Source: Paraburkholderia phenazinium (GTDB taxonomy: Bacteria; Pseudomonadota; Gammaproteobacteria; Burkholderiales; Burkholderiaceae). From it: DNA of 64,000 nucleotides. Made by a program: the position numbers and the translations under genes. The notes under the pieces are model-generated. The model was not told the DNA's origin. It made no database searches and saw nothing but the letters and a program-made list of their open reading frames with translations. This document shows positions 1 through 64,000 of this stretch, piece by piece. Every line of letters starts with the position of its first letter. Positions within the stretch are counted from its first letter, which is position 1. The stretch spans positions 3,869,706 to 3,933,705 of the forward strand of contig NZ_FSRU01000001.1 of assembly GCF_900142845.1 (NCBI RefSeq). Reading direction: 5' to 3'.

Positions 1-1394
1 ATCATGGCCAGCGCACGCACCCCCGGCGCACCGGCGCCCATGTTGGCGTACTCGGCCTTGAGAATGGCGTAACTGTTGTTGGCAAAGATAATCGTCGTGA
101 TGTTCAGGCCTTCACGTGCCTGGGTCCACAGCGACTGGATCGTGTACATGGCGCTGCCGTCGCCGACCATGCAGAACACGCGCCGGTCCGGACAGGCGAG
201 CGCGGCGCCGGTGGCGACCGGAGTGCCATAGCCGATCGAACCGCCCATGTTATTGATGAGGTCATGCGGCGCCGCGCCGACGGTCAGTCCCATCGTCTCG
301 CGACCGGTGGTCAGCGATTCGTCGACGAGGACGCAGTTTTCCGGCAACGCGGCGGCCAGCGCCTGGGCGATGGTGGCGGGCGTCAATGCGCCGCTCGGCG
401 GCGGGGCGTCCGAACGCTGCTGGAGCACGGCCGCGCTGCTGGCCGCGCCGAGCGCCTCGACCAGCATCTCGAGACCGGCCGCACCGTCCTCGCCAATTTC
501 GACCAGCGCATGAACGCTGGTTCCGGGCGACTTAAGCAGGCTCGGTTTGTCAGGATAGCTGAAGAAGGCAATCGGCTCGGTCGTCTCCACGGTAACGATA
601 TGCCTGAAGCCTTTCAGATACTCGACAGCGAGGCCAACCGCATAGGGAATGCGTTCGAGCGTGACTCGCCCTGCCCCGCGTTCGATTCGCGAACTGAAGA
701 ACTGCGTCGCAACACGACAGCCGGTCGCCGCCTTGACCTTGCCCACCCATTCGAGCGCACGACCGCGTGTCGAGCGCCCCGCCAGCACGATCAGCGTCGG
801 CTCGCCCGAACGCAGCACCTGCGCAATGTGTTCGATACGCGCGGCATCCGGCGCCTTCGCCCTGGCAGGCGTGCGCGGCAGTACGGCTCGCTCGCCCGCG
901 TCCTGCCACGAGGTATCGCCGGGCAGGATGAGCGTCGCAATTTGCCCTGGGTGTTCGCTTGCCTTGCTCACCGCAGTCGCCACGTCCCACGCCACCGCAC
1001 TCGGCGACTCGACGCGGCGCACCCAATGGCTCAAGGGCCGCGCGAGACCCTCGATGTCGGAGGTCAGCGGCGGATCGTATTTCAGGTGCGCGGCCGAGTG
1101 CTCGCCCACGATGTTGACCATGCCCGACGACGCCCGTTTGGCATTGTGGATGTTGGCCAGCCCATTCGCGAGGCCCGGACCGAGATGCAGCAGCGTCGAT
1201 GCCGGCGTTTCTTTCATCCGGTAGTAGCCGTCCGCAGCGCCTGTGCAGACACCTTCGAACAGGCACAGGACGCTACGCATCAGCGGATTCTCGAGCGCCT
1301 TCAGAAAGTGCATCTCCGAGGTGCCCGGGTTCGCAAAGCAGATGTCGACACCCTGATCGGCGAGCGTCTGAACCAGGCTTTCGGCTCCGTTCAT
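1..1394 (-). CDS. Thiamine-diphosphate-dependent enzyme, acetolactate synthase / benzoylformate decarboxylase family (3' end beyond window)
   Basis: The minus-strand frame opens with ATG at 1394, three bases after the stop of the upstream aldolase gene, and runs off the window edge after about 464 codons. The N-terminal pyrimidine-binding domain has the ThDP-activating Glu at residue 47 (LFEGVCTGAADGYYR). Near the C-terminal end of the visible part, GDGSAMY followed by FANNSY is the ThDP/Mg motif. Such enzymes decarboxylate or ligate 2-oxo acids in the cytoplasm. As the last visible gene of an aromatic-acid operon it may act on a 2-oxo-acid intermediate, but the substrate cannot be read from sequence. 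It could equally be a benzoylformate- or oxalyl-CoA-decarboxylase-like enzyme; true acetolactate synthase is less likely in this context. Confidence 0.82.
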   Translation of the reverse strand, partial: MNGAESLVQTLADQGVDICFANPGTSEMHFLKALENPLMRSVLCLFEGVCTGAADGYYRMKETPASTLLHLGPGLANGLANIHNAKRASSGMVNIVGEHSAAHLKYDPPLTSDIEGLARPLSHWVRRVESPSAVAWDVATAVSKASEHPGQIATLILPGDTSWQDAGERAVLPRTPARAKAPDAARIEHIAQVLRSGEPTLIVLAGRSTRGRALEWVGKVKAATGCRVATQFFSSRIERGAGRVTLERIPYAVGLAVEYLKGFRHIVTVETTEPIAFFSYPDKPSLLKSPGTSVHALVEIGEDGAAGLEMLVEALGAASSAAVLQQRSDAPPPSGALTPATIAQALAAALPENCVLVDESLTTGRETMGLTVGAAPHDLINNMGGSIGYGTPVATGAALACPDRRVFCMVGDGSAMYTIQSLWTQAREGLNITTIIFANNSYAILKAEYANMGAGAPGVRALAM

Positions 1395-1397
1395 TGC

Positions 1398-2255
1398 TTA
1401 GTACCCCGCCATCTCGCGCGCCATGCCGACTACGCCATAGCTCTTCAACGGCGCCGAGATCAGGAAGCGGTAACCCTCTTCGAGCAGCCGCTTGTGATTC
1501 TTCGCATTGACGTGCGGATTGCCGACCACCACGTTGTGCTTGTGGCAGGTCTCGACGATCTGGCGCATCGCGTCGACCACGACCGGGTGCTCATACTGGC
1601 GCGGATAGCCGAGCTGCTGGCTGAGATCGCCCTCGCCAATCAGGATGAAGCCAATGCCAGGTACGTTCGCCAGAATGTCGTCGAGGTTTTCAATCGCTTC
1701 GGTGCTTTCGCACATCAAGCCGACCAGAATTTCGCCTTCAGGGGCCAGCGGCCAGACATCGGCCTTCCTGTAGTAATCCGCCATGCTCAAACCCCAGTAG
1801 CGGGCCGCGTTGGCGGGACCATCGCCCCGGATGCCCTTCGGCTCGTACAGCGGTGCGTCCTTGGGCCGTGCGTAACGGCACGATGCGACTGCGTTATAGG
1901 CCTGCTCCACGGTCGACACATGCGGCCAGACCACGCCATAGGCGCCGCGATCGAGCACCTGCTTGGCGAAGGACTGGTTCATCTCGGCGCCGTTAGCGGG
2001 AATACGCGCAATCGGGGTGACGCGCGGCGCCACCGATGCGGACTCGGCAATCTGCTTGCGGCTCAGCATGTATTGCAACGCATCGCCCAATGCCGTTACG
2101 TCATACGGGTTGTGCTCCATTTCGAAGACGAGGCCGTCATACGGCGCATCGCTCATTTCGATGGCGTTCTGCTTGTCCAGTTTGGAAAACGCGGCGAAAG
2201 CAGGCTTGCCGGATTCGAAAGCGCGAATAATGCTGTTGAGTCGGGTATCGCTCAT
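1398..2255 (-). CDS. HpcH/HpaI-family class II aldolase
   Basis: A 285-residue cytoplasmic aldolase of the HpcH/HpaI (2-oxo-acid, pyruvate-forming) superfamily. Visible landmarks are FEMEHNP with His48 (catalytic base region), Arg84 in ARIP, metal-ligand Glu183 (CESTEA) and Asp210 in GEGDLSQQLG. A GAGAGAA ribosome site precedes the ATG. In this operon it could cleave 4-carboxy-4-hydroxy-2-oxoadipate to pyruvate and oxaloacetate, the last step of protocatechuate 4,5-cleavage. The classical enzyme there (LigK) belongs to a different fold, so this would be an analogous replacement. That role is inferred from neighbours only; a 2,4-dihydroxyhept-2-enedioate-type substrate is an alternative. Confidence 0.85.
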   Translation of the reverse strand: MSDTRLNSIIRAFESGKPAFAAFSKLDKQNAIEMSDAPYDGLVFEMEHNPYDVTALGDALQYMLSRKQIAESASVAPRVTPIARIPANGAEMNQSFAKQVLDRGAYGVVWPHVSTVEQAYNAVASCRYARPKDAPLYEPKGIRGDGPANAARYWGLSMADYYRKADVWPLAPEGEILVGLMCESTEAIENLDDILANVPGIGFILIGEGDLSQQLGYPRQYEHPVVVDAMRQIVETCHKHNVVVGNPHVNAKNHKRLLEEGYRFLISAPLKSYGVVGMAREMAGY

Positions 2256-2318
2256 GGTCGTTCTCTCTCGTTGATGGGGTGCTTAAGGGGCCGCACTGAG
2301 GGGCTGCACGAAGCCGGT

Positions 2319-3305
2319 TCAGTCGGCCGCTTTCCAATACATGAAACCCATGCCCTCGCCGGTGCCGGCGGGCGTCCGCCAGCAGGGAACGTAGTCCACC
2401 AGCGTCATCTCGGCGCCGGTTTCCTGCACCGCTTTCATCACGCTGACGTAGAGCTTGATTTCGGATGTGCCCGACTGGTAGGAGCGGTTATCCACTGCGG
2501 CCAGACCGTCATAGTCGTAGTCGGCCAGCATCTTCATGATGCTGTGGTCGAATTCCTCGTCGTTGACGAAGTGCGACAGGCCGCCCGACGCAAAAATGCC
2601 CACTCGCACATCCTCGGGCCATGCCGTGATGGCATCGCGCAGCACACGGCCGAATTCGATGCAGCGCGACATCGAAGGCTGTGTCGGCGGGTAGAAGCAA
2701 TTCATGATGATCGGCACATGCGGCGGCGGGTTGTCGCCCATGATCTGGTGATACACAAAGCTGTACGCATGCGGCACCACCGGATACTCCGGCAACGGCT
2801 TCATCCACACGTTGTCGGGCCATGCAAAGAGGTCGGTCAAATCGAAACCTTCGCCCTGGAAGTGCTCGATCAGATAGGTGGCCAGCCGCGGATGACACTT
2901 GTGCGTGACGTGGTGGTCGGGTGCATAGACGGCGCGCTGCGGCGGCCCATTGTGCACTTCCGCGCCGCTGTAAATAGCGATCGACGGCGAGAACTCGGTG
3001 AAGATCTCCTTCTGGTCCTTGCCCAGAATGATCGCGACATCGATGTCGGCGGTGCGGTAGGCTGCAGCCATCTCGTCAAGCGCGGTACGGCAGCGCGTGG
3101 CGCGCTCAGTGCGCTCCTCGAGCGTCAGGAATGGCTCGAACGCTGCGCCGCGGTGCGCTTCCAGATCGGGGTAAGTCCAGATCTGGTTGCGAAACCACAA
3201 TTCCGGATTGTTGCGGTCCCGCTCCCCGTTCTTGAGCCAGTCTTCCGGTGCCTGACCCAGCATGCCGCTATGCGGCACCGCCATCCCGAATACAATCTTC
3301 GCCAT
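2319..3305 (-). CDS. LigB-superfamily extradiol aromatic ring-cleavage dioxygenase (catalytic subunit)
   Basis: A 328-residue class III (LigB-type) non-heme Fe(II) dioxygenase. Visible landmarks are His12 in AVPHSGM, the PHAYSFVYH segment, and SGGLSHFV, the usual signature with an active-site His. It would open the ring of a catechol-type acid such as protocatechuate or gallate using O2. Protocatechuate 4,5-dioxygenase normally needs a small LigA partner, and gallate dioxygenase has it fused. Neither a fused nor a separate LigA-like piece is visible in the operon, so it may work alone or on another substrate. It is followed by the aldolase 63 bp downstream and preceded by the MFS gene. Confidence 0.87.
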   Translation of the reverse strand: MAKIVFGMAVPHSGMLGQAPEDWLKNGERDRNNPELWFRNQIWTYPDLEAHRGAAFEPFLTLEERTERATRCRTALDEMAAAYRTADIDVAIILGKDQKEIFTEFSPSIAIYSGAEVHNGPPQRAVYAPDHHVTHKCHPRLATYLIEHFQGEGFDLTDLFAWPDNVWMKPLPEYPVVPHAYSFVYHQIMGDNPPPHVPIIMNCFYPPTQPSMSRCIEFGRVLRDAITAWPEDVRVGIFASGGLSHFVNDEEFDHSIMKMLADYDYDGLAAVDNRSYQSGTSEIKLYVSVMKAVQETGAEMTLVDYVPCWRTPAGTGEGMGFMYWKAAD

Positions 3306-3376
3306 TTAGGATTTCTCAGTAAATTAATATGTTCAACACAGCCGGCTAGTCCTGCTATACGGCCATGCCTTGATTG

Positions 3377-4657
3377 CTAGGCTTGCCGCAGCGAGCCATG
3401 CGTTTCGGTCACCTTGGGCGCCCATTCGGGACGGAACAGGGTCGCCGTGGCCAACGCGCCGATCAGCAGAAAGACCAGGATCACCAGCATCGGCAAGTCG
3501 TAACTCCCGCTGACGTGGAGCAACCAGCCCGACAGACTCGCCGCCACGCCGCCGGCAAGACTGGTGGCAACCTGCTGCACGCCCGTGACGAGACCAATCG
3601 CCTGCTTGGGGATCAAGGTCAGCCGGGACAACACCAGGTTGTTTGCGGTCGCAAGACCGAGCAGCGAAAGCGAAAGCACGTTCCAGAACAGCGCCACATT
3701 GAGCGAGTGGGCATAGGCGCCGAGCAGTACGGTGCAGCCGCCCACAAAGCCCGCGATGGTGAAGATCTTGCGGACCAGAATCGGGTTGCCGCCGCGGGCA
3801 ATGATGCGGTCCGCGGCCCAGCCTGCGAGCGCCGCGACGATGGCGATGCCGGCGAAGCTGAAGAAGGTGAAGAGTCCTGAGCGTGAAATCGACAGGTTGC
3901 GTTGTTCCACCAGATACGCCGGCATCCACGTCATACAAAAGAACGTGAAATAGCCGTAGCAAAAGTTGGTGATCATGCCGCCCCAGACAACCGGGCTGGC
4001 CAGGATGCTGCCGAGGCTGACGGTACGTGCGCTTCGATTGGCCAGCGTGAGTTCGGCTTTCGATGGCAAGTCGTTGCGCACCATCAGCAGCCATGGCGCG
4101 AGCCAGATCATCCCCACCAGGCCGGTCGCGACAAACATCACCTGCCACGAGTAATTCACGAGGAACCAGGCGCCGACCGGCGCACCGAGTGCGGGCCCGA
4201 ACTTGTTACCCATCGCCAGAATGCCGACGGCAAGACCGTTCTGGCTTTCGCCGAAGTGGTTGCGAATCCAACGATAGCTCGCGGGAATCACAATGGCCTC
4301 GGCCATGCCGATGATCAACCGCATGACGACGAGACTCGCGAGCGCCGTCACCGCCCCCATCAACGCGGTGGCGAGGCACCATAGCGCGAAGCTGATCGCG
4401 TAGGGCCACTTCACGCCGTAGCGGTCGGCCACCCAACCCATCGGGACCTGGAACAGACCGTACGACCAGAAGAAGGCCGCGTTGATCCAGCCGCGATCGA
4501 CGTCAGTGAGCGCAAAATGCTGAACGAAGCCTGCGTCCGCCAGCGTGGAAGAAATGCTGGTGCGATCGACAAACGAAATCAGAACACCGATCGCAAGGAG
4601 CGTGAGAATGGCCCAGCGGCTCGCGGTCCCGGGTCGTGCAGGTTTGCCTGTCTCCAT
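3377..4657 (-). CDS. MFS transporter, anion:cation symporter (ACS/phthalate permease-like) family
   Basis: About 426 residues with roughly twelve hydrophobic segments. The N-terminal half has ISFVDRTSISS in TM1 and GWVADRYG in the TM2-3 loop, both typical of ACS-family carriers for organic anions (phthalate, galactonate, glucarate and similar). ATG at 4657 is preferred over an upstream in-frame codon at 4798. The upstream one would add 47 non-hydrophobic residues and overlap the preceding gene, while 4657 follows an AAAGAGAAACAGG site. Its position inside the aromatic degradation operon suggests uptake of the pathway substrate. Confidence 0.85.
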   Translation of the reverse strand: METGKPARPGTASRWAILTLLAIGVLISFVDRTSISSTLADAGFVQHFALTDVDRGWINAAFFWSYGLFQVPMGWVADRYGVKWPYAISFALWCLATALMGAVTALASLVVMRLIIGMAEAIVIPASYRWIRNHFGESQNGLAVGILAMGNKFGPALGAPVGAWFLVNYSWQVMFVATGLVGMIWLAPWLLMVRNDLPSKAELTLANRSARTVSLGSILASPVVWGGMITNFCYGYFTFFCMTWMPAYLVEQRNLSISRSGLFTFFSFAGIAIVAALAGWAADRIIARGGNPILVRKIFTIAGFVGGCTVLLGAYAHSLNVALFWNVLSLSLLGLATANNLVLSRLTLIPKQAIGLVTGVQQVATSLAGGVAASLSGWLLHVSGSYDLPMLVILVFLLIGALATATLFRPEWAPKVTETHGSLRQA

Positions 4658-4749
4658 CTGCCTGTTTCTCTTTATGATGATGAGTTCCGCGCGCCGGCTG
4701 CCCGATTCGCCGCGGCACCTCGAGTAGCCGGCGCACATGCGACGCAAGC

Positions 4750-5601
4750 TCAGGCGAGGCCCGGATACAGTTGCTGCGCAGTCTTGCCGAAGATCCACGC
4801 GCGATCTTCATTGCTCAGGCTTGCCAACCCTGCCTGAGCGGTCGCGAGAATCTCCGAGAGCCTGCCCGGCGAGGTTGGATAGTTCGAACCCCAGGCCATC
4901 CGTTGCGCACCGAACGCCTCGACCACCTTCGGAAAGAACGTTTCCGCACTGGCCTTTTCCTTTTTCACATCGCCGAAGATGCGCGGCGTGAGCTTCAGAT
5001 AGATGTTCTCGAGCGGCGCCAGCTCGAACAGGCTTTGTGCCGCTGCATACGGCGCGCCATCCGCCACCTCGGGGCGTCCCAGGTGATCGAGGATGATGCG
5101 CACCTTGGGAAAGCGCCGCGCCAGTGTCGTGACCTGCGGCAGTCCGATCGGGCCGGTCTGGATACACATGGTGAGGCCGAGTTCGGCGCATAGCTCCCAC
5201 GCCGGGAATGAACGCGGATCGTCGAGTTCGCTCGGGTCGAACTCCTTGGTGCTGCCGCCGGTGAAGAGGCGCAGACCCGCGAGGCCCATCTTGACCCATT
5301 CGAGAATGCGTTCCGGCGCATCCGGCTGCAGAACGTCGACCGAGCCGACCGCGACCAGGCGGCCTGGATACTTGCCGCATCCTTCGACGACATAGCGGTT
5401 GTCGAAACCGTAGGTCGTGGAAGAGTGAACCACCGCAGCCCTGGCCACACCGGCCTCGTCCATTGCCGCGATCAGCGTTTCGACCGTCGTCGGACGCTCC
5501 TTCGACCAGTCCGAGCGCTTGCCGAACAACGGCGCCGGCGGATAGCGGGTCTCGTCGTCCGAGATGATGTGCGGGTGAATATCAACAATTGAGGAAGTCA
5601 T
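4750..5601 (-). CDS. Amidohydrolase of the COG3618 / 2-pyrone-4,6-dicarboxylate hydrolase (LigI) type
   Basis: A 283-residue TIM-barrel amidohydrolase. The metal-binding HPH motif lies at residues 9-11, and ILDHLGRPEV and WGSNYPTSPG occupy the usual late-barrel positions. In LigI the last of these is WGTDYP, so the general-base Asp is Asn here, a substitution also seen in many COG3618 members. The pathway role would be hydrolysis of 2-pyrone-4,6-dicarboxylate to 4-oxalomesaconate, which is the substrate of the next-door LigJ-type hydratase. This adjacency is the main support for a lactonase role. A different lactone or amide substrate is possible, and catalytic competence with Asn is uncertain. 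Confidence 0.8.
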   Translation of the reverse strand: MTSSIVDIHPHIISDDETRYPPAPLFGKRSDWSKERPTTVETLIAAMDEAGVARAAVVHSSTTYGFDNRYVVEGCGKYPGRLVAVGSVDVLQPDAPERILEWVKMGLAGLRLFTGGSTKEFDPSELDDPRSFPAWELCAELGLTMCIQTGPIGLPQVTTLARRFPKVRIILDHLGRPEVADGAPYAAAQSLFELAPLENIYLKLTPRIFGDVKKEKASAETFFPKVVEAFGAQRMAWGSNYPTSPGRLSEILATAQAGLASLSNEDRAWIFGKTAQQLYPGLA

Positions 5602-5655
5602 AGTGCCTCTGTGCCTGTCTCTCTGCCTGTTCGTTGCATGCGGCTCGCGCCGATG

Positions 5656-6681
5656 TCATTTGCCGCGCGCTTTCAGGCGCGCATCGAGACGCGGATAGAC
5701 GCGCCGCGCATTGCCCTCGAAAATCTTGTAGCGATCGTCGTCCGACAACGCGGTACAAGCGTCGATGTAGCGCTTGGTGTCGTCGAAGTACTGGCCGGTT
5801 GCCGGATCCTTGCCGCGCACGGCGCCGATCATCTCCGAGCCGAACAGCACGTTGTCTGCGGGAATCACTTTGGTCAGCAGCTCGACACCCGGCTTGTGGT
5901 ACACGCAGGAGTCGAAGAAGATGTTGTCCAGCAGGCCTTCGAGCGGACGGGCGCGCATCTCGAGTGACATGCCGCGATAACGGCCCCAGTGATACGGTAC
6001 CGCGCCGCCGCCGTGCGGGATCACGAGGCGCAGCGTCGGGAAGTCCTTGAACAGGTCCGATTGCAGAATCTGCATGAACACCGACGTATCCGCGTTCAGG
6101 TAGTGGGCACCGGTGCCGTGGAAGCACGGATTGCACGAAGCGGCCACGTGGATCATGGCGGGTACGTCCAGATCGACCAGCGCTTCGTAGAGCGGATACC
6201 ACTCGCGATCGGTCACCGGTGTGCCGGTCCAGTAGCCGCCGGTCGGATCGGGGTTCAGGTTGCAGCCCACAAAGCCCAGTTGCTCGACGCAACGGCGCAA
6301 CTCGCGGATGGAATTGGCGGGCGCGGCACCCGGCGATTGCGGCAACTGGCAAACCGGCGCAAAGTTGTCCGGATAGAGTTCCGTCACGCGGTAGACGAGA
6401 TCGTTCGAGACCTCGGCCCATTCCAGGCTGGTGCGCTCGTTGCCCAGGTGGTGGCTCATCAGGCCGGCGATCGGCGAGAACAGCGTGAGGTCGCTGCCGC
6501 GCTCGCGTTGCAGCTTGAGCTGACCGTTGCCGATCGCTTCGCGAATCTCGTCGTCGCTGACAAAGGCGCCGTCACGCGAGGGGGCGTTGGCCGGGTTGTC
6601 GGCAAACTCGACCTGCTTCGCGCGCCAGGCGCGAAACGATGCGGGTACGGTCGTAAAATGGCCGTGACAATCGATGATCAT
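5656..6681 (-). CDS. ligJ: 4-oxalomesaconate hydratase-like amidohydrolase (LigJ family)
   Basis: The product is 341 residues, the usual length of LigJ. The N-terminus IIDCHGHFTT carries the paired metal-ligand histidines (6 and 8). IPHGGGAVPYHWGRYRG and LFGSEMIGA match the later metal and active-site strands of this subgroup. LigJ adds water to 4-oxalomesaconate to give 4-carboxy-4-hydroxy-2-oxoadipate in the protocatechuate 4,5-cleavage and gallate routes. The gene sits 20 bp after a 4,5-dihydroxyphthalate-decarboxylase-like gene and 54 bp before the LigI-type gene. The family also contains other aromatic-acid decarboxylases and hydratases, so the symbol is a best guess. Confidence 0.8.
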   Translation of the reverse strand: MIIDCHGHFTTVPASFRAWRAKQVEFADNPANAPSRDGAFVSDDEIREAIGNGQLKLQRERGSDLTLFSPIAGLMSHHLGNERTSLEWAEVSNDLVYRVTELYPDNFAPVCQLPQSPGAAPANSIRELRRCVEQLGFVGCNLNPDPTGGYWTGTPVTDREWYPLYEALVDLDVPAMIHVAASCNPCFHGTGAHYLNADTSVFMQILQSDLFKDFPTLRLVIPHGGGAVPYHWGRYRGMSLEMRARPLEGLLDNIFFDSCVYHKPGVELLTKVIPADNVLFGSEMIGAVRGKDPATGQYFDDTKRYIDACTALSDDDRYKIFEGNARRVYPRLDARLKARGK

Positions 6682-6701
6682 TGTTTTTCTCTCAGGTCAG
6701 C

Positions 6702-7676
6702 TCAGCGGGCCAGCGGGTCTACAAACAACTCGCTAACGGACATGCGACGCGGCGTGAGACCTTGCTTGAACGCCGTGGCTTCCAACGTCTCGATGGTCTT
6801 GAGGTTTTCCGGCAGACCGTACGGCAGCGGATCGTGTCCGACGATCTTGCGCAGTTCGAGGTACTTCTTGTCGCTGGCACCGGTGGCCTCGCCAGCATCG
6901 AGACGTGCCAGCCATGCTTTTTTCGCTTGCGCGAAGGCGTCGTAAATCGATCTGGCGATCCACGGGTGCTCTGCGAGCACCGAGTCCTTCACGACGATGG
7001 TGCCGTGCATCGGATACACCCCTGTGCGGGCGTAGTACTCGGTTTCGAGCTCGGTTGCGTTGGGCAGCAGATCGGGATAGTCGGCTTCGACTTCCTTCCA
7101 TCCACCCGTGGGCGCACCGGTGCGGCCGATACCCGCAGCCGCGGCAAAACCGGCCGACAACTCCCCCGAGGCCATCATCTCCGCCAGCGAGCTTCCGGCC
7201 GGTGCGTGGATGACATTCGACGGCAACTTGAGTTGCGTGACATGCTCTTCGTCATCGACCACCCAGGTGACCTTGGAGGAGTCGAGACCGAACTCGTCGA
7301 TCAGGACCTGGCGCGTCCACACGCCGGTCGTCACCGAATAGGCGCGCACGCCCACCTTCTTGCCTTCCAGGTCTTTGGGAGTCTTGATGCCGGCGTCCGG
7401 GCGCACCAGCAGGCCGCCATGGTGAAAGCGCCGCACGACGAAGATCGGCAGGCCGACGAACGGTGCGCCATAGGCGCGGGCGATGATGTACGTGGTCGGC
7501 GCCAGTTCGCAAACGTCGAATTCGACGTCGCGCACCATCCGGCGAAACGCGCCGATTTGCGGCTGGACGGTGACGAACTCGGCGTCCACGCCCTCGATGG
7601 GAATGGAGCCATTGCGAATAGCCGACGTGTGTGGGTGCTCAGCAATTGCGATCTTGAGCGGGACTTTCTTGGTCAA
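6702..7676 (-). CDS. 4,5-dihydroxyphthalate decarboxylase-like protein (periplasmic-binding-protein fold, no signal peptide)
   Basis: 324 residues with the fold of ABC solute-binding proteins: two lobes, FDVCELAPTTYI, LEGKKVGVRAYSVTTGVW, HGTIVVKDSVLAEHPW. The start, MTKKVPLKIAIAEHP, is not a signal peptide, so the protein should be cytoplasmic. This subgroup includes 4,5-dihydroxyphthalate decarboxylase (Pht5/OphC type), which yields protocatechuate. That product would feed the downstream LigB-, LigI- and LigJ-like enzymes. CTGGAGAG lies 10-17 bases before ATG 7676, and this is the first gene of the minus-strand operon. The alternative, a substrate-binding subunit of an importer, is less likely because no export signal or transporter genes accompany it. 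Confidence 0.7.
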   Translation of the reverse strand: MTKKVPLKIAIAEHPHTSAIRNGSIPIEGVDAEFVTVQPQIGAFRRMVRDVEFDVCELAPTTYIIARAYGAPFVGLPIFVVRRFHHGGLLVRPDAGIKTPKDLEGKKVGVRAYSVTTGVWTRQVLIDEFGLDSSKVTWVVDDEEHVTQLKLPSNVIHAPAGSSLAEMMASGELSAGFAAAAGIGRTGAPTGGWKEVEADYPDLLPNATELETEYYARTGVYPMHGTIVVKDSVLAEHPWIARSIYDAFAQAKKAWLARLDAGEATGASDKKYLELRKIVGHDPLPYGLPENLKTIETLEATAFKQGLTPRRMSVSELFVDPLAR

Positions 7677-7750
7677 CGTTCTCTCCAGGGGATTAATCGT
7701 CGCAGACGGCTGGACGAAGGCTCCAGCGCCGGACGGATAGTCTCGATGGG

Positions 7751-8185
7751 GTGAGAATATTGAAAGTCGGGGCGCGCGTCCCTACACAAAAAGCAGATTC
7801 GATGGCACTTTTGTTGGTGGGCGGCGGGTGCGTGCGCGTGCGCTCGATCCGCCACTACGATGAGCACGGTCTGCTGACCTCCATTCGCGCGAGCAATGGC
7901 TACCGCGCGTTTCCACTCGCAGCCGTCACCCAGGTCCGGCAGATTCAGCGCATGATCGAAGGCGCAAGTGCCTGCACCGAAACCTCTGAGACGCAGCGCA
8001 AACGGCTGGCCTCGATTGAACGTCAGATAGCGGATCTCGAACGCCGTCGCGCACGTCTGCTTAAGACGCTGACCGATGGGGCCATTCCAGCTTTAGACCA
8101 GGAATCTCCTGAACCGGAAGTGCGCGCCAACACGACGAATGGGTCTCGCCACGCCGCGAAAAAACCGCCAATCCGATCGAAATAG
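7751..8185 (+). CDS. MerR-family-like regulator with a non-canonical N-terminus
   Basis: The core VRSIRHYDEHGLL-ASNGYRAF plus a C-terminal coiled-coil segment (IERQIADLERRRARLLKTL) are the recognition helix/wing and dimerisation helix of MerR proteins. The first HTH helix expected just before (a KIGELAxxTGV-type segment) is missing. It is replaced by a glycine- and leucine-rich stretch (ALLLVGGGCVRV), and no other frame supplies it. The start is either GTG 7751 or ATG 7802. It lies head-to-head with the aromatic operon and just upstream of the copper operon, so it might have regulated either. It may be a decayed regulator. Confidence 0.55.
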   Translation: MRILKVGARVPTQKADSMALLLVGGGCVRVRSIRHYDEHGLLTSIRASNGYRAFPLAAVTQVRQIQRMIEGASACTETSETQRKRLASIERQIADLERRRARLLKTLTDGAIPALDQESPEPEVRANTTNGSRHAAKKPPIRSK

Positions 8186-8191
8186 CTACGC

Positions 8192-8197
8192 TATACT
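8192..8197 (+). promoter_or_regulatory. Possible -10 element of the copper operon, abutting the first start codon
   Basis: TATACT lies seven bases before ATG 8205. No good -35 hexamer was found at the usual distance, and no Shine-Dalgarno sequence precedes the ATG. If it is used, the transcript would begin at or next to the start codon. Read by eye only. Confidence 0.3.
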
Positions 8198-8204
8198 TGC
8201 TGCG

Positions 8205-8570
8205 ATGAAAATCTTGCGGACACTTCTCGTCTTGTTGCTGTGTGTGATGCTGCCCCTCAGTGGGCTGGCAGCCAGCGGCGCGACTGGCGCGTGTCCAATG
8301 GACTCCGTCATGGCCGGCAACGTCGCCGCCATGTCGGCGGATATGCCCGATTGCGAATCGATGAGCCCATCGTCCAGTGAACCCGGCAAGTCGAAGGCAC
8401 CGCTGTGCAAGGTGAGCGCCCAGTGTCAGATGGGCAGTCTCTATCACCCCGTTTCCTCTCCCACCGTGACGCGGCCCGCCGGGTCGTTTGTCCCCGTCAG
8501 CTTCCACTACACGCAGTCGCTCTCCATCCGCGCGCCGGATGGACTCTGGCGTCCACCGCAGTCCGTCTAA
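8205..8570 (+). CDS. Small secreted Met/Cys-containing protein preceding the cus genes (CopL-like), function unknown
   Basis: A 121-residue product with a clear signal peptide (MKILRTLLVLLLCVMLPLSG-LA). The mature part is rich in Met, Cys and Ser (CPMDSVMAG, AAMSADMPDC, CKVSAQCQMG). ATG 8205 is chosen over an upstream in-frame start at 8139 because only the shorter form begins with the signal peptide. The gene leads an operon for copper/silver efflux. Small proteins of this kind next to copper genes are thought to bind or sense metal in the periplasm. No domain is recognised with certainty; the metal link rests on composition and context. Confidence 0.6.
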   Translation: MKILRTLLVLLLCVMLPLSGLAASGATGACPMDSVMAGNVAAMSADMPDCESMSPSSSEPGKSKAPLCKVSAQCQMGSLYHPVSSPTVTRPAGSFVPVSFHYTQSLSIRAPDGLWRPPQSV

Positions 8571-8682
8571 CTCCATCGTTCTGGTTCGCCGCCTTTGCGC
8601 GGTGATGTCGTCCCGTTTCGGGACGTGAGTTCGTGTGTCCGCTCGCGCGGCTTCACGCGGCTCGACCATTCGAGGTTAGAAC

Positions 8683-9984
8683 ATGCTTTCCATCATCGGC
8701 ACGCCGGTTTTCCGGCGCGCCTGGACTCGCACATGCGCCGTTTTTGTTGCGCTCGGCTTGTTGGCGGGACGCGCGGCGCACGCTCAGGACGCGGGCTTGA
8801 CGCTCGACGAGGCGCTGCAGATCGCCACCCTGCGCTCGCCCTCGATCCAGGCCGCGCAAGCCTCGGTTAGAGGCAGTTCGGACGTGGTCGTCAAAGCCGG
8901 ACAACTGCCCAATCCCACGCTGAATCTGAGCGTCCAGGACCTGCCCATCAACGGCCCCAATGCCTTCACGATTGGGCAGGATAACTTCACGATGCGCGGC
9001 ATCGGCATCCAGCAGGAATGGGTCTCTCCTGCCAAGCGCCGGCTGCAGACCACGCTGGCCGATCGTGCCGTGCAACGCGACCAATCGACTTACCTGGAAA
9101 AGGTGGCCGAGGTTCGTCAGCAAACGGCGATGGCCTGGCTCAACGCGATCTACGCCAAGAAAGCCGTCGCACTAAGCCAGGCGCTGGTGGACCATCTGGG
9201 CCAGGAACTGGCGGCAAGGCAGGCGTCCTACCGTGGCGCAAAAGGGACCGCCGTCGATGTGGCGCAGGCCAACCTGACGCTCGGGAATGCGCGCGATGAA
9301 CTGATCAATGCGCAGCAGGACGAGAAGACCGCGTTGATTGCGTTGTCGCGCTGGACGGCCGCCGGCAACGTGCTGGACGTGGCCGGCAACCCACCGGAAC
9401 TCGCTTCACCAGTGTCCAGCTTGAGCGTCGAGCAACTCGCTCAGGTGCAGCCTTCGTTGATCGCGGCACGCGCCGCCATCTCGCTGGCCGATGCCGACAC
9501 CGACGTCAGCCGAAGCAACAGGAATCCTAACTGGACCTGGGGGGTGACCTACTTCAAGAGCGGCGGGCACTTCCCGGACTACGTGTCGGTCGGCGTGTCG
9601 ATCCCTTTGCCGATCCATCGCGGCAACGTCGAAGACCGCGACGTCGAGCAAAAGTCCGAGATGGGGACACAGGCACGCCTCACTTACGAAGACACCGAAC
9701 GCCGGGTCGTCGCCGATATCCAGAGTCTTACGGCGAAGCTCGCCGGTGGCCGGGAACGTCTGGCCAATGCGAAGCAAACCGTGCTTCCCGTGGCTGAACA
9801 GAAGGTGCAACTGGCGAATGCCGCTTACCGGTCGGGTGCCGGCACGCTCTCCGATGCGTTGGACGCGCGACACACCCAGCTCGAAGCGGATCTTCAGGTG
9901 TTGAACCTTGAACGGGACGTTTCCCTCGTCTGGGCGCAACTGGAATACCAGGTGCTGCCACCCGACATGACCTCCGGCCAGTAG
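8683..9984 (+). CDS. cusC: Outer-membrane efflux protein of a heavy-metal RND system (CusC/CzcC-type, TolC family)
   Basis: 433 residues with a signal peptide ending near AAHAQD. Two OEP repeats follow, the first starting with LTLDEALQIATLRSPSIQAA and the second with LSVEQLAQVQPSLIAARAAI. It would form the trimeric outer-membrane and periplasmic channel that joins the CusBA pump. It lacks an obvious lipobox Cys. The gene follows the small secreted protein by 112 bp and precedes cusB by 10 bp. CzcC-type naming is the alternative, but the CusB- and CusF-like partners point to monovalent copper/silver. Confidence 0.85.
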   Translation: MLSIIGTPVFRRAWTRTCAVFVALGLLAGRAAHAQDAGLTLDEALQIATLRSPSIQAAQASVRGSSDVVVKAGQLPNPTLNLSVQDLPINGPNAFTIGQDNFTMRGIGIQQEWVSPAKRRLQTTLADRAVQRDQSTYLEKVAEVRQQTAMAWLNAIYAKKAVALSQALVDHLGQELAARQASYRGAKGTAVDVAQANLTLGNARDELINAQQDEKTALIALSRWTAAGNVLDVAGNPPELASPVSSLSVEQLAQVQPSLIAARAAISLADADTDVSRSNRNPNWTWGVTYFKSGGHFPDYVSVGVSIPLPIHRGNVEDRDVEQKSEMGTQARLTYEDTERRVVADIQSLTAKLAGGRERLANAKQTVLPVAEQKVQLANAAYRSGAGTLSDALDARHTQLEADLQVLNLERDVSLVWAQLEYQVLPPDMTSGQ

Positions 9985-9994
9985 AGAGAACCCC

Positions 9995-11272
9995 ATGAAA
10001 CAGAAACTGATCGTACGCGCCGTGGCGGCCGTGTTCGCTGCGGGCGTGCTGCTTGGCGCCGGCTACGTGGCCGGCACTCATCGCGCTGCAACAGACACAG
10101 CCATGGCGTCAGCCGCGGCCGCGACGCCCTCCGCAACTGCAACCACAACCGCCGACAAGGTGGACCCCAAGACGGGCCGCAAGGTGCTCTATTGGCACGA
10201 TCCGATGGTGCCGAACCAGCACTTCGACAAGCCCGGCAAATCGCCCTTCATGGACATGGCGCTTCAGCCCGTCTTCGCAGACGAAGGCGGTTCAGGCGGG
10301 ATCAAGGTCGACGCCACGCTTCAACAGAATCTTGGTATCCGCTACGCGACGGTGGTCCGCCAGGACACCGCTGAAGGTTTCGACGCGATAGGGACCACCC
10401 AGTTCGACGAGTCGATGGCCGACGTCGTCCAGTCGCGAGTGACGGGCTATATCGACCACCTGTACGCCAGCGCGCCAATGCAACGTGTCGCCAAGGGAGC
10501 GCCGATTGCTTCGCTCTTCGTGCCCGACTGGCTGGCGCCGCAGGAAGAGTACCTGGCGCTCAGGCGCGGCGGAATGGATGCCGGGCTGCTTGCCGCCGCG
10601 CGCGCACGCATGCAGGCGCTGTCGATTCCGGACGGCCTCATTGCAAGCCTCGATCGAACCGGCAAGGCGCAGACCCACGTCACGCTATCTGCGCAGCAAG
10701 CCGGCGTGCTCACGGAACTCAATGTTCGCGATGGCGCGATGGTGTCGCCGGGACAAACGCTCGCCAGGATCGCGGGTCTTTCCAAGCTGTGGCTGATCGT
10801 TGAGATACCGGAAGCGCTCGCGTTGCAGGTGCGGCCCGGCATGACGGTCGACGCAACGTTCGCCGGCGACGGCGCGCAACACTTTAGCGGCCACATCCGT
10901 GAAATCCTGCCGGGTATCAGTCCGGACAGCCGCACGTTACAGGCGCGCCTTGAGATCGATAACGCAGACCTGAAGCTGACACCCGGGATGTTGATGCGCG
11001 TCCATGTCAGCGCAGCGAAACCCGTCTCGCGGCTGCTGGTGCCGTCCGAGGCGGTCATCACGACCGGCAAGCGCTCGATCGTCATCGTCCGGAATAGCGA
11101 CGGGCGGCTGCAGCCTGTCGAGATCTCCATCGGTCGCGATAGCGGCGACAACACCGAGGTAACGCGCGGCTTGACTGAAGGCCAGCAGGTGGTCGCATCG
11201 GGCCAGTTCCTGATCGACTCGGAAGCGAGCCTGAAGTCCGTGCTGCCGAAACTCGAAGGAGGCGCGCAATGA
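9995..11272 (+). CDS. cusB: RND periplasmic adaptor with heavy-metal-binding domain (CusB-type)
   Basis: 425 residues with one N-terminal membrane or signal segment. A heavy-metal-binding segment at about residues 63-91 ([23 protein letters not shown]) is typical of CusB/SilB adaptors. It is followed by the barrel-sandwich, beta-barrel and membrane-proximal domains ([35 protein letters not shown]). It links CusA to the outer-membrane channel and passes periplasmic Cu(I)/Ag(I) to the pump. The stop overlaps the cusA start as ATGA, indicating translational coupling. Confidence 0.9.
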
Positions 11273-14200
11273 TCGCACGCATCATTCGCTGGTCGATTGG
11301 CAACCGCTTCCTCGTGCTGCTTGCCACCGTGCTGGTTACCGCATGGGGCGTGTATTCGGTGACGCAAACCCCGCTCGATGCGCTGCCGGATCTCTCCGAT
11401 ACCCAGGTCATCATCAAGGCTTCGTATCCCGGCAAGGCGCCGCAAGTCGTCGAAGACCAGGTGACGTATCCGCTCACCACCACGCTGCTGGGCGTGCCGG
11501 GCGCCACCACCATCCGCGCGTATTCGTCGTTCGGGGACGCGTTCGTCTATGTGCTGTTCGACGACAAGACGGATCCGTATTGGGCCCGCTCGCGCGTGCT
11601 CGAATATCTGAATCAGGTGCAGAGCCGTTTGCCGGCAGGCGCGACGGTCTCACTCGGGCCCGATGCCACGGGTGTGGGCTGGGTTTACGAATACGCACTC
11701 GTCGATCGCAGCGGAAAACACGACCTTGGCCAGCTTCGAGCCCTGAACGACTGGTTTCTGAAGTTCGAGCTGAAAGCCGTGCCGGACGTCTCGGAGGTAG
11801 CCAGCATCGGCGGCATGGTGCAGCAATACCAGGTCGTGCTGGATCCGGACAAGCTGCGCGCCTACGGCATCACACAAGCAGGAGTCGTGGATGCCATCGG
11901 CAAGGCGAACCAGGAATCGGGCGGGTCCGTGGTCGAACTCGCGGAGTCCGAGTACATGGTCCGCTCATCGGGGTACCTGCACTCGCTCGACGACTTCCGC
12001 CACATCGTGCTGCGCACGAACGACGCGGGCACCCCCGTGTTGCTCGGCGACGTCGCTCGCATCCAGATCGGACCGGAAATGCGCCGGGGCATTGCCGAAC
12101 TGAATGGCGAGGGCGAAGTGGCAGGCGGTGTGATCGTGATGCGCTCGGGAAAGAACGCGCTGACGACCATCGAAGCGGCCAAGGCGAAACTCGCCGAGCT
12201 GAAAAAGTCTCTGCCACCGGGCGTCGAGATCGTCACGACCTATGACCGCTCCCAGCTCATCGAACGGGCGGTCGGTAACCTCAAGGACAAGCTGATCGAA
12301 GAGTTCATCATCGTCGGCCTGGTCTGCGCGGTGTTTCTGTTCCATCTGCGCAGCGCGTTCGTCGCGATCCTGTCGCTGCCGCTTGGGGTGCTGGCCGCCT
12401 TCATCGTGATGCGCTATCAAGGCGTCAACGCCAATCTGATGTCCCTGGGCGGCATTGCGATCGCGATCGGCGCGATGATCGATGCGGCGATCGTGATGAT
12501 CGAGAACGCCCACAAACATCTGGAGGCGTACGACCATCAGCACCCCGACACGCCGATCACCCCCACCCGGCGGTGGGAGTTGATCGCACAGTCGGCGGCC
12601 GAGGTCGGCCCGGCGCTGTTCTTTTCGCTGCTGATCATCACGCTGTCGTTCATTCCCGTGTTCTCGCTCGAAGGCCAGGAAGGCAAGCTGTTTGCGCCGC
12701 TCGCGTTCACCAAGACCTACACAATAGCCGCCGCTGCCGGACTGTCCGTCACGCTCGTGCCGGTACTGATGGGCTATCTGATCCGCGGCCGGATTCCGCA
12801 CGAGAACGCCAATCCGCTCAACCGCGTGCTGATCCGGCTATACCGTCCTTTGCTTGAGGCAACGCTGCGCCGGCCATGGGTGGCGATCGCGCTGGCCGTG
12901 CTGGCGCTCGTCATGACGGCGATTCCTGTCTCGCAGCTCGGCGGTGAATTCATGCCGCCGCTCGACGAAGGCGACCTGCTTTATATGCCGACCGCGCTAC
13001 CCGGCATCTCGGCGGACAAAGCCGCCGAACTGCTGCAGCAGACGGATCGCCTCATCAAGACGGTTCCCGAGGTGAAGACGGTGTTCGGCAAGTCGGGGCG
13101 TGCCGACACCGCGACCGATCCCGCGCCGTTCGAGATGTTCGAGACCACCATCCAGTTCAAGCCGCGCAGCGAATGGCGGCCGGGCATGACGCCGGAGAAA
13201 CTGGTGGATGAACTCGACGCGCGGGTGAAGATACCTGGCCTGTCGAACGTCTGGGTGCCGCCGATTCGCAATCGTCTGGACATGTTGTCGACCGGCATCA
13301 AGACGCCCGTCGGGGTCAAGATTTCCGGCGCGGACCTCGGGCAGATCGACAGGATTGCTACGCAAATCGAGTCCGTCCTGAAGAACGTCCCGGGCGTCAC
13401 GTCGGCATTGGCAGAACGCCTGAACGGCGGCCACTACATCGACGTCGACATTGACCGCCTTGCGGCCGCCCGTTACGGCCTTTCGGTAACCGACATCCAG
13501 TCCGTCGTCTCGACTGCGGTGGGGGGCGACAACGTGGGCGAGGTGATCGCGGGTCGCGAGCGCTTTCCGATCAACATTCGCTATCCGCGTGAAATCCGCG
13601 ACTCGGTCGACAACCTGCGTCAGTTGCCGGTCGTCACGGACCGCGGTGCCCAGATCACGCTCGGCGACGTCGCTGCGATCAGGATCTCGGATGGTCCGCC
13701 CATGATCCGCAGCGAAAACGCTCGCTTGTCGGGGTATGTCTACGTCGACATTCGCGATACCGACCTGCAATCCGCCGTAAAGGCCATGCAGATCGCGGTT
13801 GCGCAACAGGTTGTATTGCCACCGGGTTATTCGATCGCGTGGTCAGGTCAGTTCGAATATCTGGAGCGCGCGGCTGCGAAGTTGCGAACCGTGATTCCGG
13901 TGACGCTCGCGGTCATTTTTGTGCTGCTGTTCCTGACCTTCAACTCGGCCGCCGACGCGCTCTTGCTGATGTCGACGGTGCCCTTTGCACTCGTGGGAGG
14001 GTTCTGGCTGATCTGGATGCTCGGGCACGCAGTGTCCGTCGCCACGGCGGTGGGATTCATCGCGTTGTCGGGCGTGGCGGCCGAATTCGGTGTCGTGATG
14101 CTGCTCTATCTGAAGAGCGCGCTCACGCGCCGCCTCGACGAAGGCGCGCCCTTTAGCGAAGCCACCTTGATCGACGCCATCCGCGAAGGCGCGGTGCTGC

Positions 14201-14487
14201 GCGTGCGGCCCAAGGCAATGACCGTCGCGGTCATCCTGGCGGGCCTCATCCCGATCATGCTGGGCCATGGTTCCGGCTCCGAAGTCATGCAGCGCATCGC
14301 CGCGCCGATGGTTGGCGGCATGGTGACCGCACCGCTCCTCTCCATGCTGATCATCCCGGCCGCCTGGTTGTTACTGCAACGCCGCCGCATGGCTCGCATG
14401 AAAACAGATACGCAAGACACGCTTCAACCTCACGTAGTACCCACTGGCACGCTCGTGCCGCAAACCCACTCTGGAGAAAACTCATGA
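11269..14487 (+). CDS. cusA: Heavy-metal efflux RND pump, copper/silver (CusA/SilA-type)
   Basis: 1072 residues, the standard length for heavy-metal RND pumps. It begins [18 protein letters not shown], with twelve TM segments in two sets and two large periplasmic loops. [19 protein letters not shown] in TM4 carries the proton-relay acidic residues of the HME family, and [18 protein letters not shown] starts the second loop. Proton-driven export of Cu(I)/Ag(I) is the likely role. The start overlaps cusB and the stop overlaps the cusF-like gene, both by ATGA, so the four genes form one translation-coupled unit. Confidence 0.92.
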
Positions 14488-14837
14488 AGAAACTGCTTAC
14501 CCTGACGGCTGTGCTCTGTACCGGTCTGACGCTCGCCGGCGCGGCGCTGGCGGCGGACGATATGGCCGGCATGAAAATGAACGGCGGCGCCATGGAAACC
14601 GGCGCGTCGAACAACGCAGCGCTCACCGATGCGATCGTCAAGAAGGTGGACCCGTCCACCGGCATGCTGACGCTTCAGGCCGGCGAACTGAAGAACATCG
14701 GCATGTCGCCGATGACGATGGCCTATAAGGCCAAGGATGCGCTGATGCTCAAGCAGGCCAAGGAAGGCGAGAAGGTCAAGGTGCGCGTCGAAGAGGTGGA
14801 TGGAGCGCTGACCGTCGTGAAGCTTGTGAAGCAGTAA
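14484..14837 (+). CDS. CusF-like periplasmic copper-binding protein with altered ligands
   Basis: 117 residues: a signal peptide (to about residue 23), a short Met-rich linker ([10 protein letters not shown]), then the small OB-fold CusF domain. The core ends [10 protein letters not shown]. In E. coli CusF the copper ligands are a His, a Trp-capped site and two Met (WxxMxM). Here the two distal Met remain, Met replaces Trp, and the His position reads as Ala in the strand TLQAGELKN. It would still be expected to shuttle Cu(I) to CusB, but with a changed coordination sphere. It is the last gene of the operon. Confidence 0.78.
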
Positions 14838-14850
14838 CGGTTGGCGGTGG

Positions 14851-14905
14851 CACAGCGATGCGTTGGCGGCTCGACGCCTGGTCCTGCCGCTAACGCGTTG
14901 CTGTG
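14851..14905. terminator. Large imperfect hairpin between convergent operons, possible bidirectional terminator
   Basis: CACAGCGATGCGTTGGCGG (14851-14869) pairs with CCGCTAACGCGTTGCTGTG (14887-14905), with three mismatches in 19 positions, some tolerable as G-U pairs. It lies directly after the cus operon and before the end of the convergent aldose epimerase gene. There is no U-tract, so it may be a weak terminator or only a structured spacer. Confidence 0.45.
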
Positions 14906-14957
14906 ACAGCGCGCACGCTCGCACACCTCGTCACGCGCTTGCTGGGCGAGGCGTGAA

Positions 14958-15932
14958 TCAACGCGCCGACAATCGATAGCTGATGGTGCGTGGCACGCCG
15001 GCACTGAACGCGAGGCCTTTACGAGCCGCGAGCGGATGATCGGCGGGCGGCATCGCCACACGTCCGAGATCGAAGAAACTTTGGGCCGGTTCAACGCCTA
15101 AAGCGAAGTTCCGGCCGGACCACGGCTCATACGCGCGTCCACCGTTGCTGATCCACAGCAAGGCATCCGGCAGATCCTCGGGATTCCAGTCGAGCAGGAC
15201 GTCGGCCTGCTGCGCGGTGTATCGCAAGACAAAAGGTGGCCGACAGCCTGCCATTTGCAGCAGTTCCTCGGTGTTTTCGGGGAGCGGCAAGCGTGTCGCA
15301 TCCATGAAACCGGTCGCGGTGGGTATCGCTTTCAGTGAGGCGAAACTGCGATTCGGCAAAATGCGGGAAACGCCCGGCTCCTGCGGGACCGGATAGCTGT
15401 GAATCGCCTCATGCGGACAGGCGAGCACCTCGATGCCTTCGTCTGGTATTGCAAACGTGGGATGAAGCGCGAACGGTAAGACCACATCTCTGCGCGCATG
15501 AACCGTGACGGAGACGATCAGCGCCGGCGCGTCGGGGTCGGCTTCAATGGTCCGCTCGAGACTTTCAATCTCCCCCTCAGACGGGTAGTCGATCCGTAGC
15601 GAGAGCCGATGGGCGGTCTGTTCGACCCGTCGCCACATGTGATTCGCACCGTATCCGTGATCCCACACATCCGTGGCGTTCCGAGTCTCGAAGCCTGACG
15701 GTAGCGCATCAGGCGCCCTCACCATGCCGAACGGCAGACACGGCCATTCGCCGCGCAAGGCGCGAAGCAGTCCCGGCCACCGTTCATCGTCGCCCCACGG
15801 AGCGACGTACAAGGGCGACACGGTCCGGCCGCCGCCGAGTTCGAATCGCACGGGCGCCAGCATTCCGCCCAGCGACTGCGCGGTCGCTTCTCCATGCGCC
15901 CACTTCAGCGTCCACCGTTGCATTGCATCCAT
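14958..15932 (-). CDS. Aldose 1-epimerase (galactose mutarotase-like)
   Basis: About 324 residues of the beta-sandwich aldose-1-epimerase superfamily. Visible are the PLYVAPWGDDE region, HPTFAIPDEGI (catalytic-type His before a substrate-binding loop) and WISNGGRAYEPWSGRNFALGVEPAQ near the C-terminus, where the catalytic Glu sits. ATG 15932 is chosen because the longer frame (16019) would overlap the upstream kinase gene by 32 bp; ATG 15923 is also possible. It would interconvert anomers of a sugar taken up by the nearby ABC importer. It lies 55 bp after the FrcK-like gene. Confidence 0.82.
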   Translation of the reverse strand: MDAMQRWTLKWAHGEATAQSLGGMLAPVRFELGGGRTVSPLYVAPWGDDERWPGLLRALRGEWPCLPFGMVRAPDALPSGFETRNATDVWDHGYGANHMWRRVEQTAHRLSLRIDYPSEGEIESLERTIEADPDAPALIVSVTVHARRDVVLPFALHPTFAIPDEGIEVLACPHEAIHSYPVPQEPGVSRILPNRSFASLKAIPTATGFMDATRLPLPENTEELLQMAGCRPPFVLRYTAQQADVLLDWNPEDLPDALLWISNGGRAYEPWSGRNFALGVEPAQSFFDLGRVAMPPADHPLAARKGLAFSAGVPRTISYRLSAR

Positions 15933-15987
15933 CGTGCCGTCGTTCCAGGTTAGCGACCCAATCGTTCGTCGAGCTTGCGGCCCTCTT

Positions 15988-16608
15988 CTACTCCGACCAG
16001 TTGAAAACCAGATCGGCACGATGCCGCGTCGAATCGATCAGGACGGCGTTGGGTTCGTCGGTTTGCTGAACCCAGTTGCGGGCGGCCTCCTCATCGCGGC
16101 CAAACCTCATGTGGCGCGCGACAAGCCGCTGCGTCCGCAGCACCGGATCGACGTCGACATACCAGGCCTCGTCGAGAAGCGGGCGAACATCCTTCCAGTG
16201 CCCATGCTCCAGCAGCAAATAGTTACCTTCAGTGATGACGAGTGGCACATCCGGGCTGACAGGAATGGCTCCGGCGATGGGTTCTTCAATCTCCCGGCGA
16301 AACGCCGGTGCGTAGACGGTCTCGTCGCTCTGCTGAACGCGCAGGCGCTTCAGCAGAGCGACGTAGCCGGCGCTGTCGAACGTATCTTCGGCGCCCTTGC
16401 GCGAAGCACGCCCGAGACGTTCGAGTTCGACATTCGCCAGGTGATAGCCGTCCATGGGGACGACCACCGCCTGACCGGGCAGCGCTTCGAGGATCTGCTC
16501 CGCCAGCGTGGATTTGCCGGCGCCGGGCGCGCCGACCAGGCCGAGAATGCGGCGCTGACCGTCAGCGATAAGGTGTTGCAGCCGTGCGAGAAAGCGGTCT
16601 TCGATCAT
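15988..16608 (-). CDS. frcK: FrcK-like P-loop kinase / uridine-kinase-family nucleotide-binding protein
   Basis: 206 residues. Walker A is GAPGAGKST (residues 26-34), followed by VVPMDGYHL, the base/substrate loop typical of the uridine kinase/pantothenate kinase-like group, and ITEGNYLLLE. In rhizobia a protein of this family, FrcK, is encoded with the fructose ABC importer FrcBCA; its exact reaction is not settled. It lies downstream of a sugar importer of the same kind, so a role in phosphorylating or regulating the incoming ketose is reasonable. No dedicated sugar-kinase domain of the ROK or PfkB type is present in the cluster. Confidence 0.75.
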   Translation of the reverse strand: MIEDRFLARLQHLIADGQRRILGLVGAPGAGKSTLAEQILEALPGQAVVVPMDGYHLANVELERLGRASRKGAEDTFDSAGYVALLKRLRVQQSDETVYAPAFRREIEEPIAGAIPVSPDVPLVITEGNYLLLEHGHWKDVRPLLDEAWYVDVDPVLRTQRLVARHMRFGRDEEAARNWVQQTDEPNAVLIDSTRHRADLVFNWSE

Positions 16609-16769
16609 CGAAACAATCCAGAGTTATTTGAAGTGACGGCTAGCGTCGCCATTCCAAAAAATACCGCATGCCGCGCAATATGACAACAGGAAACCGTACG
16701 ACGATACTTATCCATACGGCATCCTAATTGTATAGGCCGCTTTGGTTTACCGCATAGAGGCGCGCGCTC

Positions 16770-17645
16770 TCAGTGGTGAGCCTTCGCTTTGGCTGCAGCG
16801 TGAATGCCGTCGGCGATGAAACTCCGTGCATGCCTGGCCAGATCCATGCCGTCGTCCCACATATTTCTCCAGATGGCCAGCGCATTGGACAACTGCTCGT
16901 TCACCACCGCGGAAGAGAAGCTCTCGAACGTGACCACGCCCTTATAGTCGATCATCGCGAGTGCATGGAAAAACTGCGCGAAGTCGATGGTGCCGGAACC
17001 CAGATAACCCCGGTTGCTTTCGCCGATATGCACATAGCCGAGCCGCTTGCCGCACTCCAGCACCGGTTGCATGAAGTCGGCTTCCTCGATGTTCATGTGA
17101 TAGGTATCGAGGTGGACCACCACATTGGGCGCATCGACGTCGTCCAGCATCTTGAGCGCCTGCGATGCCGTGTTGAGCAGGTTGCTCTCGTAGCGATTCA
17201 CCACTTCAAGCCCAAGGGTCACGTTTTTCTTCAGCGCGAAATCCGCAATCCGCTTGAGCGAGTCGACCGCGTTGCGGCGTCCCTGTGGCGTAATCGGCGC
17301 GGAATATTTGCCCATCGCGCCATACAGGATACCGCCGAAGTAATTGCCGCCGAGTTCCGCCGTCACGCTGATGCCTTCTTCCAGCATCGCCACGCCGCGC
17401 GCAACCGAAGCCGAGTCGTCGCTGGACACGTCCGCGTCGAAGGTCAGGCCGCGCGAACAGCCAATTTTCAGGCCGTGCTCCTGCAGCAGGTCGCGCGTGA
17501 GCGCCAGGTCCATCACCTTCGGCCCATGCAACGACAGTTCAACGAGGTCGAAGCCTGCAGCCTTGGTCTGGCTGATCACTTTGCGGGTCGACTCCGGCGT
17601 CAGATCACCAGCCCATACCAATGCGTGAACACCAAGCGTATTCAT
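16770..17645 (-). CDS. Sugar isomerase/epimerase, D-tagatose/D-psicose 3-epimerase-like TIM barrel
   Basis: 291 residues starting MNTLGVHALVW. Metal and catalytic positions of ketose 3-epimerases are visible: Glu in LGLEVVNRYESN, Asp in VHLDTYHMNIEE, His and Arg in HIGESNRG, and Glu in VTFESFSS. The enzyme would interconvert ketose C3 epimers (for example psicose/fructose or tagatose/sorbose) using a divalent metal. ATG 17645 overlaps the upstream permease stop as ATGA; the longer frame to 17753 lies inside the permease gene and is rejected. Its place as the terminal gene of the importer suggests the imported sugar is a rare ketose or a related polyol-derived sugar. Confidence 0.82.
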   Translation of the reverse strand: MNTLGVHALVWAGDLTPESTRKVISQTKAAGFDLVELSLHGPKVMDLALTRDLLQEHGLKIGCSRGLTFDADVSSDDSASVARGVAMLEEGISVTAELGGNYFGGILYGAMGKYSAPITPQGRRNAVDSLKRIADFALKKNVTLGLEVVNRYESNLLNTASQALKMLDDVDAPNVVVHLDTYHMNIEEADFMQPVLECGKRLGYVHIGESNRGYLGSGTIDFAQFFHALAMIDYKGVVTFESFSSAVVNEQLSNALAIWRNMWDDGMDLARHARSFIADGIHAAAKAKAHH

Positions 17646-18673
17646 TGTGTAACCCCTCCCGATGCGGTCACGCGTCTGCGGACCAAGGACTGAAAGAAAC
17701 CGTTTGCCCACGCCCAACGCAGGAGCATCACGGCAAGCAAAAACACACCCCACAACGCGGTGGCAAGATGTTGGTTCGCGCCCAGCAGGTTGAGGCCGGA
17801 GGCAATCACCTGCAGGATGACCAGCGCAATCACCACGGGCACGACGCGTCCGAACCCGCCGAACGGATCAACGCGGCCGAGGAAACATGCGAGTACCGAA
17901 ATCAGCAGGAACGCCTCGCCGTGACCGACGCGCACCGAGTTGAAACTGGCCAGCATCACGATGCCCGCGACGCCGCACATCAAACCCGACAGCATGTAGA
18001 TGCGGGTAACCGCACGCGTGGTGGCGATGCCCGAGTAGCGGGTCGCCTCGAGATTCGAGCCGATCATGCGCGTGGCAAAGCCAAGCCGCGAGCGCGTCAT
18101 GACGACGTGCCACACGGCCGCGCAACCGGCGAAGATCCACAGCGGCACGGGCACGCCTAGCAGCAAACCGTTGCCCATCACCAGAACCGCAGGCGGGAAG
18201 CCGGAGATATCGCCACCGTGCGTCATGAATTCGCCGAGGCCGCGCAGGAAAATCATCATCGACAAGGAGACGAGGATGGGACTAGCGCCGGTACGCGCGA
18301 TGATGGCGCCCATCACCCAGCCGGATGCCGCGCCCGTCGCCAGGGCCGCGGCGATGCCGAGGATGATCACGCCCGCGCCGGCATCGGCGCCACCGTGCGC
18401 GTGCAGCACCCAGGCCATGGCCAATCCGGAGATATTGGCGGTGAAGGTCACGGCCAGGTTGAAGCCGCCGGAGATCAGCGGCATCAGCATCGCCAGCGTG
18501 AAAAGCCCCAGTTCGGGCAACTGAAACGCCACCGAGACAAACGTGTCCGCGGAAAAGAACCGGTCGGACGCGAAGCTCATGGCTACAACCACCACCGCGA
18601 GGAAGCCGAGCAGGCCGACGACATCAGCGGGCACGAACGCTATAGCGGACCGTTGCGACGAAGAGGTTTTCAT
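17642..18673 (-). CDS. Sugar ABC transporter permease (RbsC/FrcC family), second of two
   Basis: 343 residues, eight to ten hydrophobic helices, with the RbsC-type signatures LMPLISGGFNLAVTFTANIS and ATTRAVTRIYMLSGLMCGVAG. It is the inner-membrane channel subunit of a carbohydrate-type ABC importer. It overlaps the first permease by ATGA at 18670-18673 and the epimerase by ATGA at 17642-17645. Two distinct permeases in one importer suggest a heterodimeric channel rather than the RbsC homodimer. Confidence 0.88.
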   Translation of the reverse strand: MKTSSSQRSAIAFVPADVVGLLGFLAVVVVAMSFASDRFFSADTFVSVAFQLPELGLFTLAMLMPLISGGFNLAVTFTANISGLAMAWVLHAHGGADAGAGVIILGIAAALATGAASGWVMGAIIARTGASPILVSLSMMIFLRGLGEFMTHGGDISGFPPAVLVMGNGLLLGVPVPLWIFAGCAAVWHVVMTRSRLGFATRMIGSNLEATRYSGIATTRAVTRIYMLSGLMCGVAGIVMLASFNSVRVGHGEAFLLISVLACFLGRVDPFGGFGRVVPVVIALVILQVIASGLNLLGANQHLATALWGVFLLAVMLLRWAWANGFFQSLVRRRVTASGGVTQ

Positions 18674-19683
18674 GAGAAGGCCTTGACACGTTGCGACGCG
18701 AAGCGCGATCCGACGAGCTTGGCGAAGCCGCCGCTCGACAAGGTAATCGCAATCAGAATGACCGCGCCGATGATCATCTTGAACGCGTAAGGAGAGATGC
18801 CCAGCAGGTTAAGTCCGTTCGCGGTGATGGCGGTCAGCAGAATGCCGAGAATCGCGCCAAGGATCGTGCCGCGCCCGCCACCCAGGCGCGCACCGCCGAG
18901 CACTACCGCGGCGAGCACGTCCAGTTCACGGCCATACAGCGCGTTGGGCACCACCTCCTGTACGTAGTGCGCCTGCATCAGCCCGGCGATCCCGGCCATC
19001 ATCCCGAGCCAGCCAAAGGCGATGTAGTGCATGGCGCCGATGTTGATGCCGACGCGCCGCGCCGCTTCCGGGTTGTCGCCCATCGCATAGAGCTGCCTGC
19101 CGGTGGTCGTACGCCGCAGCAGGAACCAGGTGGCCACGACCGTCGCGAACATCACGGCAACCGGCAGCGCGAGGTCGGCAACGCCGCTCGACGTCTTCAA
19201 CGTGATCAACGACACGCGGTTCATCCACCAGTCCGGCAGGTCGTAGATGGAGACACCGCCCGTCAGAAACATCAGGCCGCCGAAGAACACGTTGAAGGTC
19301 GCGATGGTCACCACGATGGAGACGATGCGGAACCGGTAGATGAACGTAGCATTGATGGCGCCCAGCAGAAAGCCGAACGCGGCCGACGCCAGGAAGCCCA
19401 GCGCCCAGTTGCCGCCGCCAAGCCGCATGACCGTCAACGCGGTCAGGTACTGGACGACGGACGCGCCCACCGCGAACGAGATGTCGATCCCGCCGGCGAT
19501 CAGCACAACGAGCAAGCCGACGGCAAAGATGATGTTGACCGAGCTCTGGTTAAGCAGGTCGAACAGATTGGGCAGCGTGAGGAAGGTCGACGTGGTCAAG
19601 CTAAGGCCGATCACCATGACGGCGATGACGAGGATCAGCAGGGCCTCGATCGAACCGATGCCGAGTTTGCGCAGATCAGGCAT
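18670..19683 (-). CDS. Sugar ABC transporter permease (RbsC/FrcC family), first of two
   Basis: About 337 residues with the typical VGLLVVLIAGGIDISFAVGA segment and VVLGGARLGGGRGTILGAI near the C-terminus. These are conserved loops of ribose/fructose-type permeases that contact the ATPase. ATG 19683 is preferred; it follows GAGCGAGAC and overlaps the ATPase stop by eight bases. An in-frame TTG at 19707 would add eight residues and cannot be excluded. It probably pairs with the next permease to form the membrane channel. Confidence 0.87.
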   Translation of the reverse strand: MPDLRKLGIGSIEALLILVIAVMVIGLSLTTSTFLTLPNLFDLLNQSSVNIIFAVGLLVVLIAGGIDISFAVGASVVQYLTALTVMRLGGGNWALGFLASAAFGFLLGAINATFIYRFRIVSIVVTIATFNVFFGGLMFLTGGVSIYDLPDWWMNRVSLITLKTSSGVADLALPVAVMFATVVATWFLLRRTTTGRQLYAMGDNPEAARRVGINIGAMHYIAFGWLGMMAGIAGLMQAHYVQEVVPNALYGRELDVLAAVVLGGARLGGGRGTILGAILGILLTAITANGLNLLGISPYAFKMIIGAVILIAITLSSGGFAKLVGSRFASQRVKAFS

Positions 19684-21247
19684 GGACGTCTCGCTCGATT
19701 TGGTCAATGGATGTGGCGCCCGGCACGTACTCCCTCACGACGCGGCCATTGCGCATGTGCAGAATACGGTCGGCGTTGAAATAGACTTCCGGGATCTCGT
19801 CGGAGATCAGCAGGATGGCCATGCCCTGTGCAGCCAGCTTGTGGATGATGGCGAAGATGCCGGCGCGTGCGCCGACGTCCACTCCTACCGTGGGTGAATC
19901 CAGAATCAGCAGCTTTGGGTTGGTGGCCAGCCACTTGGCCAGCACGATGCGTTGTTGATTCCCGCCTGAGAGCGTCGAGACCGCGTCTTCCGGTTTGCCG
20001 ATCTTCACTGCCAGTTGCTCGATCCAGTCGGTGATCAGGCTGTCACGCTTCTTGAGACTGATCAGACGCGTGGCGTCGAGCAGATCGTCGAGCACCGCGG
20101 CGACGGTGTTGTCGCCAATCGATTGCGGCTGCACGAGGCCAAGCTGAAGCCGGTCTTCGGATACGTAGGCGATACCCGCGCGGATCGCGTCGCGGTTCGA
20201 GCCCAGCGAGAGTTTCTTGCCGTCGAGGCTGATCGAGCCTGCGCCCGGCCGCGTCATTCCGAACAGCGACAACGCGAGTTCCGTCCGCCCCGCGCCGAGG
20301 CGGCCCGTGACGCCGAGAATCTCGCCTTTCCTGACAGCAAACGAGACCGCGTCATATTCGCCCCGTCGTGTCAGGTCCGCTACCTGCAGAACAACAGGCG
20401 CGGCGGACAGGTCAGTCGTGCGTACGGCGTAGTCGAAGGTACGACCGGTCATCAATTCCGTGAGGCGGGTTTGCGTCATGCCGGCCGTGGGAAAGGTGCC
20501 GACGTATTGGCCGTCGCGCAACACGGTCACGCGCGTACACACGTCCAGCACTTCGGCTAGCCGGTGGCTAACGAACACCACAGCGATTCCGTCAGCCGAG
20601 AGGCGGCGCACGATCTTCAGCAACGCCTCGGTCTCGGCGTGACTGAGCGACGCGGTGGGTTCATCCATGAAGACCAGCCGCGCATCGGCAACGAGCGCGC
20701 GCGCGATGGCGACGATCTGACGCTGTGCGATGGACAGCGAGCGCACCGAACGGCCCAGATCGATCGACACGCCCAGCCGCTCAAGGATACGGCGCGCCGC
20801 CACTTTCATCTGACGGTAGTTGACGAGGCGCGGACGAGGTCCGAGGTTCTGTTCGAACGCGATGTTCTCGGCGACGGTCATCTCGGGAAACAGCGCGAGA
20901 TCCTGCCAGATCACCTGAATGCCGAGCTCCCGCGCCTTTGCCGGATCCAGTCCTTCGATCGACTGACCGTCCATCAGCATGACCGCATCCGGCTCAGGTT
21001 GATAAACACCGCTGATGACCTTGATCAGCGTGCTCTTGCCGCAGCCGTTTTCGCCTGCGAGGCACAGCACCTCGCCGGGCATGACGTCGAACTTGATGGA
21101 CTGGAGCGCTTTCACCCCACCGAATATCTTGGAGATGTTGTCGAGCTTGAGCAGCTCGGTGCGCTGCGTGTCGACGACGGCAACGCTTGCTGCGCCCGCG
21201 TGTCTCCGCTCAGGCGCGGGATGATCCTGTGAAGCCGCTGAAATCAT
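19676..21247 (-). CDS. Sugar ABC transporter ATP-binding protein with two ATPase domains (RbsA/FrcA family)
   Basis: 523 residues. Domain 1 has Walker A GENGCGKST, the signature-type LSIAQRQIVAIARAL and Walker B VFMDEPTAS, all intact. Domain 2 has the degenerate P-loop GRLGAGRTEL usual for this family, an intact LSGGNQQR signature, and LLILDSPTVGVDVGA where the Walker B catalytic Glu is Ser. ATP hydrolysis would therefore occur mainly at one composite site. It energises import together with the two permeases. A 131-bp spacer with short inverted repeats separates it from the binding-protein gene. Confidence 0.9.
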   Translation of the reverse strand: MISAASQDHPAPERRHAGAASVAVVDTQRTELLKLDNISKIFGGVKALQSIKFDVMPGEVLCLAGENGCGKSTLIKVISGVYQPEPDAVMLMDGQSIEGLDPAKARELGIQVIWQDLALFPEMTVAENIAFEQNLGPRPRLVNYRQMKVAARRILERLGVSIDLGRSVRSLSIAQRQIVAIARALVADARLVFMDEPTASLSHAETEALLKIVRRLSADGIAVVFVSHRLAEVLDVCTRVTVLRDGQYVGTFPTAGMTQTRLTELMTGRTFDYAVRTTDLSAAPVVLQVADLTRRGEYDAVSFAVRKGEILGVTGRLGAGRTELALSLFGMTRPGAGSISLDGKKLSLGSNRDAIRAGIAYVSEDRLQLGLVQPQSIGDNTVAAVLDDLLDATRLISLKKRDSLITDWIEQLAVKIGKPEDAVSTLSGGNQQRIVLAKWLATNPKLLILDSPTVGVDVGARAGIFAIIHKLAAQGMAILLISDEIPEVYFNADRILHMRNGRVVREYVPGATSIDQIERDVHA

Positions 21248-21378
21248 GGGACATGCTCCAATGCGGCTGATGGGCGACCTGACGCGTCGTCCGGTTCATC
21301 AGCCGGGTGAAGGGCAGACCGGCCGCCCCTCACGCATTGCTTTTTAAGGCTACAACTCAGGTTGCAACTGCGGTTGCT

Positions 21379-22371
21379 TCAGAGACCTAACTTCGCTAGA
21401 TCGTCAACGGTATTGGCGTTGAGATCCACCAACTGGTCGACGATCAGGTCGTGACCCTGCGGATGCACGACGCCCAGACCCGGAATGTTGGTGCCGTCCT
21501 TGACCGGCTCACCCTTCGCGACCATCGTGCCCAGCGTGACGAACACTTCGCCGGCCTGCTCGGGATTCCACATATAGCCGCCGGTCAGGATGCCGTCGTG
21601 CACGAGACGCTTGCCCTGTCCAGGCGAGAACGGTCCGAGTACCACCACCTGGCCTTTCTTATGCGTTTCGTCGACGGCGCGCGCCGCGCCGATCGGCCCC
21701 TGGCTGCCGAACGCGAGAATGCCCTTCAGATCCGGATGCGCCCGCATCAGATCGAGCGCAGTCTTGCGCGAGGCGTCGACGTCTTCAGCCACGCCGTAGC
21801 GGTCGCCGACCAGCTTCATGTCCGGATCGTTGGCCTTCAGATAAGCAATCGCGGCGTCGGCCCATGCGTTATGCAAAGGCACGGTGAGCGAGCCGACGAA
21901 GACCGCATACTCGCCCTTGCCGCCCATCGCGGTAGCGAGGCGCTTGCCGTAGGCTTCGCCGAAGCCCTTGACCGAGGCCAGTTCGAAGTCCCAATCCGCA
22001 TTCTGCTGGTTCGGCGATTCGTGAGTGATGACCTTGATGCCGGCCGCCCGCGCCCGTTGCAGGACCGGCTCCAGGACCTTGGCATCGTTCGGCACCACGC
22101 CGATCACGTCCACGTGCTGCGCAATCAGATCCTCGATCGCGCGGACCTGCAGCGCCGGGTCCGCGCTGGTCGGGCCGACCATGAAGGCTTTCACGCCGAG
22201 CTGATCCGCCCGTTTCTTGATCCCCGCCTCCATGGCGTTGAACCATGGGATACCGCCAATCTTCACGACGATGCCGATGACTGGCTTGTCGGGCGACGCC
22301 GAAGCCAGGCTTGTCGCGAGTGCAAACGCGGCGATGCCTGCGCACAGTGTGCGCACGAAGTTCTTTGACAT
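21379..22371 (-). CDS. Periplasmic sugar-binding protein of an ABC importer (RbsB-like, PBP type I)
   Basis: 330 residues with a signal peptide (AGIAAFALATSLASAS) and two Rossmann-like lobes. VIGIVVKIGGIPWFNAMEAG is the usual N-terminal sugar-contact segment, and IAQHVDVIGVVPNDAK and GILAFGSQGPIGAARAV are the inter-lobe parts. ATG 22371 is preceded by an ideal GGAGGAG site, so the upstream in-frame start at 22449 is rejected. It is the first gene of the importer operon and diverges from a LacI-type regulator. The pair of operators at 22458 and 22490 lies directly upstream. Confidence 0.9.
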   Translation of the reverse strand: MSKNFVRTLCAGIAAFALATSLASASPDKPVIGIVVKIGGIPWFNAMEAGIKKRADQLGVKAFMVGPTSADPALQVRAIEDLIAQHVDVIGVVPNDAKVLEPVLQRARAAGIKVITHESPNQQNADWDFELASVKGFGEAYGKRLATAMGGKGEYAVFVGSLTVPLHNAWADAAIAYLKANDPDMKLVGDRYGVAEDVDASRKTALDLMRAHPDLKGILAFGSQGPIGAARAVDETHKKGQVVVLGPFSPGQGKRLVHDGILTGGYMWNPEQAGEVFVTLGTMVAKGEPVKDGTNIPGLGVVHPQGHDLIVDQLVDLNANTVDDLAKLGL

Positions 22372-22457
22372 GTCTCCTCCGTTGGACTCCGGCAGCTTCG
22401 CCAAACGCCCAGATGAGTAATGGGAAATGAGCCGGTTGCCGAACCTCAACTTATTTA

Positions 22458-22473
22458 GCTGAATCCATTCAGC
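22458..22473. promoter_or_regulatory. Operator copy 1 of the LacI-type regulator
   Basis: GCTGAATCCATTCAGC: seven-base arms GCTGAAT/ATTCAGC around a CC centre. It lies in the divergent region between the sugar-binding protein gene and the regulator gene. A second copy in reverse orientation is centred exactly 32 bp away. Confidence 0.72.
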
Positions 22474-22489
22474 AACTCGGTGGACAAAT

Positions 22490-22505
22490 GCTGAATGGAT
22501 TCAGC
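22490..22505. promoter_or_regulatory. Operator copy 2 of the LacI-type regulator
   Basis: GCTGAATGGATTCAGC is the exact reverse complement of the site at 22458-22473. The 32-bp centre spacing is about three helical turns, so two regulator dimers could bind on the same DNA face and repress both divergent promoters. Confidence 0.72.
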
Positions 22506-22604
22506 TTTATGGTCAATCGAGTAGATACCCTAATATGGCTTCCCGTGGCAGAAGGTCTACCGTCTGCAGAACGTGAACGATGGTGCTTTTGGAGTAAAAG
22601 GCAG

Positions 22605-23666
22605 ATGGCCCGCAGCAGCTCAGGACGCAAGTCCACAATTTATGACATCGCCAAAGCGACGGGCTCTTCGACGTCGGCGGTGAGCATGGTGCTGAACGGC
22701 ACCTGGGCTCGCTACCGTATCAAGGAAGACACCGCCAAGCGGATCCTCGCAAGCGCGGAGCAGCTTGGCTACAACGTGAACATGAAGGCCCGCGGACTGC
22801 GGCTGTCGCGCTCGGGGCTAGCCGGCATGATCCTGCCGCACTATCGCAACCGGTTCTTTGCGGGGCTGGCCGAGAACTTCGAGGAGCATGCGAGGAGCCG
22901 GGGCCTGTGCCCGATCGTCGTCAGTACTCAACGCGATCCCGCGGTGGAGTTGAGCGTGACGGAGACGCTCATCTCGCAGCAGGTGGAGTTGCTGTTCATT
23001 GCCGGCGTGCGCAACCCCACGCCGCTTGACGACCTGTGCTCGGCAGCGGGTATTCCGTGCATCAATGTCGACTTGCCTGGCCCGGGCGCACCGTCGGTCG
23101 TCTCGGACAATCGCGGCGGCGCGCGCGCGCTGGCCGATGCGTTGATGGACAAGATGGTCGCGCGCGGCAATGCTCCCGGCGAGTTGCTGTTTCTTGGCGG
23201 CGTCACGGATGAATACGCGACGGACATGCGCATTGCCGGCTACCGCGATGCCTTTGAGGCTCGAGGGATCAGTCCCGCGGCGGATGCTGTGGAGTGCTTT
23301 GGATACGACGCGTCATCTTCGCGGCGCGCCCTGGCTCGCCGTTACGACACGCTCGGCAGGCTCCCCGCTGGCCTGCTGATGAATTCGATTACCGCGTTTG
23401 AAGGCCTGGTTCAGTTCGCGTCCAGATTGCCGCAGGATGCCTGGCAGTCCACGGTAGTGGGGTGTTTTGACTGGGATCCGTTTGCGGTGCATCTGCCGTT
23501 TGAAGTGACCATGATGCGGCAGGACGTGCAGAAGATTATTCTCGAAGCGTTCGCGCTCGCGGACAGCCATGATGCTAGCGCCCGGCCGGTTGTGGTGGTG
23601 CCGACGGGGTTTGGCGAAATGCTCGACGAAGATGAGCCGGGCAGCAAGAGTGGGTACGTCGGCTGA
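22605..23666 (+). CDS. LacI-family transcriptional regulator of the adjacent sugar importer
   Basis: About 353 residues. The N-terminal HTH is STIYDIAKATGSSTSAVSMVLNG, with an atypical SSTSAVSMVLNG recognition helix in place of the common VSxxTVSRVLNG. The hinge helix region is KARGLRLSRSG, followed by a periplasmic-binding-protein-like effector domain (GLAGMILPHYRNRFFAGLAE, FLGGVTDEYATDMRIAGY). ATG 22605 is chosen because upstream in-frame codons (22488) lie inside the operator and would add a non-family extension. It probably represses the importer and itself through the two palindromes, with the transported sugar or a derivative as inducer. Confidence 0.85.
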   Translation: MARSSSGRKSTIYDIAKATGSSTSAVSMVLNGTWARYRIKEDTAKRILASAEQLGYNVNMKARGLRLSRSGLAGMILPHYRNRFFAGLAENFEEHARSRGLCPIVVSTQRDPAVELSVTETLISQQVELLFIAGVRNPTPLDDLCSAAGIPCINVDLPGPGAPSVVSDNRGGARALADALMDKMVARGNAPGELLFLGGVTDEYATDMRIAGYRDAFEARGISPAADAVECFGYDASSSRRALARRYDTLGRLPAGLLMNSITAFEGLVQFASRLPQDAWQSTVVGCFDWDPFAVHLPFEVTMMRQDVQKIILEAFALADSHDASARPVVVVPTGFGEMLDEDEPGSKSGYVG

Positions 23667-23796
23667 GGGACAGACGCCGCGTTAAAGCGCTGCGTCGCGC
23701 GCGACACGGGTTTGCCGACGTGTTCGAGATAGTCATAGACCGAGTCACCCATTGCGGTCATATCCGGCAACCGCAATCAGTCTTCAGCAGGTCTGA

Positions 23797-24063
23797 AGCG
23801 TAATCGGCCAACCTCTCAGTCTCAGCGAACTTGCGCAACGACTCGAGATGTCGATGCGCCAGCTTGAGCGATTGTTCGGCAGCGAAGTGGGCGATGCACC
23901 GCTATCGTATGGCCGACAACTCCGTATTCGAACAGCAGCATGGCTTCTGACCAGTTCGGATAGGACGGTGACCGATATCGCGTCCTCCTGTGGATTCTCA
24001 GATGCATCGCATTTCGGACGAGAATTCCGGAAAGCGTTTGGGGACTCTCCCAACGCCTACAGG
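23797..24063 (+). pseudogene. Remnant of a GlxA-type AraC-family regulator (DNA-binding domain only)
   Basis: After a stop at 23794-23796, the frame reads IGQPLSLSELAQRLEMSMRQ and continues through both AraC helix-turn-helix motifs (RQLERLF; VTDIASSCGFSDASHFGREF) to GDSPNAYR. This is the C-terminal domain of GlxA-like regulators. The roughly 200-residue DJ-1/PfpI-like N-terminal domain is absent. The first usable ATG (23848) would omit the first HTH helix. The 130 bp before it hold no recognisable gene. On the minus strand, 23668-23776 gives a short frame ending GKPVSRATQRF that I cannot assign. The remnant sits just upstream of the aminobenzoyl-CoA operon promoter. Confidence 0.6.
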
Positions 24064-24114
24064 CTGCGAGGCCCGCATACGGTGCCAGAACCCTTCCCTC
24101 CCCCCATCATTTAC

Positions 24115-24143
24115 TTGACATCTAAAATATCGAGGACTAAATT
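24115..24143 (+). promoter_or_regulatory. Sigma70-type promoter of the 2-aminobenzoyl-CoA operon
   Basis: TTGACA (24115-24120), a 17-bp spacer and TAAATT (24138-24143), ending 29 bases before ATG 24173, which has its own CGGAG site. The AT-rich spacer and flank are where the MarR regulator encoded in the operon would be expected to bind, but no clear palindrome was identified. Confidence 0.6.
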
Positions 24144-24172
24144 ACATTCCAGAATCCAACCGGAGCACCAGC

Positions 24173-26548
24173 ATGCGCATCGTCTGTATCGGAGGAGGCC
24201 CGGCCGGCCTGTACTTTGGGCTGTTGATGAAGGGCCGCAACCCGCAGCATGAAGTCACGGTGATCGAGCGTAACCGGCCCTACGACACGTTCGGCTGGGG
24301 CGTGGTGTTCTCCGACCAGACGCTCGGCAACCTGCGCGCGGCCGACGCGCCAAGCGCCGACGCAATTCTCGACGCCTTCAACCACTGGGACGACATCGAG
24401 ATCAACTTCCGCGGCCAGCAGGTCCGCTCGTCGGGTCACGGCTTCTGCGGCATCGGCCGCAAGCGCCTGCTGAACATCCTGCAGGCGCGCTGCGAGGAAC
24501 TCGGCGTCAAGCTGGTCTTCGAAACCCAGGTGACGGACGACACCGCTTACGAAGCCGACCTGATCGTCGCCTGCGACGGCGCCAACAGCGCGATTCGTCA
24601 GAAGTATGCGGCGACCTACCAGCCGGATATCGACATGCGCGATTGCCGCTTCGTCTGGCTCGGTACGAAAAAGCTCTTCGACGCGTTCACCTTCGCCTTC
24701 GAAGAAACCGAATGGGGCTGGTTCCAGGCCCACGCCTACCGCTTCGACGACCAGACCTCCACCTTCATCGTCGAAACGCCGGAGCGCGTCTGGCGCGCCG
24801 CTGGTCTCGACGAAATGAGCAAGGAAGACAGCATCGCCTTCTGCGAAAAGCTGTTCGCAAAGTATCTGGACGGCCACCCCTTGCTGTCGAACGCTGCGCA
24901 TTTGCGCGGCTCGTCGCAATGGATCCGCTTCCCGCGCGTGGTCAATCAGGAATGGGTGCATTGGCGCAGCAACGCCAACGGCGCGCGGCCCACGCCTATC
25001 GTGCTGATGGGCGACGCCGCGCACACGGCCCACTTCTCGATCGGCTCGGGCACCAAGCTCGCGCTTGAGGATTCGATCGAGCTTGCCAACAGCATCGGCG
25101 AACATCCGGGTGATCTCGCCGCCGCGCTCCAGCATTACACCGAAGTGCGCAGCGTCGGCGTGCTGCGCATCCAGAACGCCGCACGCAACTCGACGGAGTG
25201 GTTCGAGCATGTCGACCGCTATACGTCGTTCGAGCCGGAACAGTTCGCCTATTCGCTGCTGACGCGTTCGCAACGCATCTCGCACGAAAACCTGCGGGAG
25301 CGCGATGCCCACTACCTGTCGGCATTCGAAGACTGGCTCGCAACACGCTCGGGCATCGAACGCGCGCCGGCCAAACATTCCGTGCCGCCGATGTTCACGC
25401 CCTTCACGCTGCGCGGCGTCACGCTCAAGAACCGCGTGGTCGTGTCGCCGATGGCGCAATACTCCGCCGTCGACGGCGTAGCGGGCGACTATCACCTGAT
25501 GCATCTCGGCGCACGCGCCATGGGCGGCGCCGCCCTGGTGATGACCGAGATGACCTGCGTATCGCCGGAGGCCCGCATCACCCCCGGCTGCCCCGGCATG
25601 TACGCACCGGCGCATCTTGCCGCGTGGAAGCGCATCGTCGATTTCGTGCACGCGCAATCGGACGCGAAGATCGGCATGCAGCTCGGGCACGCCGGCGCCA
25701 AAGCATCCACACGCGTGAGTTGGGAAGGCATTGATCAACCGCTGCCGGAAGGCAACTGGCCGCTAGTGTCGGCCTCGCCGCAGCAGTATCTGCATGGCGT
25801 CAGTCAATGGTCGCGTGAAGCGAGCCGCGAAGATCTGCGCGAAATCGAAGCGCAATTCGTCCGCTCGGCGCAGATGGCTGTTGAGGCCGGCTTCGACTGG
25901 CTCGAACTGCACTGCGCCCACGGTTATTTCCTCTCGAGTTTCCTCTCGCCGCTCACCAATCATCGCAGCGACGAATACGGCGGCTCGCTGCAAAACCGGT
26001 TGCGCTATCCGCTGCAAATCTTCGCGGCGATCCGCAAGGTCTGGCCCGCGGACAAGCCCATCTCGGTGCGCATCTCCGCGCACGACTGGGTGGACGGCGG
26101 CACCACGCCGGACGACGCAGTGGAAATTGCGCGCGCCTTCAAGGCAGCAGGCGCCGACATGATCGACGTCTCCTCGGGCCAGGTCAGCAAGGCCGAAAAG
26201 CCGGTCTACGGCCGCATGTTCCAGACGCCGTTCGCCGACCGCATTCGCAACGAAGCCGGTATTGCGACGATCGCCGTCGGCGCGATCTCCGAAGCCGATC
26301 ACGTGAACAGCATCATCGCCGCCGGCCGCGCGGATCTCTGCGCGGTGGCGCGACCGCATCTGGCCAATCCGTCGTGGACGCTCAACGAAGCCGCGAAGAT
26401 CGGCTACTTCGATGTGATGTGGCCAAAGCAATACACGGCGGCGAAATCGCAGCTGGAACGCAACCTCGAACGCGAACGCGCGCAGGTCGCAGCGAACGCG
26501 GGGCTCTCACCGCAAGAACGCGCACAACGCGCAGAAGGAACCGTGTGA
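24173..26548 (+). CDS. 2-aminobenzoyl-CoA monooxygenase/reductase (bifunctional flavoprotein; salicylyl-CoA 5-hydroxylase-like)
   Basis: 791 residues with two fused flavin domains. Residues 1 to about 395 are a class A FAD monooxygenase ([10 protein letters not shown] at 7-16; [14 protein letters not shown] near 280). From about 405 onward there is an Old-Yellow-Enzyme-type reductase ([43 protein letters not shown]). This architecture is that of Azoarcus 2-aminobenzoyl-CoA monooxygenase/reductase, which hydroxylates and reduces the ring of anthraniloyl-CoA with O2 and NAD(P)H. The downstream CoA ligase, thioesterase and beta-oxidation-like genes support this over a salicylyl-CoA 5-hydroxylase role. 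Its stop overlaps the next GTG start. Confidence 0.87.
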
Positions 26549-27336
26549 ACACAGAGACCTCCGGGCTGGCCGGGAAACATGCCGTCGTCACCGGTGGCGG
26601 CAGCGGGATCGGCGCGGCCACTGCCGAAGCGCTGGTGCGTGCCGGCGCACGCGTCACGTTGATGGGTCGCGACGCGGCACGTCTTGCTGCGCAGCGCGAT
26701 GCGTTGAACGCGCTAAGCCTTTCAGGCACAGCAGGCGACATCGCCTGCATCGCTGTAGACGTCACACAGGAGGTTGCCGTAGCCGCTGCCTTCGAACAGG
26801 CTGGTTCGGTAGACATCCTGATCAATAACGCCGGCCAGGCGCAAGCCGCCCCGTTCGCGCAGACCGATATCGCCCTCTGGCAACGCATGCTCGACGTCAA
26901 CCTGACCGGCGTGTTTCTATGCACGCGCGCCGTGCTGCCTGGCATGCTCGAACGCGGTTACGGTCGCATCGTCAACGTCGCGAGCACCGCGGGGCAGACA
27001 GGTTATGCCTACGTCGCGGCATATTGCGCGGCCAAACACGGCGTGATCGGCCTGACCCGTGCGCTTGCGCTCGAAGTCGCGACCAAAGGCGTGACCGTCA
27101 ACGCAGTCTGTCCCGGCTACACCGAGACCGAACTGCTGCGCGCCTCGCTCGACCAGATCACCAGCAAAACCTCGCGCAGCGAAGAGGAAGCACGCCGCAT
27201 CCTGCTGCGCAACAACCCGCAACAGCGTTTTGTCGCGCCGGAAGAAGTCGCCAATGCCGCGCTGTGGCTGTGCATGCCCGGCTCTGCCGCGATCACCGGC
27301 CAATCCATTTCCGTCTCCGGGGGAGAAGTCACATGA
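26545..27336 (+). CDS. SDR-family 3-hydroxyacyl-CoA dehydrogenase-like oxidoreductase
   Basis: 263 residues, starting at GTG 26545 in a GTGA overlap with the preceding stop. NAD(P) motif TGGGSGIG at about 14-21, NNAG, and the catalytic Tyr-Lys pair in YCAAKHG are all present; the C-terminus ends with the usual [11 protein letters not shown]. In the anthranilate CoA pathway it would oxidise a hydroxyacyl-CoA formed after ring reduction and opening. A longer frame from 26374 lies inside the previous gene and is rejected. The stop overlaps the MarR gene start as ATGA. Confidence 0.85.
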
Positions 27337-27890
27337 CTCGTGCAACCAGCGCTAAAAAGCCCGCCTCAACAGAAGCGAAAGCACTGCGCAAAGGCGTCGC
27401 CAAACCGGCCGAGAACGTGGTCGACATGGAAATGAGCACCGGCGCCGACAGCCATATGGGCCTGCGTCTATGGCTGCGCATGCTCACCACCACCAACCTC
27501 GTGCAAGCCGAATTGCGCAAGCGGCTGCGCAACGAATTCGACACGACGCTGCCGCGCTTCGACCTGATGGCTCAGCTCGAACGCCATCCCGAGGGGCTCA
27601 AGATGACCGAGCTCTCGCGCCGTCTGATGGTGACGGGCGGCAACGTAACCGGCATTACCGATCAGCTCGAAAAGGAAGGCCTCGTCGTGCGCGATGCGGA
27701 TCCAAACGATCGCCGCTCGATCAGCGTGCGTCTGACAACCGACGGCCGCGCGCAGTTCGACCGGATGGCGGTAGCGCACGAACAGTGGGTCGTCGAAATG
27801 TTCGGCGGCCTGAGCCTCGACGAGAAGTCGCGCACGCATCAGCGTCTGGGCAAGCTCAAGAAACATCTGCTCGACAACCTCAAGGGTTGA
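27333..27890 (+). CDS. MarR-family transcriptional regulator of the aminobenzoyl-CoA operon
   Basis: 185 residues. An N-terminal Lys/Ala-rich extension of about 45 residues is followed by the winged-helix core: [50 protein letters not shown], and [23 protein letters not shown] with the wing. MarR proteins of aromatic-CoA pathways usually repress their operon and are released by the CoA-thioester substrate. Here the gene lies third in the operon it presumably controls, allowing autoregulation. ATG 27333 overlaps the SDR stop. Confidence 0.85.
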
Positions 27891-27916
27891 GCGGCACCGA
27901 ACTGGAGGAGATATCC

Positions 27917-28768
27917 ATGACACCATCCCACGTCGACGCCCTGCTGGCCGGCAATCGCGTCACGCTAGCGGGCTATGAGGCGAAGCACTTCGGCTGGTCG
28001 GTCAGCGCCAAGGTCGCGACCGTCACACTGAATCGCCCCGAACGCAAGAACCCGCTGACCTTCGAATCGTATGCCGAGTTGCGCGACCTGTTTCGACAGC
28101 TTGCGTACGCAACCGATGTGAAAGCCGTGGTGATCCACGGTGCCGGCGGCAACTTCTGCTCGGGCGGCGACGTCCACGACATCATCGCGCCGCTGATCGA
28201 CCTGCCGATGCCCGAATTGCTGCTGTTCACCCGCATGACCGGCGATCTGGTGAAGGCCATGCGGCATTGCCCGCAGCCGGTGATTGCCGCCGTCGATGGG
28301 GTCTGCGCAGGCGCAGGCGCCATTCTGGCGATGGCGTCCGACCTGCGCATGGGCACCGCGCGCAGCAAGCTCGCGTTCCTGTTCTCGCGCGTCGGCCTGG
28401 CCGGTTGCGACATGGGCGCGTGCTCGATCCTGCCGCGCATCATCGGCCAGGGACGCGCGTCCGAACTGCTCTTCACCGGCCGCTCGGCGAGCGGCGAAGA
28501 GGGCTACGCCTGGGGCTTCTATAACCGTCTGTGCGAGCCCGATGCCGTGCTCGACGAAGCCGCCAGGCTGGCCGCCGAACTCGTCGCCGGACCGACCTTC
28601 GCACACGGCATCACGAAGAAGATGCTGCACCAGGAATGGAGCATGAGCATCGACGAAGCCATCGAATCCGAGGCGCAAGCGCAGGCCATCTGCATGAGTA
28701 CGCACGATTTCGAACGCGCGTATCGCGCGTTTGCGGCGAAAACGCGTCCGGTGTTCGAAGGAGACTGA
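27917..28768 (+). CDS. Enoyl-CoA hydratase/isomerase-family protein
   Basis: 283 residues of the crotonase fold. [20 protein letters not shown] begins the core, [15 protein letters not shown] is the oxyanion-hole/CoA loop, and [19 protein letters not shown] is the second conserved loop. A strong GGAGGAG site precedes ATG 27917. In the pathway it would hydrate an unsaturated CoA thioester or help open the reduced ring. The usual second catalytic Glu position reads [15 protein letters not shown], so the exact chemistry may differ from classic hydratases. Confidence 0.84.
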
Positions 28769-28769
28769 C

Positions 28770-29974
<1,205 letters not shown>

Positions 29975-29978
<4 letters not shown>

Positions 29979-30418
29979 GCGCGACGTTCGACATGCCAGT
30001 GCGCATCCGCTTCGCGCATTGCGACCCGGCCGGCATCGTGTTCTTTCCGCAGTACCTGGTGCTGACCAACGCGCTGGTCGAAGACTGGTTCACCGAGTGC
30101 CTGCACGTCGACTACGCGCACATGATCGGCGAACGCCGGATCGGCTTGCCGATCGTCAAGCTCGACTGCGAGTTTTCGCGGCCAAGCCGCATGGGCGAAA
30201 CCCTCACGCTCACGCTGAGCGTGAACGCAATCGGCCGGCGTTCGATTCGCCTCGGCATCGTCGGTCATTGCCAGAACGAAGTGCGCTTCCGTGCGCATCA
30301 GGTGCTGGTGACGACGTCGCTCGAAACCGGCCAGTCCATCGATATTCCCGACGACATCGCGAGCGCCCTCGCGCGCTTCGCCCCACCGCCGGCCCTCACC
30401 GACGAGCCACGCTCATGA
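29975..30418 (+). CDS. 4-hydroxybenzoyl-CoA thioesterase-type hotdog thioesterase
   Basis: 147 residues. The motif [13 protein letters not shown] places Asp17 exactly where the catalytic Asp of Pseudomonas-type 4-hydroxybenzoyl-CoA thioesterase lies. A single hotdog domain, cytoplasmic. In aromatic-CoA pathways such enzymes release CoA from dead-end or over-accumulated thioesters. It overlaps the acyl-CoA dehydrogenase stop (ATGA) and the RidA start (ATGA). Confidence 0.85.
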
Positions 30419-30819
30419 AAAAACCTCTCCTCCCTGCCGGCTGGGTCAAGCCGCGCGGCTATGCGAACGGCGTTGCGGCCGTCGGCACCCAGGTGTTCAT
30501 CGCCGGCCAGATCGGCTGGGACGCCGAGGCGCGCTTCCAGTCAAGCGACTTCGCCGCCCAGGCGATTCAGGCCTTGCAGAACATCGTCGCGGTTCTGCAT
30601 GAAGCCGGCGGCAAACCGGCCCACCTGGTGCGTTTGACCTGGTATGTGACGGATAAGCGCGAATACCTCGCCGCGCTCAAGGACATCGGCCGCGCGTTTC
30701 GCGAACTGATCGGCGACTACGACATTGCGATGAGCGCGGTTCAAGTGGTCGCGCTGATCGAAGACGAGGCCAAGGTCGAAATCGAGGCCACTGCAGTGAT
30801 CCCCCACGAAGCCCACTAA
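30415..30819 (+). CDS. RidA-family (YjgF/UK114) enamine/imine deaminase-like protein
   Basis: 134 residues: VFIAGQIGWDAEARFQSSDF at the N-terminal half, LVRLTWYVTDKREY, and VEIEATAVIPHEA at the end, all typical of the RidA fold. Archetypal RidA needs an Arg (R105) that binds the substrate carboxylate. The aligned position here is Met106 (IAMSAVQV instead of PARSxVxV). Ring-reduced 2-aminobenzoyl-CoA is an enamine whose carboxyl group is tied up as a CoA ester, so a RidA without the carboxylate-binding Arg fits hydrolysis of that intermediate. This is inference from fold, residue and context. Confidence 0.83.
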   Translation: MKKPLLPAGWVKPRGYANGVAAVGTQVFIAGQIGWDAEARFQSSDFAAQAIQALQNIVAVLHEAGGKPAHLVRLTWYVTDKREYLAALKDIGRAFRELIGDYDIAMSAVQVVALIEDEAKVEIEATAVIPHEAH

Positions 30820-30836
30820 CCGTTCGGGAGAGCGTC

Positions 30837-32474
30837 ATGGAACCGTCTGCGCACGTCGACACCTTCGCCCGCGACCATCTGCCGCCGCAAGATCAATGGC
30901 CGGTGTTTCTGCTCGACAATCCCGACATCGCCTATCCGGCGCGCTTTAACTGCGCGACCGAGTTACTGGACCGGACCATCGAGGCGGGGCACCGCGACCG
31001 CCCGGCCATCTGGTCCGAGGTGAACGGCGAAGCCCGCGCCACCACGTATGGCGAGTTGCTTGCGTTGGTGAATCGCAGCGCACATGTGCTGGTCGATGAG
31101 TTGGGTCTAAAGCCCGGCAACCGCGTGTTGCTGCGTGGGCCGAATACCTTGCAGATGGCGGTGGCCGCGCTGGCCGCGCTGAAAGCGGGACTCGTGCTGG
31201 TGCCGACGATGCCCCTGCTGCGCGCGAAGGAACTCAAGCAGATCATCGACAAGGCGCAGATCGGCGCCGCCCTCTGCGACGCACGCCTGACCGACGAACT
31301 CGCCCGCTGCCGCGATCCGCAGGACGAATATTTTTGCGCGGGGCTGCAACAGACCTGCCTGTTCCATGACGACGGCGCGGACGCTCTCGAAACCCTCGCC
31401 ACCAGCAAACCCGACCACTTCACCGCCTGCGATACCGCCGCCGACGACGTCTGCCTGATCGCCTTCACCAGCGGCACAACCGGCTTGCCGAAGGGCTGCA
31501 TGCATTTTCATCGCGACGTGCTGATGATGTGCGACCTGTTCCCGCGGCATGTACTCAAACCCAGCGCCACCGATGTGTTCTGCGGCACGCCGCCACTCGC
31601 GTTCACTTTCGGCCTCGGCGGCGTCTTGTGCTTTCCGCTGCGGGTGGGCGCCTCCACCGTGCTGATCGAGCGGCTCACGCCCGAGAGCTTGCTACAGACG
31701 GTGGAGCGCTTTCACGCCACCATCATGTTCACCGCGCCCACCTTCTACCGGCAGATGGCGCCGCTCGTGCCGCGCTTCGATATTTCGAGCCTGCGGAAGA
31801 CCGTTTCGGCCGGCGAAGCGCTGCCCGATTCGACGCGGCATCTGTGGCGCGAAGCGAGCGGCATCGAGATGATCGACGGTATCGGCGGGACCGAGCTGAT
31901 CCATATTTTCATTTCGGCGGCGGGCGCGGATATCCGGCCGCATGCCATCGGCCGCGCGGTGCCGGGTTATATCGTGCAGGCCGTCGACGACGCCATGCAG
32001 CCGGTGCCGCCCGGCACCATCGGCAAGCTCGCCGTGCGCGGGCCGACCGGTTGCCGCTATCTGGCTGACGACCGCCAGACGAAGTTCGTGCGCGACGGCT
32101 GGAACCTGCCCGGCGACTCCGTCTATCTCGACGAGGACGGTTACGTGTTCTACCAGGCACGCGCCGACGACATGATCGTCTCCGCGGGCTATAACATCTC
32201 CGGCCCGGAAGTGGAGAGCGTGCTGCTGCAGCACGATGCGGTAGCGGAATGCGGCGTAGTGGGTGCGCCCGACGAAACGCGTGGCCAGGTCGTCAAGGCG
32301 TTTATCGTCCTTAATCCGGGCTTCACGGCTGACGACAGCATGGTCGCGCAGTTGCAGGAGTTCGTGAAGAACAACGTGGCGCCGTACAAATACCCGCGTC
32401 TGATCGCCTTCGTCGACGCGTTGCCGCGCACCGAAACCGGCAAGCTCAAGCGGTTTGCGTTACGCAGCCTGTAG
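30837..32474 (+). CDS. 2-aminobenzoate-CoA ligase (benzoate-CoA ligase family)
   Basis: 545-residue ANL-superfamily enzyme. Visible are the P-loop TSGTTGLPKGC, the aromatic pocket region PLAFTFGLGG, the acyl-adenylate motif DGIGGTELIHIF, the hinge region ADDMIVSAGYNISGPEVE and the catalytic Lys near the end (RTETGKLKRF). It would activate anthranilate with ATP and CoA, the first step of the pathway encoded upstream. GGGAGAG precedes the ATG. It is the last gene of the operon and is followed by a strong hairpin. A benzoate- or hydroxybenzoate-CoA ligase role is possible, but the monooxygenase/reductase argues for 2-aminobenzoate. Confidence 0.85.
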   Translation: MEPSAHVDTFARDHLPPQDQWPVFLLDNPDIAYPARFNCATELLDRTIEAGHRDRPAIWSEVNGEARATTYGELLALVNRSAHVLVDELGLKPGNRVLLRGPNTLQMAVAALAALKAGLVLVPTMPLLRAKELKQIIDKAQIGAALCDARLTDELARCRDPQDEYFCAGLQQTCLFHDDGADALETLATSKPDHFTACDTAADDVCLIAFTSGTTGLPKGCMHFHRDVLMMCDLFPRHVLKPSATDVFCGTPPLAFTFGLGGVLCFPLRVGASTVLIERLTPESLLQTVERFHATIMFTAPTFYRQMAPLVPRFDISSLRKTVSAGEALPDSTRHLWREASGIEMIDGIGGTELIHIFISAAGADIRPHAIGRAVPGYIVQAVDDAMQPVPPGTIGKLAVRGPTGCRYLADDRQTKFVRDGWNLPGDSVYLDEDGYVFYQARADDMIVSAGYNISGPEVESVLLQHDAVAECGVVGAPDETRGQVVKAFIVLNPGFTADDSMVAQLQEFVKNNVAPYKYPRLIAFVDALPRTETGKLKRFALRSL

Positions 32475-32485
32475 CGTCGGGAGAA

Positions 32486-32517
32486 ACGTCGCGGCGATTT
32501 GAACACCGCCGCGACGT
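32486..32517. terminator. Strong hairpin between convergent genes, likely bidirectional terminator
   Basis: ACGTCGCGGCG (32486-32496) and CGCCGCGACGT (32507-32517) form a perfect 11-bp stem with a 10-base loop. On the minus strand the stem is followed by TTTCTCCC; on the plus strand a short A-rich stretch follows. It lies 11 bases after the ligase stop and 7 bases from the stop of the convergent LprI-like gene. Confidence 0.75.
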
Positions 32518-32524
32518 GCAAAAC

Positions 32525-32902
32525 TCAGTCGCCGAGCTTCGCATCAACGCAACCGGTGCTGCTGCATTCGCGCTCACGCTCGCGCAGGAATGCAACGCGC
32601 TGCTGCGTCATGTCGGTCGCGCATTCCAGATTGACGTAATAGCCGTCCTCTTTTTCAAAGCTGCATTTCGCATCGCGCTGACTGAGCCATGCGAGTTGCC
32701 CGTGCTTGAGCGTCGCCTGCTCGGCCGGTTGCAATGCCTTCTTCACACGGTCATATTCCTGATTCAGATCGCGATCGAGCTGGGAGAACTCGGTGCTCGC
32801 GCAATAAACCTGGTCAAACGCATTACGGGGCTTGCCGCAACCGGCCGCATAAGCCGTCATCGAAAACGCAGCCAGCAGTAAAGGTAAGGCGATTTTTTTC
32901 AT
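32525..32902 (-). CDS. LprI-like (DUF1311) secreted small protein
   Basis: 125 residues with a signal peptide (MKKIALPLLLAAFSMTAYAA). The mature domain starts GCGKPRNAFDQVYCA and contains LDRDLNQEYDRVKKAL, LAWLSQRDAKC and six Cys. The CAS/LDxxLNxxYxxL and WLxxRDxxC pattern is that of the LprI/DUF1311 domain. Some members inhibit host lysozyme; most are unassigned. The protein should be periplasmic and disulfide-bonded. Monocistronic, convergent with the aminobenzoyl-CoA operon. Confidence 0.75.
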   Translation of the reverse strand: MKKIALPLLLAAFSMTAYAAGCGKPRNAFDQVYCASTEFSQLDRDLNQEYDRVKKALQPAEQATLKHGQLAWLSQRDAKCSFEKEDGYYVNLECATDMTQQRVAFLRERERECSSTGCVDAKLGD

Positions 32903-33350
32903 GCTAAATGCATCCTTTCAAGTGAAGAGAAGTTTTACTATCGAAAAGCGTCATGCAGACACAGGCGGTTTTACGGCTTTCGGCAGACATCCATTCCAAA
33001 CGCAATCCCGGCCACAATCGCCAAAAATCGTCTATGCATCGGGCGGTGCGCGACAGAGCGCCCAGCCCTGCTGGCCAGTTTGTGAGCACGAAAGGTAAAC
33101 GCTTTTCCGCTTTATGTGAACCCGCCACAAACCGTAAAATCGGTTTTTGTCACCGCCTGACAGTTTTTAAGACGAACTTCAAAACAACTTATTTACTGAT
33201 GCATGGCACGTGTGATAGAACCACTGTCGCCAATGATTGTGACGACTGCAACCTCCGGCGCCGTACATGGGATGCTTAAACCCGGCGTTACCCTTTTCAT
33301 TCGGGACACACCATTGATTCGCGTCCGTTTGCCGAACCAGGCCTGACTCC
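32903..33350. other. Intergenic region upstream of the lipid-type operon
   Basis: About 450 bp with lower GC than the flanks and no convincing ORF in any frame. It must carry the promoter of the minus-strand LprI-like gene and that of the plus-strand desaturase operon. AT-rich segments near 33160-33200 are candidates, but no hexamer pair stands out, and no large inverted repeat was found. Confidence 0.5.
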
Positions 33351-34439
33351 ATGCGCCCGCACTATTTACCGTCCAGCCATTCGCCTTTCTCGACCGAGCT
33401 TCGCCGGGAAGTCGCCGCGTATCTCGCGAGCAGGCAGGACCACCGGTTCGGCAATGCGGCGACCTGGCTGAAGGCGGGGAGCCTGCTGGCGATCGCCTGT
33501 GTGCTGTTTGTGCTGTGCTTCCGTGCCCACAGCCCCGCAACGTTCTTCGCGTCCTACGTCGGCATGTTTCTCGCGGCCGTGATGCTGTCGGTCAATTCCA
33601 TGCATGACGCATCGCACGGCGCCCTGTCGAAGTCCAAATGGCTGAACACGCTCGTCATGCGCGCGGTCACGCTGCCACTCGGCATCGAGCCGGCCTACTG
33701 GCAAGCACGGCATGTCCGGTATCACCATGTCTATCCGAACATCGAGCATCACGACCTCGATACCGAGGCCAACGTGTTTCTGCGGCAAACGCCGTTTCAG
33801 GCATGGCACCCGCATTTCCGCTTTCAGCATCTGTACTGGCCGGCAATCGCCGCGCTCTCGCTGCCCTATATCAACTGGATCTACGACTGGTCGGACCGCC
33901 TCGGCACCACACCGCTGGCGCAGGACGGACTGCTGCCCGGCGCGCGCGGCTGGGCGCTGTTCATCGCTTCGAAGCTGGTTCACTTTGGCGTGTTCCTGGT
34001 GTTGCCGCTCGTGCTGCTCGGTCCCACGGTCGGCTACGGGACGGTCTTCGCCGCGTATCTGGCGGGTCAAATGCTCGCCTCATCCATCCTGTTGATGCTG
34101 ATCCTCGGTACGCATTGGGCCGAGACGGAGTTTTATCTGCTGCCCGCCGACGGCCGCTTGCCGCACACGCGCGACGAGCACGCCTTCCTGACCTGCTGCG
34201 ACTGGATCACGCGCCCCGCTTTCATCGGCGCCTGGCTGGGCGGTCTCAATCACCATCTCACGCATCATCTGTTTCCGGGGCATGGGCATCGGCACTATCG
34301 TGCGATTGCGCCGATCGTCGAGCGCCTGGCGCGGCAACACGGTCTGCCCTATCGGGCGATCGGTTACGCTGAACTGCTTTCGAGCCAGCAGCGTTTCCTG
34401 AGAAAGATGGGGCAGGCGCCCCGGAGTCTGTCGGCATGA
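33351..34439 (+). CDS. Membrane fatty acid desaturase
   Basis: 362 residues with several TM helices and three His boxes: HDASH (85-89), HVRYHH (121-126) and, near the C-terminus, NHHLTHHLFPG. This is the di-iron membrane desaturase family (acyl-CoA/acyl-lipid front-end or omega type). It would introduce a double bond into an acyl chain using O2 and an electron donor; no ferredoxin or cytochrome b5 domain is fused. It is the first gene of a seven-gene set with overlapping starts, and its stop overlaps the next ATG. The true substrate (lipid, CoA or ACP ester) is unknown. Confidence 0.85.
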   Translation: MRPHYLPSSHSPFSTELRREVAAYLASRQDHRFGNAATWLKAGSLLAIACVLFVLCFRAHSPATFFASYVGMFLAAVMLSVNSMHDASHGALSKSKWLNTLVMRAVTLPLGIEPAYWQARHVRYHHVYPNIEHHDLDTEANVFLRQTPFQAWHPHFRFQHLYWPAIAALSLPYINWIYDWSDRLGTTPLAQDGLLPGARGWALFIASKLVHFGVFLVLPLVLLGPTVGYGTVFAAYLAGQMLASSILLMLILGTHWAETEFYLLPADGRLPHTRDEHAFLTCCDWITRPAFIGAWLGGLNHHLTHHLFPGHGHRHYRAIAPIVERLARQHGLPYRAIGYAELLSSQQRFLRKMGQAPRSLSA

Positions 34440-35449
34440 CCACCCTCGTCACCGGCGCCACTAGCGGGCTTGGCCGCAACGCCGCCGCGTTTCTTGCGCA
34501 GCAGCGCCGCAGCGTACGCACCACCGGCCGTAATCGCGCGGCCGGCGAGGCGCTGCAGGCGCTCGGCATGGCGTTCGTGCCGCTCGACCTCGCCGGCGCC
34601 ACCAGCGCCGATCTGGAGTCTCTGCTGCAAGGTGTCGATACGGTGTGGCATTGCGCGGCGCTGTCGTCGCCATGGGGCGCATGGGCCGACTTTCACGCGG
34701 CCAATGTGCTCGCCACCTCGCGCCTCGCGCATGCGGCAGTCGCGAACGGGGTGCGCCGCTTCATCCATATCTCGACTCCCGCGCTCTATTTCGATTTCAA
34801 CCACCGGCTCGATATCGAAGAAACGTTTCGCCCGGCCAGCTATGTGAACCACTACGCGAGCACCAAGGCGCAGGCCGAGGACGTCATCCGCGCGGTCGCC
34901 GCCACGCATCCGGATACCACCTTCGTGATGCTGCGGCCGCGCGCCATTTTCGGTCCGCACGACCGGGTACTGCTGCCGCGCATCCTGCGGCTGTTGCGCG
35001 AGCGCGGCGGTCGCTTGCCGCTGCCGCGCGCAGGCACGGCCAAGGTCGATCTGACCTATGTGGGCAACGTGATCCATGCGATGCAACTGGCCACCACCAG
35101 CCCCGATGTGCGCTCCGGCGAAGCCTTCAACATCACCGGTAACGAGCCCACTTGCCTGCGCGACGTGCTCGACGTCCTGCTGACGCGGCTCGGCATCGCC
35201 TACCGGATCAAGGACGTGCCGTATCCCGTCCTCGACCTCGCCGCCCGCGCCATGCAGCGCTGGGCCGCGATCAGCGGACGCGAACCGCTACTGACGCGCT
35301 ATAGCGTCGGCGCATTGAGTTTCGACATGACGCTCAGCACGCGCAAAGCGCAGCAGGTGCTCGGCTATCAACCGCGCTGGACGCTGCAGCAGAGCATCGA
35401 AGAGACCGTCAACTGGATCAGGGCACATGGCGACGATTACGGTCTTTGA
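34436..35449 (+). CDS. NAD(P)-dependent epimerase/dehydratase, 3-beta-HSD/OleD-like reductase
   Basis: 337 residues, extended SDR family. The cofactor motif is VTGATSGLG (residues 5-13), the catalytic pair is in YASTKAQAED, and LRPRAIFGPHDR and DLTYVGNVIHA follow, as in 3-beta-hydroxysteroid dehydrogenases and OleD (2-alkyl-3-oxoalkanoate reductase). It would reduce a keto group or oxidise a hydroxyl on a hydrophobic substrate. It overlaps the desaturase stop (ATGA) and the next gene by 23 bp. No OleA, OleB or OleC partner is present, so an olefin pathway is not complete here. Confidence 0.82.
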   Translation: MTTLVTGATSGLGRNAAAFLAQQRRSVRTTGRNRAAGEALQALGMAFVPLDLAGATSADLESLLQGVDTVWHCAALSSPWGAWADFHAANVLATSRLAHAAVANGVRRFIHISTPALYFDFNHRLDIEETFRPASYVNHYASTKAQAEDVIRAVAATHPDTTFVMLRPRAIFGPHDRVLLPRILRLLRERGGRLPLPRAGTAKVDLTYVGNVIHAMQLATTSPDVRSGEAFNITGNEPTCLRDVLDVLLTRLGIAYRIKDVPYPVLDLAARAMQRWAAISGREPLLTRYSVGALSFDMTLSTRKAQQVLGYQPRWTLQQSIEETVNWIRAHGDDYGL

Positions 35450-36233
35450 AGCCGGCTACTGCACGCACATGGCGTGCATGGCGCTAAAGGGTGCGGGCTT
35501 CGCAAGCTGCCGGTTTCCGGCGCGGGCGTATCTGATCGAAACGTCCCGCGGACGCTGGCTGTGGGATACCGGGTATGCGCAGCACTTCCACGACCATACG
35601 AAGAGCGGCCTCTTCTCTCTATACCGGCGCGTGACGCCGGTTTACTTCGACGCGAAAGAGGCCGTGGTCAGTCAGCTAAAAGCGCGCGGCATGCAGCCGC
35701 GCGATCTCACCGCCGTGATCCTGTCGCACTTCCATGGCGACCATATTGCCGGCTTGCGCGATCTGCAGGGCGTGCCCACTTACCTCTCGGGCGCCGGTTG
35801 GGAAGCGACGCGTGGTCTGCGCGGCATCGGCGCATTGCGCAAGGGTTTCGTACCGGGCCTGATTCCGCCGGACTTCGAGTCGTCCACTGTGTTTGTCGAA
35901 AGCTTCGAGCGGGTTGCCCTGCCTTCCGAGCTTGAACCGTTCCGCCAGGGCTTCGGGCTGCCAGGCGCGTGCACGGAAGTGATTCTGGTCGAATTGCCTG
36001 GACACGCCGCCGGTCATCTCGGCGCCTTCGTCAGTACCGCTGACGGTTGGGTACTGCTCGCATCCGATGCGGCCTGGTCGCCGAAGAGCTATCAGCAACT
36101 GGTGGGACCGTCCGTCATCGCACACGCCATCATGGACAGTCCCGCCGAATACCATCAAACCTTGCGCGACCTGAATGCGCTGCATACGCGCGGCGAAGTG
36201 AAGATCTGCCTCACGCACGAAGGGGCGTTGTAA
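35427..36233 (+). CDS. MBL-fold metallo-hydrolase
   Basis: 268 residues. The metal-binding motif is LSHFHGDHIAGL at about 99-110, with a later His in LPGHAAGHLGAF and Asp in LLASDAAW, and a final His in CLTHEG: the full set of MBL ligands. Such enzymes hydrolyse esters, lactones or thioesters, or act as phosphodiesterases. In this operon it may release or hydrolyse an acyl intermediate. It overlaps the reductase gene by 23 bp, and its stop shares bases with the next start (TAATG). Confidence 0.82.
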   Translation: MATITVFEAGYCTHMACMALKGAGFASCRFPARAYLIETSRGRWLWDTGYAQHFHDHTKSGLFSLYRRVTPVYFDAKEAVVSQLKARGMQPRDLTAVILSHFHGDHIAGLRDLQGVPTYLSGAGWEATRGLRGIGALRKGFVPGLIPPDFESSTVFVESFERVALPSELEPFRQGFGLPGACTEVILVELPGHAAGHLGAFVSTADGWVLLASDAAWSPKSYQQLVGPSVIAHAIMDSPAEYHQTLRDLNALHTRGEVKICLTHEGAL

Positions 36234-37519
36234 TGCGCCTTGCAGAGACGCTCTGGTCGTATTGGCAGACACGCCGCTTGCGCTTCGCGACCCGCGAGGT
36301 GCTCGAACAACATCAGCAGCGCAAGCTAAAGCAGTTTATCCGCCTGCACCTGACGCGCAGTCCGTGGTTCGCACCGCATCTGTCGCAACCGCTGCAAACG
36401 TGGCCGTTGATGAACAAGGCGGTCATGATGGAGCATTTCGACCGCATCAATACGGCGGGACTCAAGCTCGACGAAGTGCTCGCCTGTGCGATGCAGGCCG
36501 AACACTCGCGCGACTTCGAGGCTACCGTGAACGGCTATAGCGTGGGCCTGTCTTCGGGCACCTCCGGTTCGCGCGGTGTGTTCGTCGTGAGTCCGGCCGA
36601 GCAGGCGAAGTGGGCGGGTGTCCTGCTCGCCAAACTCCTGCCGCGCGGACTCTTTCACGGCGAGCGGGTCGCGCTGTTTCTGCGCGCCAACAACAACCTG
36701 TATTCGTCGGTGCGCAATCCGTGGCTTTCGTTTGAGTTCTTCGACCTGTTCGAGCCGTTCGACGCGCATTTCGAGCGCCTGAACCGCTACGATCCGACCA
36801 TCGTCGTGGGCCCGGCACAGGTGCTGCGCAGTCTGGCGCTGGCTAGAACCGCAGGATACCTGACGATCAAACCGCACAAGGTCATCTCCGGCGCCGAAGT
36901 GCTGGACCCGCTCGATAAGGTGCTGATCGGCGCCTCGCTCGGGACAGTCGGCGAGGTCTATCAGGCCACGGAGGGTTTTCTCGCGGCCACCTGCGAATAC
37001 GGCACGCTGCACCTGAACGAAGCGCATATCCACGTCGAACCTCAATGGCTCGACGGCGAACGCTTTGTGCCGGTCATCACGGATTTCACGCGCGTGACGC
37101 AGCCCATTGTGCGTTACCGTTTAGACGACATCCTCGTGCGGCGTTCGACGCCTTGCCCCTGCCATAGCCATGAGATGGCACTGGAGCGGATCGAAGGACG
37201 CTGCGACGACCTGCTGCGCCTGCCCGGTGCAAACGGCGCGCCGGTGGAGGTGTTCGCCGACGGCCTGTCCCGAGCCATTGCGCAAACGCTGCCGCGCACG
37301 GCGGACTATCGGCTGGTTCAAACCGGGCCGGCGTCGCTCGCACTTTACGTCGACGCGCCAGGTGCGCCGCTCACGCAATATGAGGCCGATCTGAGCGCCT
37401 ATCTGCAACGCCTGGGCGTGGCGACTGCAAGCCTGGAATGGGACCTGCACGCCGCCTTGCCGCCCACCGATTTCAGCGCCAAACGCCGGCGCATCACCCG
37501 GCTTCGGGAGGCACGCTGA
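36233..37519 (+). CDS. F390-synthetase/phenylacetate-CoA-ligase-like adenylate-forming enzyme
   Basis: 428 residues. The nucleotide-binding loop is SSGTSGSRGVFVVS, the adenylate motif region is YQATEGFLAATC, and VRYRLDDILV resembles the YxTGD-type motif. Basic residues near the end (FSAKRRRITRL) may supply the catalytic Lys. The group is annotated CoF/F390 synthetase-like, but coenzyme F420 derivatives are not expected here. It more likely activates a carboxylic acid with ATP. No carrier protein is encoded nearby, so the acceptor (CoA, amine or alcohol) is unknown. Its frame overlaps both neighbours by one or two bases. Confidence 0.75.
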   Translation: MRLAETLWSYWQTRRLRFATREVLEQHQQRKLKQFIRLHLTRSPWFAPHLSQPLQTWPLMNKAVMMEHFDRINTAGLKLDEVLACAMQAEHSRDFEATVNGYSVGLSSGTSGSRGVFVVSPAEQAKWAGVLLAKLLPRGLFHGERVALFLRANNNLYSSVRNPWLSFEFFDLFEPFDAHFERLNRYDPTIVVGPAQVLRSLALARTAGYLTIKPHKVISGAEVLDPLDKVLIGASLGTVGEVYQATEGFLAATCEYGTLHLNEAHIHVEPQWLDGERFVPVITDFTRVTQPIVRYRLDDILVRRSTPCPCHSHEMALERIEGRCDDLLRLPGANGAPVEVFADGLSRAIAQTLPRTADYRLVQTGPASLALYVDAPGAPLTQYEADLSAYLQRLGVATASLEWDLHAALPPTDFSAKRRRITRLREAR

Positions 37520-38181
37520 TGCCTGTACTCGCGCGCTTGCGCTTCATGTTGCTGGGGTGGGGGGCGGTGGGCGTGGCCTACACGACCGGCCGCGTGCTCT
37601 CCGGTACGCCGACCCTGCTGCCCGAAACCGCACTCGACCGCCTGATTCCATTCAATCCGGCGGGCGTGTGGCTCTATCTGTCGTTTTTCCTGCTAGTGCC
37701 GCTCGCCTTCCTGACCACGGATGCGGCCCGCGTGCCTCGCCTCGCCCGTGCAATGCAACTGTGTGCGGTGGTATCCGCGGTGATCTTCGTGCTGTGGCCC
37801 ACTACGCTCCATTACCCGCCGATCCCGTCCGGCGCCGCAGGGGCATCGTTGCTTGACGGGCTGATCGCCTCGGATTCCGCGCAGAACTGTTTTCCGTCGC
37901 TGCATGGCGCGCTGACCTTGCTGTGCGTCGCCGCCCTCTGCAGCCGGCGCAGGCCGGTTGCAAGCGTGCTGGCGGTGCTGTGGGGCTTCGGGATCGGCTG
38001 GTCGGTCATCCAGACGCGCCGCCATCTGGCGATCGACCTCGGCGCAGGCATGCTGCTCGGCTGCGCCAGCGGCTGGCTGGTCGCCCATCTGAGCCGCCTG
38101 CGCGATCGGCGAGCGACATCCCCGGCTGCGTCCTCGAACGCCAAAGCCGCGTTCGAAACAGAACTGGAAAGCGAATCATGA
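37519..38181 (+). CDS. PAP2-superfamily membrane phosphatase/phosphotransferase (inositolphosphotransferase-like subgroup)
   Basis: 220 residues with five or six TM helices. NCFPSLHGALTLL and RRHLAIDLGAG are the second and third PAP2 motifs, holding the catalytic His residues; a clear first motif (KxxxxxxRP) is not visible. The NxFPSLH form is typical of the subgroup that includes Aur1-like inositolphosphotransferases. It would dephosphorylate a lipid phosphate or move a phospho-headgroup at the membrane. Start and stop overlap both neighbours (TGATG and ATGA). Together with the desaturase and oxygenase it marks the operon as lipid-directed. Confidence 0.78.
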   Translation: MPVLARLRFMLLGWGAVGVAYTTGRVLSGTPTLLPETALDRLIPFNPAGVWLYLSFFLLVPLAFLTTDAARVPRLARAMQLCAVVSAVIFVLWPTTLHYPPIPSGAAGASLLDGLIASDSAQNCFPSLHGALTLLCVAALCSRRRPVASVLAVLWGFGIGWSVIQTRRHLAIDLGAGMLLGCASGWLVAHLSRLRDRRATSPAASSNAKAAFETELESES

Positions 38182-39302
38182 ATGCAATGGCCCTCCCCCT
38201 GCTGATCACGCTCGCTTGCGTGCTACTGGAGCTGGGGTACTCGCGTGTCCGGCGCGGCCTGGCGATTCCGTGGCGGGACGTGATCCTGAATCTGGATTCC
38301 GGGCATATCCTGATGTGGTTCTTCCGGGGCATCGAAGTCGCGGTCTTTGCGTGGATCCTGGCGCACGTCAACCTGCATTGGCTCGATCGCTGGCATCCCG
38401 CCGCCGTGTGGATCTTCGCGATCCTCGCGTGGGATCTCGGGTTCTACTGGATGCATCGCCTGCATCATTCGTTCGGGGTGCTATGGAGCGTTCACGTGGT
38501 CCACCACGAGGGCGAGCACTTCAATCTCTCGCTCGGCATCCGCAACTCCTGGTATTCGTCGCTGACCACGCTGCCGTTTACGACGATACCGCTCGCTTTG
38601 GCCGGCGTTCCGCTGGACATCTTCATTGCCGTGTCGACGCTTCACTACACCGTGCAGTTCTATAACCACAACGGTATCGTCGGCCGCTCCGGACTGCTGG
38701 ACCGGTTTCTGGTCACCCCCGCGAATCACCGGGTTCACCATGGGCACAACGCCGAGTATCGCGACCGCAATTTCGGCGGCACCTTCCTCATCTGGGACAA
38801 GCTGTTCGGCACGTTTCAGCGCGAACTGCCTGGCGTGCCGATCCAGTACGGCATCGCCACGCCCACAGATTCCACCAATCCATTCTGGGCGAACACGGTG
38901 CCGCTGCTGCGCTATGCGGGCTTACGCGTGCCGCGGCTCACCAGCGTGCGCCGCCTTTCTGTGCCCGACGCGGTGATCGCAAGCGGCGGCGTGATCCTGT
39001 TCGGCGTCGTCACCTACTACGTGCATCGCAACGGCACCTGGCCGGAATTTGGGCAGCCCACCTTCTTCGCCCTGATCTTCGCCGCAACGCTTGCATTGGG
39101 TGGCATGTCGGATGGCCGCCTCTGGGGTGTGGCGAGCTGGGTTGTCATCGCCGCGCTCTCGCTCGCCATCATGCCGCTGTATTTCGGCCTGCGCGATCCT
39201 CTCGGGCTGAGTCTGCTAGGCGCGCTGCTCGTGCACAGCGTCGTGGCCGCTATCGTCACGCTACGTGTGCGGGAAAAAGCGTCGAGCTATGTCCAAACCT
39301 GA
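38178..39302 (+). CDS. Sterol desaturase/fatty acid hydroxylase-superfamily membrane oxygenase (alkylglycerol monooxygenase-like)
   Basis: 374 residues. The di-iron His clusters are WMHRLHHS, HVVHHEGEHFN and NHRVHHGHNAEYRDRNFGG, within an N-terminal four-helix region. It continues into about four more C-terminal TM segments, a layout seen in alkylglycerol monooxygenase-type members. It would hydroxylate, desaturate or cleave a lipid chain or ether with O2. ATG 38178 overlaps the PAP2 stop, and its 3' end overlaps the next gene by 14 bp. Confidence 0.83.
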   Translation: MNAMALPLLITLACVLLELGYSRVRRGLAIPWRDVILNLDSGHILMWFFRGIEVAVFAWILAHVNLHWLDRWHPAAVWIFAILAWDLGFYWMHRLHHSFGVLWSVHVVHHEGEHFNLSLGIRNSWYSSLTTLPFTTIPLALAGVPLDIFIAVSTLHYTVQFYNHNGIVGRSGLLDRFLVTPANHRVHHGHNAEYRDRNFGGTFLIWDKLFGTFQRELPGVPIQYGIATPTDSTNPFWANTVPLLRYAGLRVPRLTSVRRLSVPDAVIASGGVILFGVVTYYVHRNGTWPEFGQPTFFALIFAATLALGGMSDGRLWGVASWVVIAALSLAIMPLYFGLRDPLGLSLLGALLVHSVVAAIVTLRVREKASSYVQT

Positions 39303-40134
39303 TATTCGCCGCCGCGACCTCGATTTCAACATGAAGGACGCCATTCCCGTTCACTGGCTGGACGGCGAGTGCCACATCACGCGCCATTACGACGCCATGT
39401 CGATCATGTTCCCGGAAGGCGAACGCGCGTTCATCGAGAGCGTGTCCCTGTATCGCGACCATATCGCGCCTGGGACGCCGCTCGCCGAGGACGTCGCCGG
39501 GTTTGTCGGCCAGGAAGCGATCCATCGACGCGAACATCAACGCTATAACGCGAGGCTCGCGGCGCAGGGCGCGCCGGTTGCCGCGCTCGAGCGCCAGGTT
39601 GCCGGACAACAGGAGTTTGCGCGCCGCTATCTGCCGGATAGCGTGCGGCTCGCCATCACGGTGTGTCTCGAACACTTCACCGCCATGCTCGCCGACCAGA
39701 TGCTCCGGCAGCGTGCCTGCATGAAGGGCGCGGATCCGCGCATGCGCCGCATCTGGGGGTGGCACGCGGTGGAAGAAACCGAACATAAAGGCGTCGCGTT
39801 CGATGTCTTCGCGCACGTCATCCGCCATCCGGTGAAGCGCTACGCATTGCGTTGCGCAGCCATGCTGTGGGTCACAGCCATCTTTACGCTGCTGGCCTGG
39901 GGTTTTACGTTCAGCCTCGTCAAACACGATCGCCGCCTCACGGACTGGCGCGGCTGGGGACGCTTGCTGCGCTATCACTTCGTCTCGCCTGGCGCGCTCG
40001 TGCGCATCGTGCCGCACTGGCTCGCCTGGTTCTCGCCGGGTTTTCACCCATGGCAACACGACAACCGCGAGCTCGTGCGCGAGGCTTACCGGGAATATGA
40101 CGTGCCGTGGGACGAAGGCCGCGCGAGGCTGTAG
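39289..40134 (+). CDS. PF10118-type predicted metal-dependent hydrolase (ferritin-like di-iron helical protein)
   Basis: 281 residues. QEAIHRREHQRYN and WHAVEETEHKGVAFDV give paired Glu/His clusters on helices, the pattern of the PF10118 family (COG3687), which looks like a ferritin-like di-iron oxygenase rather than a proven hydrolase. Other conserved parts are MFPEGERAFIESV and VCLEHFTAMLA. A hydrophobic segment near 190-210 may touch the membrane. ATG 39289 is chosen over 39265 because the shorter form matches the family start (SKPDIRRRDLDF). It is the last gene of the operon, with a hairpin directly after its stop. Confidence 0.8.
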   Translation: MSKPDIRRRDLDFNMKDAIPVHWLDGECHITRHYDAMSIMFPEGERAFIESVSLYRDHIAPGTPLAEDVAGFVGQEAIHRREHQRYNARLAAQGAPVAALERQVAGQQEFARRYLPDSVRLAITVCLEHFTAMLADQMLRQRACMKGADPRMRRIWGWHAVEETEHKGVAFDVFAHVIRHPVKRYALRCAAMLWVTAIFTLLAWGFTFSLVKHDRRLTDWRGWGRLLRYHFVSPGALVRIVPHWLAWFSPGFHPWQHDNRELVREAYREYDVPWDEGRARL

Positions 40135-40139
40135 ATTCG

Positions 40140-40163
40140 ACCGGGCCAGGTCTCGCCCGGTTT
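40140..40163 (+). terminator. Terminator hairpin of the lipid-type operon
   Basis: ACCGGGC (40140-40146) and GCCCGGT (40155-40161) form a perfect seven-base stem with an eight-base loop, followed by TTTGTG. It begins six bases after the last stop codon of the seven-gene operon and 84 bases before the GST gene. Confidence 0.65.
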
Positions 40164-40244
40164 GTGAGGCGGTGCTTCACTCTATATTTAGCACTATCCA
40201 AGCCGGCTATGATGTGACACTCCACAGGCCCGGATCTCATACTC

Positions 40245-40916
40245 ATGCTCACCGTCCATCATCTGAACAACTCACGCTCGCAGCGCGTCCTGTGGCTGCT
40301 TGAAGAACTCGGTGTGCCGTACGAGATCAAGCGCTATGAGCGCGACGCCAAAACCATGCTGGCGCCGCCCGAATTGCGCGCCATCCATCCGCTCGGCAAA
40401 TCGCCGGTAATCACGGACGACGGCCTGACCATCGCCGAATCGGGCGCCATCATCGAATATCTGGTGGACCGCTACGGCCAGGGACGCTTCGCGCCCGCTG
40501 TCGGGACACCCGAGCGTCTGCGCTATACGTACTGGCTGCACTACGCGGAAGGGTCGGTAATGCCGCCGTTGCTGCTCAAGCTGGTGGCGTTGCGAATCGC
40601 CAGCGCGCCGATGCCGTTCTTCGCCAGGCCAATTGCACGCAAGATTGCTTCGACGCTGCAATCGAGCTTCGTGGATCCGCAGATCAAGCTGCACCTGGGC
40701 TATATCAACGACGCGTTGACGCCCACCGGCTGGTTCGTCGGCAACGAATTCAGCGCCGCGGACGTCCAAATGAGCTTCCCGCTCGAAGCCGCCACGGCGC
40801 GCGGCGGGGTCGTCAGCCATATCGCTGCCATCAACGGCTTTCTCGAACGCATCCATGCGCGTCCCGCGTATCAGCGCGCGCTGGAACGCGGCGGCAAGTA
40901 CGAACTGTTGGGCTGA
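40245..40916 (+). CDS. Glutathione S-transferase
   Basis: 223 residues. The N-terminal thioredoxin-like domain has HHLNNSRSQRVLWLLEELGVPY (Ser/Asn at the active site), the cis-Pro segment KSPVITDDG, and ESGAIIEYLVDRY for the glutathione gamma-glutamyl contact. The C-terminal helical domain has the FSAADVQMSFPL N-capping motif. A cytoplasmic detoxification or isomerisation enzyme with unknown electrophile. Monocistronic, just after the lipid operon terminator. Confidence 0.88.
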   Translation: MLTVHHLNNSRSQRVLWLLEELGVPYEIKRYERDAKTMLAPPELRAIHPLGKSPVITDDGLTIAESGAIIEYLVDRYGQGRFAPAVGTPERLRYTYWLHYAEGSVMPPLLLKLVALRIASAPMPFFARPIARKIASTLQSSFVDPQIKLHLGYINDALTPTGWFVGNEFSAADVQMSFPLEAATARGGVVSHIAAINGFLERIHARPAYQRALERGGKYELLG

Positions 40917-41041
40917 GTATTGCTGACCCATAGGGCAACACGAGGGGCGCCGCACGCCGCCTGGATCGCCCATGCTCGCCTCAGGTTCGAGAGGCGTAAC
41001 ATCTTGGTTTCCGACGCTAATCCACACCGGAGACCTGCCGC

Positions 41042-42553
41042 ATGACTCACAACATCGACGGGCGCAAACGCTGGCTCGCCCTGATCGTCCTGTGCCTGGG
41101 CGTGCTGATGATCGTCCTCGACTCGACGATCGTAAACGTCGCGCTGCCGTCCATCGCCGCAGATCTCGGCTTCTCCGAAACCTCGCTGGTATGGGTCGTG
41201 AACGCCTATATGCTGACCTTCGGCGGCTGCCTGCTGCTCGGCGGCAGGCTCGGCGACCTGTACGGCCATCGCAAGCTGTTTCTGGGCGGCATTACGCTCT
41301 TCACGCTGGCTTCGCTGGCCTGCGGCATGGCGAATTCCCAGGTGCTGCTGGTCTGCGCGCGCGCCGTGCAGGGGTTTGGCGGCGCGGTGGTGTCGGCGGT
41401 CTCGCTGTCGCTGATCATGAACCTGTTCACCGAGCCGGGCGAGCGCGCCAAGGCCATGGGCGTGTACGGCTTCGTGTGTGCGGGCGGCGGCAGCATCGGC
41501 GTGTTGATGGGCGGTCTGCTCACCAACCTGTTGAGCTGGCACTGGATCTTTCTGGTCAACCTGCCTATCGGCATTGCCGTTTACGCGCTGTGTGTCGCGC
41601 TGCTGCCCGATGGCCGAGGCCACACACGCGGCGAGCGGCTCGACGTCGCCGGTGCCGCGACGGTGACCGCCTCGCTGATGCTCGCGGTCTATGCCATCGT
41701 GAACGGCAACGAGGCGGGCTGGACCTCGCTGCCCACCCTCGGCATGCTCGTCGCCGCGCTGGCGCTGCTCGTGCTGTTCCTGCGCATCGAAGCGCGCGTG
41801 CAGCACCCGCTGATGCCGCTGGGCCTTTTCAGGCTGCGCAACGTTGCGGTCGCGAATGTGGTCGGCGTGTTGTGGGCGGCGGCGATGTTCGCGTGGTTCT
41901 TTATCTCCGCCCTCTATCTGCAGCGCGTGCTGGGTTATCGGCCCATGCAGGTCGGGCTCGCTTTTCTGCCGGCCAACCTGATCATGGCGTTGTTCTCGCT
42001 TGGGTTGTCCGCTCGCCTCGTGATGCGCTTCGGTCTGCGCCTGCCGCTCGGCGTCGGCTTGCTGCTGGCTGCCGCGGGGCTCGCATGGTTTGCGCGGGCG
42101 CCGGCTGACGGCAGCTTTGTCATTGATGTGCTGCCCGGCATGACCCTGCTCGGACTCGGCGCGGGGATTGCGTTCAACCCGGTTCTGCTGGCCGCGATGA
42201 GCGACGTCGAAGCGAGCGAGTCCGGCCTCGCCTCGGGCATCGTCAATACCTCGTTCATGATGGGCGGCGCGGTGGGTCTCGCGGTACTCGCAAGCCTTGC
42301 CGCGGCGCGCACCACTGCGCTGCAGGCGAGCGAGGCGCCTGCGGCGGCGCTGAACGGCGGATATCACGTCGCGTTTCTGACCGGTGCGATTTTTGCCGCG
42401 GTTGCGGCGCTGTTCGGGGCGTTGCTGCTACGCACCCACACGACGGCGGCCGGCGAGGCTGACGCGGATGCACAAGCAGACGCCACTGCCGACAACACGG
42501 GTGTCACGCACAGGCCACATGCCAGCCGCGACACCACCACCGAAAACGGCTAA
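41042..42553 (+). CDS. MFS multidrug exporter, DHA2 (EmrB/QacA, 14-TM) family
   Basis: 503 residues with about fourteen TM helices. Conserved DHA2 motifs are LDSTIVNVALPSIAADLGFS in TM1 and LLLGGRLGDLYGHRKLF in the TM2-3 loop, plus a motif-C-type GFVCAGGGSIGVLMGG. It would export drugs or metabolites using proton exchange. There is no EmrA-like adaptor alongside. It is followed by an AraC-type regulator on the same strand, 119 bp downstream, which may respond to the exported compounds. Confidence 0.87.
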   Translation: MTHNIDGRKRWLALIVLCLGVLMIVLDSTIVNVALPSIAADLGFSETSLVWVVNAYMLTFGGCLLLGGRLGDLYGHRKLFLGGITLFTLASLACGMANSQVLLVCARAVQGFGGAVVSAVSLSLIMNLFTEPGERAKAMGVYGFVCAGGGSIGVLMGGLLTNLLSWHWIFLVNLPIGIAVYALCVALLPDGRGHTRGERLDVAGAATVTASLMLAVYAIVNGNEAGWTSLPTLGMLVAALALLVLFLRIEARVQHPLMPLGLFRLRNVAVANVVGVLWAAAMFAWFFISALYLQRVLGYRPMQVGLAFLPANLIMALFSLGLSARLVMRFGLRLPLGVGLLLAAAGLAWFARAPADGSFVIDVLPGMTLLGLGAGIAFNPVLLAAMSDVEASESGLASGIVNTSFMMGGAVGLAVLASLAAARTTALQASEAPAAALNGGYHVAFLTGAIFAAVAALFGALLLRTHTTAAGEADADAQADATADNTGVTHRPHASRDTTTENG

Positions 42554-42672
42554 CTCCTGCAGAGGCCCACGGCGAAGGGTAGGTCGCCGCGCCGATCCAA
42601 AATGCGCAAGCCCGATCAAATCAGCTACCGCGCCACTCGCTATGCTGGCTTCATGCTGACACGAGAGCTGGT

Positions 42673-43506
42673 ATGAACCCCGTCAAAAAAGCGCTCTGGT
42701 TTATCGAAAGCCACTATTCGCGCGAGTTGACACTCGACGACATCGCGAGCGGCGGCTGCGTTTCGCGCTACCACCTGTCGCGTGCCTTCGAAGCGGCAAC
42801 GGGCCGCTCGGTGATGCGTTACGTGCGGGCACGACGCCTGACCGAAGCGGCGCGGCGTCTGGCAGGCGGCGCACCCGATATTCTGGCAGTAGCCATGGAA
42901 GCGGGATACGGCTCTCATGAGGCATTCACGCGCGCGTTTCGCGAGCAGTTCGGGCTCACGCCCGAGGCGTTGCGCGCGCAGGGACATCTCGACAACATCC
43001 CCCTCGTGGAGCCGATCAAAATGGATGAAACCGTTCTTACCAACCTTCCTCCGCCTCGCTTCGAGAACGGCAAGCCGCTGCTCGTCGCGGGCCTCGCCGA
43101 ACGCTACACCTGCGATACCAGCGCGGCCATTCCCGCCCAGTGGCAGCGCTTTAACGAATACTTCGGCAAAGTGCCCGGACAGATCGGCAACGTCGCCTAC
43201 GGCATCTGCTATAACGCCGACGACAGCGGCAATTTCGACTATCTATGCGGTGTCGAAGTCAGCGACTTCTCCAGCCTGCCTGCCGGGTTGAGCCATGTGC
43301 GGGTGCCCGAGCAGCGCTATGCCGTCTTCGCGCACCATGAGCATATCGCCGTGATTCGGCGCAGTTGGAACACCATCTGGAATCAATGGCTGCCGGAATC
43401 GGGGCATACGCCCGCCGACGCGCCGAACTTCGAGCGCTACAGCGAGCAGTTCGACCCCGTCACAGGCATGGGCGGCTTCGAGATCTGGCTGCCGCTCAAG
43501 ACGTGA
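42673..43506 (+). CDS. AraC-family regulator with C-terminal GyrI-like effector domain
   Basis: 277 residues. An N-terminal double HTH (LTLDDIASGGCVSRYHLSRAF; DILAVAMEAGYGSHEAFTRAF) is followed from about residue 120 by a GyrI-like/SOUL-type small-molecule-binding domain (PAQWQRFNEYFGKVPGQ; YAVFAHHEHIAVI; FEIWLPLK). This resembles Rob/BmrR-type multidrug-sensing regulators and is placed next to a DHA2 exporter. Its 3' end overlaps that of the convergent threonyl-tRNA synthetase-like gene by 11 bp. Confidence 0.85.
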   Translation: MNPVKKALWFIESHYSRELTLDDIASGGCVSRYHLSRAFEAATGRSVMRYVRARRLTEAARRLAGGAPDILAVAMEAGYGSHEAFTRAFREQFGLTPEALRAQGHLDNIPLVEPIKMDETVLTNLPPPRFENGKPLLVAGLAERYTCDTSAAIPAQWQRFNEYFGKVPGQIGNVAYGICYNADDSGNFDYLCGVEVSDFSSLPAGLSHVRVPEQRYAVFAHHEHIAVIRRSWNTIWNQWLPESGHTPADAPNFERYSEQFDPVTGMGGFEIWLPLKT

Positions 43507-44752
43507 TGGCGCCTTGACGGAGCGCGGCGATCCGCAACCGCTCGACGCCCTCGGCAAACGCCAGCACAACCTGGTGCCCGTCCCGTTCGCGGATGCTGAT
43601 CGTCTGGTCGCGTTCATCGCGCGGCCCGACCGCGACGAAGACAGGCACCTGCTTCTCGCGCGCATCGACGATTTTCTTCTCCAGCCGCTCCGGGCGATCG
43701 TCGAGCACGACCCTGACGCCGGCGTCTTCAAGCGCCTGCACCACCTGCGCGGCATACGCCGCGCAGGCGTCGTTGATCGTCGCCACGGCAACCTGCTCCG
43801 GCGCGAGCCACAACGGCAGCCAGCCTTCGTGATGCTCGAGCAGCATGGCGATGAAACGCTCCATGCTGCCCAGCACAGCGTGATGGATCATCACCGGCCG
43901 CTCGCGCTCGTTGCGCTCGTTGACGTAGAGCGCGTCAAGCCGCTCGGGCAAGACGAAATCGAGCTGAATCGTGCCGCACTGCCAACTACGTCCCCGGCTA
44001 TCGAGCAGATGAAATTCCAGCTTGGGACCGTAGAACGCACCCTCGCCCTCGCGCACGTCGAACTGCAGTCCGGCCGCCAGCGCGGCTTGGGCCAACGCCG
44101 CTTCGGCACGATCCCAGACCTCGTCGGCGCCTGCCCGCAACGCGGGGCGCGTCGCCAGGGCGACGGAGAAAGCGGGAAAGCCGAGGTCGGCGTAGACGTT
44201 ACGCAGCAGATCGCAAAAGCGTCCGACTTCGAGCTCGATCTGCGCCTCCGTGCAAAAGACATGCGCGTCGTCCTGCACGAATGCGCGCGTGCGCTTGAGG
44301 CCCTCTAGCGAACCGGAAGGCTCATCGCGATGACAGGCGCCGAACTCGCTATAACGCACCGGCAACTCGCGGTACGAACGCACGCGCTGATTAAACACCT
44401 GTACGTGGCAGGGGCAGCTCATGGGCTTGAGACACAGCGCGCGGGCTTCGGACGCACCATCCGCATCGTGCGCTTCGCTCGCGCCGCCCGAACCCTGTCC
44501 TTCGGATAACGAATACATCTGGGCGCCAAATTTCTCCCAATGACCGCTGCGCTCCCAGATGGAGCGGGCGAGCAGTTGCGGCGTGCGGATTTCGCGGAAG
44601 CCCGCGCGCCGCATCCGCTGGCGAATATAGTCTTCCAGCACGCGATACAGCTCCCAGCCGCGCGGATGCCAGAAAACCATGCCGGGACCTTCCTCCTGCT
44701 GGTGGAAAAGGTCCAGCTTGTTACCTAAAACACGATGATCGATGTCGTTCAC
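43496..44752 (-). CDS. Second threonyl-tRNA synthetase lacking the TGS and editing domains
   Basis: 418 residues from GTG 44752. The class II catalytic core and anticodon domain are complete: motif 2 around YSEFGACHRDEPSGSLEGLK, zinc-site Cys in PMSCPCHVQVF, His in QDDAHVF, motif 3 VLGSMERF, and a C-terminal anticodon-binding domain (VAVATINDACAAYA). The roughly 240-residue N-terminal TGS plus Ser-editing region of housekeeping ThrRS is missing. A Ser/Gly/Ala/Glu-rich insert of about 20 residues precedes the zinc Cys. The gene is controlled by a threonine-codon leader and attenuator. It is probably a starvation or inhibitor-resistance paralog that relies on another enzyme for proofreading. 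Confidence 0.85.
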   Translation of the reverse strand: MNDIDHRVLGNKLDLFHQQEEGPGMVFWHPRGWELYRVLEDYIRQRMRRAGFREIRTPQLLARSIWERSGHWEKFGAQMYSLSEGQGSGGASEAHDADGASEARALCLKPMSCPCHVQVFNQRVRSYRELPVRYSEFGACHRDEPSGSLEGLKRTRAFVQDDAHVFCTEAQIELEVGRFCDLLRNVYADLGFPAFSVALATRPALRAGADEVWDRAEAALAQAALAAGLQFDVREGEGAFYGPKLEFHLLDSRGRSWQCGTIQLDFVLPERLDALYVNERNERERPVMIHHAVLGSMERFIAMLLEHHEGWLPLWLAPEQVAVATINDACAAYAAQVVQALEDAGVRVVLDDRPERLEKKIVDAREKQVPVFVAVGPRDERDQTISIRERDGHQVVLAFAEGVERLRIAALRQGAITS

Positions 44753-44797
44753 AGTACGCTCCGTTTGATATGAGCCAACGACGGAGGGCCGTAAACG

Positions 44798-44832
44798 CCA
44801 AGAGCCCCGTCCGTCTCCGGCGGGGCCCTTGG
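44798..44832 (-). terminator. Attenuator hairpin in the threonyl-tRNA synthetase leader
   Basis: On the minus strand, CCAAGGGCCCCG (44832-44821) and CGGGGCTCTTGG (44809-44798) pair at 11 of 12 positions plus one G-U, around an 11-base loop. It starts 22 bases after the leader-peptide stop and 46 bases before the GTG of the synthetase. Only CGTTTACGG follows, so the U-tract is poor; termination may rely on the strong stem. The 5' arm contains CCCGCC, which could pair instead with GGCGGG in the leader-peptide coding region (44884-44879), giving an antiterminator. Confidence 0.7.
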
Positions 44833-44854
44833 GGGTTTGCAGCAGCTTCTTGCT

Positions 44855-44941
44855 TTAGCGCGCGCAACCTCCAGACGACCCGCCCATGAGGGTGGTCGTC
44901 GTGGTGGTGACAGCCGCGAAGGAAAGCGAATAGAGGTCCAT
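44855..44941 (-). CDS. Threonine-rich attenuator leader peptide for the threonyl-tRNA synthetase paralog
   Basis: A 28-codon ORF, begun by ATG 44941 and ended by TAA at 44857-44855, contains six consecutive Thr codons (ACC ACC ACG ACG ACC ACC, peptide AAVTTTTTTLMGG). The Thr-codon segment GACGACC (44900-44894) pairs with GGTCGTC (44880-44874), with an inner CCC/GGG extension. Ribosome stalling at the Thr codons would therefore free the second strand to disrupt the attenuator. This is the classic transcription-attenuation layout. No Shine-Dalgarno sequence precedes the ATG. Confidence 0.8.
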   Translation of the reverse strand: MDLYSLSFAAVTTTTTTLMGGSSGGCAR

Positions 44942-44949
44942 GGATCGAC

Positions 44950-44977
44950 ATTAAACGATTTGATGACGCTACGTCAA
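44950..44977 (-). promoter_or_regulatory. Promoter of the threonine leader, placed for a leaderless transcript
   Basis: Minus-strand TTGACG (44977-44972), a 16-bp spacer and TTTAAT (44955-44950). Only eight bases separate the -10 from the ATG of the leader peptide, so transcription should start at or within two bases of the AUG. The -35 hexamer overlaps the stop codon of the upstream flavin reductase gene. Confidence 0.6.
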
Positions 44978-45576
44978 TCGATGCCTGCGGGAATTTCCTC
45001 GCCACCCTTCAACGCCGGCTCAACCTCAAACGCTTCACCGGTGGCAAAAAACGTCCCACCGGCCACGTAATGACAGGTACGCAATTCCGGGTCGTCGCCG
45101 AAGTGCCAGCGGTTCTTCGAATAGACCCGGCTGTCCGCATACGCGGCCACCACTTCGCCGATGATCAGATCGTGGCGCTGGCTATCGTCGGGAATCACCT
45201 TGCATTCGAGCCACGTGATGCAACCGGCCAGCATCGGCACGTCGATGCGCTGCCCTGCAAACGTCTCCAGGCCGAAGGCGGCGAACTTGTCGAGATCGGC
45301 GCCCGGCGTCGTGCCAACCGCGAGCGTTTGTCTCGCGAATGCGCGGCTCGGCAATTGCAGGCCGAACACGCCGCTGGCTTCGATCAGTTGTCGCGTGAGC
45401 GTGCGGCTGTCGACCACCACCACGACCTTGGGTGGATTGAAATCCAGCGGCATCGCCCACGAAGCCGCCATGACGTTCGTGCGCCCTGCATGCGCACTGG
45501 TGATGACGGTGACCGGACCGTGATTCAGTAACTGGGTCGCCCGCGACAATTCCACTGCTTCTCTGGTGCCTTTCAT
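44974..45576 (-). CDS. Flavin reductase-like FMN-binding split-barrel protein
   Basis: About 200 residues. GPVTVITSAHAGRTNVMAASW at the N-terminus and NPPKVVVVVDSRTLTRQLIEA are the FMN-binding strands of the flavin reductase/DIM6 family. CHYVAGGTFFATGEAFEVEPAL ends the domain. ATG 45576 is chosen because it follows a GAAGGA site; in-frame starts at 45588 and 45645 have none. It may reduce flavin with NAD(P)H for an oxygenase encoded elsewhere, or act as an FMN-dependent enzyme. Its 3' end contains the promoter of the threonine leader. Confidence 0.8.
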   Translation of the reverse strand: MKGTREAVELSRATQLLNHGPVTVITSAHAGRTNVMAASWAMPLDFNPPKVVVVVDSRTLTRQLIEASGVFGLQLPSRAFARQTLAVGTTPGADLDKFAAFGLETFAGQRIDVPMLAGCITWLECKVIPDDSQRHDLIIGEVVAAYADSRVYSKNRWHFGDDPELRTCHYVAGGTFFATGEAFEVEPALKGGEEIPAGID

Positions 45577-45815
45577 ACGTTCCTTCATCGTGCCGACGGT
45601 GTATCGATTCGTGCGGTCTGCCCAGGCATCCCGGCCACGCCACATGGCATTCTAGCCAGGCCGCGACCGGGTCGTGCGAGCCGCGTTCAGGCCGCCGGGC
45701 GGCTGCGCATTCCGTGTAACACCTGCCTCTTCGAGCGGCCGCCACGTTTCGACGCGCATCGAAGCATACAGACCGCGTGAACGCCTATGATGGGAGCATC
45801 GCAGGAGAACCGATC

Positions 45816-46532
45816 ATGTGCCCTCACCCGAATATCGCATCCACCGCCTTCCTGATCTCCGATCCGGCCCGCGCCAGCATGCTGATGGCGCTGGTCGACG
45901 GACACGCGCTACCCGCCGGCGAGCTCGCCTACGCGGCCGGCGTGACCGCCCAGACGGCCAGTACACATCTGGCGAAGCTGCTGGCCGGTGGCCTCGTCGA
46001 AGTGGAAGCGCAGGGCCGTCACCGCTATTACCGGTTAGGCGGGTCGCACGTAGCATTGCTGCTGGAAAACCTCGCCTCGATCACGCCATTGAGCCGCCCT
46101 CGTACCAGGCCGCTCAGCGGCGACGCGCAGAAACTGCGCTTTGCGCGCTGCTGCTACGACCATCTGGCCGGGCAACTCGGCGTGGCGATGACCCAGGCGC
46201 TGGAGCGGCGTGGGGTGATCGTTGCAGCGGCGGACAAGCAATTCGAGGTCACGTCAGAGGGGATCGAATGGTTCGGCAGGATGGGCCTGAATGTGCCGGC
46301 GTTGCAGCCCACCCGGCGCGGCCTTGCGCGCCAGTGTCTGGACTGGTCGGAGCGGCAGCATCATCTGGCGGGACCGCTCGGTGTGCAATGGATGAGCCTG
46401 CTGTGCACCAACGGCTGGCTGCGGCGGGTCAAGGCCACACGCGCGGTGCAGGTGACGCCGCACGGCTGGGTGTGGTTGAAAGAACAATTGGGCATCGAAG
46501 GCAGGTTGGGAGAACTCGCCCACGATGCCTGA
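45816..46532 (+). CDS. ArsR-type winged-helix transcriptional regulator with C-terminal extension
   Basis: 238 residues. The N-terminal HTH is SDPARASMLMALVDGHALPAGELAYAAGVTAQTASTHLAKLLAGGLVEVEAQGRHRYYRL in family layout (quoted in parts: ASTHLAKLLAGGLVEVE; GRHRYYRLGG). A roughly 130-residue C-terminal domain follows, with FARCCYDHLAGQLGVAMTQA and CLDWSERQHHLAGPLG, where Cys and His residues could bind metal or sense redox state. ATG 45816 follows GCAGGAGAA; the upstream in-frame start at 45777 has no site. It is divergent from the flavin reductase gene and may regulate it. Confidence 0.83.
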   Translation: MCPHPNIASTAFLISDPARASMLMALVDGHALPAGELAYAAGVTAQTASTHLAKLLAGGLVEVEAQGRHRYYRLGGSHVALLLENLASITPLSRPRTRPLSGDAQKLRFARCCYDHLAGQLGVAMTQALERRGVIVAAADKQFEVTSEGIEWFGRMGLNVPALQPTRRGLARQCLDWSERQHHLAGPLGVQWMSLLCTNGWLRRVKATRAVQVTPHGWVWLKEQLGIEGRLGELAHDA

Positions 46533-46610
46533 GACGCGCCGCCGTGCGGCGGTGGTCTTGCTGCGCAAATTGGCGAGTCGCGCGCGGCAGCCCTTGCCCG
46601 CGCATCCGCG

Positions 46611-46928
46611 CTAGCTCTTCTCGCTATGCGCCACATCCAACGGTTTGTGCTGCTCTTCGCCGAGCCCTGGGAAAAACGCATTCCACGCCGCACGAACGCC
46701 TTCGGCCGCGGTCGCTTCGGCGCTGAAGGTTTCGCTCTCGCCGGAGCGGGCCGGATCGGCAGAGAGCCCTCGCCAATGCGTGAACACCAGCAGCGGCTTT
46801 TCACTCCACTCTTTATCACCGAACTTCGCAAACGCGGTCTCGCCGCTCACAAGCTGAACTTCATACCAGCCGTCACGGACAGGGGCGTAACGGTCCAGCG
46901 GAAACCACGCGGTCGGTCGAATGTCCAT
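46611..46928 (-). CDS. Hypothetical protein, small soluble domain
   Basis: 105 residues from ATG 46928, spaced best from AGAGGAC; the adjacent ATG at 46931 is the alternative. IRPTAWFPLDRYAPVRDGWYEVQL and AKFGDKEWSEKPLLVFTHWRG resemble small phage-like or housekeeping domains that display a Trp-rich beta-sheet, but I cannot name a family with confidence. Acidic, no signal peptide, no TM. It stands alone between the ArsR-type gene and the MocR gene. Confidence 0.6.
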   Translation of the reverse strand: MDIRPTAWFPLDRYAPVRDGWYEVQLVSGETAFAKFGDKEWSEKPLLVFTHWRGLSADPARSGESETFSAEATAAEGVRAAWNAFFPGLGEEQHKPLDVAHSEKS

Positions 46929-47138
46929 CATGTCCTCTCTGGTCGAAAGATCGTCACGAGTGAACAGAAGGCATTCTTCATGCCCGACGCTGCGGCTGAG
47001 CGCCGTCAACATGACGCGAAGGCCCGCGCGTATTCAGCGCGGGCGAAGGGCATCGGTGGCCGGCTGTTGCGTCGACGCGCGCGATGCGCGTGTGACGAGG
47101 TAAGGAGCAGTCACCCTCTGTTGCAGCGAGAGTAAGAC

Positions 47139-48635
47139 TTACACGGTATGTCGATGCAGCAAGCGGCGCGCGCCACCCGCCACTTTGCTCACACACTGCG
47201 CGAGCGCGCCGACCGCATCCGCAATCTGCTCGGCAGGCGTGTTGCCGTAGCCGATCACGAGGCCGTTGTCCTCATCGCACGGTTGCAGCGCGAAGCTGGA
47301 GAGCGCACGCGGATTGAGCCGCTGCTGCTGCGCCAGATCGACGACCGCGCGGTCCGAAATACGCGGCGGCAAGCGAAGCGTCAGATGCATGCCGCAATTG
47401 CCGCCGAGAATCTGTGCCGCTTCGAAGTACCCGGCCAGCGCCTCGCGCAACGCCTGCTGCCGCTCGCGATAGAGCCGCCGCATGCGCCCAAGGTGACGGC
47501 CAAATTCGCCCGCTTCGATAAAGTTTGCCAACGCCGTTTGCTCGAGCCGGTGGCCGCCGCGCAGCATCTCTTGCAGCGCGATGCGCGTAGGCTCCGCCAT
47601 GCTGCGCGGCAGCACCACAAAGCCGATGCGCAGCGCCGGAAACATCGTCTTGCTGAACGACCCCACATACAGCACCGGAGCATCGGGCACGAGCCCCTGC
47701 ATGCTGGCAATCGGCTCGCCCGTGTGACGAAACTCGCCGTCGTAGTCATCCTCGATCAACCAGGCGCCGATGCGTCGCGCCTGCGCAATGAGATCGAGCC
47801 GCCGCGCCACGGAGAGTACCGCGCCAGTCGGATACTGGTGCGCGGGCGACGTATAGATCAGCTTGGGCGGGCTGACACGCCAGGCATCCGGCGGCACGAC
47901 CATGCCCTCATGATCGACCCGCATCGGCACGGTCTTCAGATCGCCCAGGTTGAAAGCGGCTTTGGCGCCGCGATAACCCGGATCTTCGACCCACGCGGTA
48001 TCGCCGGGGTTGGTGAGCAGGCTCACACACAGGTTTAGCGCCTCCTGGGCACCCTCGGTAATCACCACCTGAGAGCCGTCGCAGCGTACCCCGCGCGCCA
48101 TCCGCAGATGCGCGGCGATGGCGTCGCGCAAAGCCGGCTCGCCCGCCGGCTCGCCGTAGCCAAGCAACTGAGGCAAGCCTTGCTCCATGGCCCGTTCCAG
48201 CGAGCGGCGCCAGGCGCTCAGCGGAAAGCGTTCCAGCGCCGGGCTGCCCGGTGTCATCACCGAGGTCATATCGAACTGCGTGCGAGTGGCGGCGAAGCGC
48301 ATGAGCCGCGCCGCGTACGCGATCTCGGCCGGGGCCGGGTCCTGATGCGTGTCGGCGTGGGACGCGGCGCTCGAAAGCGAGCTCACCCGGGTGCCCCTGC
48401 GGTCGGCCAGTACATAGCCTTCGGCAAGCAAATGGTCGTAGGCGATGACCACCGTGTTGCGCGACACGCCGAGCTCCGCCGCGAGCAGCCGCGACGACGG
48501 CAACAACGCGCCCGCCGGCAGACGGCCGGCCAGAATCGCCTGCTGCAGACGCTCGATCAGTTGCTTCTGCAGCGGCACCGGCTTGCCGGCCGGCGTGAGC
48601 GCGCCGTGGGACAACGGCCCTATGATCTCGATCAT
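47139..48635 (-). CDS. MocR/GabR-family regulator (GntR winged helix fused to a PLP aminotransferase-like domain)
   Basis: 498 residues. The N-terminal GntR HTH is KQLIERLQQAILAGRLPAGA with LAAELGVSRNTVVIAYDHLL. From about residue 120 there is a fold-type I aminotransferase-like domain, with GYGEPAGEPALRDAIAAHL, EDPGYRG, YTSPAHQYPTG, and the PLP Lys in YVGSFSKTMFPALRIGF. ATG 48635 is preferred over TTG 48653. MocR proteins bind PLP and an amine or amino acid effector and usually regulate a divergent gene, here the GNAT acetyltransferase at 48793. Confidence 0.88.
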   Translation of the reverse strand: MIEIIGPLSHGALTPAGKPVPLQKQLIERLQQAILAGRLPAGALLPSSRLLAAELGVSRNTVVIAYDHLLAEGYVLADRRGTRVSSLSSAASHADTHQDPAPAEIAYAARLMRFAATRTQFDMTSVMTPGSPALERFPLSAWRRSLERAMEQGLPQLLGYGEPAGEPALRDAIAAHLRMARGVRCDGSQVVITEGAQEALNLCVSLLTNPGDTAWVEDPGYRGAKAAFNLGDLKTVPMRVDHEGMVVPPDAWRVSPPKLIYTSPAHQYPTGAVLSVARRLDLIAQARRIGAWLIEDDYDGEFRHTGEPIASMQGLVPDAPVLYVGSFSKTMFPALRIGFVVLPRSMAEPTRIALQEMLRGGHRLEQTALANFIEAGEFGRHLGRMRRLYRERQQALREALAGYFEAAQILGGNCGMHLTLRLPPRISDRAVVDLAQQQRLNPRALSSFALQPCDEDNGLVIGYGNTPAEQIADAVGALAQCVSKVAGGARRLLHRHTV

Positions 48636-48792
48636 CGTCACTGGACCTATCAAATGGTGGTTCTCTGGATCTTTTTAACATACCACGTTTGCCGTATCGT
48701 CTCTGTTGAATGCAACTCAGGCAAGATCTGATCAACGCCGTTGCGCGACCCTTCAGCGGGTCATCGGGCAACAAGCAAGCAAGGAGAGGAAC

Positions 48793-49551
48793 GTGGCACA
48801 ACGTCTCAACGAATACATGCAGCCGATCGGCTTACCGGTGCCGGACTGGAAAGGCGCACAACTGCCGGGGCGCGAGCCGCTCGTCGGGCGCTATTGCCGG
48901 ATCGAGCGGGTGGACGTCGAGCGCCATGTCGAAGACCTGTACGAGGCCTATCGCACCGCCGAGGACGGTCGCGACTGGACCTATCTGGCGGTAGGGCCGT
49001 TCGAGAGCCTCGAAGCGTATCGGGAACATCTGACCAAAGCGGCAACGCTAACCGATCCGATGCACCATGCGGTGATCGACCTGGCTACGGGCAAGGCCGT
49101 CGGCACGCTGGCCTTGATGCGCATCGATGCGCCTAATGGCGTGATCGAAGTGGGTCACGTGACCTATTCGCCGCGTCTGAAAAGGACCCGCATCGCGACT
49201 GATGCAATGGGGCTGATGATGAAATACGTGTTCGAGGATCTGGGCTACCGGCGCTTCGAATGGAAATGCGACTCCCTCAATGGGCCGTCGCGGGCGGCTG
49301 CGCTGCGGTATGGCTTCAAGTTCGAAGGGATCTTTCGCCAGGCGATCGTCACACGTGGACGTAACCGGGATACAGCATGGTTTTCGGTCATCGACAGCGA
49401 ATACCCTGCGGTGCGCGACGGCTTCGCGCAGTGGCTCGACGAGCGCAATTTCGACGCGCAGGGCAATCAGCGCGAGCGGTTGGGCGATCTGATCGCGCAA
49501 CGGCAAGCGCTGGCGGCGGAGGTCGAAGCGAAGGCGAAGGCTGGCGGCTGA
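48793..49551 (+). CDS. GNAT-family N-acetyltransferase (RimL-type), divergent from the MocR gene
   Basis: 252 residues from GTG 48793, preceded by AAGGAGAGGA. The acetyl-CoA fold is visible in GKAVGTLALMRIDAPNGVIE, RTRIATDAMGLMMKYVFEDL and RRFEWKCDSLNGPSRAAALR. The group acetylates protein N-termini or small amines; members next to MocR regulators probably act on a polyamine-like or amino acid substrate. Upstream in-frame ATG 48706 would extend into the divergent promoter region and is rejected. Confidence 0.85.
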   Translation: MAQRLNEYMQPIGLPVPDWKGAQLPGREPLVGRYCRIERVDVERHVEDLYEAYRTAEDGRDWTYLAVGPFESLEAYREHLTKAATLTDPMHHAVIDLATGKAVGTLALMRIDAPNGVIEVGHVTYSPRLKRTRIATDAMGLMMKYVFEDLGYRRFEWKCDSLNGPSRAAALRYGFKFEGIFRQAIVTRGRNRDTAWFSVIDSEYPAVRDGFAQWLDERNFDAQGNQRERLGDLIAQRQALAAEVEAKAKAGG

Positions 49552-49663
49552 AATCGCCGCTGGCTTTGCGCTTGCTTCCGAACGCCGGCTATCTGGCGCC
49601 TGGTTACCTGGCGCGGCCTGCTGTCCGTCAGCCGGACCGGGGCTACCGCGCCTCGTACTCGTG

Positions 49664-50200
49664 TCAGGCCGGCGCGGCGGCGCGGCGAAACTGGATAGTC
49701 GGCTTGCCCTTGTAGACGCCGCGAACCCACTCTACGTAACCGCACTTTTGCGCTACCCGCAGGGACGCTGTGTTCTCCGGCGCAATGATGCAAGCAGTGT
49801 GGGTGGCGGGCCATTCTGCATCGGCCCAGCGTAGCGCCGCGCGCACCGCCTCGGTTGCGTAGCCGCGCCCGTGGGCCGCGGGCGTCAGCGCCCAGCCGAT
49901 CTCGGGCATGTCGTCGAGCGGCGGCTCGATCTGACGCCGGAAATTGGCGAAGCCCACTTCGCCGACAAAGCGGCCGCTCTCCTTTTCACGCACCACCCAA
50001 TAGCCGAAGTCCAGCAGCGCCCAATGCCCGACGTAGCGCAACAGACGCGCCCAAACCTCTTCGCGGGTAGACGGCTGGCCGCCGATAAAGCGAATCACCT
50101 CCGGATCGGACCACATCGCAAAGCTGTCGTCGAAATCCTCGATGACATGAGGACGCATGGTCAGACGATCAGTCTCGAGGAACGTGCTGGACTGGGCCAT
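49664..50200 (-). CDS. GNAT-family N-acetyltransferase (RimJ/RimL-like)
   Basis: 178 residues from ATG 50200. FLETDRLTMRPHVIEDFDD starts the domain, GRFVGEVGFANFRRQIEPP and AHGRGYATEAVRAALRWAD (acetyl-CoA pyrophosphate loop) follow, and NTASLRVAQKCGYVEW ends it. This is the common RimJ/RimL-type acetyltransferase of unknown substrate. The longer frame to 50863 is antisense to the LysR gene and not coding. It lies 95 bp downstream of the LysR stop on the same strand. Confidence 0.84.
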   Translation of the reverse strand: MAQSSTFLETDRLTMRPHVIEDFDDSFAMWSDPEVIRFIGGQPSTREEVWARLLRYVGHWALLDFGYWVVREKESGRFVGEVGFANFRRQIEPPLDDMPEIGWALTPAAHGRGYATEAVRAALRWADAEWPATHTACIIAPENTASLRVAQKCGYVEWVRGVYKGKPTIQFRRAAAPA

Positions 50201-50295
50201 GGTGCGGAAAATGGGGTTGAAGGTGGTTGGGATGATCGCAGATTTTGGGCAATGCGTTAGGCAATGCCATGCAAGTACCGAACTTCGCACTCGCT

Positions 50296-51162
50296 CTACG
50301 CCAGCTCCAAAAACCGCTCCAAACACGGGTTGCGATTCACCGGCGACCACACCAGCACCTGCTCGATTGTCGGTGCATCGGCCAGCGGCCGGAACACCAC
50401 GCCTGCAAGCTGCGCCTTGCGCATCGAAGCCGGCACGAGCGCAACACCGACACCCTCGTCGACCAGACTGAGCACCGTCTGCTGCAGTTGCACCTCGAAA
50501 CGGATATCCGGCTCGAAGCCCCCCGAGCGGCAATGCTCGAGGATGGTGGCGCGCAAGGTGGGCGCCACTTCCTCCGACGCCAGCACAAACGGCTCCCCCG
50601 CCAGTTGCGCAATCTTCAGTTGCCGCGCCCGCGCTCGTGGATGAGTCCGCGACAGCGCCACACACAGCGGCTCGCTGACAATCGTGCGCATGGCGAGGCT
50701 CCTGTTCGGCGCGCCCGGAAACATGATTGCCGCGTCGATCTGGCCGGCCAGCACCTGCGCAGCAAGATCGTTCGACACCACCTCGCGCAGATTGAGCGCC
50801 ACTTCCGGATATGCCGAACCGAAAGTCCGCGCGTAACTGGGCACCACGCTGTACGCGGCACACATCGTGAAGCCGATCGCCAGCGTCCCCGTGTCGCCGT
50901 GCGCGGCCGCCTGGGCATTACGCGCGGCCTGTTCGATTGCGCTGAGAATCGCCTTGGCGTCGGCGTAGAACCGCTCGCCGGCCGCCGTCAGCGTGACGCT
51001 GCGCGGACTGCGCTCGATCAGCGTGACGCCGAGACTCGCCTCCAGCGCCGCCAGTTGGCGACTCAACGGCGGTTGCGACAGGTTGAGCCGCGCCGCGGCC
51101 CGGCCGAAATGGCGGGTCTCGGCCAGCGTCACGAAGTAGCGTAGCGGTTTGACGTCGATCAC
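50296..51162 (-). CDS. LysR-family transcriptional regulator
   Basis: About 288 residues: LRYFVTLAETRHFGRAAARL with LSQPPLSRQLAALEASLGVTL is the winged-helix domain, followed by a type 2 periplasmic-binding-like effector domain (GTLAIGFTMCAAYSVVPSY; DAAIMFPGAPNRSLAMR; GVALVPASM). GTG 51162 gives the usual LysR start (VKPLRYF); TTG 51213 would add 17 unmatched residues. It is divergent from an AEC transporter gene 107 bp away and probably regulates it. Confidence 0.87.
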   Translation of the reverse strand: MIDVKPLRYFVTLAETRHFGRAAARLNLSQPPLSRQLAALEASLGVTLIERSPRSVTLTAAGERFYADAKAILSAIEQAARNAQAAAHGDTGTLAIGFTMCAAYSVVPSYARTFGSAYPEVALNLREVVSNDLAAQVLAGQIDAAIMFPGAPNRSLAMRTIVSEPLCVALSRTHPRARARQLKIAQLAGEPFVLASEEVAPTLRATILEHCRSGGFEPDIRFEVQLQQTVLSLVDEGVGVALVPASMRKAQLAGVVFRPLADAPTIEQVLVWSPVNRNPCLERFLELA

Positions 51163-51269
51163 GATGCAAAAAAGGTATTGTTGGGCACTCGAAACGGTAT
51201 TTGATTGTATCAACGTGAACCACTACTCTGGCGAATCGTCTTTTCTCAGCCTGTCGGCCTGCCTCACTG

Positions 51270-52220
51270 ATGTTATCGACCCTCGAGATTCTGCTCCCCG
51301 TATTCGGCCTGATTTTCGCGGGTTTCGTGTGCCGCAAGCGCGGCCTGCTGGGGCCCACGGCCGCGTCGGAACTGAACCGCTTCGTCGTCTGGCTCGCGCT
51401 GCCCGCGCTGCTGTTCGACATCATGGCCCACGCCACCTGGCGTCAGTTGTATCAGCCGGCGTTTGTCGCGACCTTCGCGCTGGCCTGCGCCGGGATATTC
51501 TTGCTGATTCTCGCCGTGCGTCTGCTGGGCGGCCGGCCCCTGGCCGACGCCAGCGTCGATGCGATTGCGGGCTCGTATCCGAACACCGGCTACATCGGCT
51601 TTCCGCTGTGCCTGATCGCGTTTGGACCCGTCAGCCTGACGCCGACCACGATCGCTACGATCCTCGTCGCCTGCGTGCTGTTTGCAATCGCGATTGTCCT
51701 GATCGAGGTGGGTCTGCAGACCGAGCGCGCGCCTCACCGGCTGGCGTTGAAGGTGGTGGGTTCGCTGGCGCGCAATCCGCTGATTGTTTCGCCCATCGTC
51801 GGCGTGCTGGTGGCCAGCGTTCACGTCACGTTGCCGCAAAGCGCGGAGACGTTTCTGAAACTGCTGGGCGGCGCCGCAAGCCCATGCGCGCTGGTGAGCC
51901 TCGGTCTGTTCCTCGCAGAAAAGCGCGAGGGTCAAGCCAAGGCGACGAAAAACGGCGCTTCACTGCTGCTTACCGCCACCAAGTTGCTGCTGCAACCGGC
52001 CTTGACCTGGTGGCTCGCCGCACGTGTGTTTGCGCTGTCGCCCATGCTGGTTGAAATGGCCGTCGTGCTGGCTGCCCTGCCCACCGGCACCGGTCCGTTC
52101 ATGCTTGCGGAGTTTTATCGGCGCGAAGCGCACATCACATCGCGGACTATTCTTCTGTCCACCTTGGGTTCGCTCGTCACGCTCTCGCTGCTGCTATTGT
52201 TTATGCGGCACGGCGCCTGA
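51270..52220 (+). CDS. AEC-family (auxin efflux carrier-like) transporter
   Basis: 316 residues with about ten TM helices in two bundles. ELNRFVVWLALPALLFDIMA and GSYPNTGYIGFPLCLIAFG are the conserved TM2 and TM4 regions of AEC/MdcF carriers, and GGAASPCALVSLGLFLAEKR is the repeat-2 counterpart. Bacterial members move small carboxylates such as malonate or malate. It is divergent from the LysR gene, with a direct-repeat site and a sterol-desaturase-family gene downstream. Confidence 0.86.
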   Translation: MLSTLEILLPVFGLIFAGFVCRKRGLLGPTAASELNRFVVWLALPALLFDIMAHATWRQLYQPAFVATFALACAGIFLLILAVRLLGGRPLADASVDAIAGSYPNTGYIGFPLCLIAFGPVSLTPTTIATILVACVLFAIAIVLIEVGLQTERAPHRLALKVVGSLARNPLIVSPIVGVLVASVHVTLPQSAETFLKLLGGAASPCALVSLGLFLAEKREGQAKATKNGASLLLTATKLLLQPALTWWLAARVFALSPMLVEMAVVLAALPTGTGPFMLAEFYRREAHITSRTILLSTLGSLVTLSLLLLFMRHGA

Positions 52221-52283
52221 ACGACGGCGTGGCGGTGCGGTGGTGCGGCACGTTCACGCTCGCTCGCGTCGTGACACTGCGCG

Positions 52284-52302
52284 ACATATCTCGCACATAT
52301 CT
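52284..52302 (+). repeat. 11-bp-spaced direct repeat upstream of the second sterol-desaturase-family gene
   Basis: ACATATCT occurs at 52284-52291 and again at 52295-52302, separated by CGC. An eight-base tandem site with an 11-bp period is the geometry bound by OmpR-type response regulators, one protomer per turn. It lies about 95 bases before ATG 52398. Function inferred from spacing only. Confidence 0.4.
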
Positions 52303-52397
52303 TTTAACCGTGCCCGTCCCTAGACTGGTTTCATGGGACGCGGCGGCGATCGGTGCCGCAGACGATTCGTCCCCTCACGAGTCGGAACAGGCACACA

Positions 52398-53276
52398 ATG
52401 ATCTCCACAGGAAAAATTTCGCTCTTTGCTACAGCGATTGTCGTCAGCGCGTCGATGATCGAAGCATGGGTCCTCAGCCGCAAAAAAACCGCGCATTTCG
52501 ACTGGCATGAAGTGATGCTGTCGTTGACCGACCTGGTCGGCCGCAAGCTGCTTGCGCTCCTGCCCTTATCGCTGGCTGCGCCGATCTTCGCGTTTGCATG
52601 GGACCATCGCATCTATACGGCCACTATCAACAGCGCGTTGATGGTGTTGTTGCTGTTCGTCGGGCAAGAGTTCTTCTATTACTGGTATCACCGCGCGTCT
52701 CACCGCATCCGTTTCTTCTGGGCAACCCATGCGGTTCACTATTCGCCGAATCAACTGACGCTCTCCTCGGCATACCGTCTTGGCTGGACCGGAAAGCTGA
52801 CCGGTACCGCGATGTTCTTCACGCCGCTCGTCTGGCTCGGCATCCGCCCCGAAGTCGTGCTGGCGACGTTGATGATCAATCTGCTGTATCAGTTCTGGCT
52901 GCACAACACATGGATGCCGAAACTAGGCTGGCTGGAATATGTGTTCAACACGCCATCGGCTCATCGCGTGCATCACGCATCGAACGTAGAGTATCTGGAT
53001 GCGAATTACGGCGGTGTGCTGATTATCTTCGATCGCCTGTTCGGCACCTACGTCGCCGAGCGCGACGATCTGCCCTGCCGCTATGGCCTCACAACGCCGA
53101 CACGTTCGCACAATCCCTTTGTCGTGCAGTTCGAACATTGGGTGAGCCTCGCTCGCGACATCGCATCGTCGAAGCGTCCGTGGACCGCGATCGGATATGT
53201 GCTGCGTCCGCCGGGTTGGAGGCCGGACGGTGCAGGGGAAACGACGGAGGATTTGCGGCGGGGGGTGACGCACTAA
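52398..53276 (+). CDS. Sterol desaturase-family membrane oxygenase
   Basis: 292 residues with about four TM helices. His clusters are YYWYHRASHRIRFFWATHAVH, FWLHNTW and AHRVHHASNVEYLDANYGG (di-iron site). LIIFDRLFGTYV follows as usual. ATG 52398 is chosen as the first start before the hydrophobic N-terminus; the longer frame from 52353 has no support. It shares the superfamily with the oxygenase at 38178 but is shorter and without the C-terminal TM extension. The lipid substrate is unknown. Confidence 0.83.
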   Translation: MISTGKISLFATAIVVSASMIEAWVLSRKKTAHFDWHEVMLSLTDLVGRKLLALLPLSLAAPIFAFAWDHRIYTATINSALMVLLLFVGQEFFYYWYHRASHRIRFFWATHAVHYSPNQLTLSSAYRLGWTGKLTGTAMFFTPLVWLGIRPEVVLATLMINLLYQFWLHNTWMPKLGWLEYVFNTPSAHRVHHASNVEYLDANYGGVLIIFDRLFGTYVAERDDLPCRYGLTTPTRSHNPFVVQFEHWVSLARDIASSKRPWTAIGYVLRPPGWRPDGAGETTEDLRRGVTH

Positions 53277-53315
53277 GGCGTGCTTGCACGGGTGTTCCGC
53301 TGCACTGAAATTGTC

Positions 53316-53340
53316 CTTGCCGAGCAAGCCTGCCGGCAAG
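53316..53340 (+). terminator. Hairpin between the sterol-desaturase-family gene and hipBA
   Basis: CTTGCCG (53316-53322) and CGGCAAG (53334-53340) form a seven-base stem with an 11-base loop. It sits 40 bases after the stop at 53276 and directly before the first hip operator. No U-tract follows, so terminator function is uncertain. Confidence 0.4.
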
Positions 53341-53343
53341 GCG

Positions 53344-53361
53344 TACAGCTTATAGCCTGTA
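53344..53361. promoter_or_regulatory. hipBA operator copy 1
   Basis: TACAGCTTATAGCCTGTA, an imperfect palindrome with TACAG/CTGTA ends. First of three copies with centres exactly 27 bp apart upstream of the hipB-like gene. Confidence 0.7.
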
Positions 53362-53370
53362 TTTGCGAAA

Positions 53371-53388
53371 TACAGCCTATAGGCTGTT
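53371..53388. promoter_or_regulatory. hipBA operator copy 2
   Basis: ACAGCCTATAGGCTGT (53372-53387) is a perfect 16-bp palindrome and the best copy. Centre 27 bp from copies 1 and 3. Confidence 0.75.
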
Positions 53389-53397
53389 ATTTGCATT

Positions 53398-53415
53398 TAC
53401 AGTCTATAACCTGTA
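53398..53415. promoter_or_regulatory. hipBA operator copy 3, containing a possible -10 element
   Basis: TACAGTCTATAACCTGTA. TATAAC at 53405-53410 inside it is a candidate -10 hexamer, so binding of the HipB-like repressor would block the promoter. GTG of the repressor lies 31 bases downstream. Confidence 0.7.
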
Positions 53416-53445
53416 TTGTGCTTGAATACGGACCGGAGACCTACG

Positions 53446-53952
53446 GTGGATTATCCGATCAAGACGCTTAATCAGCTACGGCCCATTCTGCAGGGATTCC
53501 GCAAAGCTGCTGGGCTCACGCAAGCCATGATGGCCAGTCGCCTCGGTGTGACGCAGCAGACTTACGCCCAGCTTGAGGCCAATCCGGCCGCAGTCAGCGT
53601 AGAGCGGCTCTTTAGGGTCTTGCGTGCACTGGATGTCGATCTGACGCTGGCTTACACCGCTGCGCGTCCACAGAAAGGCGGCGTTCCGCGCAAGACTGCT
53701 CCGCCTCCTCCGGCAAGCATGTCCGTCGCAGCCCGAAAAAATAAGGGTGCTAAGGCAAAGACCTTGCCGGCCGCTCACGCAAAACGCGTCACGCCTGGCA
53801 AGACGAAAAGTCCGCAGGAAACCTCATTGCGTGCCAGCAGCGCCCCAAAACGGGCTGAAACAACCCGGAAAAGCAGCAACAACAATGAGCCTACTGTCCG
53901 ACGAAGCGCCAGAACGACGGGAGGGAGCAACAAGAAAAGGGAGAATTGGTAA
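53446..53952 (+). CDS. hipB: HipB-like Xre-family antitoxin/repressor with a long basic tail
   Basis: 168 residues from GTG 53446, preceded by CCGGAGACC; the upstream in-frame ATG 53416 lies at the edge of an operator. The Xre HTH covers about residues 8-60 (LQGFRKAAGLTQAMMASRLG; TQQTYAQLEANPAAVSVERL). From about residue 75 a 90-residue tail rich in Lys, Arg, Ala, Pro and Ser follows (ARKNKGAKAKTLPAAHAKR); E. coli HipB (88 residues) has no such tail. It should neutralise the adjacent HipA kinase and repress the operon through three upstream palindromes. Confidence 0.84.
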   Translation: MDYPIKTLNQLRPILQGFRKAAGLTQAMMASRLGVTQQTYAQLEANPAAVSVERLFRVLRALDVDLTLAYTAARPQKGGVPRKTAPPPPASMSVAARKNKGAKAKTLPAAHAKRVTPGKTKSPQETSLRASSAPKRAETTRKSSNNNEPTVRRSARTTGGSNKKRENW

Positions 53953-53954
53953 AC

Positions 53955-55289
53955 ATGCCGCGCCGCACGCAAATGAATCGGCTTGATCTGTGGATGAATG
54001 GTCTGCCGGTCGGCTATTGGGAAACCACTCGCAGCGGCGAGCGGCTCGTGTATCGGGACGACTGGATCGACGATCCCCAAGGGCGCCCCCTCTCCCTATC
54101 GCTGCCCTTCACACCGGGCAACCAGCCTTATAGCGGCCAGGTCGTAGCGGATTATTTCGACAATCTTCTTCCTGACAGCGAGGCGATCCGCCGCCGCATT
54201 GCCACACGCTACAAAACCGGTAGCACCGAGCCTTTCCAGCTTCTCGCGAAACTGGGCCGAGACTGCGTGGGCGCCATCCAGATGCTCCCGCTGGACGAGG
54301 CGCCGGTCGATCTCAGGAGCATCCGCGGACGCGAACTCAAGCAGGGTGAGATCGCCCGCCTGCTGCGGGACACAACCTCGGCAATCCAGTTGGGCCAGCA
54401 TGAACCTGTGGATGATCTGCGCCTGTCCATCGCCGGCGCGCAGGAAAAAACGGCCCTTCTCCGAAGCGGTAACCGATGGCTGCTGCCTGAGGGCAGCACG
54501 CCAACCACGCATATCTTCAAGTTGCCGTTGGGCCTGGTAGGCAACATGCGGGCCGACATGCGCACCTCGGTGGAAAACGAGTGGCTCTGCTCGAAAATCG
54601 TCGCAGCCTATGGCCTGCCCATCGCCCAATGCGAAATCGCCAGGTTCGAGGATCAGAAGGTACTCATTGTCGAACGCTTCGACCGCAGGTTATCAAGCGA
54701 CGCAAGCTGGATTTTGCGGCTACCGCAAGAGGATATGTGTCAGGCAACCGGCACACCTGCACTTCAAAAGTACGAGTCTGACGGCGGCCCAGGCATTGAA
54801 GCCATCATGCACGTGCTCGAACGGTCTGAGCGCGAAGCCACGGACAGGCGTCACTTCTTCATGACGCAAATGATCTTCTGGCTGCTGGCGGCCACGGATG
54901 GTCATGCAAAAAACTTCAGCATCGCCCACCTGCCGGCCAACCGTTACGAATCCACGCCGCTCTATGATGTATTGTCCGCTCATCCGATCATAGGCAGGGG
55001 CGCCAATCACATTGCCGTGCAAAAGGCGAAACTGGCCATGGCGGTGCGTGGCAAGAACGTCCACTATCTGATCAACCAGATCCAGCGCCGTCACTGGATT
55101 GCCCAAGGGCAACGCGTCGGATTTTCTGCTGCAGAGACCGAAGAGATGATCGGCGAACTGACTGCGCAGACCTCGGATGTCATCGACGAGGTTGCGGGCC
55201 TCCTGCCAAAAGACTTCCCCATGGATATTGCGGAGGCCATTTTCAACGGCATGCAGCGGCTGAGCAGCAAACTGGCCCTGTCGAAGTAA
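53955..55289 (+). CDS. hipA: HipA-family serine/threonine kinase toxin
   Basis: 444 residues, the normal HipA length. Ser158 directly before IAGAQEKTALL matches the regulatory autophosphorylation Ser150 of E. coli HipA. LLPEGSTPTTHIFKLPLG is the nucleotide-binding part, AATDGHAKNFSI holds the catalytic Asp, and PLYDVLSAHP holds the metal-binding Asp. E. coli HipA phosphorylates glutamyl-tRNA synthetase and causes growth arrest and persistence. ATG 53955 begins two bases after the hipB-like stop; TTG 53946 is an alternative. All catalytic elements appear intact. Confidence 0.9.
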   Translation: MPRRTQMNRLDLWMNGLPVGYWETTRSGERLVYRDDWIDDPQGRPLSLSLPFTPGNQPYSGQVVADYFDNLLPDSEAIRRRIATRYKTGSTEPFQLLAKLGRDCVGAIQMLPLDEAPVDLRSIRGRELKQGEIARLLRDTTSAIQLGQHEPVDDLRLSIAGAQEKTALLRSGNRWLLPEGSTPTTHIFKLPLGLVGNMRADMRTSVENEWLCSKIVAAYGLPIAQCEIARFEDQKVLIVERFDRRLSSDASWILRLPQEDMCQATGTPALQKYESDGGPGIEAIMHVLERSEREATDRRHFFMTQMIFWLLAATDGHAKNFSIAHLPANRYESTPLYDVLSAHPIIGRGANHIAVQKAKLAMAVRGKNVHYLINQIQRRHWIAQGQRVGFSAAETEEMIGELTAQTSDVIDEVAGLLPKDFPMDIAEAIFNGMQRLSSKLALSK

Positions 55290-55304
55290 GCGGGGATCAC
55301 GCCC

Positions 55305-56337
55305 CGTGATTCAACCCGCGACTCCCCACCCTCCACGCCACCGCTGCTCACCGCCGCCAACGCCCTCGCCCCCACCTTCCCCGACGACTCCGCGATCTGC
55401 ACGCCAACAGCCCCGGCACAAAGATCAGCAGATCGCGAATCCGCCGCGCCCCTGCAAGCGCAAGGCACGTCGCCGGATCGAGCCCCCAGCGCGCCGCCAA
55501 TCAGGACGAAGCCACCCTCCTGCACCCCCAGCCCGCCCGGCACAAAAAACGCCGCACTACTGACCGCCTGAATCAGCGACTCGGATCACCACCGCCTCGG
55601 TAAAACTCACGCGTGCACCGAGAAAGTACAGCGCCAGCCAGATCTCCAGCGCGGTTAGCACGCACTGCAGCGGCTGCCAGAAGAACAGATAGCGCAGCAC
55701 CACGCCACGGCGGCGCCAGATCAGTTTGATCGACTGATCGATCTGTGCCGACTGGCCCACCAACGCGGCCAGCTTCCCGCTCGTCGCATGGTTCAGCATG
55801 CGCGTGATGCGTTCGAACGGGCTCGCGTGCTGCACCAGCGCGAACAGCACCAGCAACGGCGTGAGCGCCACGATGCCCCAGGCCAGATCGGCAGCGAGAC
55901 GTAGCGTGCCCGACGCCGCGTGAGCAAACAGAAAGCCGATGCCGACCAGCGTGAACATCACTGGCTGATCAGCGTGAGCTGCATATCGACCACCAGACTC
56001 GCCGCCGCGGTCGAGCCGCGCAGACCGCGACGCCGCATGAGGCGAAACGACACCACCTCGCCGCCGATGCGCGCCACCGGCAACATGCTGTTGACCGATT
56101 CGCGAATCCAGACAGTTGCAACATGCCCGCCAGGCTGGGCCCGGTTCGCGCCGCGTATCAGGCTTTGCCAGTCGCGCGCGTTGGCGAGCATCGGCAGTAC
56201 GTGGGCGAGCCCCGCCAGCACCAGCCCCGCGCCGGCGGCGCGCATGAGCCCGAGCACCGCGCCCGGGTTGTCGTGCACCACCAGCCAGAGCGACGCAATC
56301 AAGCCAAGCAACGCGCGAGACGACCGACATGCTTCAT
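55305..56337 (-). pseudogene. HpnL-like hopanoid-associated membrane protein, split by several indels as sequenced
   Basis: Joining frames recovers a lysylphosphatidylglycerol-synthase-type integral membrane protein of about 340 residues: start MKHVGRLA at 56337, then LGLIASLWLVVHDNPGAVLG, RESVNSMLPVARIGGEVVSF, MFTLVGIGFLFAHAAS, FFVPGGLGVQEGGFVLIGGA, QIAESSGKVG. Frame breaks are needed near 56314, 55960, 55583, 55485 (C-run of five) and 55400, each one base. No premature substitution stops were seen, so the protein is probably intact in the organism. It would belong to the hopanoid side-chain or transport machinery beside hpnI and hpnJ. The exact 3' end is uncertain. Confidence 0.65.
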
Positions 56338-56469
56338 CACGCTGCCACCTTATTGCACGCCCCCAGCATCACCGCATTGACCGCGGTGACTGGTACTACG
56401 AATACGCCACGTTGCCGGAGGTCCGCTGAACCCACCCGCGCAGCCTGCAAAGAAAATCCGCATAACCCC

Positions 56470-57707
56470 TTACTCGTCCTGAACTGGCGACAGCAAACCA
56501 TTGCCGTCCACCTTGAAGCTCACGCCTCGCCAGATCACTCGTGTCGAACAGAAGCTCGCCACGAAGATCAAAAAAACGACACGATATCCCAGAACGGCAC
56601 AACCACAGGTCGCGACGCACTTGCGCAACGCGCGATCCGATTGTACTTTCAGCGCCAGCCGCGCGAGCAGCGCCACCGCCACGAGCGGCCACGCCCATGC
56701 CGCACCGGCCGGACAACACGATCGTCAGCAAGGCAAAGGCCAGCGGATGAATCAGTGCCGAGCCAAAATGGCCGACCGGATCGGATCGTGCGGATAGTCC
56801 GGCTCCAGCGCAATTCGTGCGCAATCAGCTTGGTGGCGCTGGTCTCGACGCACGCATGCGACACCGTGAACGGCGGTATCACCACCTTCTCGCCAATCAT
56901 GCGCACCGCTTCGCCGATCGCATGATCCTCCGCCAGGTGATGCACGAACTGCGCGAAGCCGCCGATCTTCTCGAGCGTTTCGCGCCGCATCGCAATGGTC
57001 TGCCCAAAGCACGGCCGCGCCATCCCCAATGCCAGCCCCGTCACGACGCCCGGCAGGAACTGGTAATTGGTCGCCTTGGCCGACAGCCGCGGCCAGAACC
57101 CCGGATCGGGCTGGCCGCGATAGACACAGGTGACGAGACCCACGCCGGGCTTCTGCAACTCGCCGATCACGTTGCGCAGATAATCCGGCCCCACGCTCAC
57201 GTCGCTGTCCGCGAACACCAGCACGTCATGCTGCGCCTCGGGCAACATGTTGAGGATGTTGCTCATCTTGCGGTTGGGTCCATACAGACGTGCATCGGCC
57301 ACCACCGTGATATGCGCATCAGGATGCAGCAGACGCAACTGTTCAACCGTGTGCAATGCCGGATCTTCCGAGTCGTGCACGCCGAACAGGAATTGCAGTG
57401 GACCCGGATAGTCCTGCTGGCAAAAGCTCGCCAGATTGCTGAGCAGGGTCCACTCGTCGCCGTGCAGCGGCTTGACGATCGTGACCGGCGGATAGCTGCT
57501 GGGCTCCGAGGGGGGACGCGCGAAGAAACGCCCGATCAGCGCGCCGGCCAGTACCGTGTATGCAATGCCGAACATCGCCCCCATGCCGCACAGCACCGCC
57601 AGCGCGAGGCGCAACAGATGCAGCGCGCGCAGGGATCCTTCGAGTTCGATCAGCCCGATCGCCAGCAGCACGGCAATCGGGCACGCGAGCCAGGCGAGGC
57701 GCTTCAT
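56470..57707 (-). pseudogene. hpnI: HpnI hopanoid glycosyltransferase, frameshifted near its C-terminus as sequenced
   Basis: The first 300 residues read in one frame from ATG 57707: TM segments, the GT2 motifs VTIVKPLHGDEW, VFADSDVSVGPDYL and HLAEDHAIGEAV, then ELRWSRTIRTI. HpnI adds an N-acetylglucosamine unit to bacteriohopanetetrol in the inner membrane. The rest is spread over two other frames (DPVGHFGSALIHPLAFALL; ALLARLALKVQSDRALRK; ASFCSTRVIWRGVSFKVDG to the stop at 56470). Breaks lie near 56786 and 56716 (one extra base each), and three compensating length errors occur in G and T runs between about 56625 and 56570. Confidence 0.72.
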
Positions 57708-57750
57708 GACGGGTCCGTCCACGCGACACGGCGGAAGGGACACATGCCCG

Positions 57751-59172
57751 TTACGCTTCGTGAGCGCGCAGGAAGCGGAAGAACTCGACGCCTTCGCGCA
57801 GACGCCGCTTCATCATGTCCCAGCTCATGAGCATCTCGCGCACGATCTCCCAGATCTTCGAGGGCCGGAAATAGAAGCGCTTGTAGAAGCTCTCGACGTG
57901 GTGATAGATCTCTTCGCGCGACAGATGCGGATAACCGATCGCCGCCAGTGCACACCTTCCTTGCTGACGAGATTGATCACCTTGTTCTCCTGCAGCCAGC
58001 CGTTCTCCACCGCCTGGTTGTAGAGAGCGTCGTGCCCGGATACGGCGCCGCCAGCGACACCTGGATCGTGTGCGGATTGATTTCCTTGGCGTACTCAATC
58101 GTCTTTTCGATCGTCTCCTGCGTCTCGCCCGGCAGCCCCAGGATAAACGTGCCGTGAATCTTGATGTCCAGCTTGCGGCAGTCCTCGCTGAAGCGCCGGG
58201 CGATGTCCGTGCGCAGACCCTTCTTGATGTTCAGCAGGATCTGGTCGTCGCCCGACTCGTAGCCCACCAGCAGCAGGCGCAGGCCGTTTTCCTTCATGAT
58301 CTTCAGTGTCGAATACGGCACGTTCGCTTTCGCGTTGCAGGACCACGTCACGCCCAGCTTGCCGAGACCGCGTGCGATTTCTTCGACGCGCGGCTTGAAG
58401 TCGGTGAAGGTGTCGTCGTCGAACATGATCTCCTTGACCTCAGGCATGTTGTCGCGGATCCACTTCACTTCTTCCAGTACATTCTCCACCGAGCGCGTGC
58501 GGTAGCGGTGCCCGCCTACCGTCTGCGGCCACAGGCAGAACGTGCACTTCGAATGGCAGCCGCGACCCGTGTAGATCGATACATACGGATGCTTCAGGTA
58601 ACCGATGAAGTAGTTTTCAATCTTCAGGTCGCGCTTGTAGACCGGTGCGACGAAGGGCAGCTCGTCCATGTTCTCGAGGATCGGGCGCGCCTCGTTGTGT
58701 TCGATCGAGCCGTCCGCTGCGCGATAGCTCAAGCCCTGATCTGCGCGAGCGGTTTGCCCGCGGCCACTTCCTGGCAGGTGAAATCGAATTCTTCACGGCA
58801 GACGAAATCGATCGCCTCGCTCGCGGTCAGCGAGTTGTGCGGATCCACGGCGACCTTCGCACCCACCATGCCGATCATCACCGACGGTTTGAGCTGCTTG
58901 AGGTCCTGCGCAAACATCGCGTCAGTGGGAAACGACGGCGTGCTGGTGTGGATGATCACAAGCTCGTACTGCTGCGCAATCTTGAGCGAGGCTGCGACCG
59001 ACAAGCCATCCGCCGGCGCATCGAGTACGCGGCTATCCGGCACGAGTGCCGCCGGCTGCGCGAGCCAGGTGGGATACCAGAACGAGCGGATCTCGCGCTT
59101 CGCCTGATAGCGCGAACCCGCGCCGCCATCGAAACCGTCATACGACGGGGCCTGCAAAAACAGCGTTTTCAT
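57751..59172 (-). pseudogene. hpnJ: HpnJ hopanoid radical SAM protein, split by three indels as sequenced
   Basis: Three collinear frames make an approximately 473-residue HpnJ: MKTLFLQAPSYDGFDGGAG with a B12-binding-like domain (VGAKVAVDPHNSLTASEAID), then the radical SAM core (YTGRGCHSKCTFCLWPQ with the CX3CX2C cluster), then EEIYHHVESFYKRFYFRPSK to the stop at 57751. Frame breaks are near 58735 (a base short in AGGG), about 58030-58040 (CTCT repeat) and about 57940 (a base short in CCTGG context). HpnJ is linked to ring contraction of the hopanoid side chain to bacteriohopanetetrol cyclitol ether. It lies 44 bp upstream of hpnI. Confidence 0.74.
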
Positions 59173-59299
59173 GAATGATGCTCCGGCAAGATGCTTGAAA
59201 TCTGATAATCAGGTAATCGAAAGAATGGGTTTGCGATGACATGACAGCGCGCCGGACCTCGCGCGGCATTACGCGCGGCCGGCGCAAAACCTGCTGCCG

Positions 59300-59650
59300 T
59301 TAGCACGCGGCCCACTCGATGGCCGTGCGATTGAACCGGAGATGGAGAACCACAAGCATGCGCACCGGACACACTGGCGATATCTCGATGGCATTGGCAT
59401 GTGCTGCGCTGAAGGTGGCGTAGCGTTGGGACAGGGCTGAGACAAATGCGGCGCGCGCCACGTGTCTTGTGACCAGTACGAAGCACACGATGACCGCCAC
59501 AGCGACTAGCCGGAAGGTCGTCGACGTAAACACATCTTCAGGCACACCGAACAGGCCGATTGCCAAAAGCGCCGCTACGTCTATCACGATGGCAGCAAGC
59601 GACGCTGTCAGGAGATAGGCCCGTAGCATGTTGATTGTGGATGGTTTCAT
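59300..59650 (-). CDS. Hypothetical small membrane protein
   Basis: 116 residues from ATG 59650. Two hydrophobic segments are visible (YLLTASLAAIVIDVAALLAI; LVAVAVIVCFVLVTR), followed by a basic and Ala-rich tail containing two Cys. No family recognised. It lies between hpnJ and the RND outer-membrane gene, on the same strand as both. Coding status rests on ORF length and hydrophobicity pattern only. The 256 bases between it and the outer-membrane lipoprotein stop (59651-59906) show no other gene. Confidence 0.4.
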   Translation of the reverse strand: MKPSTINMLRAYLLTASLAAIVIDVAALLAIGLFGVPEDVFTSTTFRLVAVAVIVCFVLVTRHVARAAFVSALSQRYATFSAAHANAIEISPVCPVRMLVVLHLRFNRTAIEWAAC

Positions 59651-59906
59651 GGCGCGGTTCGTCGATACGGATGGGCGGAAATATCGAACGCGCTTTCATT
59701 TTCCTTGTAGCGATCGATAAGCCGATGCACGTCTTCTGGTTTTAAAGCGCGTCTATACGTCCATGCGTTGTGAGTCGATAGTAGCGGCGAAACCTGATGG
59801 GAACCTTAAGCGAAAAGGCGCCATACTTTCAACGACATAACACCCATGCAGTACAGTGCGAATTGTCCCTGGCAAAGATGACGATCTGACTGGCGACAGC
59901 CCCGAA

Positions 59907-61427
59907 TCACCACACGCCTCCCAGTGCCTTGACGAGCAAAACGCTTGCGTCGATCTGCCGGCGCTCCAGGTCGACGGCAGTGCGCTCGTCCGTCAATGCC
60001 GTGCTTTGTGCGGTGACCACCTCCAGGTAGTCCACGGTGCCGATCCGGTACTGGTCCAATGCAAGCTGCAGGGTCTTTTGCGCTGACGCCACCGCTTCAT
60101 TCTGCTTGCTGGCCTCCTCACGCAAGATACGCAGCGACGCCAGGTTGTCTTCCACTTCCTGAAAGGCCGTCAGCACGGTTTCGCGATAATCGGCCGCGCT
60201 GGCATCGTATTGCGCCTGAGCCTTCTCGGTCATCGCGCGGCGGCGGCCGCCGTCGAACAGGGTGCCCACCAATGCCGGTCCTACCGCCCACATGCGCGAC
60301 GGTGCAGTGAGCCAGTTCGTCAAGGTCGAACTTTCGAACCCACCGGTGGCAGACAAAACAAGGTCGGGAAAAAACGCGGACTGGGCAATGCCGATCTGGT
60401 CATTGGCCGCTGCCACGCGTCGCTCCGCGGCGGCGATATCGGGCCGGCGTTGCAAGAGTTCGGAAGGCAGCCCCACTGGAATCGCGGGCGGTACGAAATC
60501 CGCCGTGGCCGGCGGCAAGCTGAACGTCGACGCGGGCACGCCGGTCAGCGTGGCAATCGCGTGCTCGTATTGCGCACGGGCCACGCCCAGGTCGATATCC
60601 TGCGCTTCGGTGACCTGCAGTTGCGTCTCGGCCTGGCTCACGTCCGCCTGCGACGACACGCCGACCGCGAAACGGCTTTTGGTGAGATCGAGCGACTGTC
60701 GGTAATCTGTAATCGTCTGATCAAGCAAGCGTTTGGAGGCATCGAGTCCGCGCAGATTGAAGTAGTCGACCGCCAGCTCGGCATGCACGCCAAGGCGCAC
60801 GCTCTCGAGATCGGCCGCGCTCGCCTGTGCGCCGGCGCGTGCGGCGTCGTTTTCGTGCGCGATTCTGCCCCACAGATCCGGCTCCCAGCTCGCGTCGAGT
60901 GCGACCGCATAATCGCCGAACGACTTGCCGGCCGTCTGCTGATGACCGATCACGTTCGCCGAATCGTGCAGGCTGGTCGCATCGGTCGTCACGCCGACGG
61001 TCGGCAGATACGCGGCGTGGGCGGACTCGACCATCGCACGCGCCTCCTGAAGCTGAGCGACGGCCTTCTGGATCGTCTGGTTCGAGACGCTGACGCGCGC
61101 TTCGAGTGCCGTCAGTTGCGGGTCGTTAAAGCGCGTCCACCATGCGCCGCGCGATTCGGTGTCGGCAGGCGCGGCGTGGGTCCAGCCAGGTGTAGCAGGC
61201 GAAGACGACACGGCCGCTTTGCCCGCCGTTGTCGACAGTGCGCCGCTATCTGTCGAGGACAGGCCGCCGTTCTCCTTGAAAGCCGCGGGCACGGCCACCG
61301 AGGGTCGCACATAGTCCGGACCGATCGAGCAGCCCGCGAGACCGAACACACTCGCCGCGCAAAGCGCACCAAGCAGCCGCGCGCGCGCGCTGCGCAGCGG
61401 CGTCACGTGAACAAGCCGCAGCTTCAT
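59907..61427 (-). CDS. RND efflux outer-membrane lipoprotein (OprM/NodT family)
   Basis: 506 residues from ATG 61427. The signal peptide ends in the lipobox VFGLAGC, so it should be lipid-anchored in the outer membrane. Two OEP domains follow (WWTRFNDPQLTALEARVSVS; LLQRRPDIAAAERRVAAAND), with YRIGTVDYLEVVTAQSTALT near the C-terminus. Intact, unlike its neighbours. The ATG overlaps the reconstructed stop of the adaptor gene as ATGA. It is the third gene of an adaptor-gap-pump set whose pump lies at the window edge; gene order on the strand is pump, adaptor, channel. Confidence 0.9.
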   Translation of the reverse strand: MKLRLVHVTPLRSARARLLGALCAASVFGLAGCSIGPDYVRPSVAVPAAFKENGGLSSTDSGALSTTAGKAAVSSSPATPGWTHAAPADTESRGAWWTRFNDPQLTALEARVSVSNQTIQKAVAQLQEARAMVESAHAAYLPTVGVTTDATSLHDSANVIGHQQTAGKSFGDYAVALDASWEPDLWGRIAHENDAARAGAQASAADLESVRLGVHAELAVDYFNLRGLDASKRLLDQTITDYRQSLDLTKSRFAVGVSSQADVSQAETQLQVTEAQDIDLGVARAQYEHAIATLTGVPASTFSLPPATADFVPPAIPVGLPSELLQRRPDIAAAERRVAAANDQIGIAQSAFFPDLVLSATGGFESSTLTNWLTAPSRMWAVGPALVGTLFDGGRRRAMTEKAQAQYDASAADYRETVLTAFQEVEDNLASLRILREEASKQNEAVASAQKTLQLALDQYRIGTVDYLEVVTAQSTALTDERTAVDLERRQIDASVLLVKALGGVW

Positions 61428-62667
61428 GACTGGCCCCCTGCTCCGTTCGCTTTTGTCGCCGAGGCGCTGCCAGGGACGAAACCCGCACGGGCTGTCCATT
61501 AGTAATCGAGTCGGACGGATTGAGGATCACCTTGTCGGTCGCGACGAGGCCCGCGGCCACTTCGATGCGCGTACCGAAGTCCCGGCCCAGCTTGATCGTC
61601 TTGAGCAGCACCTTCTGTTGCGCATCGACGGTGGCAACCTGCACCCCTTCAGGCCGGTACAGCAGCGCATTCACCGGCAACGACAAGCCCGGTTGAGCGG
61701 TTTTCAGCGACAGCCGCACCTGTCCATACGATCCCGGCAGCACCGCGTCGGCCGCGTTCGGCACGTCGACTTCGATGCGCAGCGTGCGCGTCGTCGGATT
61801 GATCGCGCCCGTGTTGCGCGCGACGGTTCCCGGCAGGCAGCGTCCGGGGATCTGCGCAACCTCGAGGCACGCCGACGTGCCGTCCAGTTGCGTGCCGGCG
61901 TAGTTCTGCGGCACATCGGCGTATACGCGCAACACGCTGGTCTGGGCCAGATCGAACATCTCTTTGGCCGGACCACCCGCGCTGCCCGCATCGATCAACG
62001 CGCCGACGTCGATGTTTCGCGCCGTGACCACACCCTCGAACGGCGCATAGACCTTCTCATACGACTGCATCTGCGCAAGGCGCGCCACATTCGCTTGCGC
62101 CGCGAGAAGCGCCGCATGTTTCGCCTGCGCGTCGCTCTGTTTCATGTCGGTGTCCTGCTGCGAGACCGCGTGTGTCTGCACCAGTTGCTGCCAGCGTGTC
62201 GACGTCACCTGGGCTAACTGATCGTTCGCCTGCGCCTGCTGCGCATCTGCACGTGCCTGACGCAGCGCGGCGTCCACTTCGGGCGCGTCGATGATGGCCA
62301 GCAATTGCCCGGCTTTCACATGCGTGCCGATATCGGCGTACCAGGCCTTCAGATAGCCGTTGGTACGCGCGAAAATCGGCGTCTGCTGATACGCCTCGAT
62401 ATTGCCCGGCAACACCAGCGCCTGGTCGGGCGGCGCGACCGTGGGTAGCGTGACCTGCACGGTCGGCACGGCCAGTGCCTCGGTCTGCTGCAGCAGCGCG
62501 GCACGCGCGTCGAGCCGCGGCACGATACCGGCGCCAAGCGCCGCCGCGACAACCGCTACGATCAGGGCAACCCGCAGAACGCCGCGCGGGCGTTGCGCGG
62601 GCGGTTGAGTCTGTGGCGCGGTCTGCGACGGATGCTCCGGCGCGGACTTGGGAGGTTGGTTGGACAT
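61424..62667 (-). CDS. RND efflux periplasmic adaptor (HlyD/MFP family), one indel near the C-terminus as sequenced
   Basis: From ATG 62667 (after CGGAGTAC) the frame holds an N-terminal membrane anchor (VALIVAVVAAALGAGIV), the barrel-sandwich parts NGYLKAWYADIGTHVKAGQ and YAPFEGVVTARNIDVGALID, a long coiled-coil hairpin, and GLVATDKVILNPSDSITNGQPV. At 61479-61481 an A-run (T/A tract) is one base short. With one base added the frame would end GSASATKANGAGGQS at TGA 61424-61426, overlapping the next ATG. As sequenced it reads on to 61246 over a nonsense tail. Function: links the pump to the channel. Confidence 0.82.
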
Positions 62668-62759
62668 GCGGCGTACTCCGGTCAATTCGAATCAGATCAG
62701 GTTAGGGTTGCCAGGCACAAGGCGGCCCCGCTCCGGGACCGGGCGAGGCGCGGCGCCGT

Positions 62760-64000
62760 TCACTTCAGAATGTCGAGTTCGGCCTGCGTCATACCGTGCG
62801 GACTACGTTTGGCCAGCCACGCATGCACCACCGAGAACACCACCGGCAGGAACATCAGCGTCGCGACCGTGCCGATCATCAGACCACCGATCACCGCTCG
62901 TCCCAGCGGCGCGTTCTGCTCGCCGCCGTCGCCCATGCCGAGCGCCATCGGCACCATGCCGATCATCATCGCGAGCGCCGTCATCAGCACCGGACGGAAG
63001 CGGCCCACGCCCGCCGCCAGCGCGGCCTGCAGCGGCTCCATGCCTTGCGCCAGCCGTTCGCGCGCAAAGCTCACGACGAGAATGCTGTTGGCCGTCGCCA
63101 CGCCGATACACATCATGGCGCCGGTCAAAGCGGGCACGCTCAGTGTCGTGTTGGTTACGAACAGCATCCACGCGATGCCGGCCATGGCGCCCGGCAGACC
63201 GCAGATGATCACGAGCGGATCGATCCACGACTGGAAATTGATCACCATCAGCAGGTACACGAGCAGCACGGCGAAGCCAATGCCCATCGCGAGGCCGTTG
63301 AACGAACTCTGCATGGTGTCGACCTGGCCGCGGATCACACTCGTGCCACGCGGCAAGTTAGCCTTCGCGGCATCGACGATGCGCGTCACGTCCGTCGCGA
63401 CGCCGCCCAGATCGCGTCCTTGCACCGAGCCGTAGATATCGATCACCGGCTGCACGTTGTAGTGCGTGACGACCGCCTGCTGCGTCGTGCGCGTAAATGT
63501 GCCCATCGCGCCGAGAATCCCGTTGACGCCGCCTGCGTTGCTGCCCGAGCCGCCGGTGCCCGGCGTGAACGTCGCGGAGAGCGGAATTGGCCAGCGTCTG
63601 CAGCGAATTGATGTCGTACTGCGGAACCTCCGTCATCACCGGATAGCTCACGCCGTTCTGCGGATTGAGCCAGAAGTTCGGCGACGTTTGCGAACTGCCG
63701 GACAGTGCGATCAGCAGGCTTTGCGCGACGTCCTGCTGCCGCAGGCCCGCCAGCAGCGCTTTGGTGCGGTCCACGTTGATCGCAATCTCCGGTTGATCGG
63801 CCGGCTGCTGGATGCGCAGGTCGACGAGACCCTCGACGCCGTGCAGTTTTGCCTGCAGGTTGTCCGCGAACGTGCGGTCGTCGTCCAGGTTATTGCCGAC
63901 CACCTGGATGTCGATCGGCGCCGGCAGCCCGAAGTTGAGAATCTGGCTCACCATGTCCGCGGGCAGGAACGAGAACGTCACCGCCGGGAATTTCTCGCCG
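62760..64000 (-). pseudogene. RND efflux pump inner-membrane subunit, C-terminal part, one indel as sequenced; 5' end beyond window
   Basis: The C-terminal half of an HAE1/MexF-MdtB-type pump. The visible part starts in the periplasmic region (EKFPAVTFSFLPADMVSQIL; PQYDINSLQTLAN) and, after a frame break near 63586, continues THYNVQPVIDIYGSVQGRDLG, TM helices, FARERLAQGMEPLQAALAAG, RFRPVLMTALAMMIGMVPMA and LMFLPVVFSVVHAWLAKR to the stop at 62760. It would export hydrophobic compounds with proton coupling. The break is one extra or two missing bases in CCAATTCCG; no other stop is present, so the gene is probably intact in the cell. Confidence 0.75.

Follow-up and report, generated by a model that had tools for sequence, protein, structure and literature searches.

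A seven-gene lipid-type operon of Paraburkholderia phenazinium is probably the larger half of a split pathway with a distant ketosynthase

The PQS pathway (PqsA, PqsBC, PqsD, PqsE) follows a logic of ligase, KAS-III-type enzyme and metallo-β-lactamase-fold protein that resembles the system described here, and OleB, the β-lactone decarboxylase of the Ole pathway, is an α/β-hydrolase. Ole operons (OleADC or OleABCD, including the lipstatin type) bring together a thiolase-fold condensing enzyme, an OleD-like reductase and an adenylate-forming enzyme, and OleA, OleC and OleD jointly make β-lactones (PMC7064751). Two published accounts assign OleA/PpyS-type enzymes a glutamate base, Glu117 in OleA, which is followed by a Pro (PMC7064751, PMC4578411). 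A further related group is TIGR02304, the 'F390 synthetase-related protein' family, for which we found no assigned pathway; one published list of transposon mutants in Pseudomonas syringae pv. actinidiae includes a 'Coenzyme F390 synthetase' gene, which may or may not be a TIGR02304 gene. Here we describe an operon with a TIGR02304 member in a window of P. phenazinium DNA (the whole stretch analysed, 64,000 nucleotides), which holds seven ORFs at 33351–40134:

33351..34439, + strand: Des, membrane fatty-acid-desaturase-type di-iron protein, 362 aa (PF00487, three His boxes, purifying selection)
34436..35449, + strand: Red, extended SDR / OleD-like ketone reductase, 337 aa, core enzyme (PF01370, PF01073, YASTK motif)
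35427..36233, + strand: MBL, lactonase-type metallo-β-lactamase-fold hydrolase, 268 aa, core enzyme (PF00753)
36233..37519, + strand: AMP, F390-synthetase-related PaaK-type adenylate-forming enzyme, 428 aa, core enzyme (TIGR02304)
37519..38181, + strand: PAP2-superfamily membrane phosphatase or head-group transferase, 220 aa (PAP2_3)
38178..39302, + strand: StD, fatty-acid-hydroxylase / sterol-desaturase superfamily oxygenase, 374 aa (PF04116, three H..HH boxes)
39289..40134, + strand: MetH, PF10118 ferritin-like di-iron protein, 281 aa (PF10118, two ExxH motifs)
40139..40180, + strand: two adjacent hairpins past the last stop, possible terminator (RNA fold)

Each ORF overlaps or touches its neighbour: by 4 nt (ATGA) at Des-Red, 23 nt at Red-MBL, 1 nt at both MBL-AMP (TAATG) and AMP-PAP2 (TGATG), 4 nt at PAP2-StD and 14 nt at StD-MetH. 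A preliminary description made from the sequence alone had given these ends and junctions, the gene families and three different di-iron proteins (Des, StD and MetH, in which we found the motif sets), all of which were borne out. It had also placed a hairpin after the last stop; RNA there is indeed structured (fold of 40128–40200, −27 kcal/mol, z −2.6), but the number of terminator-like sites across this region is at chance level (four versus a shuffle mean of 5.3).

Des matches PF00487 (Pfam, 95.7 bits) and carries the di-iron His boxes HDASH, HVRYHH and HHLTHH. Red matches PF01370 and PF01073 and has a YASTK motif; its nearest NCBIfam is OleD (NF042422), at 158 bits against a cut-off of 580, which places it outside that equivalog. 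MBL matches PF00753, has an HxHxDH metal motif and scores 51–62 bits against the AiiA, AttM and 4-pyridoxolactonase equivalogs, below their cut-offs of 325–390. AMP is a member of TIGR02304 (523.1 bits; curated cut-off 251.9) with PaaK-type ANL adenylation motifs and no Pfam match at E ≤ 0.01. Fold searches with predicted structures put MBL in the lactonase group and AMP in the PaaK type, so the fold classes of these two core proteins are established by prediction; many of the PaaK-type ligases in the AMP fold list bind aromatic acids. The PAP2 protein exceeds the PAP2_3 cut-off (Pfam, 31.7 versus 27 bits), with H129, H169 and D173 conserved in a 14-row alignment and the KX6RP motif absent. 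StD matches PF04116 (Pfam, 97.7 bits), has the di-iron boxes HRLHH, HVVHH and HRVHH, and is weakly similar to OlsE (NCBIfam, 77.8 bits; cut-off 475). MetH matches PF10118 (279.2 bits; gathering score 33.2) with ExxH pairs at E76 (EAIH) and E163 (ETEH), and is present in six of 80 related loci. Searches against solved structures at E ≤ 1 gave no sequence match for PAP2 or StD and two for MetH, both at chance level. None of the seven proteins matched PADLOC at E ≤ 0.001, and a defence system was rejected.

The preliminary description had proposed a search for conservation of gene order, and the order Des-Red-MBL-AMP-PAP2-StD-MetH recurs exactly in two of the 80 related loci that we fetched (L035 and L036) and, with a KAS-III-type ketosynthase (KS) gene inserted, in four. 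Des and Red overlap in L035 as in the window, and lie 11 nt apart in L036. Across all seven genes dN/dS is 0.07–0.25 (window versus L035 and L036); given this and the recurrence of the exact order, the operon is not a chance arrangement. The window operon and its two nearest relatives lack the KS, as would an operon that had lost it and was on its way out; such decay is nevertheless very improbable given the selection data, the low dN/dS having been measured between genomes that share the loss, the catalytic motifs being intact on inspection, and the loss being shared, within the collections used, by three genomes that each come from a different species.

Elsewhere the KS gene is the usual neighbour. 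One fetched locus is cut by a contig end, and KS lies immediately upstream of Red in 76 of the 79 loci testable for adjacency, with an ATGA overlap in L037, L038, L039, L041 and L043. KS-Red-MBL-AMP is thus a four-gene core with variable tailoring genes around it. The architecture count dropped ORF matches below 45 bits (Red below 90, second SDR below 150) and ended a cluster at any same-strand gap reaching 400 nt; overlap filters in two other scans masked some genes (PAP2 in L163, KS in L164), which were taken from the architecture count and a further search. The cluster consists of the core alone in six of the 80 loci, two of which have a PAP2 gene some 0.6 kb upstream; three further loci have an SDR and a GT21 glycosyltransferase in place of the window's lipid modifiers, so the core does not need such modifiers. 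Tailoring genes near the core in other genomes include this GT21 (115.7 bits; HpnI 91.4 bits, below the cut-off of 310), DUF3419 and divergent sulfotransferases. The core occurs in Burkholderiales, Enterobacterales, Pseudomonas, some Alphaproteobacteria and Bacillota, with an E. coli version in 672 of 5426 complete E. coli genomes. In the KS of Caballeronia glebae an in-match stop lies ahead of the gene start on the reading frame.

The window genome does carry a core KS, at G000:C1:344811-345812. It shares a contig with the operon, at a distance of 3.56 Mb by contig coordinates, or about 0.37 Mb should that contig be closed into a circle. This KS belongs to a second (type II) locus, also found in G460 and G497, in which the regulator, core KS, ATP-grasp, GNAT-like and Rieske genes are kept, exactly Red-MBL-AMP is missing, and the gap between KS and the ATP-grasp gene is 29–47 nt. 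Genes at this partner locus, KS included, are under purifying selection (dN/dS 0.10–0.17). The two loci are complementary. Of 144 Paraburkholderia genomes, seven carry AMP (E ≤ 1e-80) and exactly those seven carry core KS (E ≤ 1e-60); they are not seven independent events as three form one clade; in a family sample of 299 genomes AMP is present in 17 and core KS in 20, including all 17 AMP carriers, and the three KS matches without AMP (G592, G662 and G698) are all partial, one with a stop.

In phylogenies, the window's AMP and MBL fall in a type I clade (8 rows; support 100/99 and 99/97), as does Red with weaker support (94/92), while the window genome's KS falls in a type II clade (6 rows, 100/100). 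A second lineage has a different split that is also complementary, Budvicia having Red-MBL-AMP at one locus (L047) and KS-PAP2-Des at another (L162); G727 has both cluster types, each with all four core genes. The distant KS was assigned to the operon because the window genome has no other core KS, and a split pathway with the KS acting in trans is highly likely.

These observations bear on the proposal, made in the preliminary description, that the operon works without a KS and so modifies existing membrane lipid. On that view its enzymes would desaturate, hydroxylate and dephosphorylate lipids made beforehand, and the distant KS would belong to an unrelated pathway. Such a reading accords with an operon that has no KS, ACP or thioesterase gene and in which three of seven products are of di-iron oxidase or desaturase types. 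It is nonetheless poorly credible beside the adjacency of KS in relatives, the shared genomic distribution of AMP and KS, the complementary splits in two lineages and the core loci without these modifiers; with the usual neighbour missing here and a core KS kept under selection at another cluster within these genomes, the inference of a lipid modifier is unsupported. The earlier interpretation is therefore partly supported, its view of a dedicated, conserved lipid-type operon with no match to any described pathway that we found having held.

Co-regulation of the two loci through a common operator was also considered and rejected, as no operator was seen common to both promoters of the window genome: their 310-base upstream stretches share no 9- or 10-base word, and a block conserved upstream of the ArsR-type gene in six loci was not seen upstream of Des. 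A few upstream words are common to cross-genome pairs (window/L148, L035/L146 and L147, L036/L146–L148), none consistently.

Cys, His and Asn are invariant in 26 aligned core KS rows, and at the position of the OleA glutamate, located by inference through the CorB alignment, a Leu or Ile precedes the Pro in 26/26 rows. Plain OleA membership is ruled out by this test, and the residue gives no support for the joining of two plain acyl chains. When solved structures were searched with the KS of P. dinghuensis, 4v2p, presumably MxnB, ranked highest (170 bits), followed by CorB (4yuc, 162 bits) and then by the best FabH-named chain (154 bits); the 'PQS biosynthetic enzyme' 3h76, presumably PqsD, scored 93.8 bits, PqsC 55.7 bits and the 3row chains, presumably OleA, only about 35 bits. 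The window genome's FabH (139.9 bits to the query) could in principle serve the operon instead of the distant KS.

An OleADC-like route, in which KS, Red and AMP would form an α-alkyl β-lactone and the lactonase-fold MBL would open or decarboxylate it in place of OleB, would account for the shared enzyme classes, including a lactone-acting hydrolase, and for OleD and lactonases being the nearest family of Red and the nearest folds of MBL. We consider it unlikely, as the KS lacks the OleA glutamate and is so distant from 3row, AMP is of PaaK type with no Pfam AMP-binding match and Red is far below the OleD cut-off. The aromatic acids bound by relatives of AMP, together with 3h76 and PqsC among the solved KS relatives, could instead point to a PQS-like route to a diffusible signal, with AMP as an aryl-CoA ligase, KS condensing aryl-CoA with a malonyl or β-ketoacyl unit and MBL as thioesterase; this is less credible still, given that 3h76 and PqsC rank well below 4v2p, CorB and FabH, that the tailoring genes are of lipid type and that we know of no OleD-like reductase in PQS clusters.

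We favour the reading that the window operon encodes the greater part of a pathway to a fatty-acid-derived product whose genes are divided between two loci (probability roughly 0.6). Type I (Des-KS-Red-MBL-AMP-PAP2-StD-MetH) and type II (ArsR-KS-Red-MBL-AMP-ATPgrasp-GNAT-Rieske) clusters of different origins may have met in one genome, where each would have lost what the other supplied, type I its KS and type II its Red-MBL-AMP; by these reciprocal losses the window operon would come to depend on the distant KS. We infer the reaction order and product, and the chemistry from the enzyme classes, of which desaturation, oxygenation, keto reduction and acyl activation are plausible. KS probably condenses acyl units, joining an acyl thioester with another acyl or malonyl unit that has been activated beforehand, and Red probably reduces the resulting β-ketone. 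AMP would adenylate the hydroxy-acid to give a thioester, lactone or acyl donor, and MBL would hydrolyse a lactone or thioester en route, the four-protein core yielding one hydroxylated, fatty-acid-derived intermediate; Des, StD and MetH would then desaturate or hydroxylate chains and PAP2 would remove or transfer a phosphorylated head group. Tentatively, the product may be a two-chain hydroxy-lipid that receives head groups. It is a good deal more speculative that the core makes a widespread new class of ceramide-like two-chain hydroxy-lipid backbone, built without serine palmitoyltransferase and with heads that vary by bacterium (PAP2-type phosphoryl chemistry, GT21 sugar, DUF3419, sulfate, amino-acyl), window-type Paraburkholderia making two such families from one common core.

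We found no paper describing the cluster in the open-licence literature, a search that may have missed subscription papers, and the pathway, which is widespread among bacteria, is apparently undescribed. If the model holds, a lipid or fatty-acid product made by a large bacterial group has so far gone unrecognised. Judging from the split clusters, one core may feed two tailoring routes, in which case loss of KS at one locus should abolish the products of both; and reading a single operon can hide a missing enzyme that is encoded elsewhere in the genome.

Compared with known systems, the core's tailoring genes belong to superfamilies like those of ceramide and hopanoid head-group enzymes (GT21, HpnI, AUR1-type PAP2, sphingolipid hydroxylases and desaturases), a likeness at family level only, and those other than GT21/HpnI are presumably akin to sphingolipid enzymes. 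TIGR02304 is here linked to a four-gene core. The PQS pathway differs in that our core KS is distant from its ketosynthases and that an OleD-like reductase and membrane oxygenases are extra here. We know of no Red-MBL-AMP core beside MxnB or CorB. These pyrone ketosynthases (myxopyronin, corallopyronin) are the closest solved relatives of the core KS and share with it Cys-His-Asn and the lack of a glutamate at the OleA-base position (PMC4578411); they act on polyketide-synthase products, unlike the core KS in our model. Relative to Ole, the KS here lacks the OleA glutamate, a PaaK-type ligase takes the place of OleC and a metallo-β-lactamase-fold hydrolase that of OleB, and lipid-tailoring genes are added.

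The seven ORFs of the operon (33351-40134, plus strand) were confirmed with the ends and overlaps claimed for them in the preliminary description, as were the protein families of their products (Pfam, NCBIfam): a desaturase (Des), an OleD-like reductase (Red), an MBL hydrolase (MBL), an adenylate-forming enzyme (AMP), PAP2, an StD oxygenase and a PF10118 protein (MetH). The motifs sought in these proteins were found, except for KX6RP in PAP2 and the simple G..G..G pattern in Red. The genome comprises 8.5 Mb in three contigs, and its nearest named relative found was Paraburkholderia phenazinium LMG 2247 (AMP 88% identical). Other genes in the window were:

27470-32474, plus strand: enoyl-CoA-hydratase-like, acyl-CoA dehydrogenase, thioesterase-like, RidA-like and benzoate-CoA-ligase-family genes (the hydratase, thioesterase and RidA assignments were made by eye)
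43496-44752, minus strand: threonyl-tRNA synthetase, 418 aa (TIGR00418, 452 bits; cut-off 384)
52353-53276, plus strand: second sterol-desaturase-family protein (120 bits against the E. coli cluster StD)
53946-55289, plus strand: HipA-like protein (by eye from the translation)

The first group looks like an aromatic-acid degradation operon; its ligase scored 350 bits, slightly below the TIGR02262 cut-off of 375. As its match covers only positions 171-562 of the 565 in TIGR00418, the threonyl-tRNA synthetase lacks the N-terminal region; it is possibly a specialised or resistance copy, and adjoins an AraC-like gene.

A scan of genome contigs with an AMP alignment (17 rows) picked up 185 relatives; the 80 best were taken forward as loci, and their ORFs were scored against the window proteins, E. 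coli and Paenibacillus cluster proteins and further references. Among these 80, the gene immediately before Red encodes a KAS-III-type ketosynthase (KS) in 76 of the 79 loci where that position is visible; L071, whose sequence begins just before AMP, was left out of the count. KS is absent there in L035 and L036, which share the exact window gene order, and in the Budvicia locus L047. Four loci (L037, L038, L041 and L043) carry Des-KS-Red-MBL-AMP-PAP2-StD-MetH (type I), the window order plus KS. In these four, KS and Red meet at ATGA. Des and Red meet in the same way in the window and L035, with an 11 nt gap between them in L036, and no KS remnant is left between Des and Red in these last three.

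Across the 80 loci, the commonest arrangement was KS-Red-MBL-AMP-PAP2-StD-Des (33), with a second Des present in a further 19; the four core genes (KS-Red-MBL-AMP) stood alone in six, were joined by SDR and GT21 glycosyltransferase genes in three and by both sets in another three. The other 16 were of the MetH type (four with KS, two without; MetH occurs in six of the 80 loci), variants or contig-end cuts. The KS of Pseudomonas caricapapayae (L091, 5140-6170) is divided between two ORFs (130 and 332 bits), owing to a frameshift or an error in sequencing. Of 5426 complete E. coli genomes, 672 carry the E. coli cluster, which is located between the narI and tRNA-Tyr genes; in 671 of them the match spans >=80% of its length. 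One 386 kb E. coli plasmid (NZ_CP141085.1) probably took up a chromosomal stretch, since the usual chromosomal neighbours, narGHJI and purU, accompany its cluster. AMP matched 57 plasmid records by tblastn; ten of the 12 inspected had all four core genes, and the Pseudomonas amygdali and Leaf58 hits did not. KS follows AMP in the complete core of Fusobacterium; ATP-grasp and GNAT proteins accompany the core in Paenibacillus and Paraburkholderia PREW-6R, and ATP-grasp alone in Pontibacillus; the core adjoins divergent sulfotransferase and TetR genes in Ketogulonicigenium and Paracoccus and precedes a DUF3419 gene in Rhizobium.

A single TIGR02304 match was found in the window's genome, and searching it with the P. 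dinghuensis KS gave two KS matches. The first is FabH (L119), whose neighbouring ORFs resemble FabF and PlsX by eye; the second, at C1:344811-345812 (43% identity to the query), lies in a partner locus, L146:

L146, minus strand: in gene order, ArsR-type regulator, KS, ATP-grasp protein, GNAT-like protein, Rieske protein

The GNAT-like protein (39.5% to the Paenibacillus GNAT protein) has no Pfam hit. In three other Paraburkholderia genomes (G492, G506 and G517) a single cluster (type II) combines these genes with Red-MBL-AMP, which sits between KS and ATP-grasp; L146 is therefore a type II cluster without Red-MBL-AMP. The KS to ATP-grasp spacing is 47 nt here, and 32 and 29 nt in the compared loci L147 and L148. 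P. phenazinium and strain 4M9327F10 have a similar second locus. The distant KS and the operon share a contig, 3.56 Mb apart in its coordinates, or ~0.37 Mb if that contig is a closed circle. In six loci (L146-L151) the start of the ArsR-type gene is immediately preceded by a conserved block that contains CTTGAC and CTAG.TTTATAG, a likely type II promoter or operator.

The window's genome, P. phenazinium and 4M9327F10 each combine a single core KS with a single Red-MBL-AMP set, the two being of different cluster types. In trees of the core proteins (35 rows apiece, drawn from the compared loci), the window AMP (8 rows, 100/99) and MBL (99/97) group with type I, Red does so with weaker support (94/92, under the star threshold), and the genome's KS groups with type II (6 rows, 100/100), in agreement with an origin of KS and Red-MBL-AMP from different cluster types. 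Seven of 144 Paraburkholderia genomes contain AMP (E<=1e-80), and core KS (E<=1e-60) turned up in exactly these seven. Of 299 family genomes, 20 had core KS (E<=1e-55) and 17 had AMP, every one of the 17 being among the 20; the remaining three, with KS alone, have partial KS matches, one with a stop. Three genomes are counted in both tallies, and kinship among genomes makes the nominal co-occurrence odds too small to serve as probabilities. Budvicia, with Red-MBL-AMP at L047 and KS-PAP2-Des on another contig (L162), is a second split, of another kind. Genome G727 has both cluster types, each with all four core genes, the expected starting state of the split. The dN/dS values were 0.07-0.25 for the seven operon genes (against L035 and L036) and 0.10-0.17 for five partner-locus genes (against L147 and L148), and neither half looks to be decaying.

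In the putative pathway judged most likely, KS would convert activated acyl units to a beta-keto product, which Red would reduce to a beta-hydroxy compound; AMP may activate the carboxylate of this compound or form a lactone, and hydrolysis of a lactone or thioester may fall to MBL. Judging from the tailoring sets, the variable genes around the core, the product would be a lipid that offers a site for head-group chemistry. Two dissimilar tailoring sets seem to draw on a single core within the same cell, which suggests a core product common to both.
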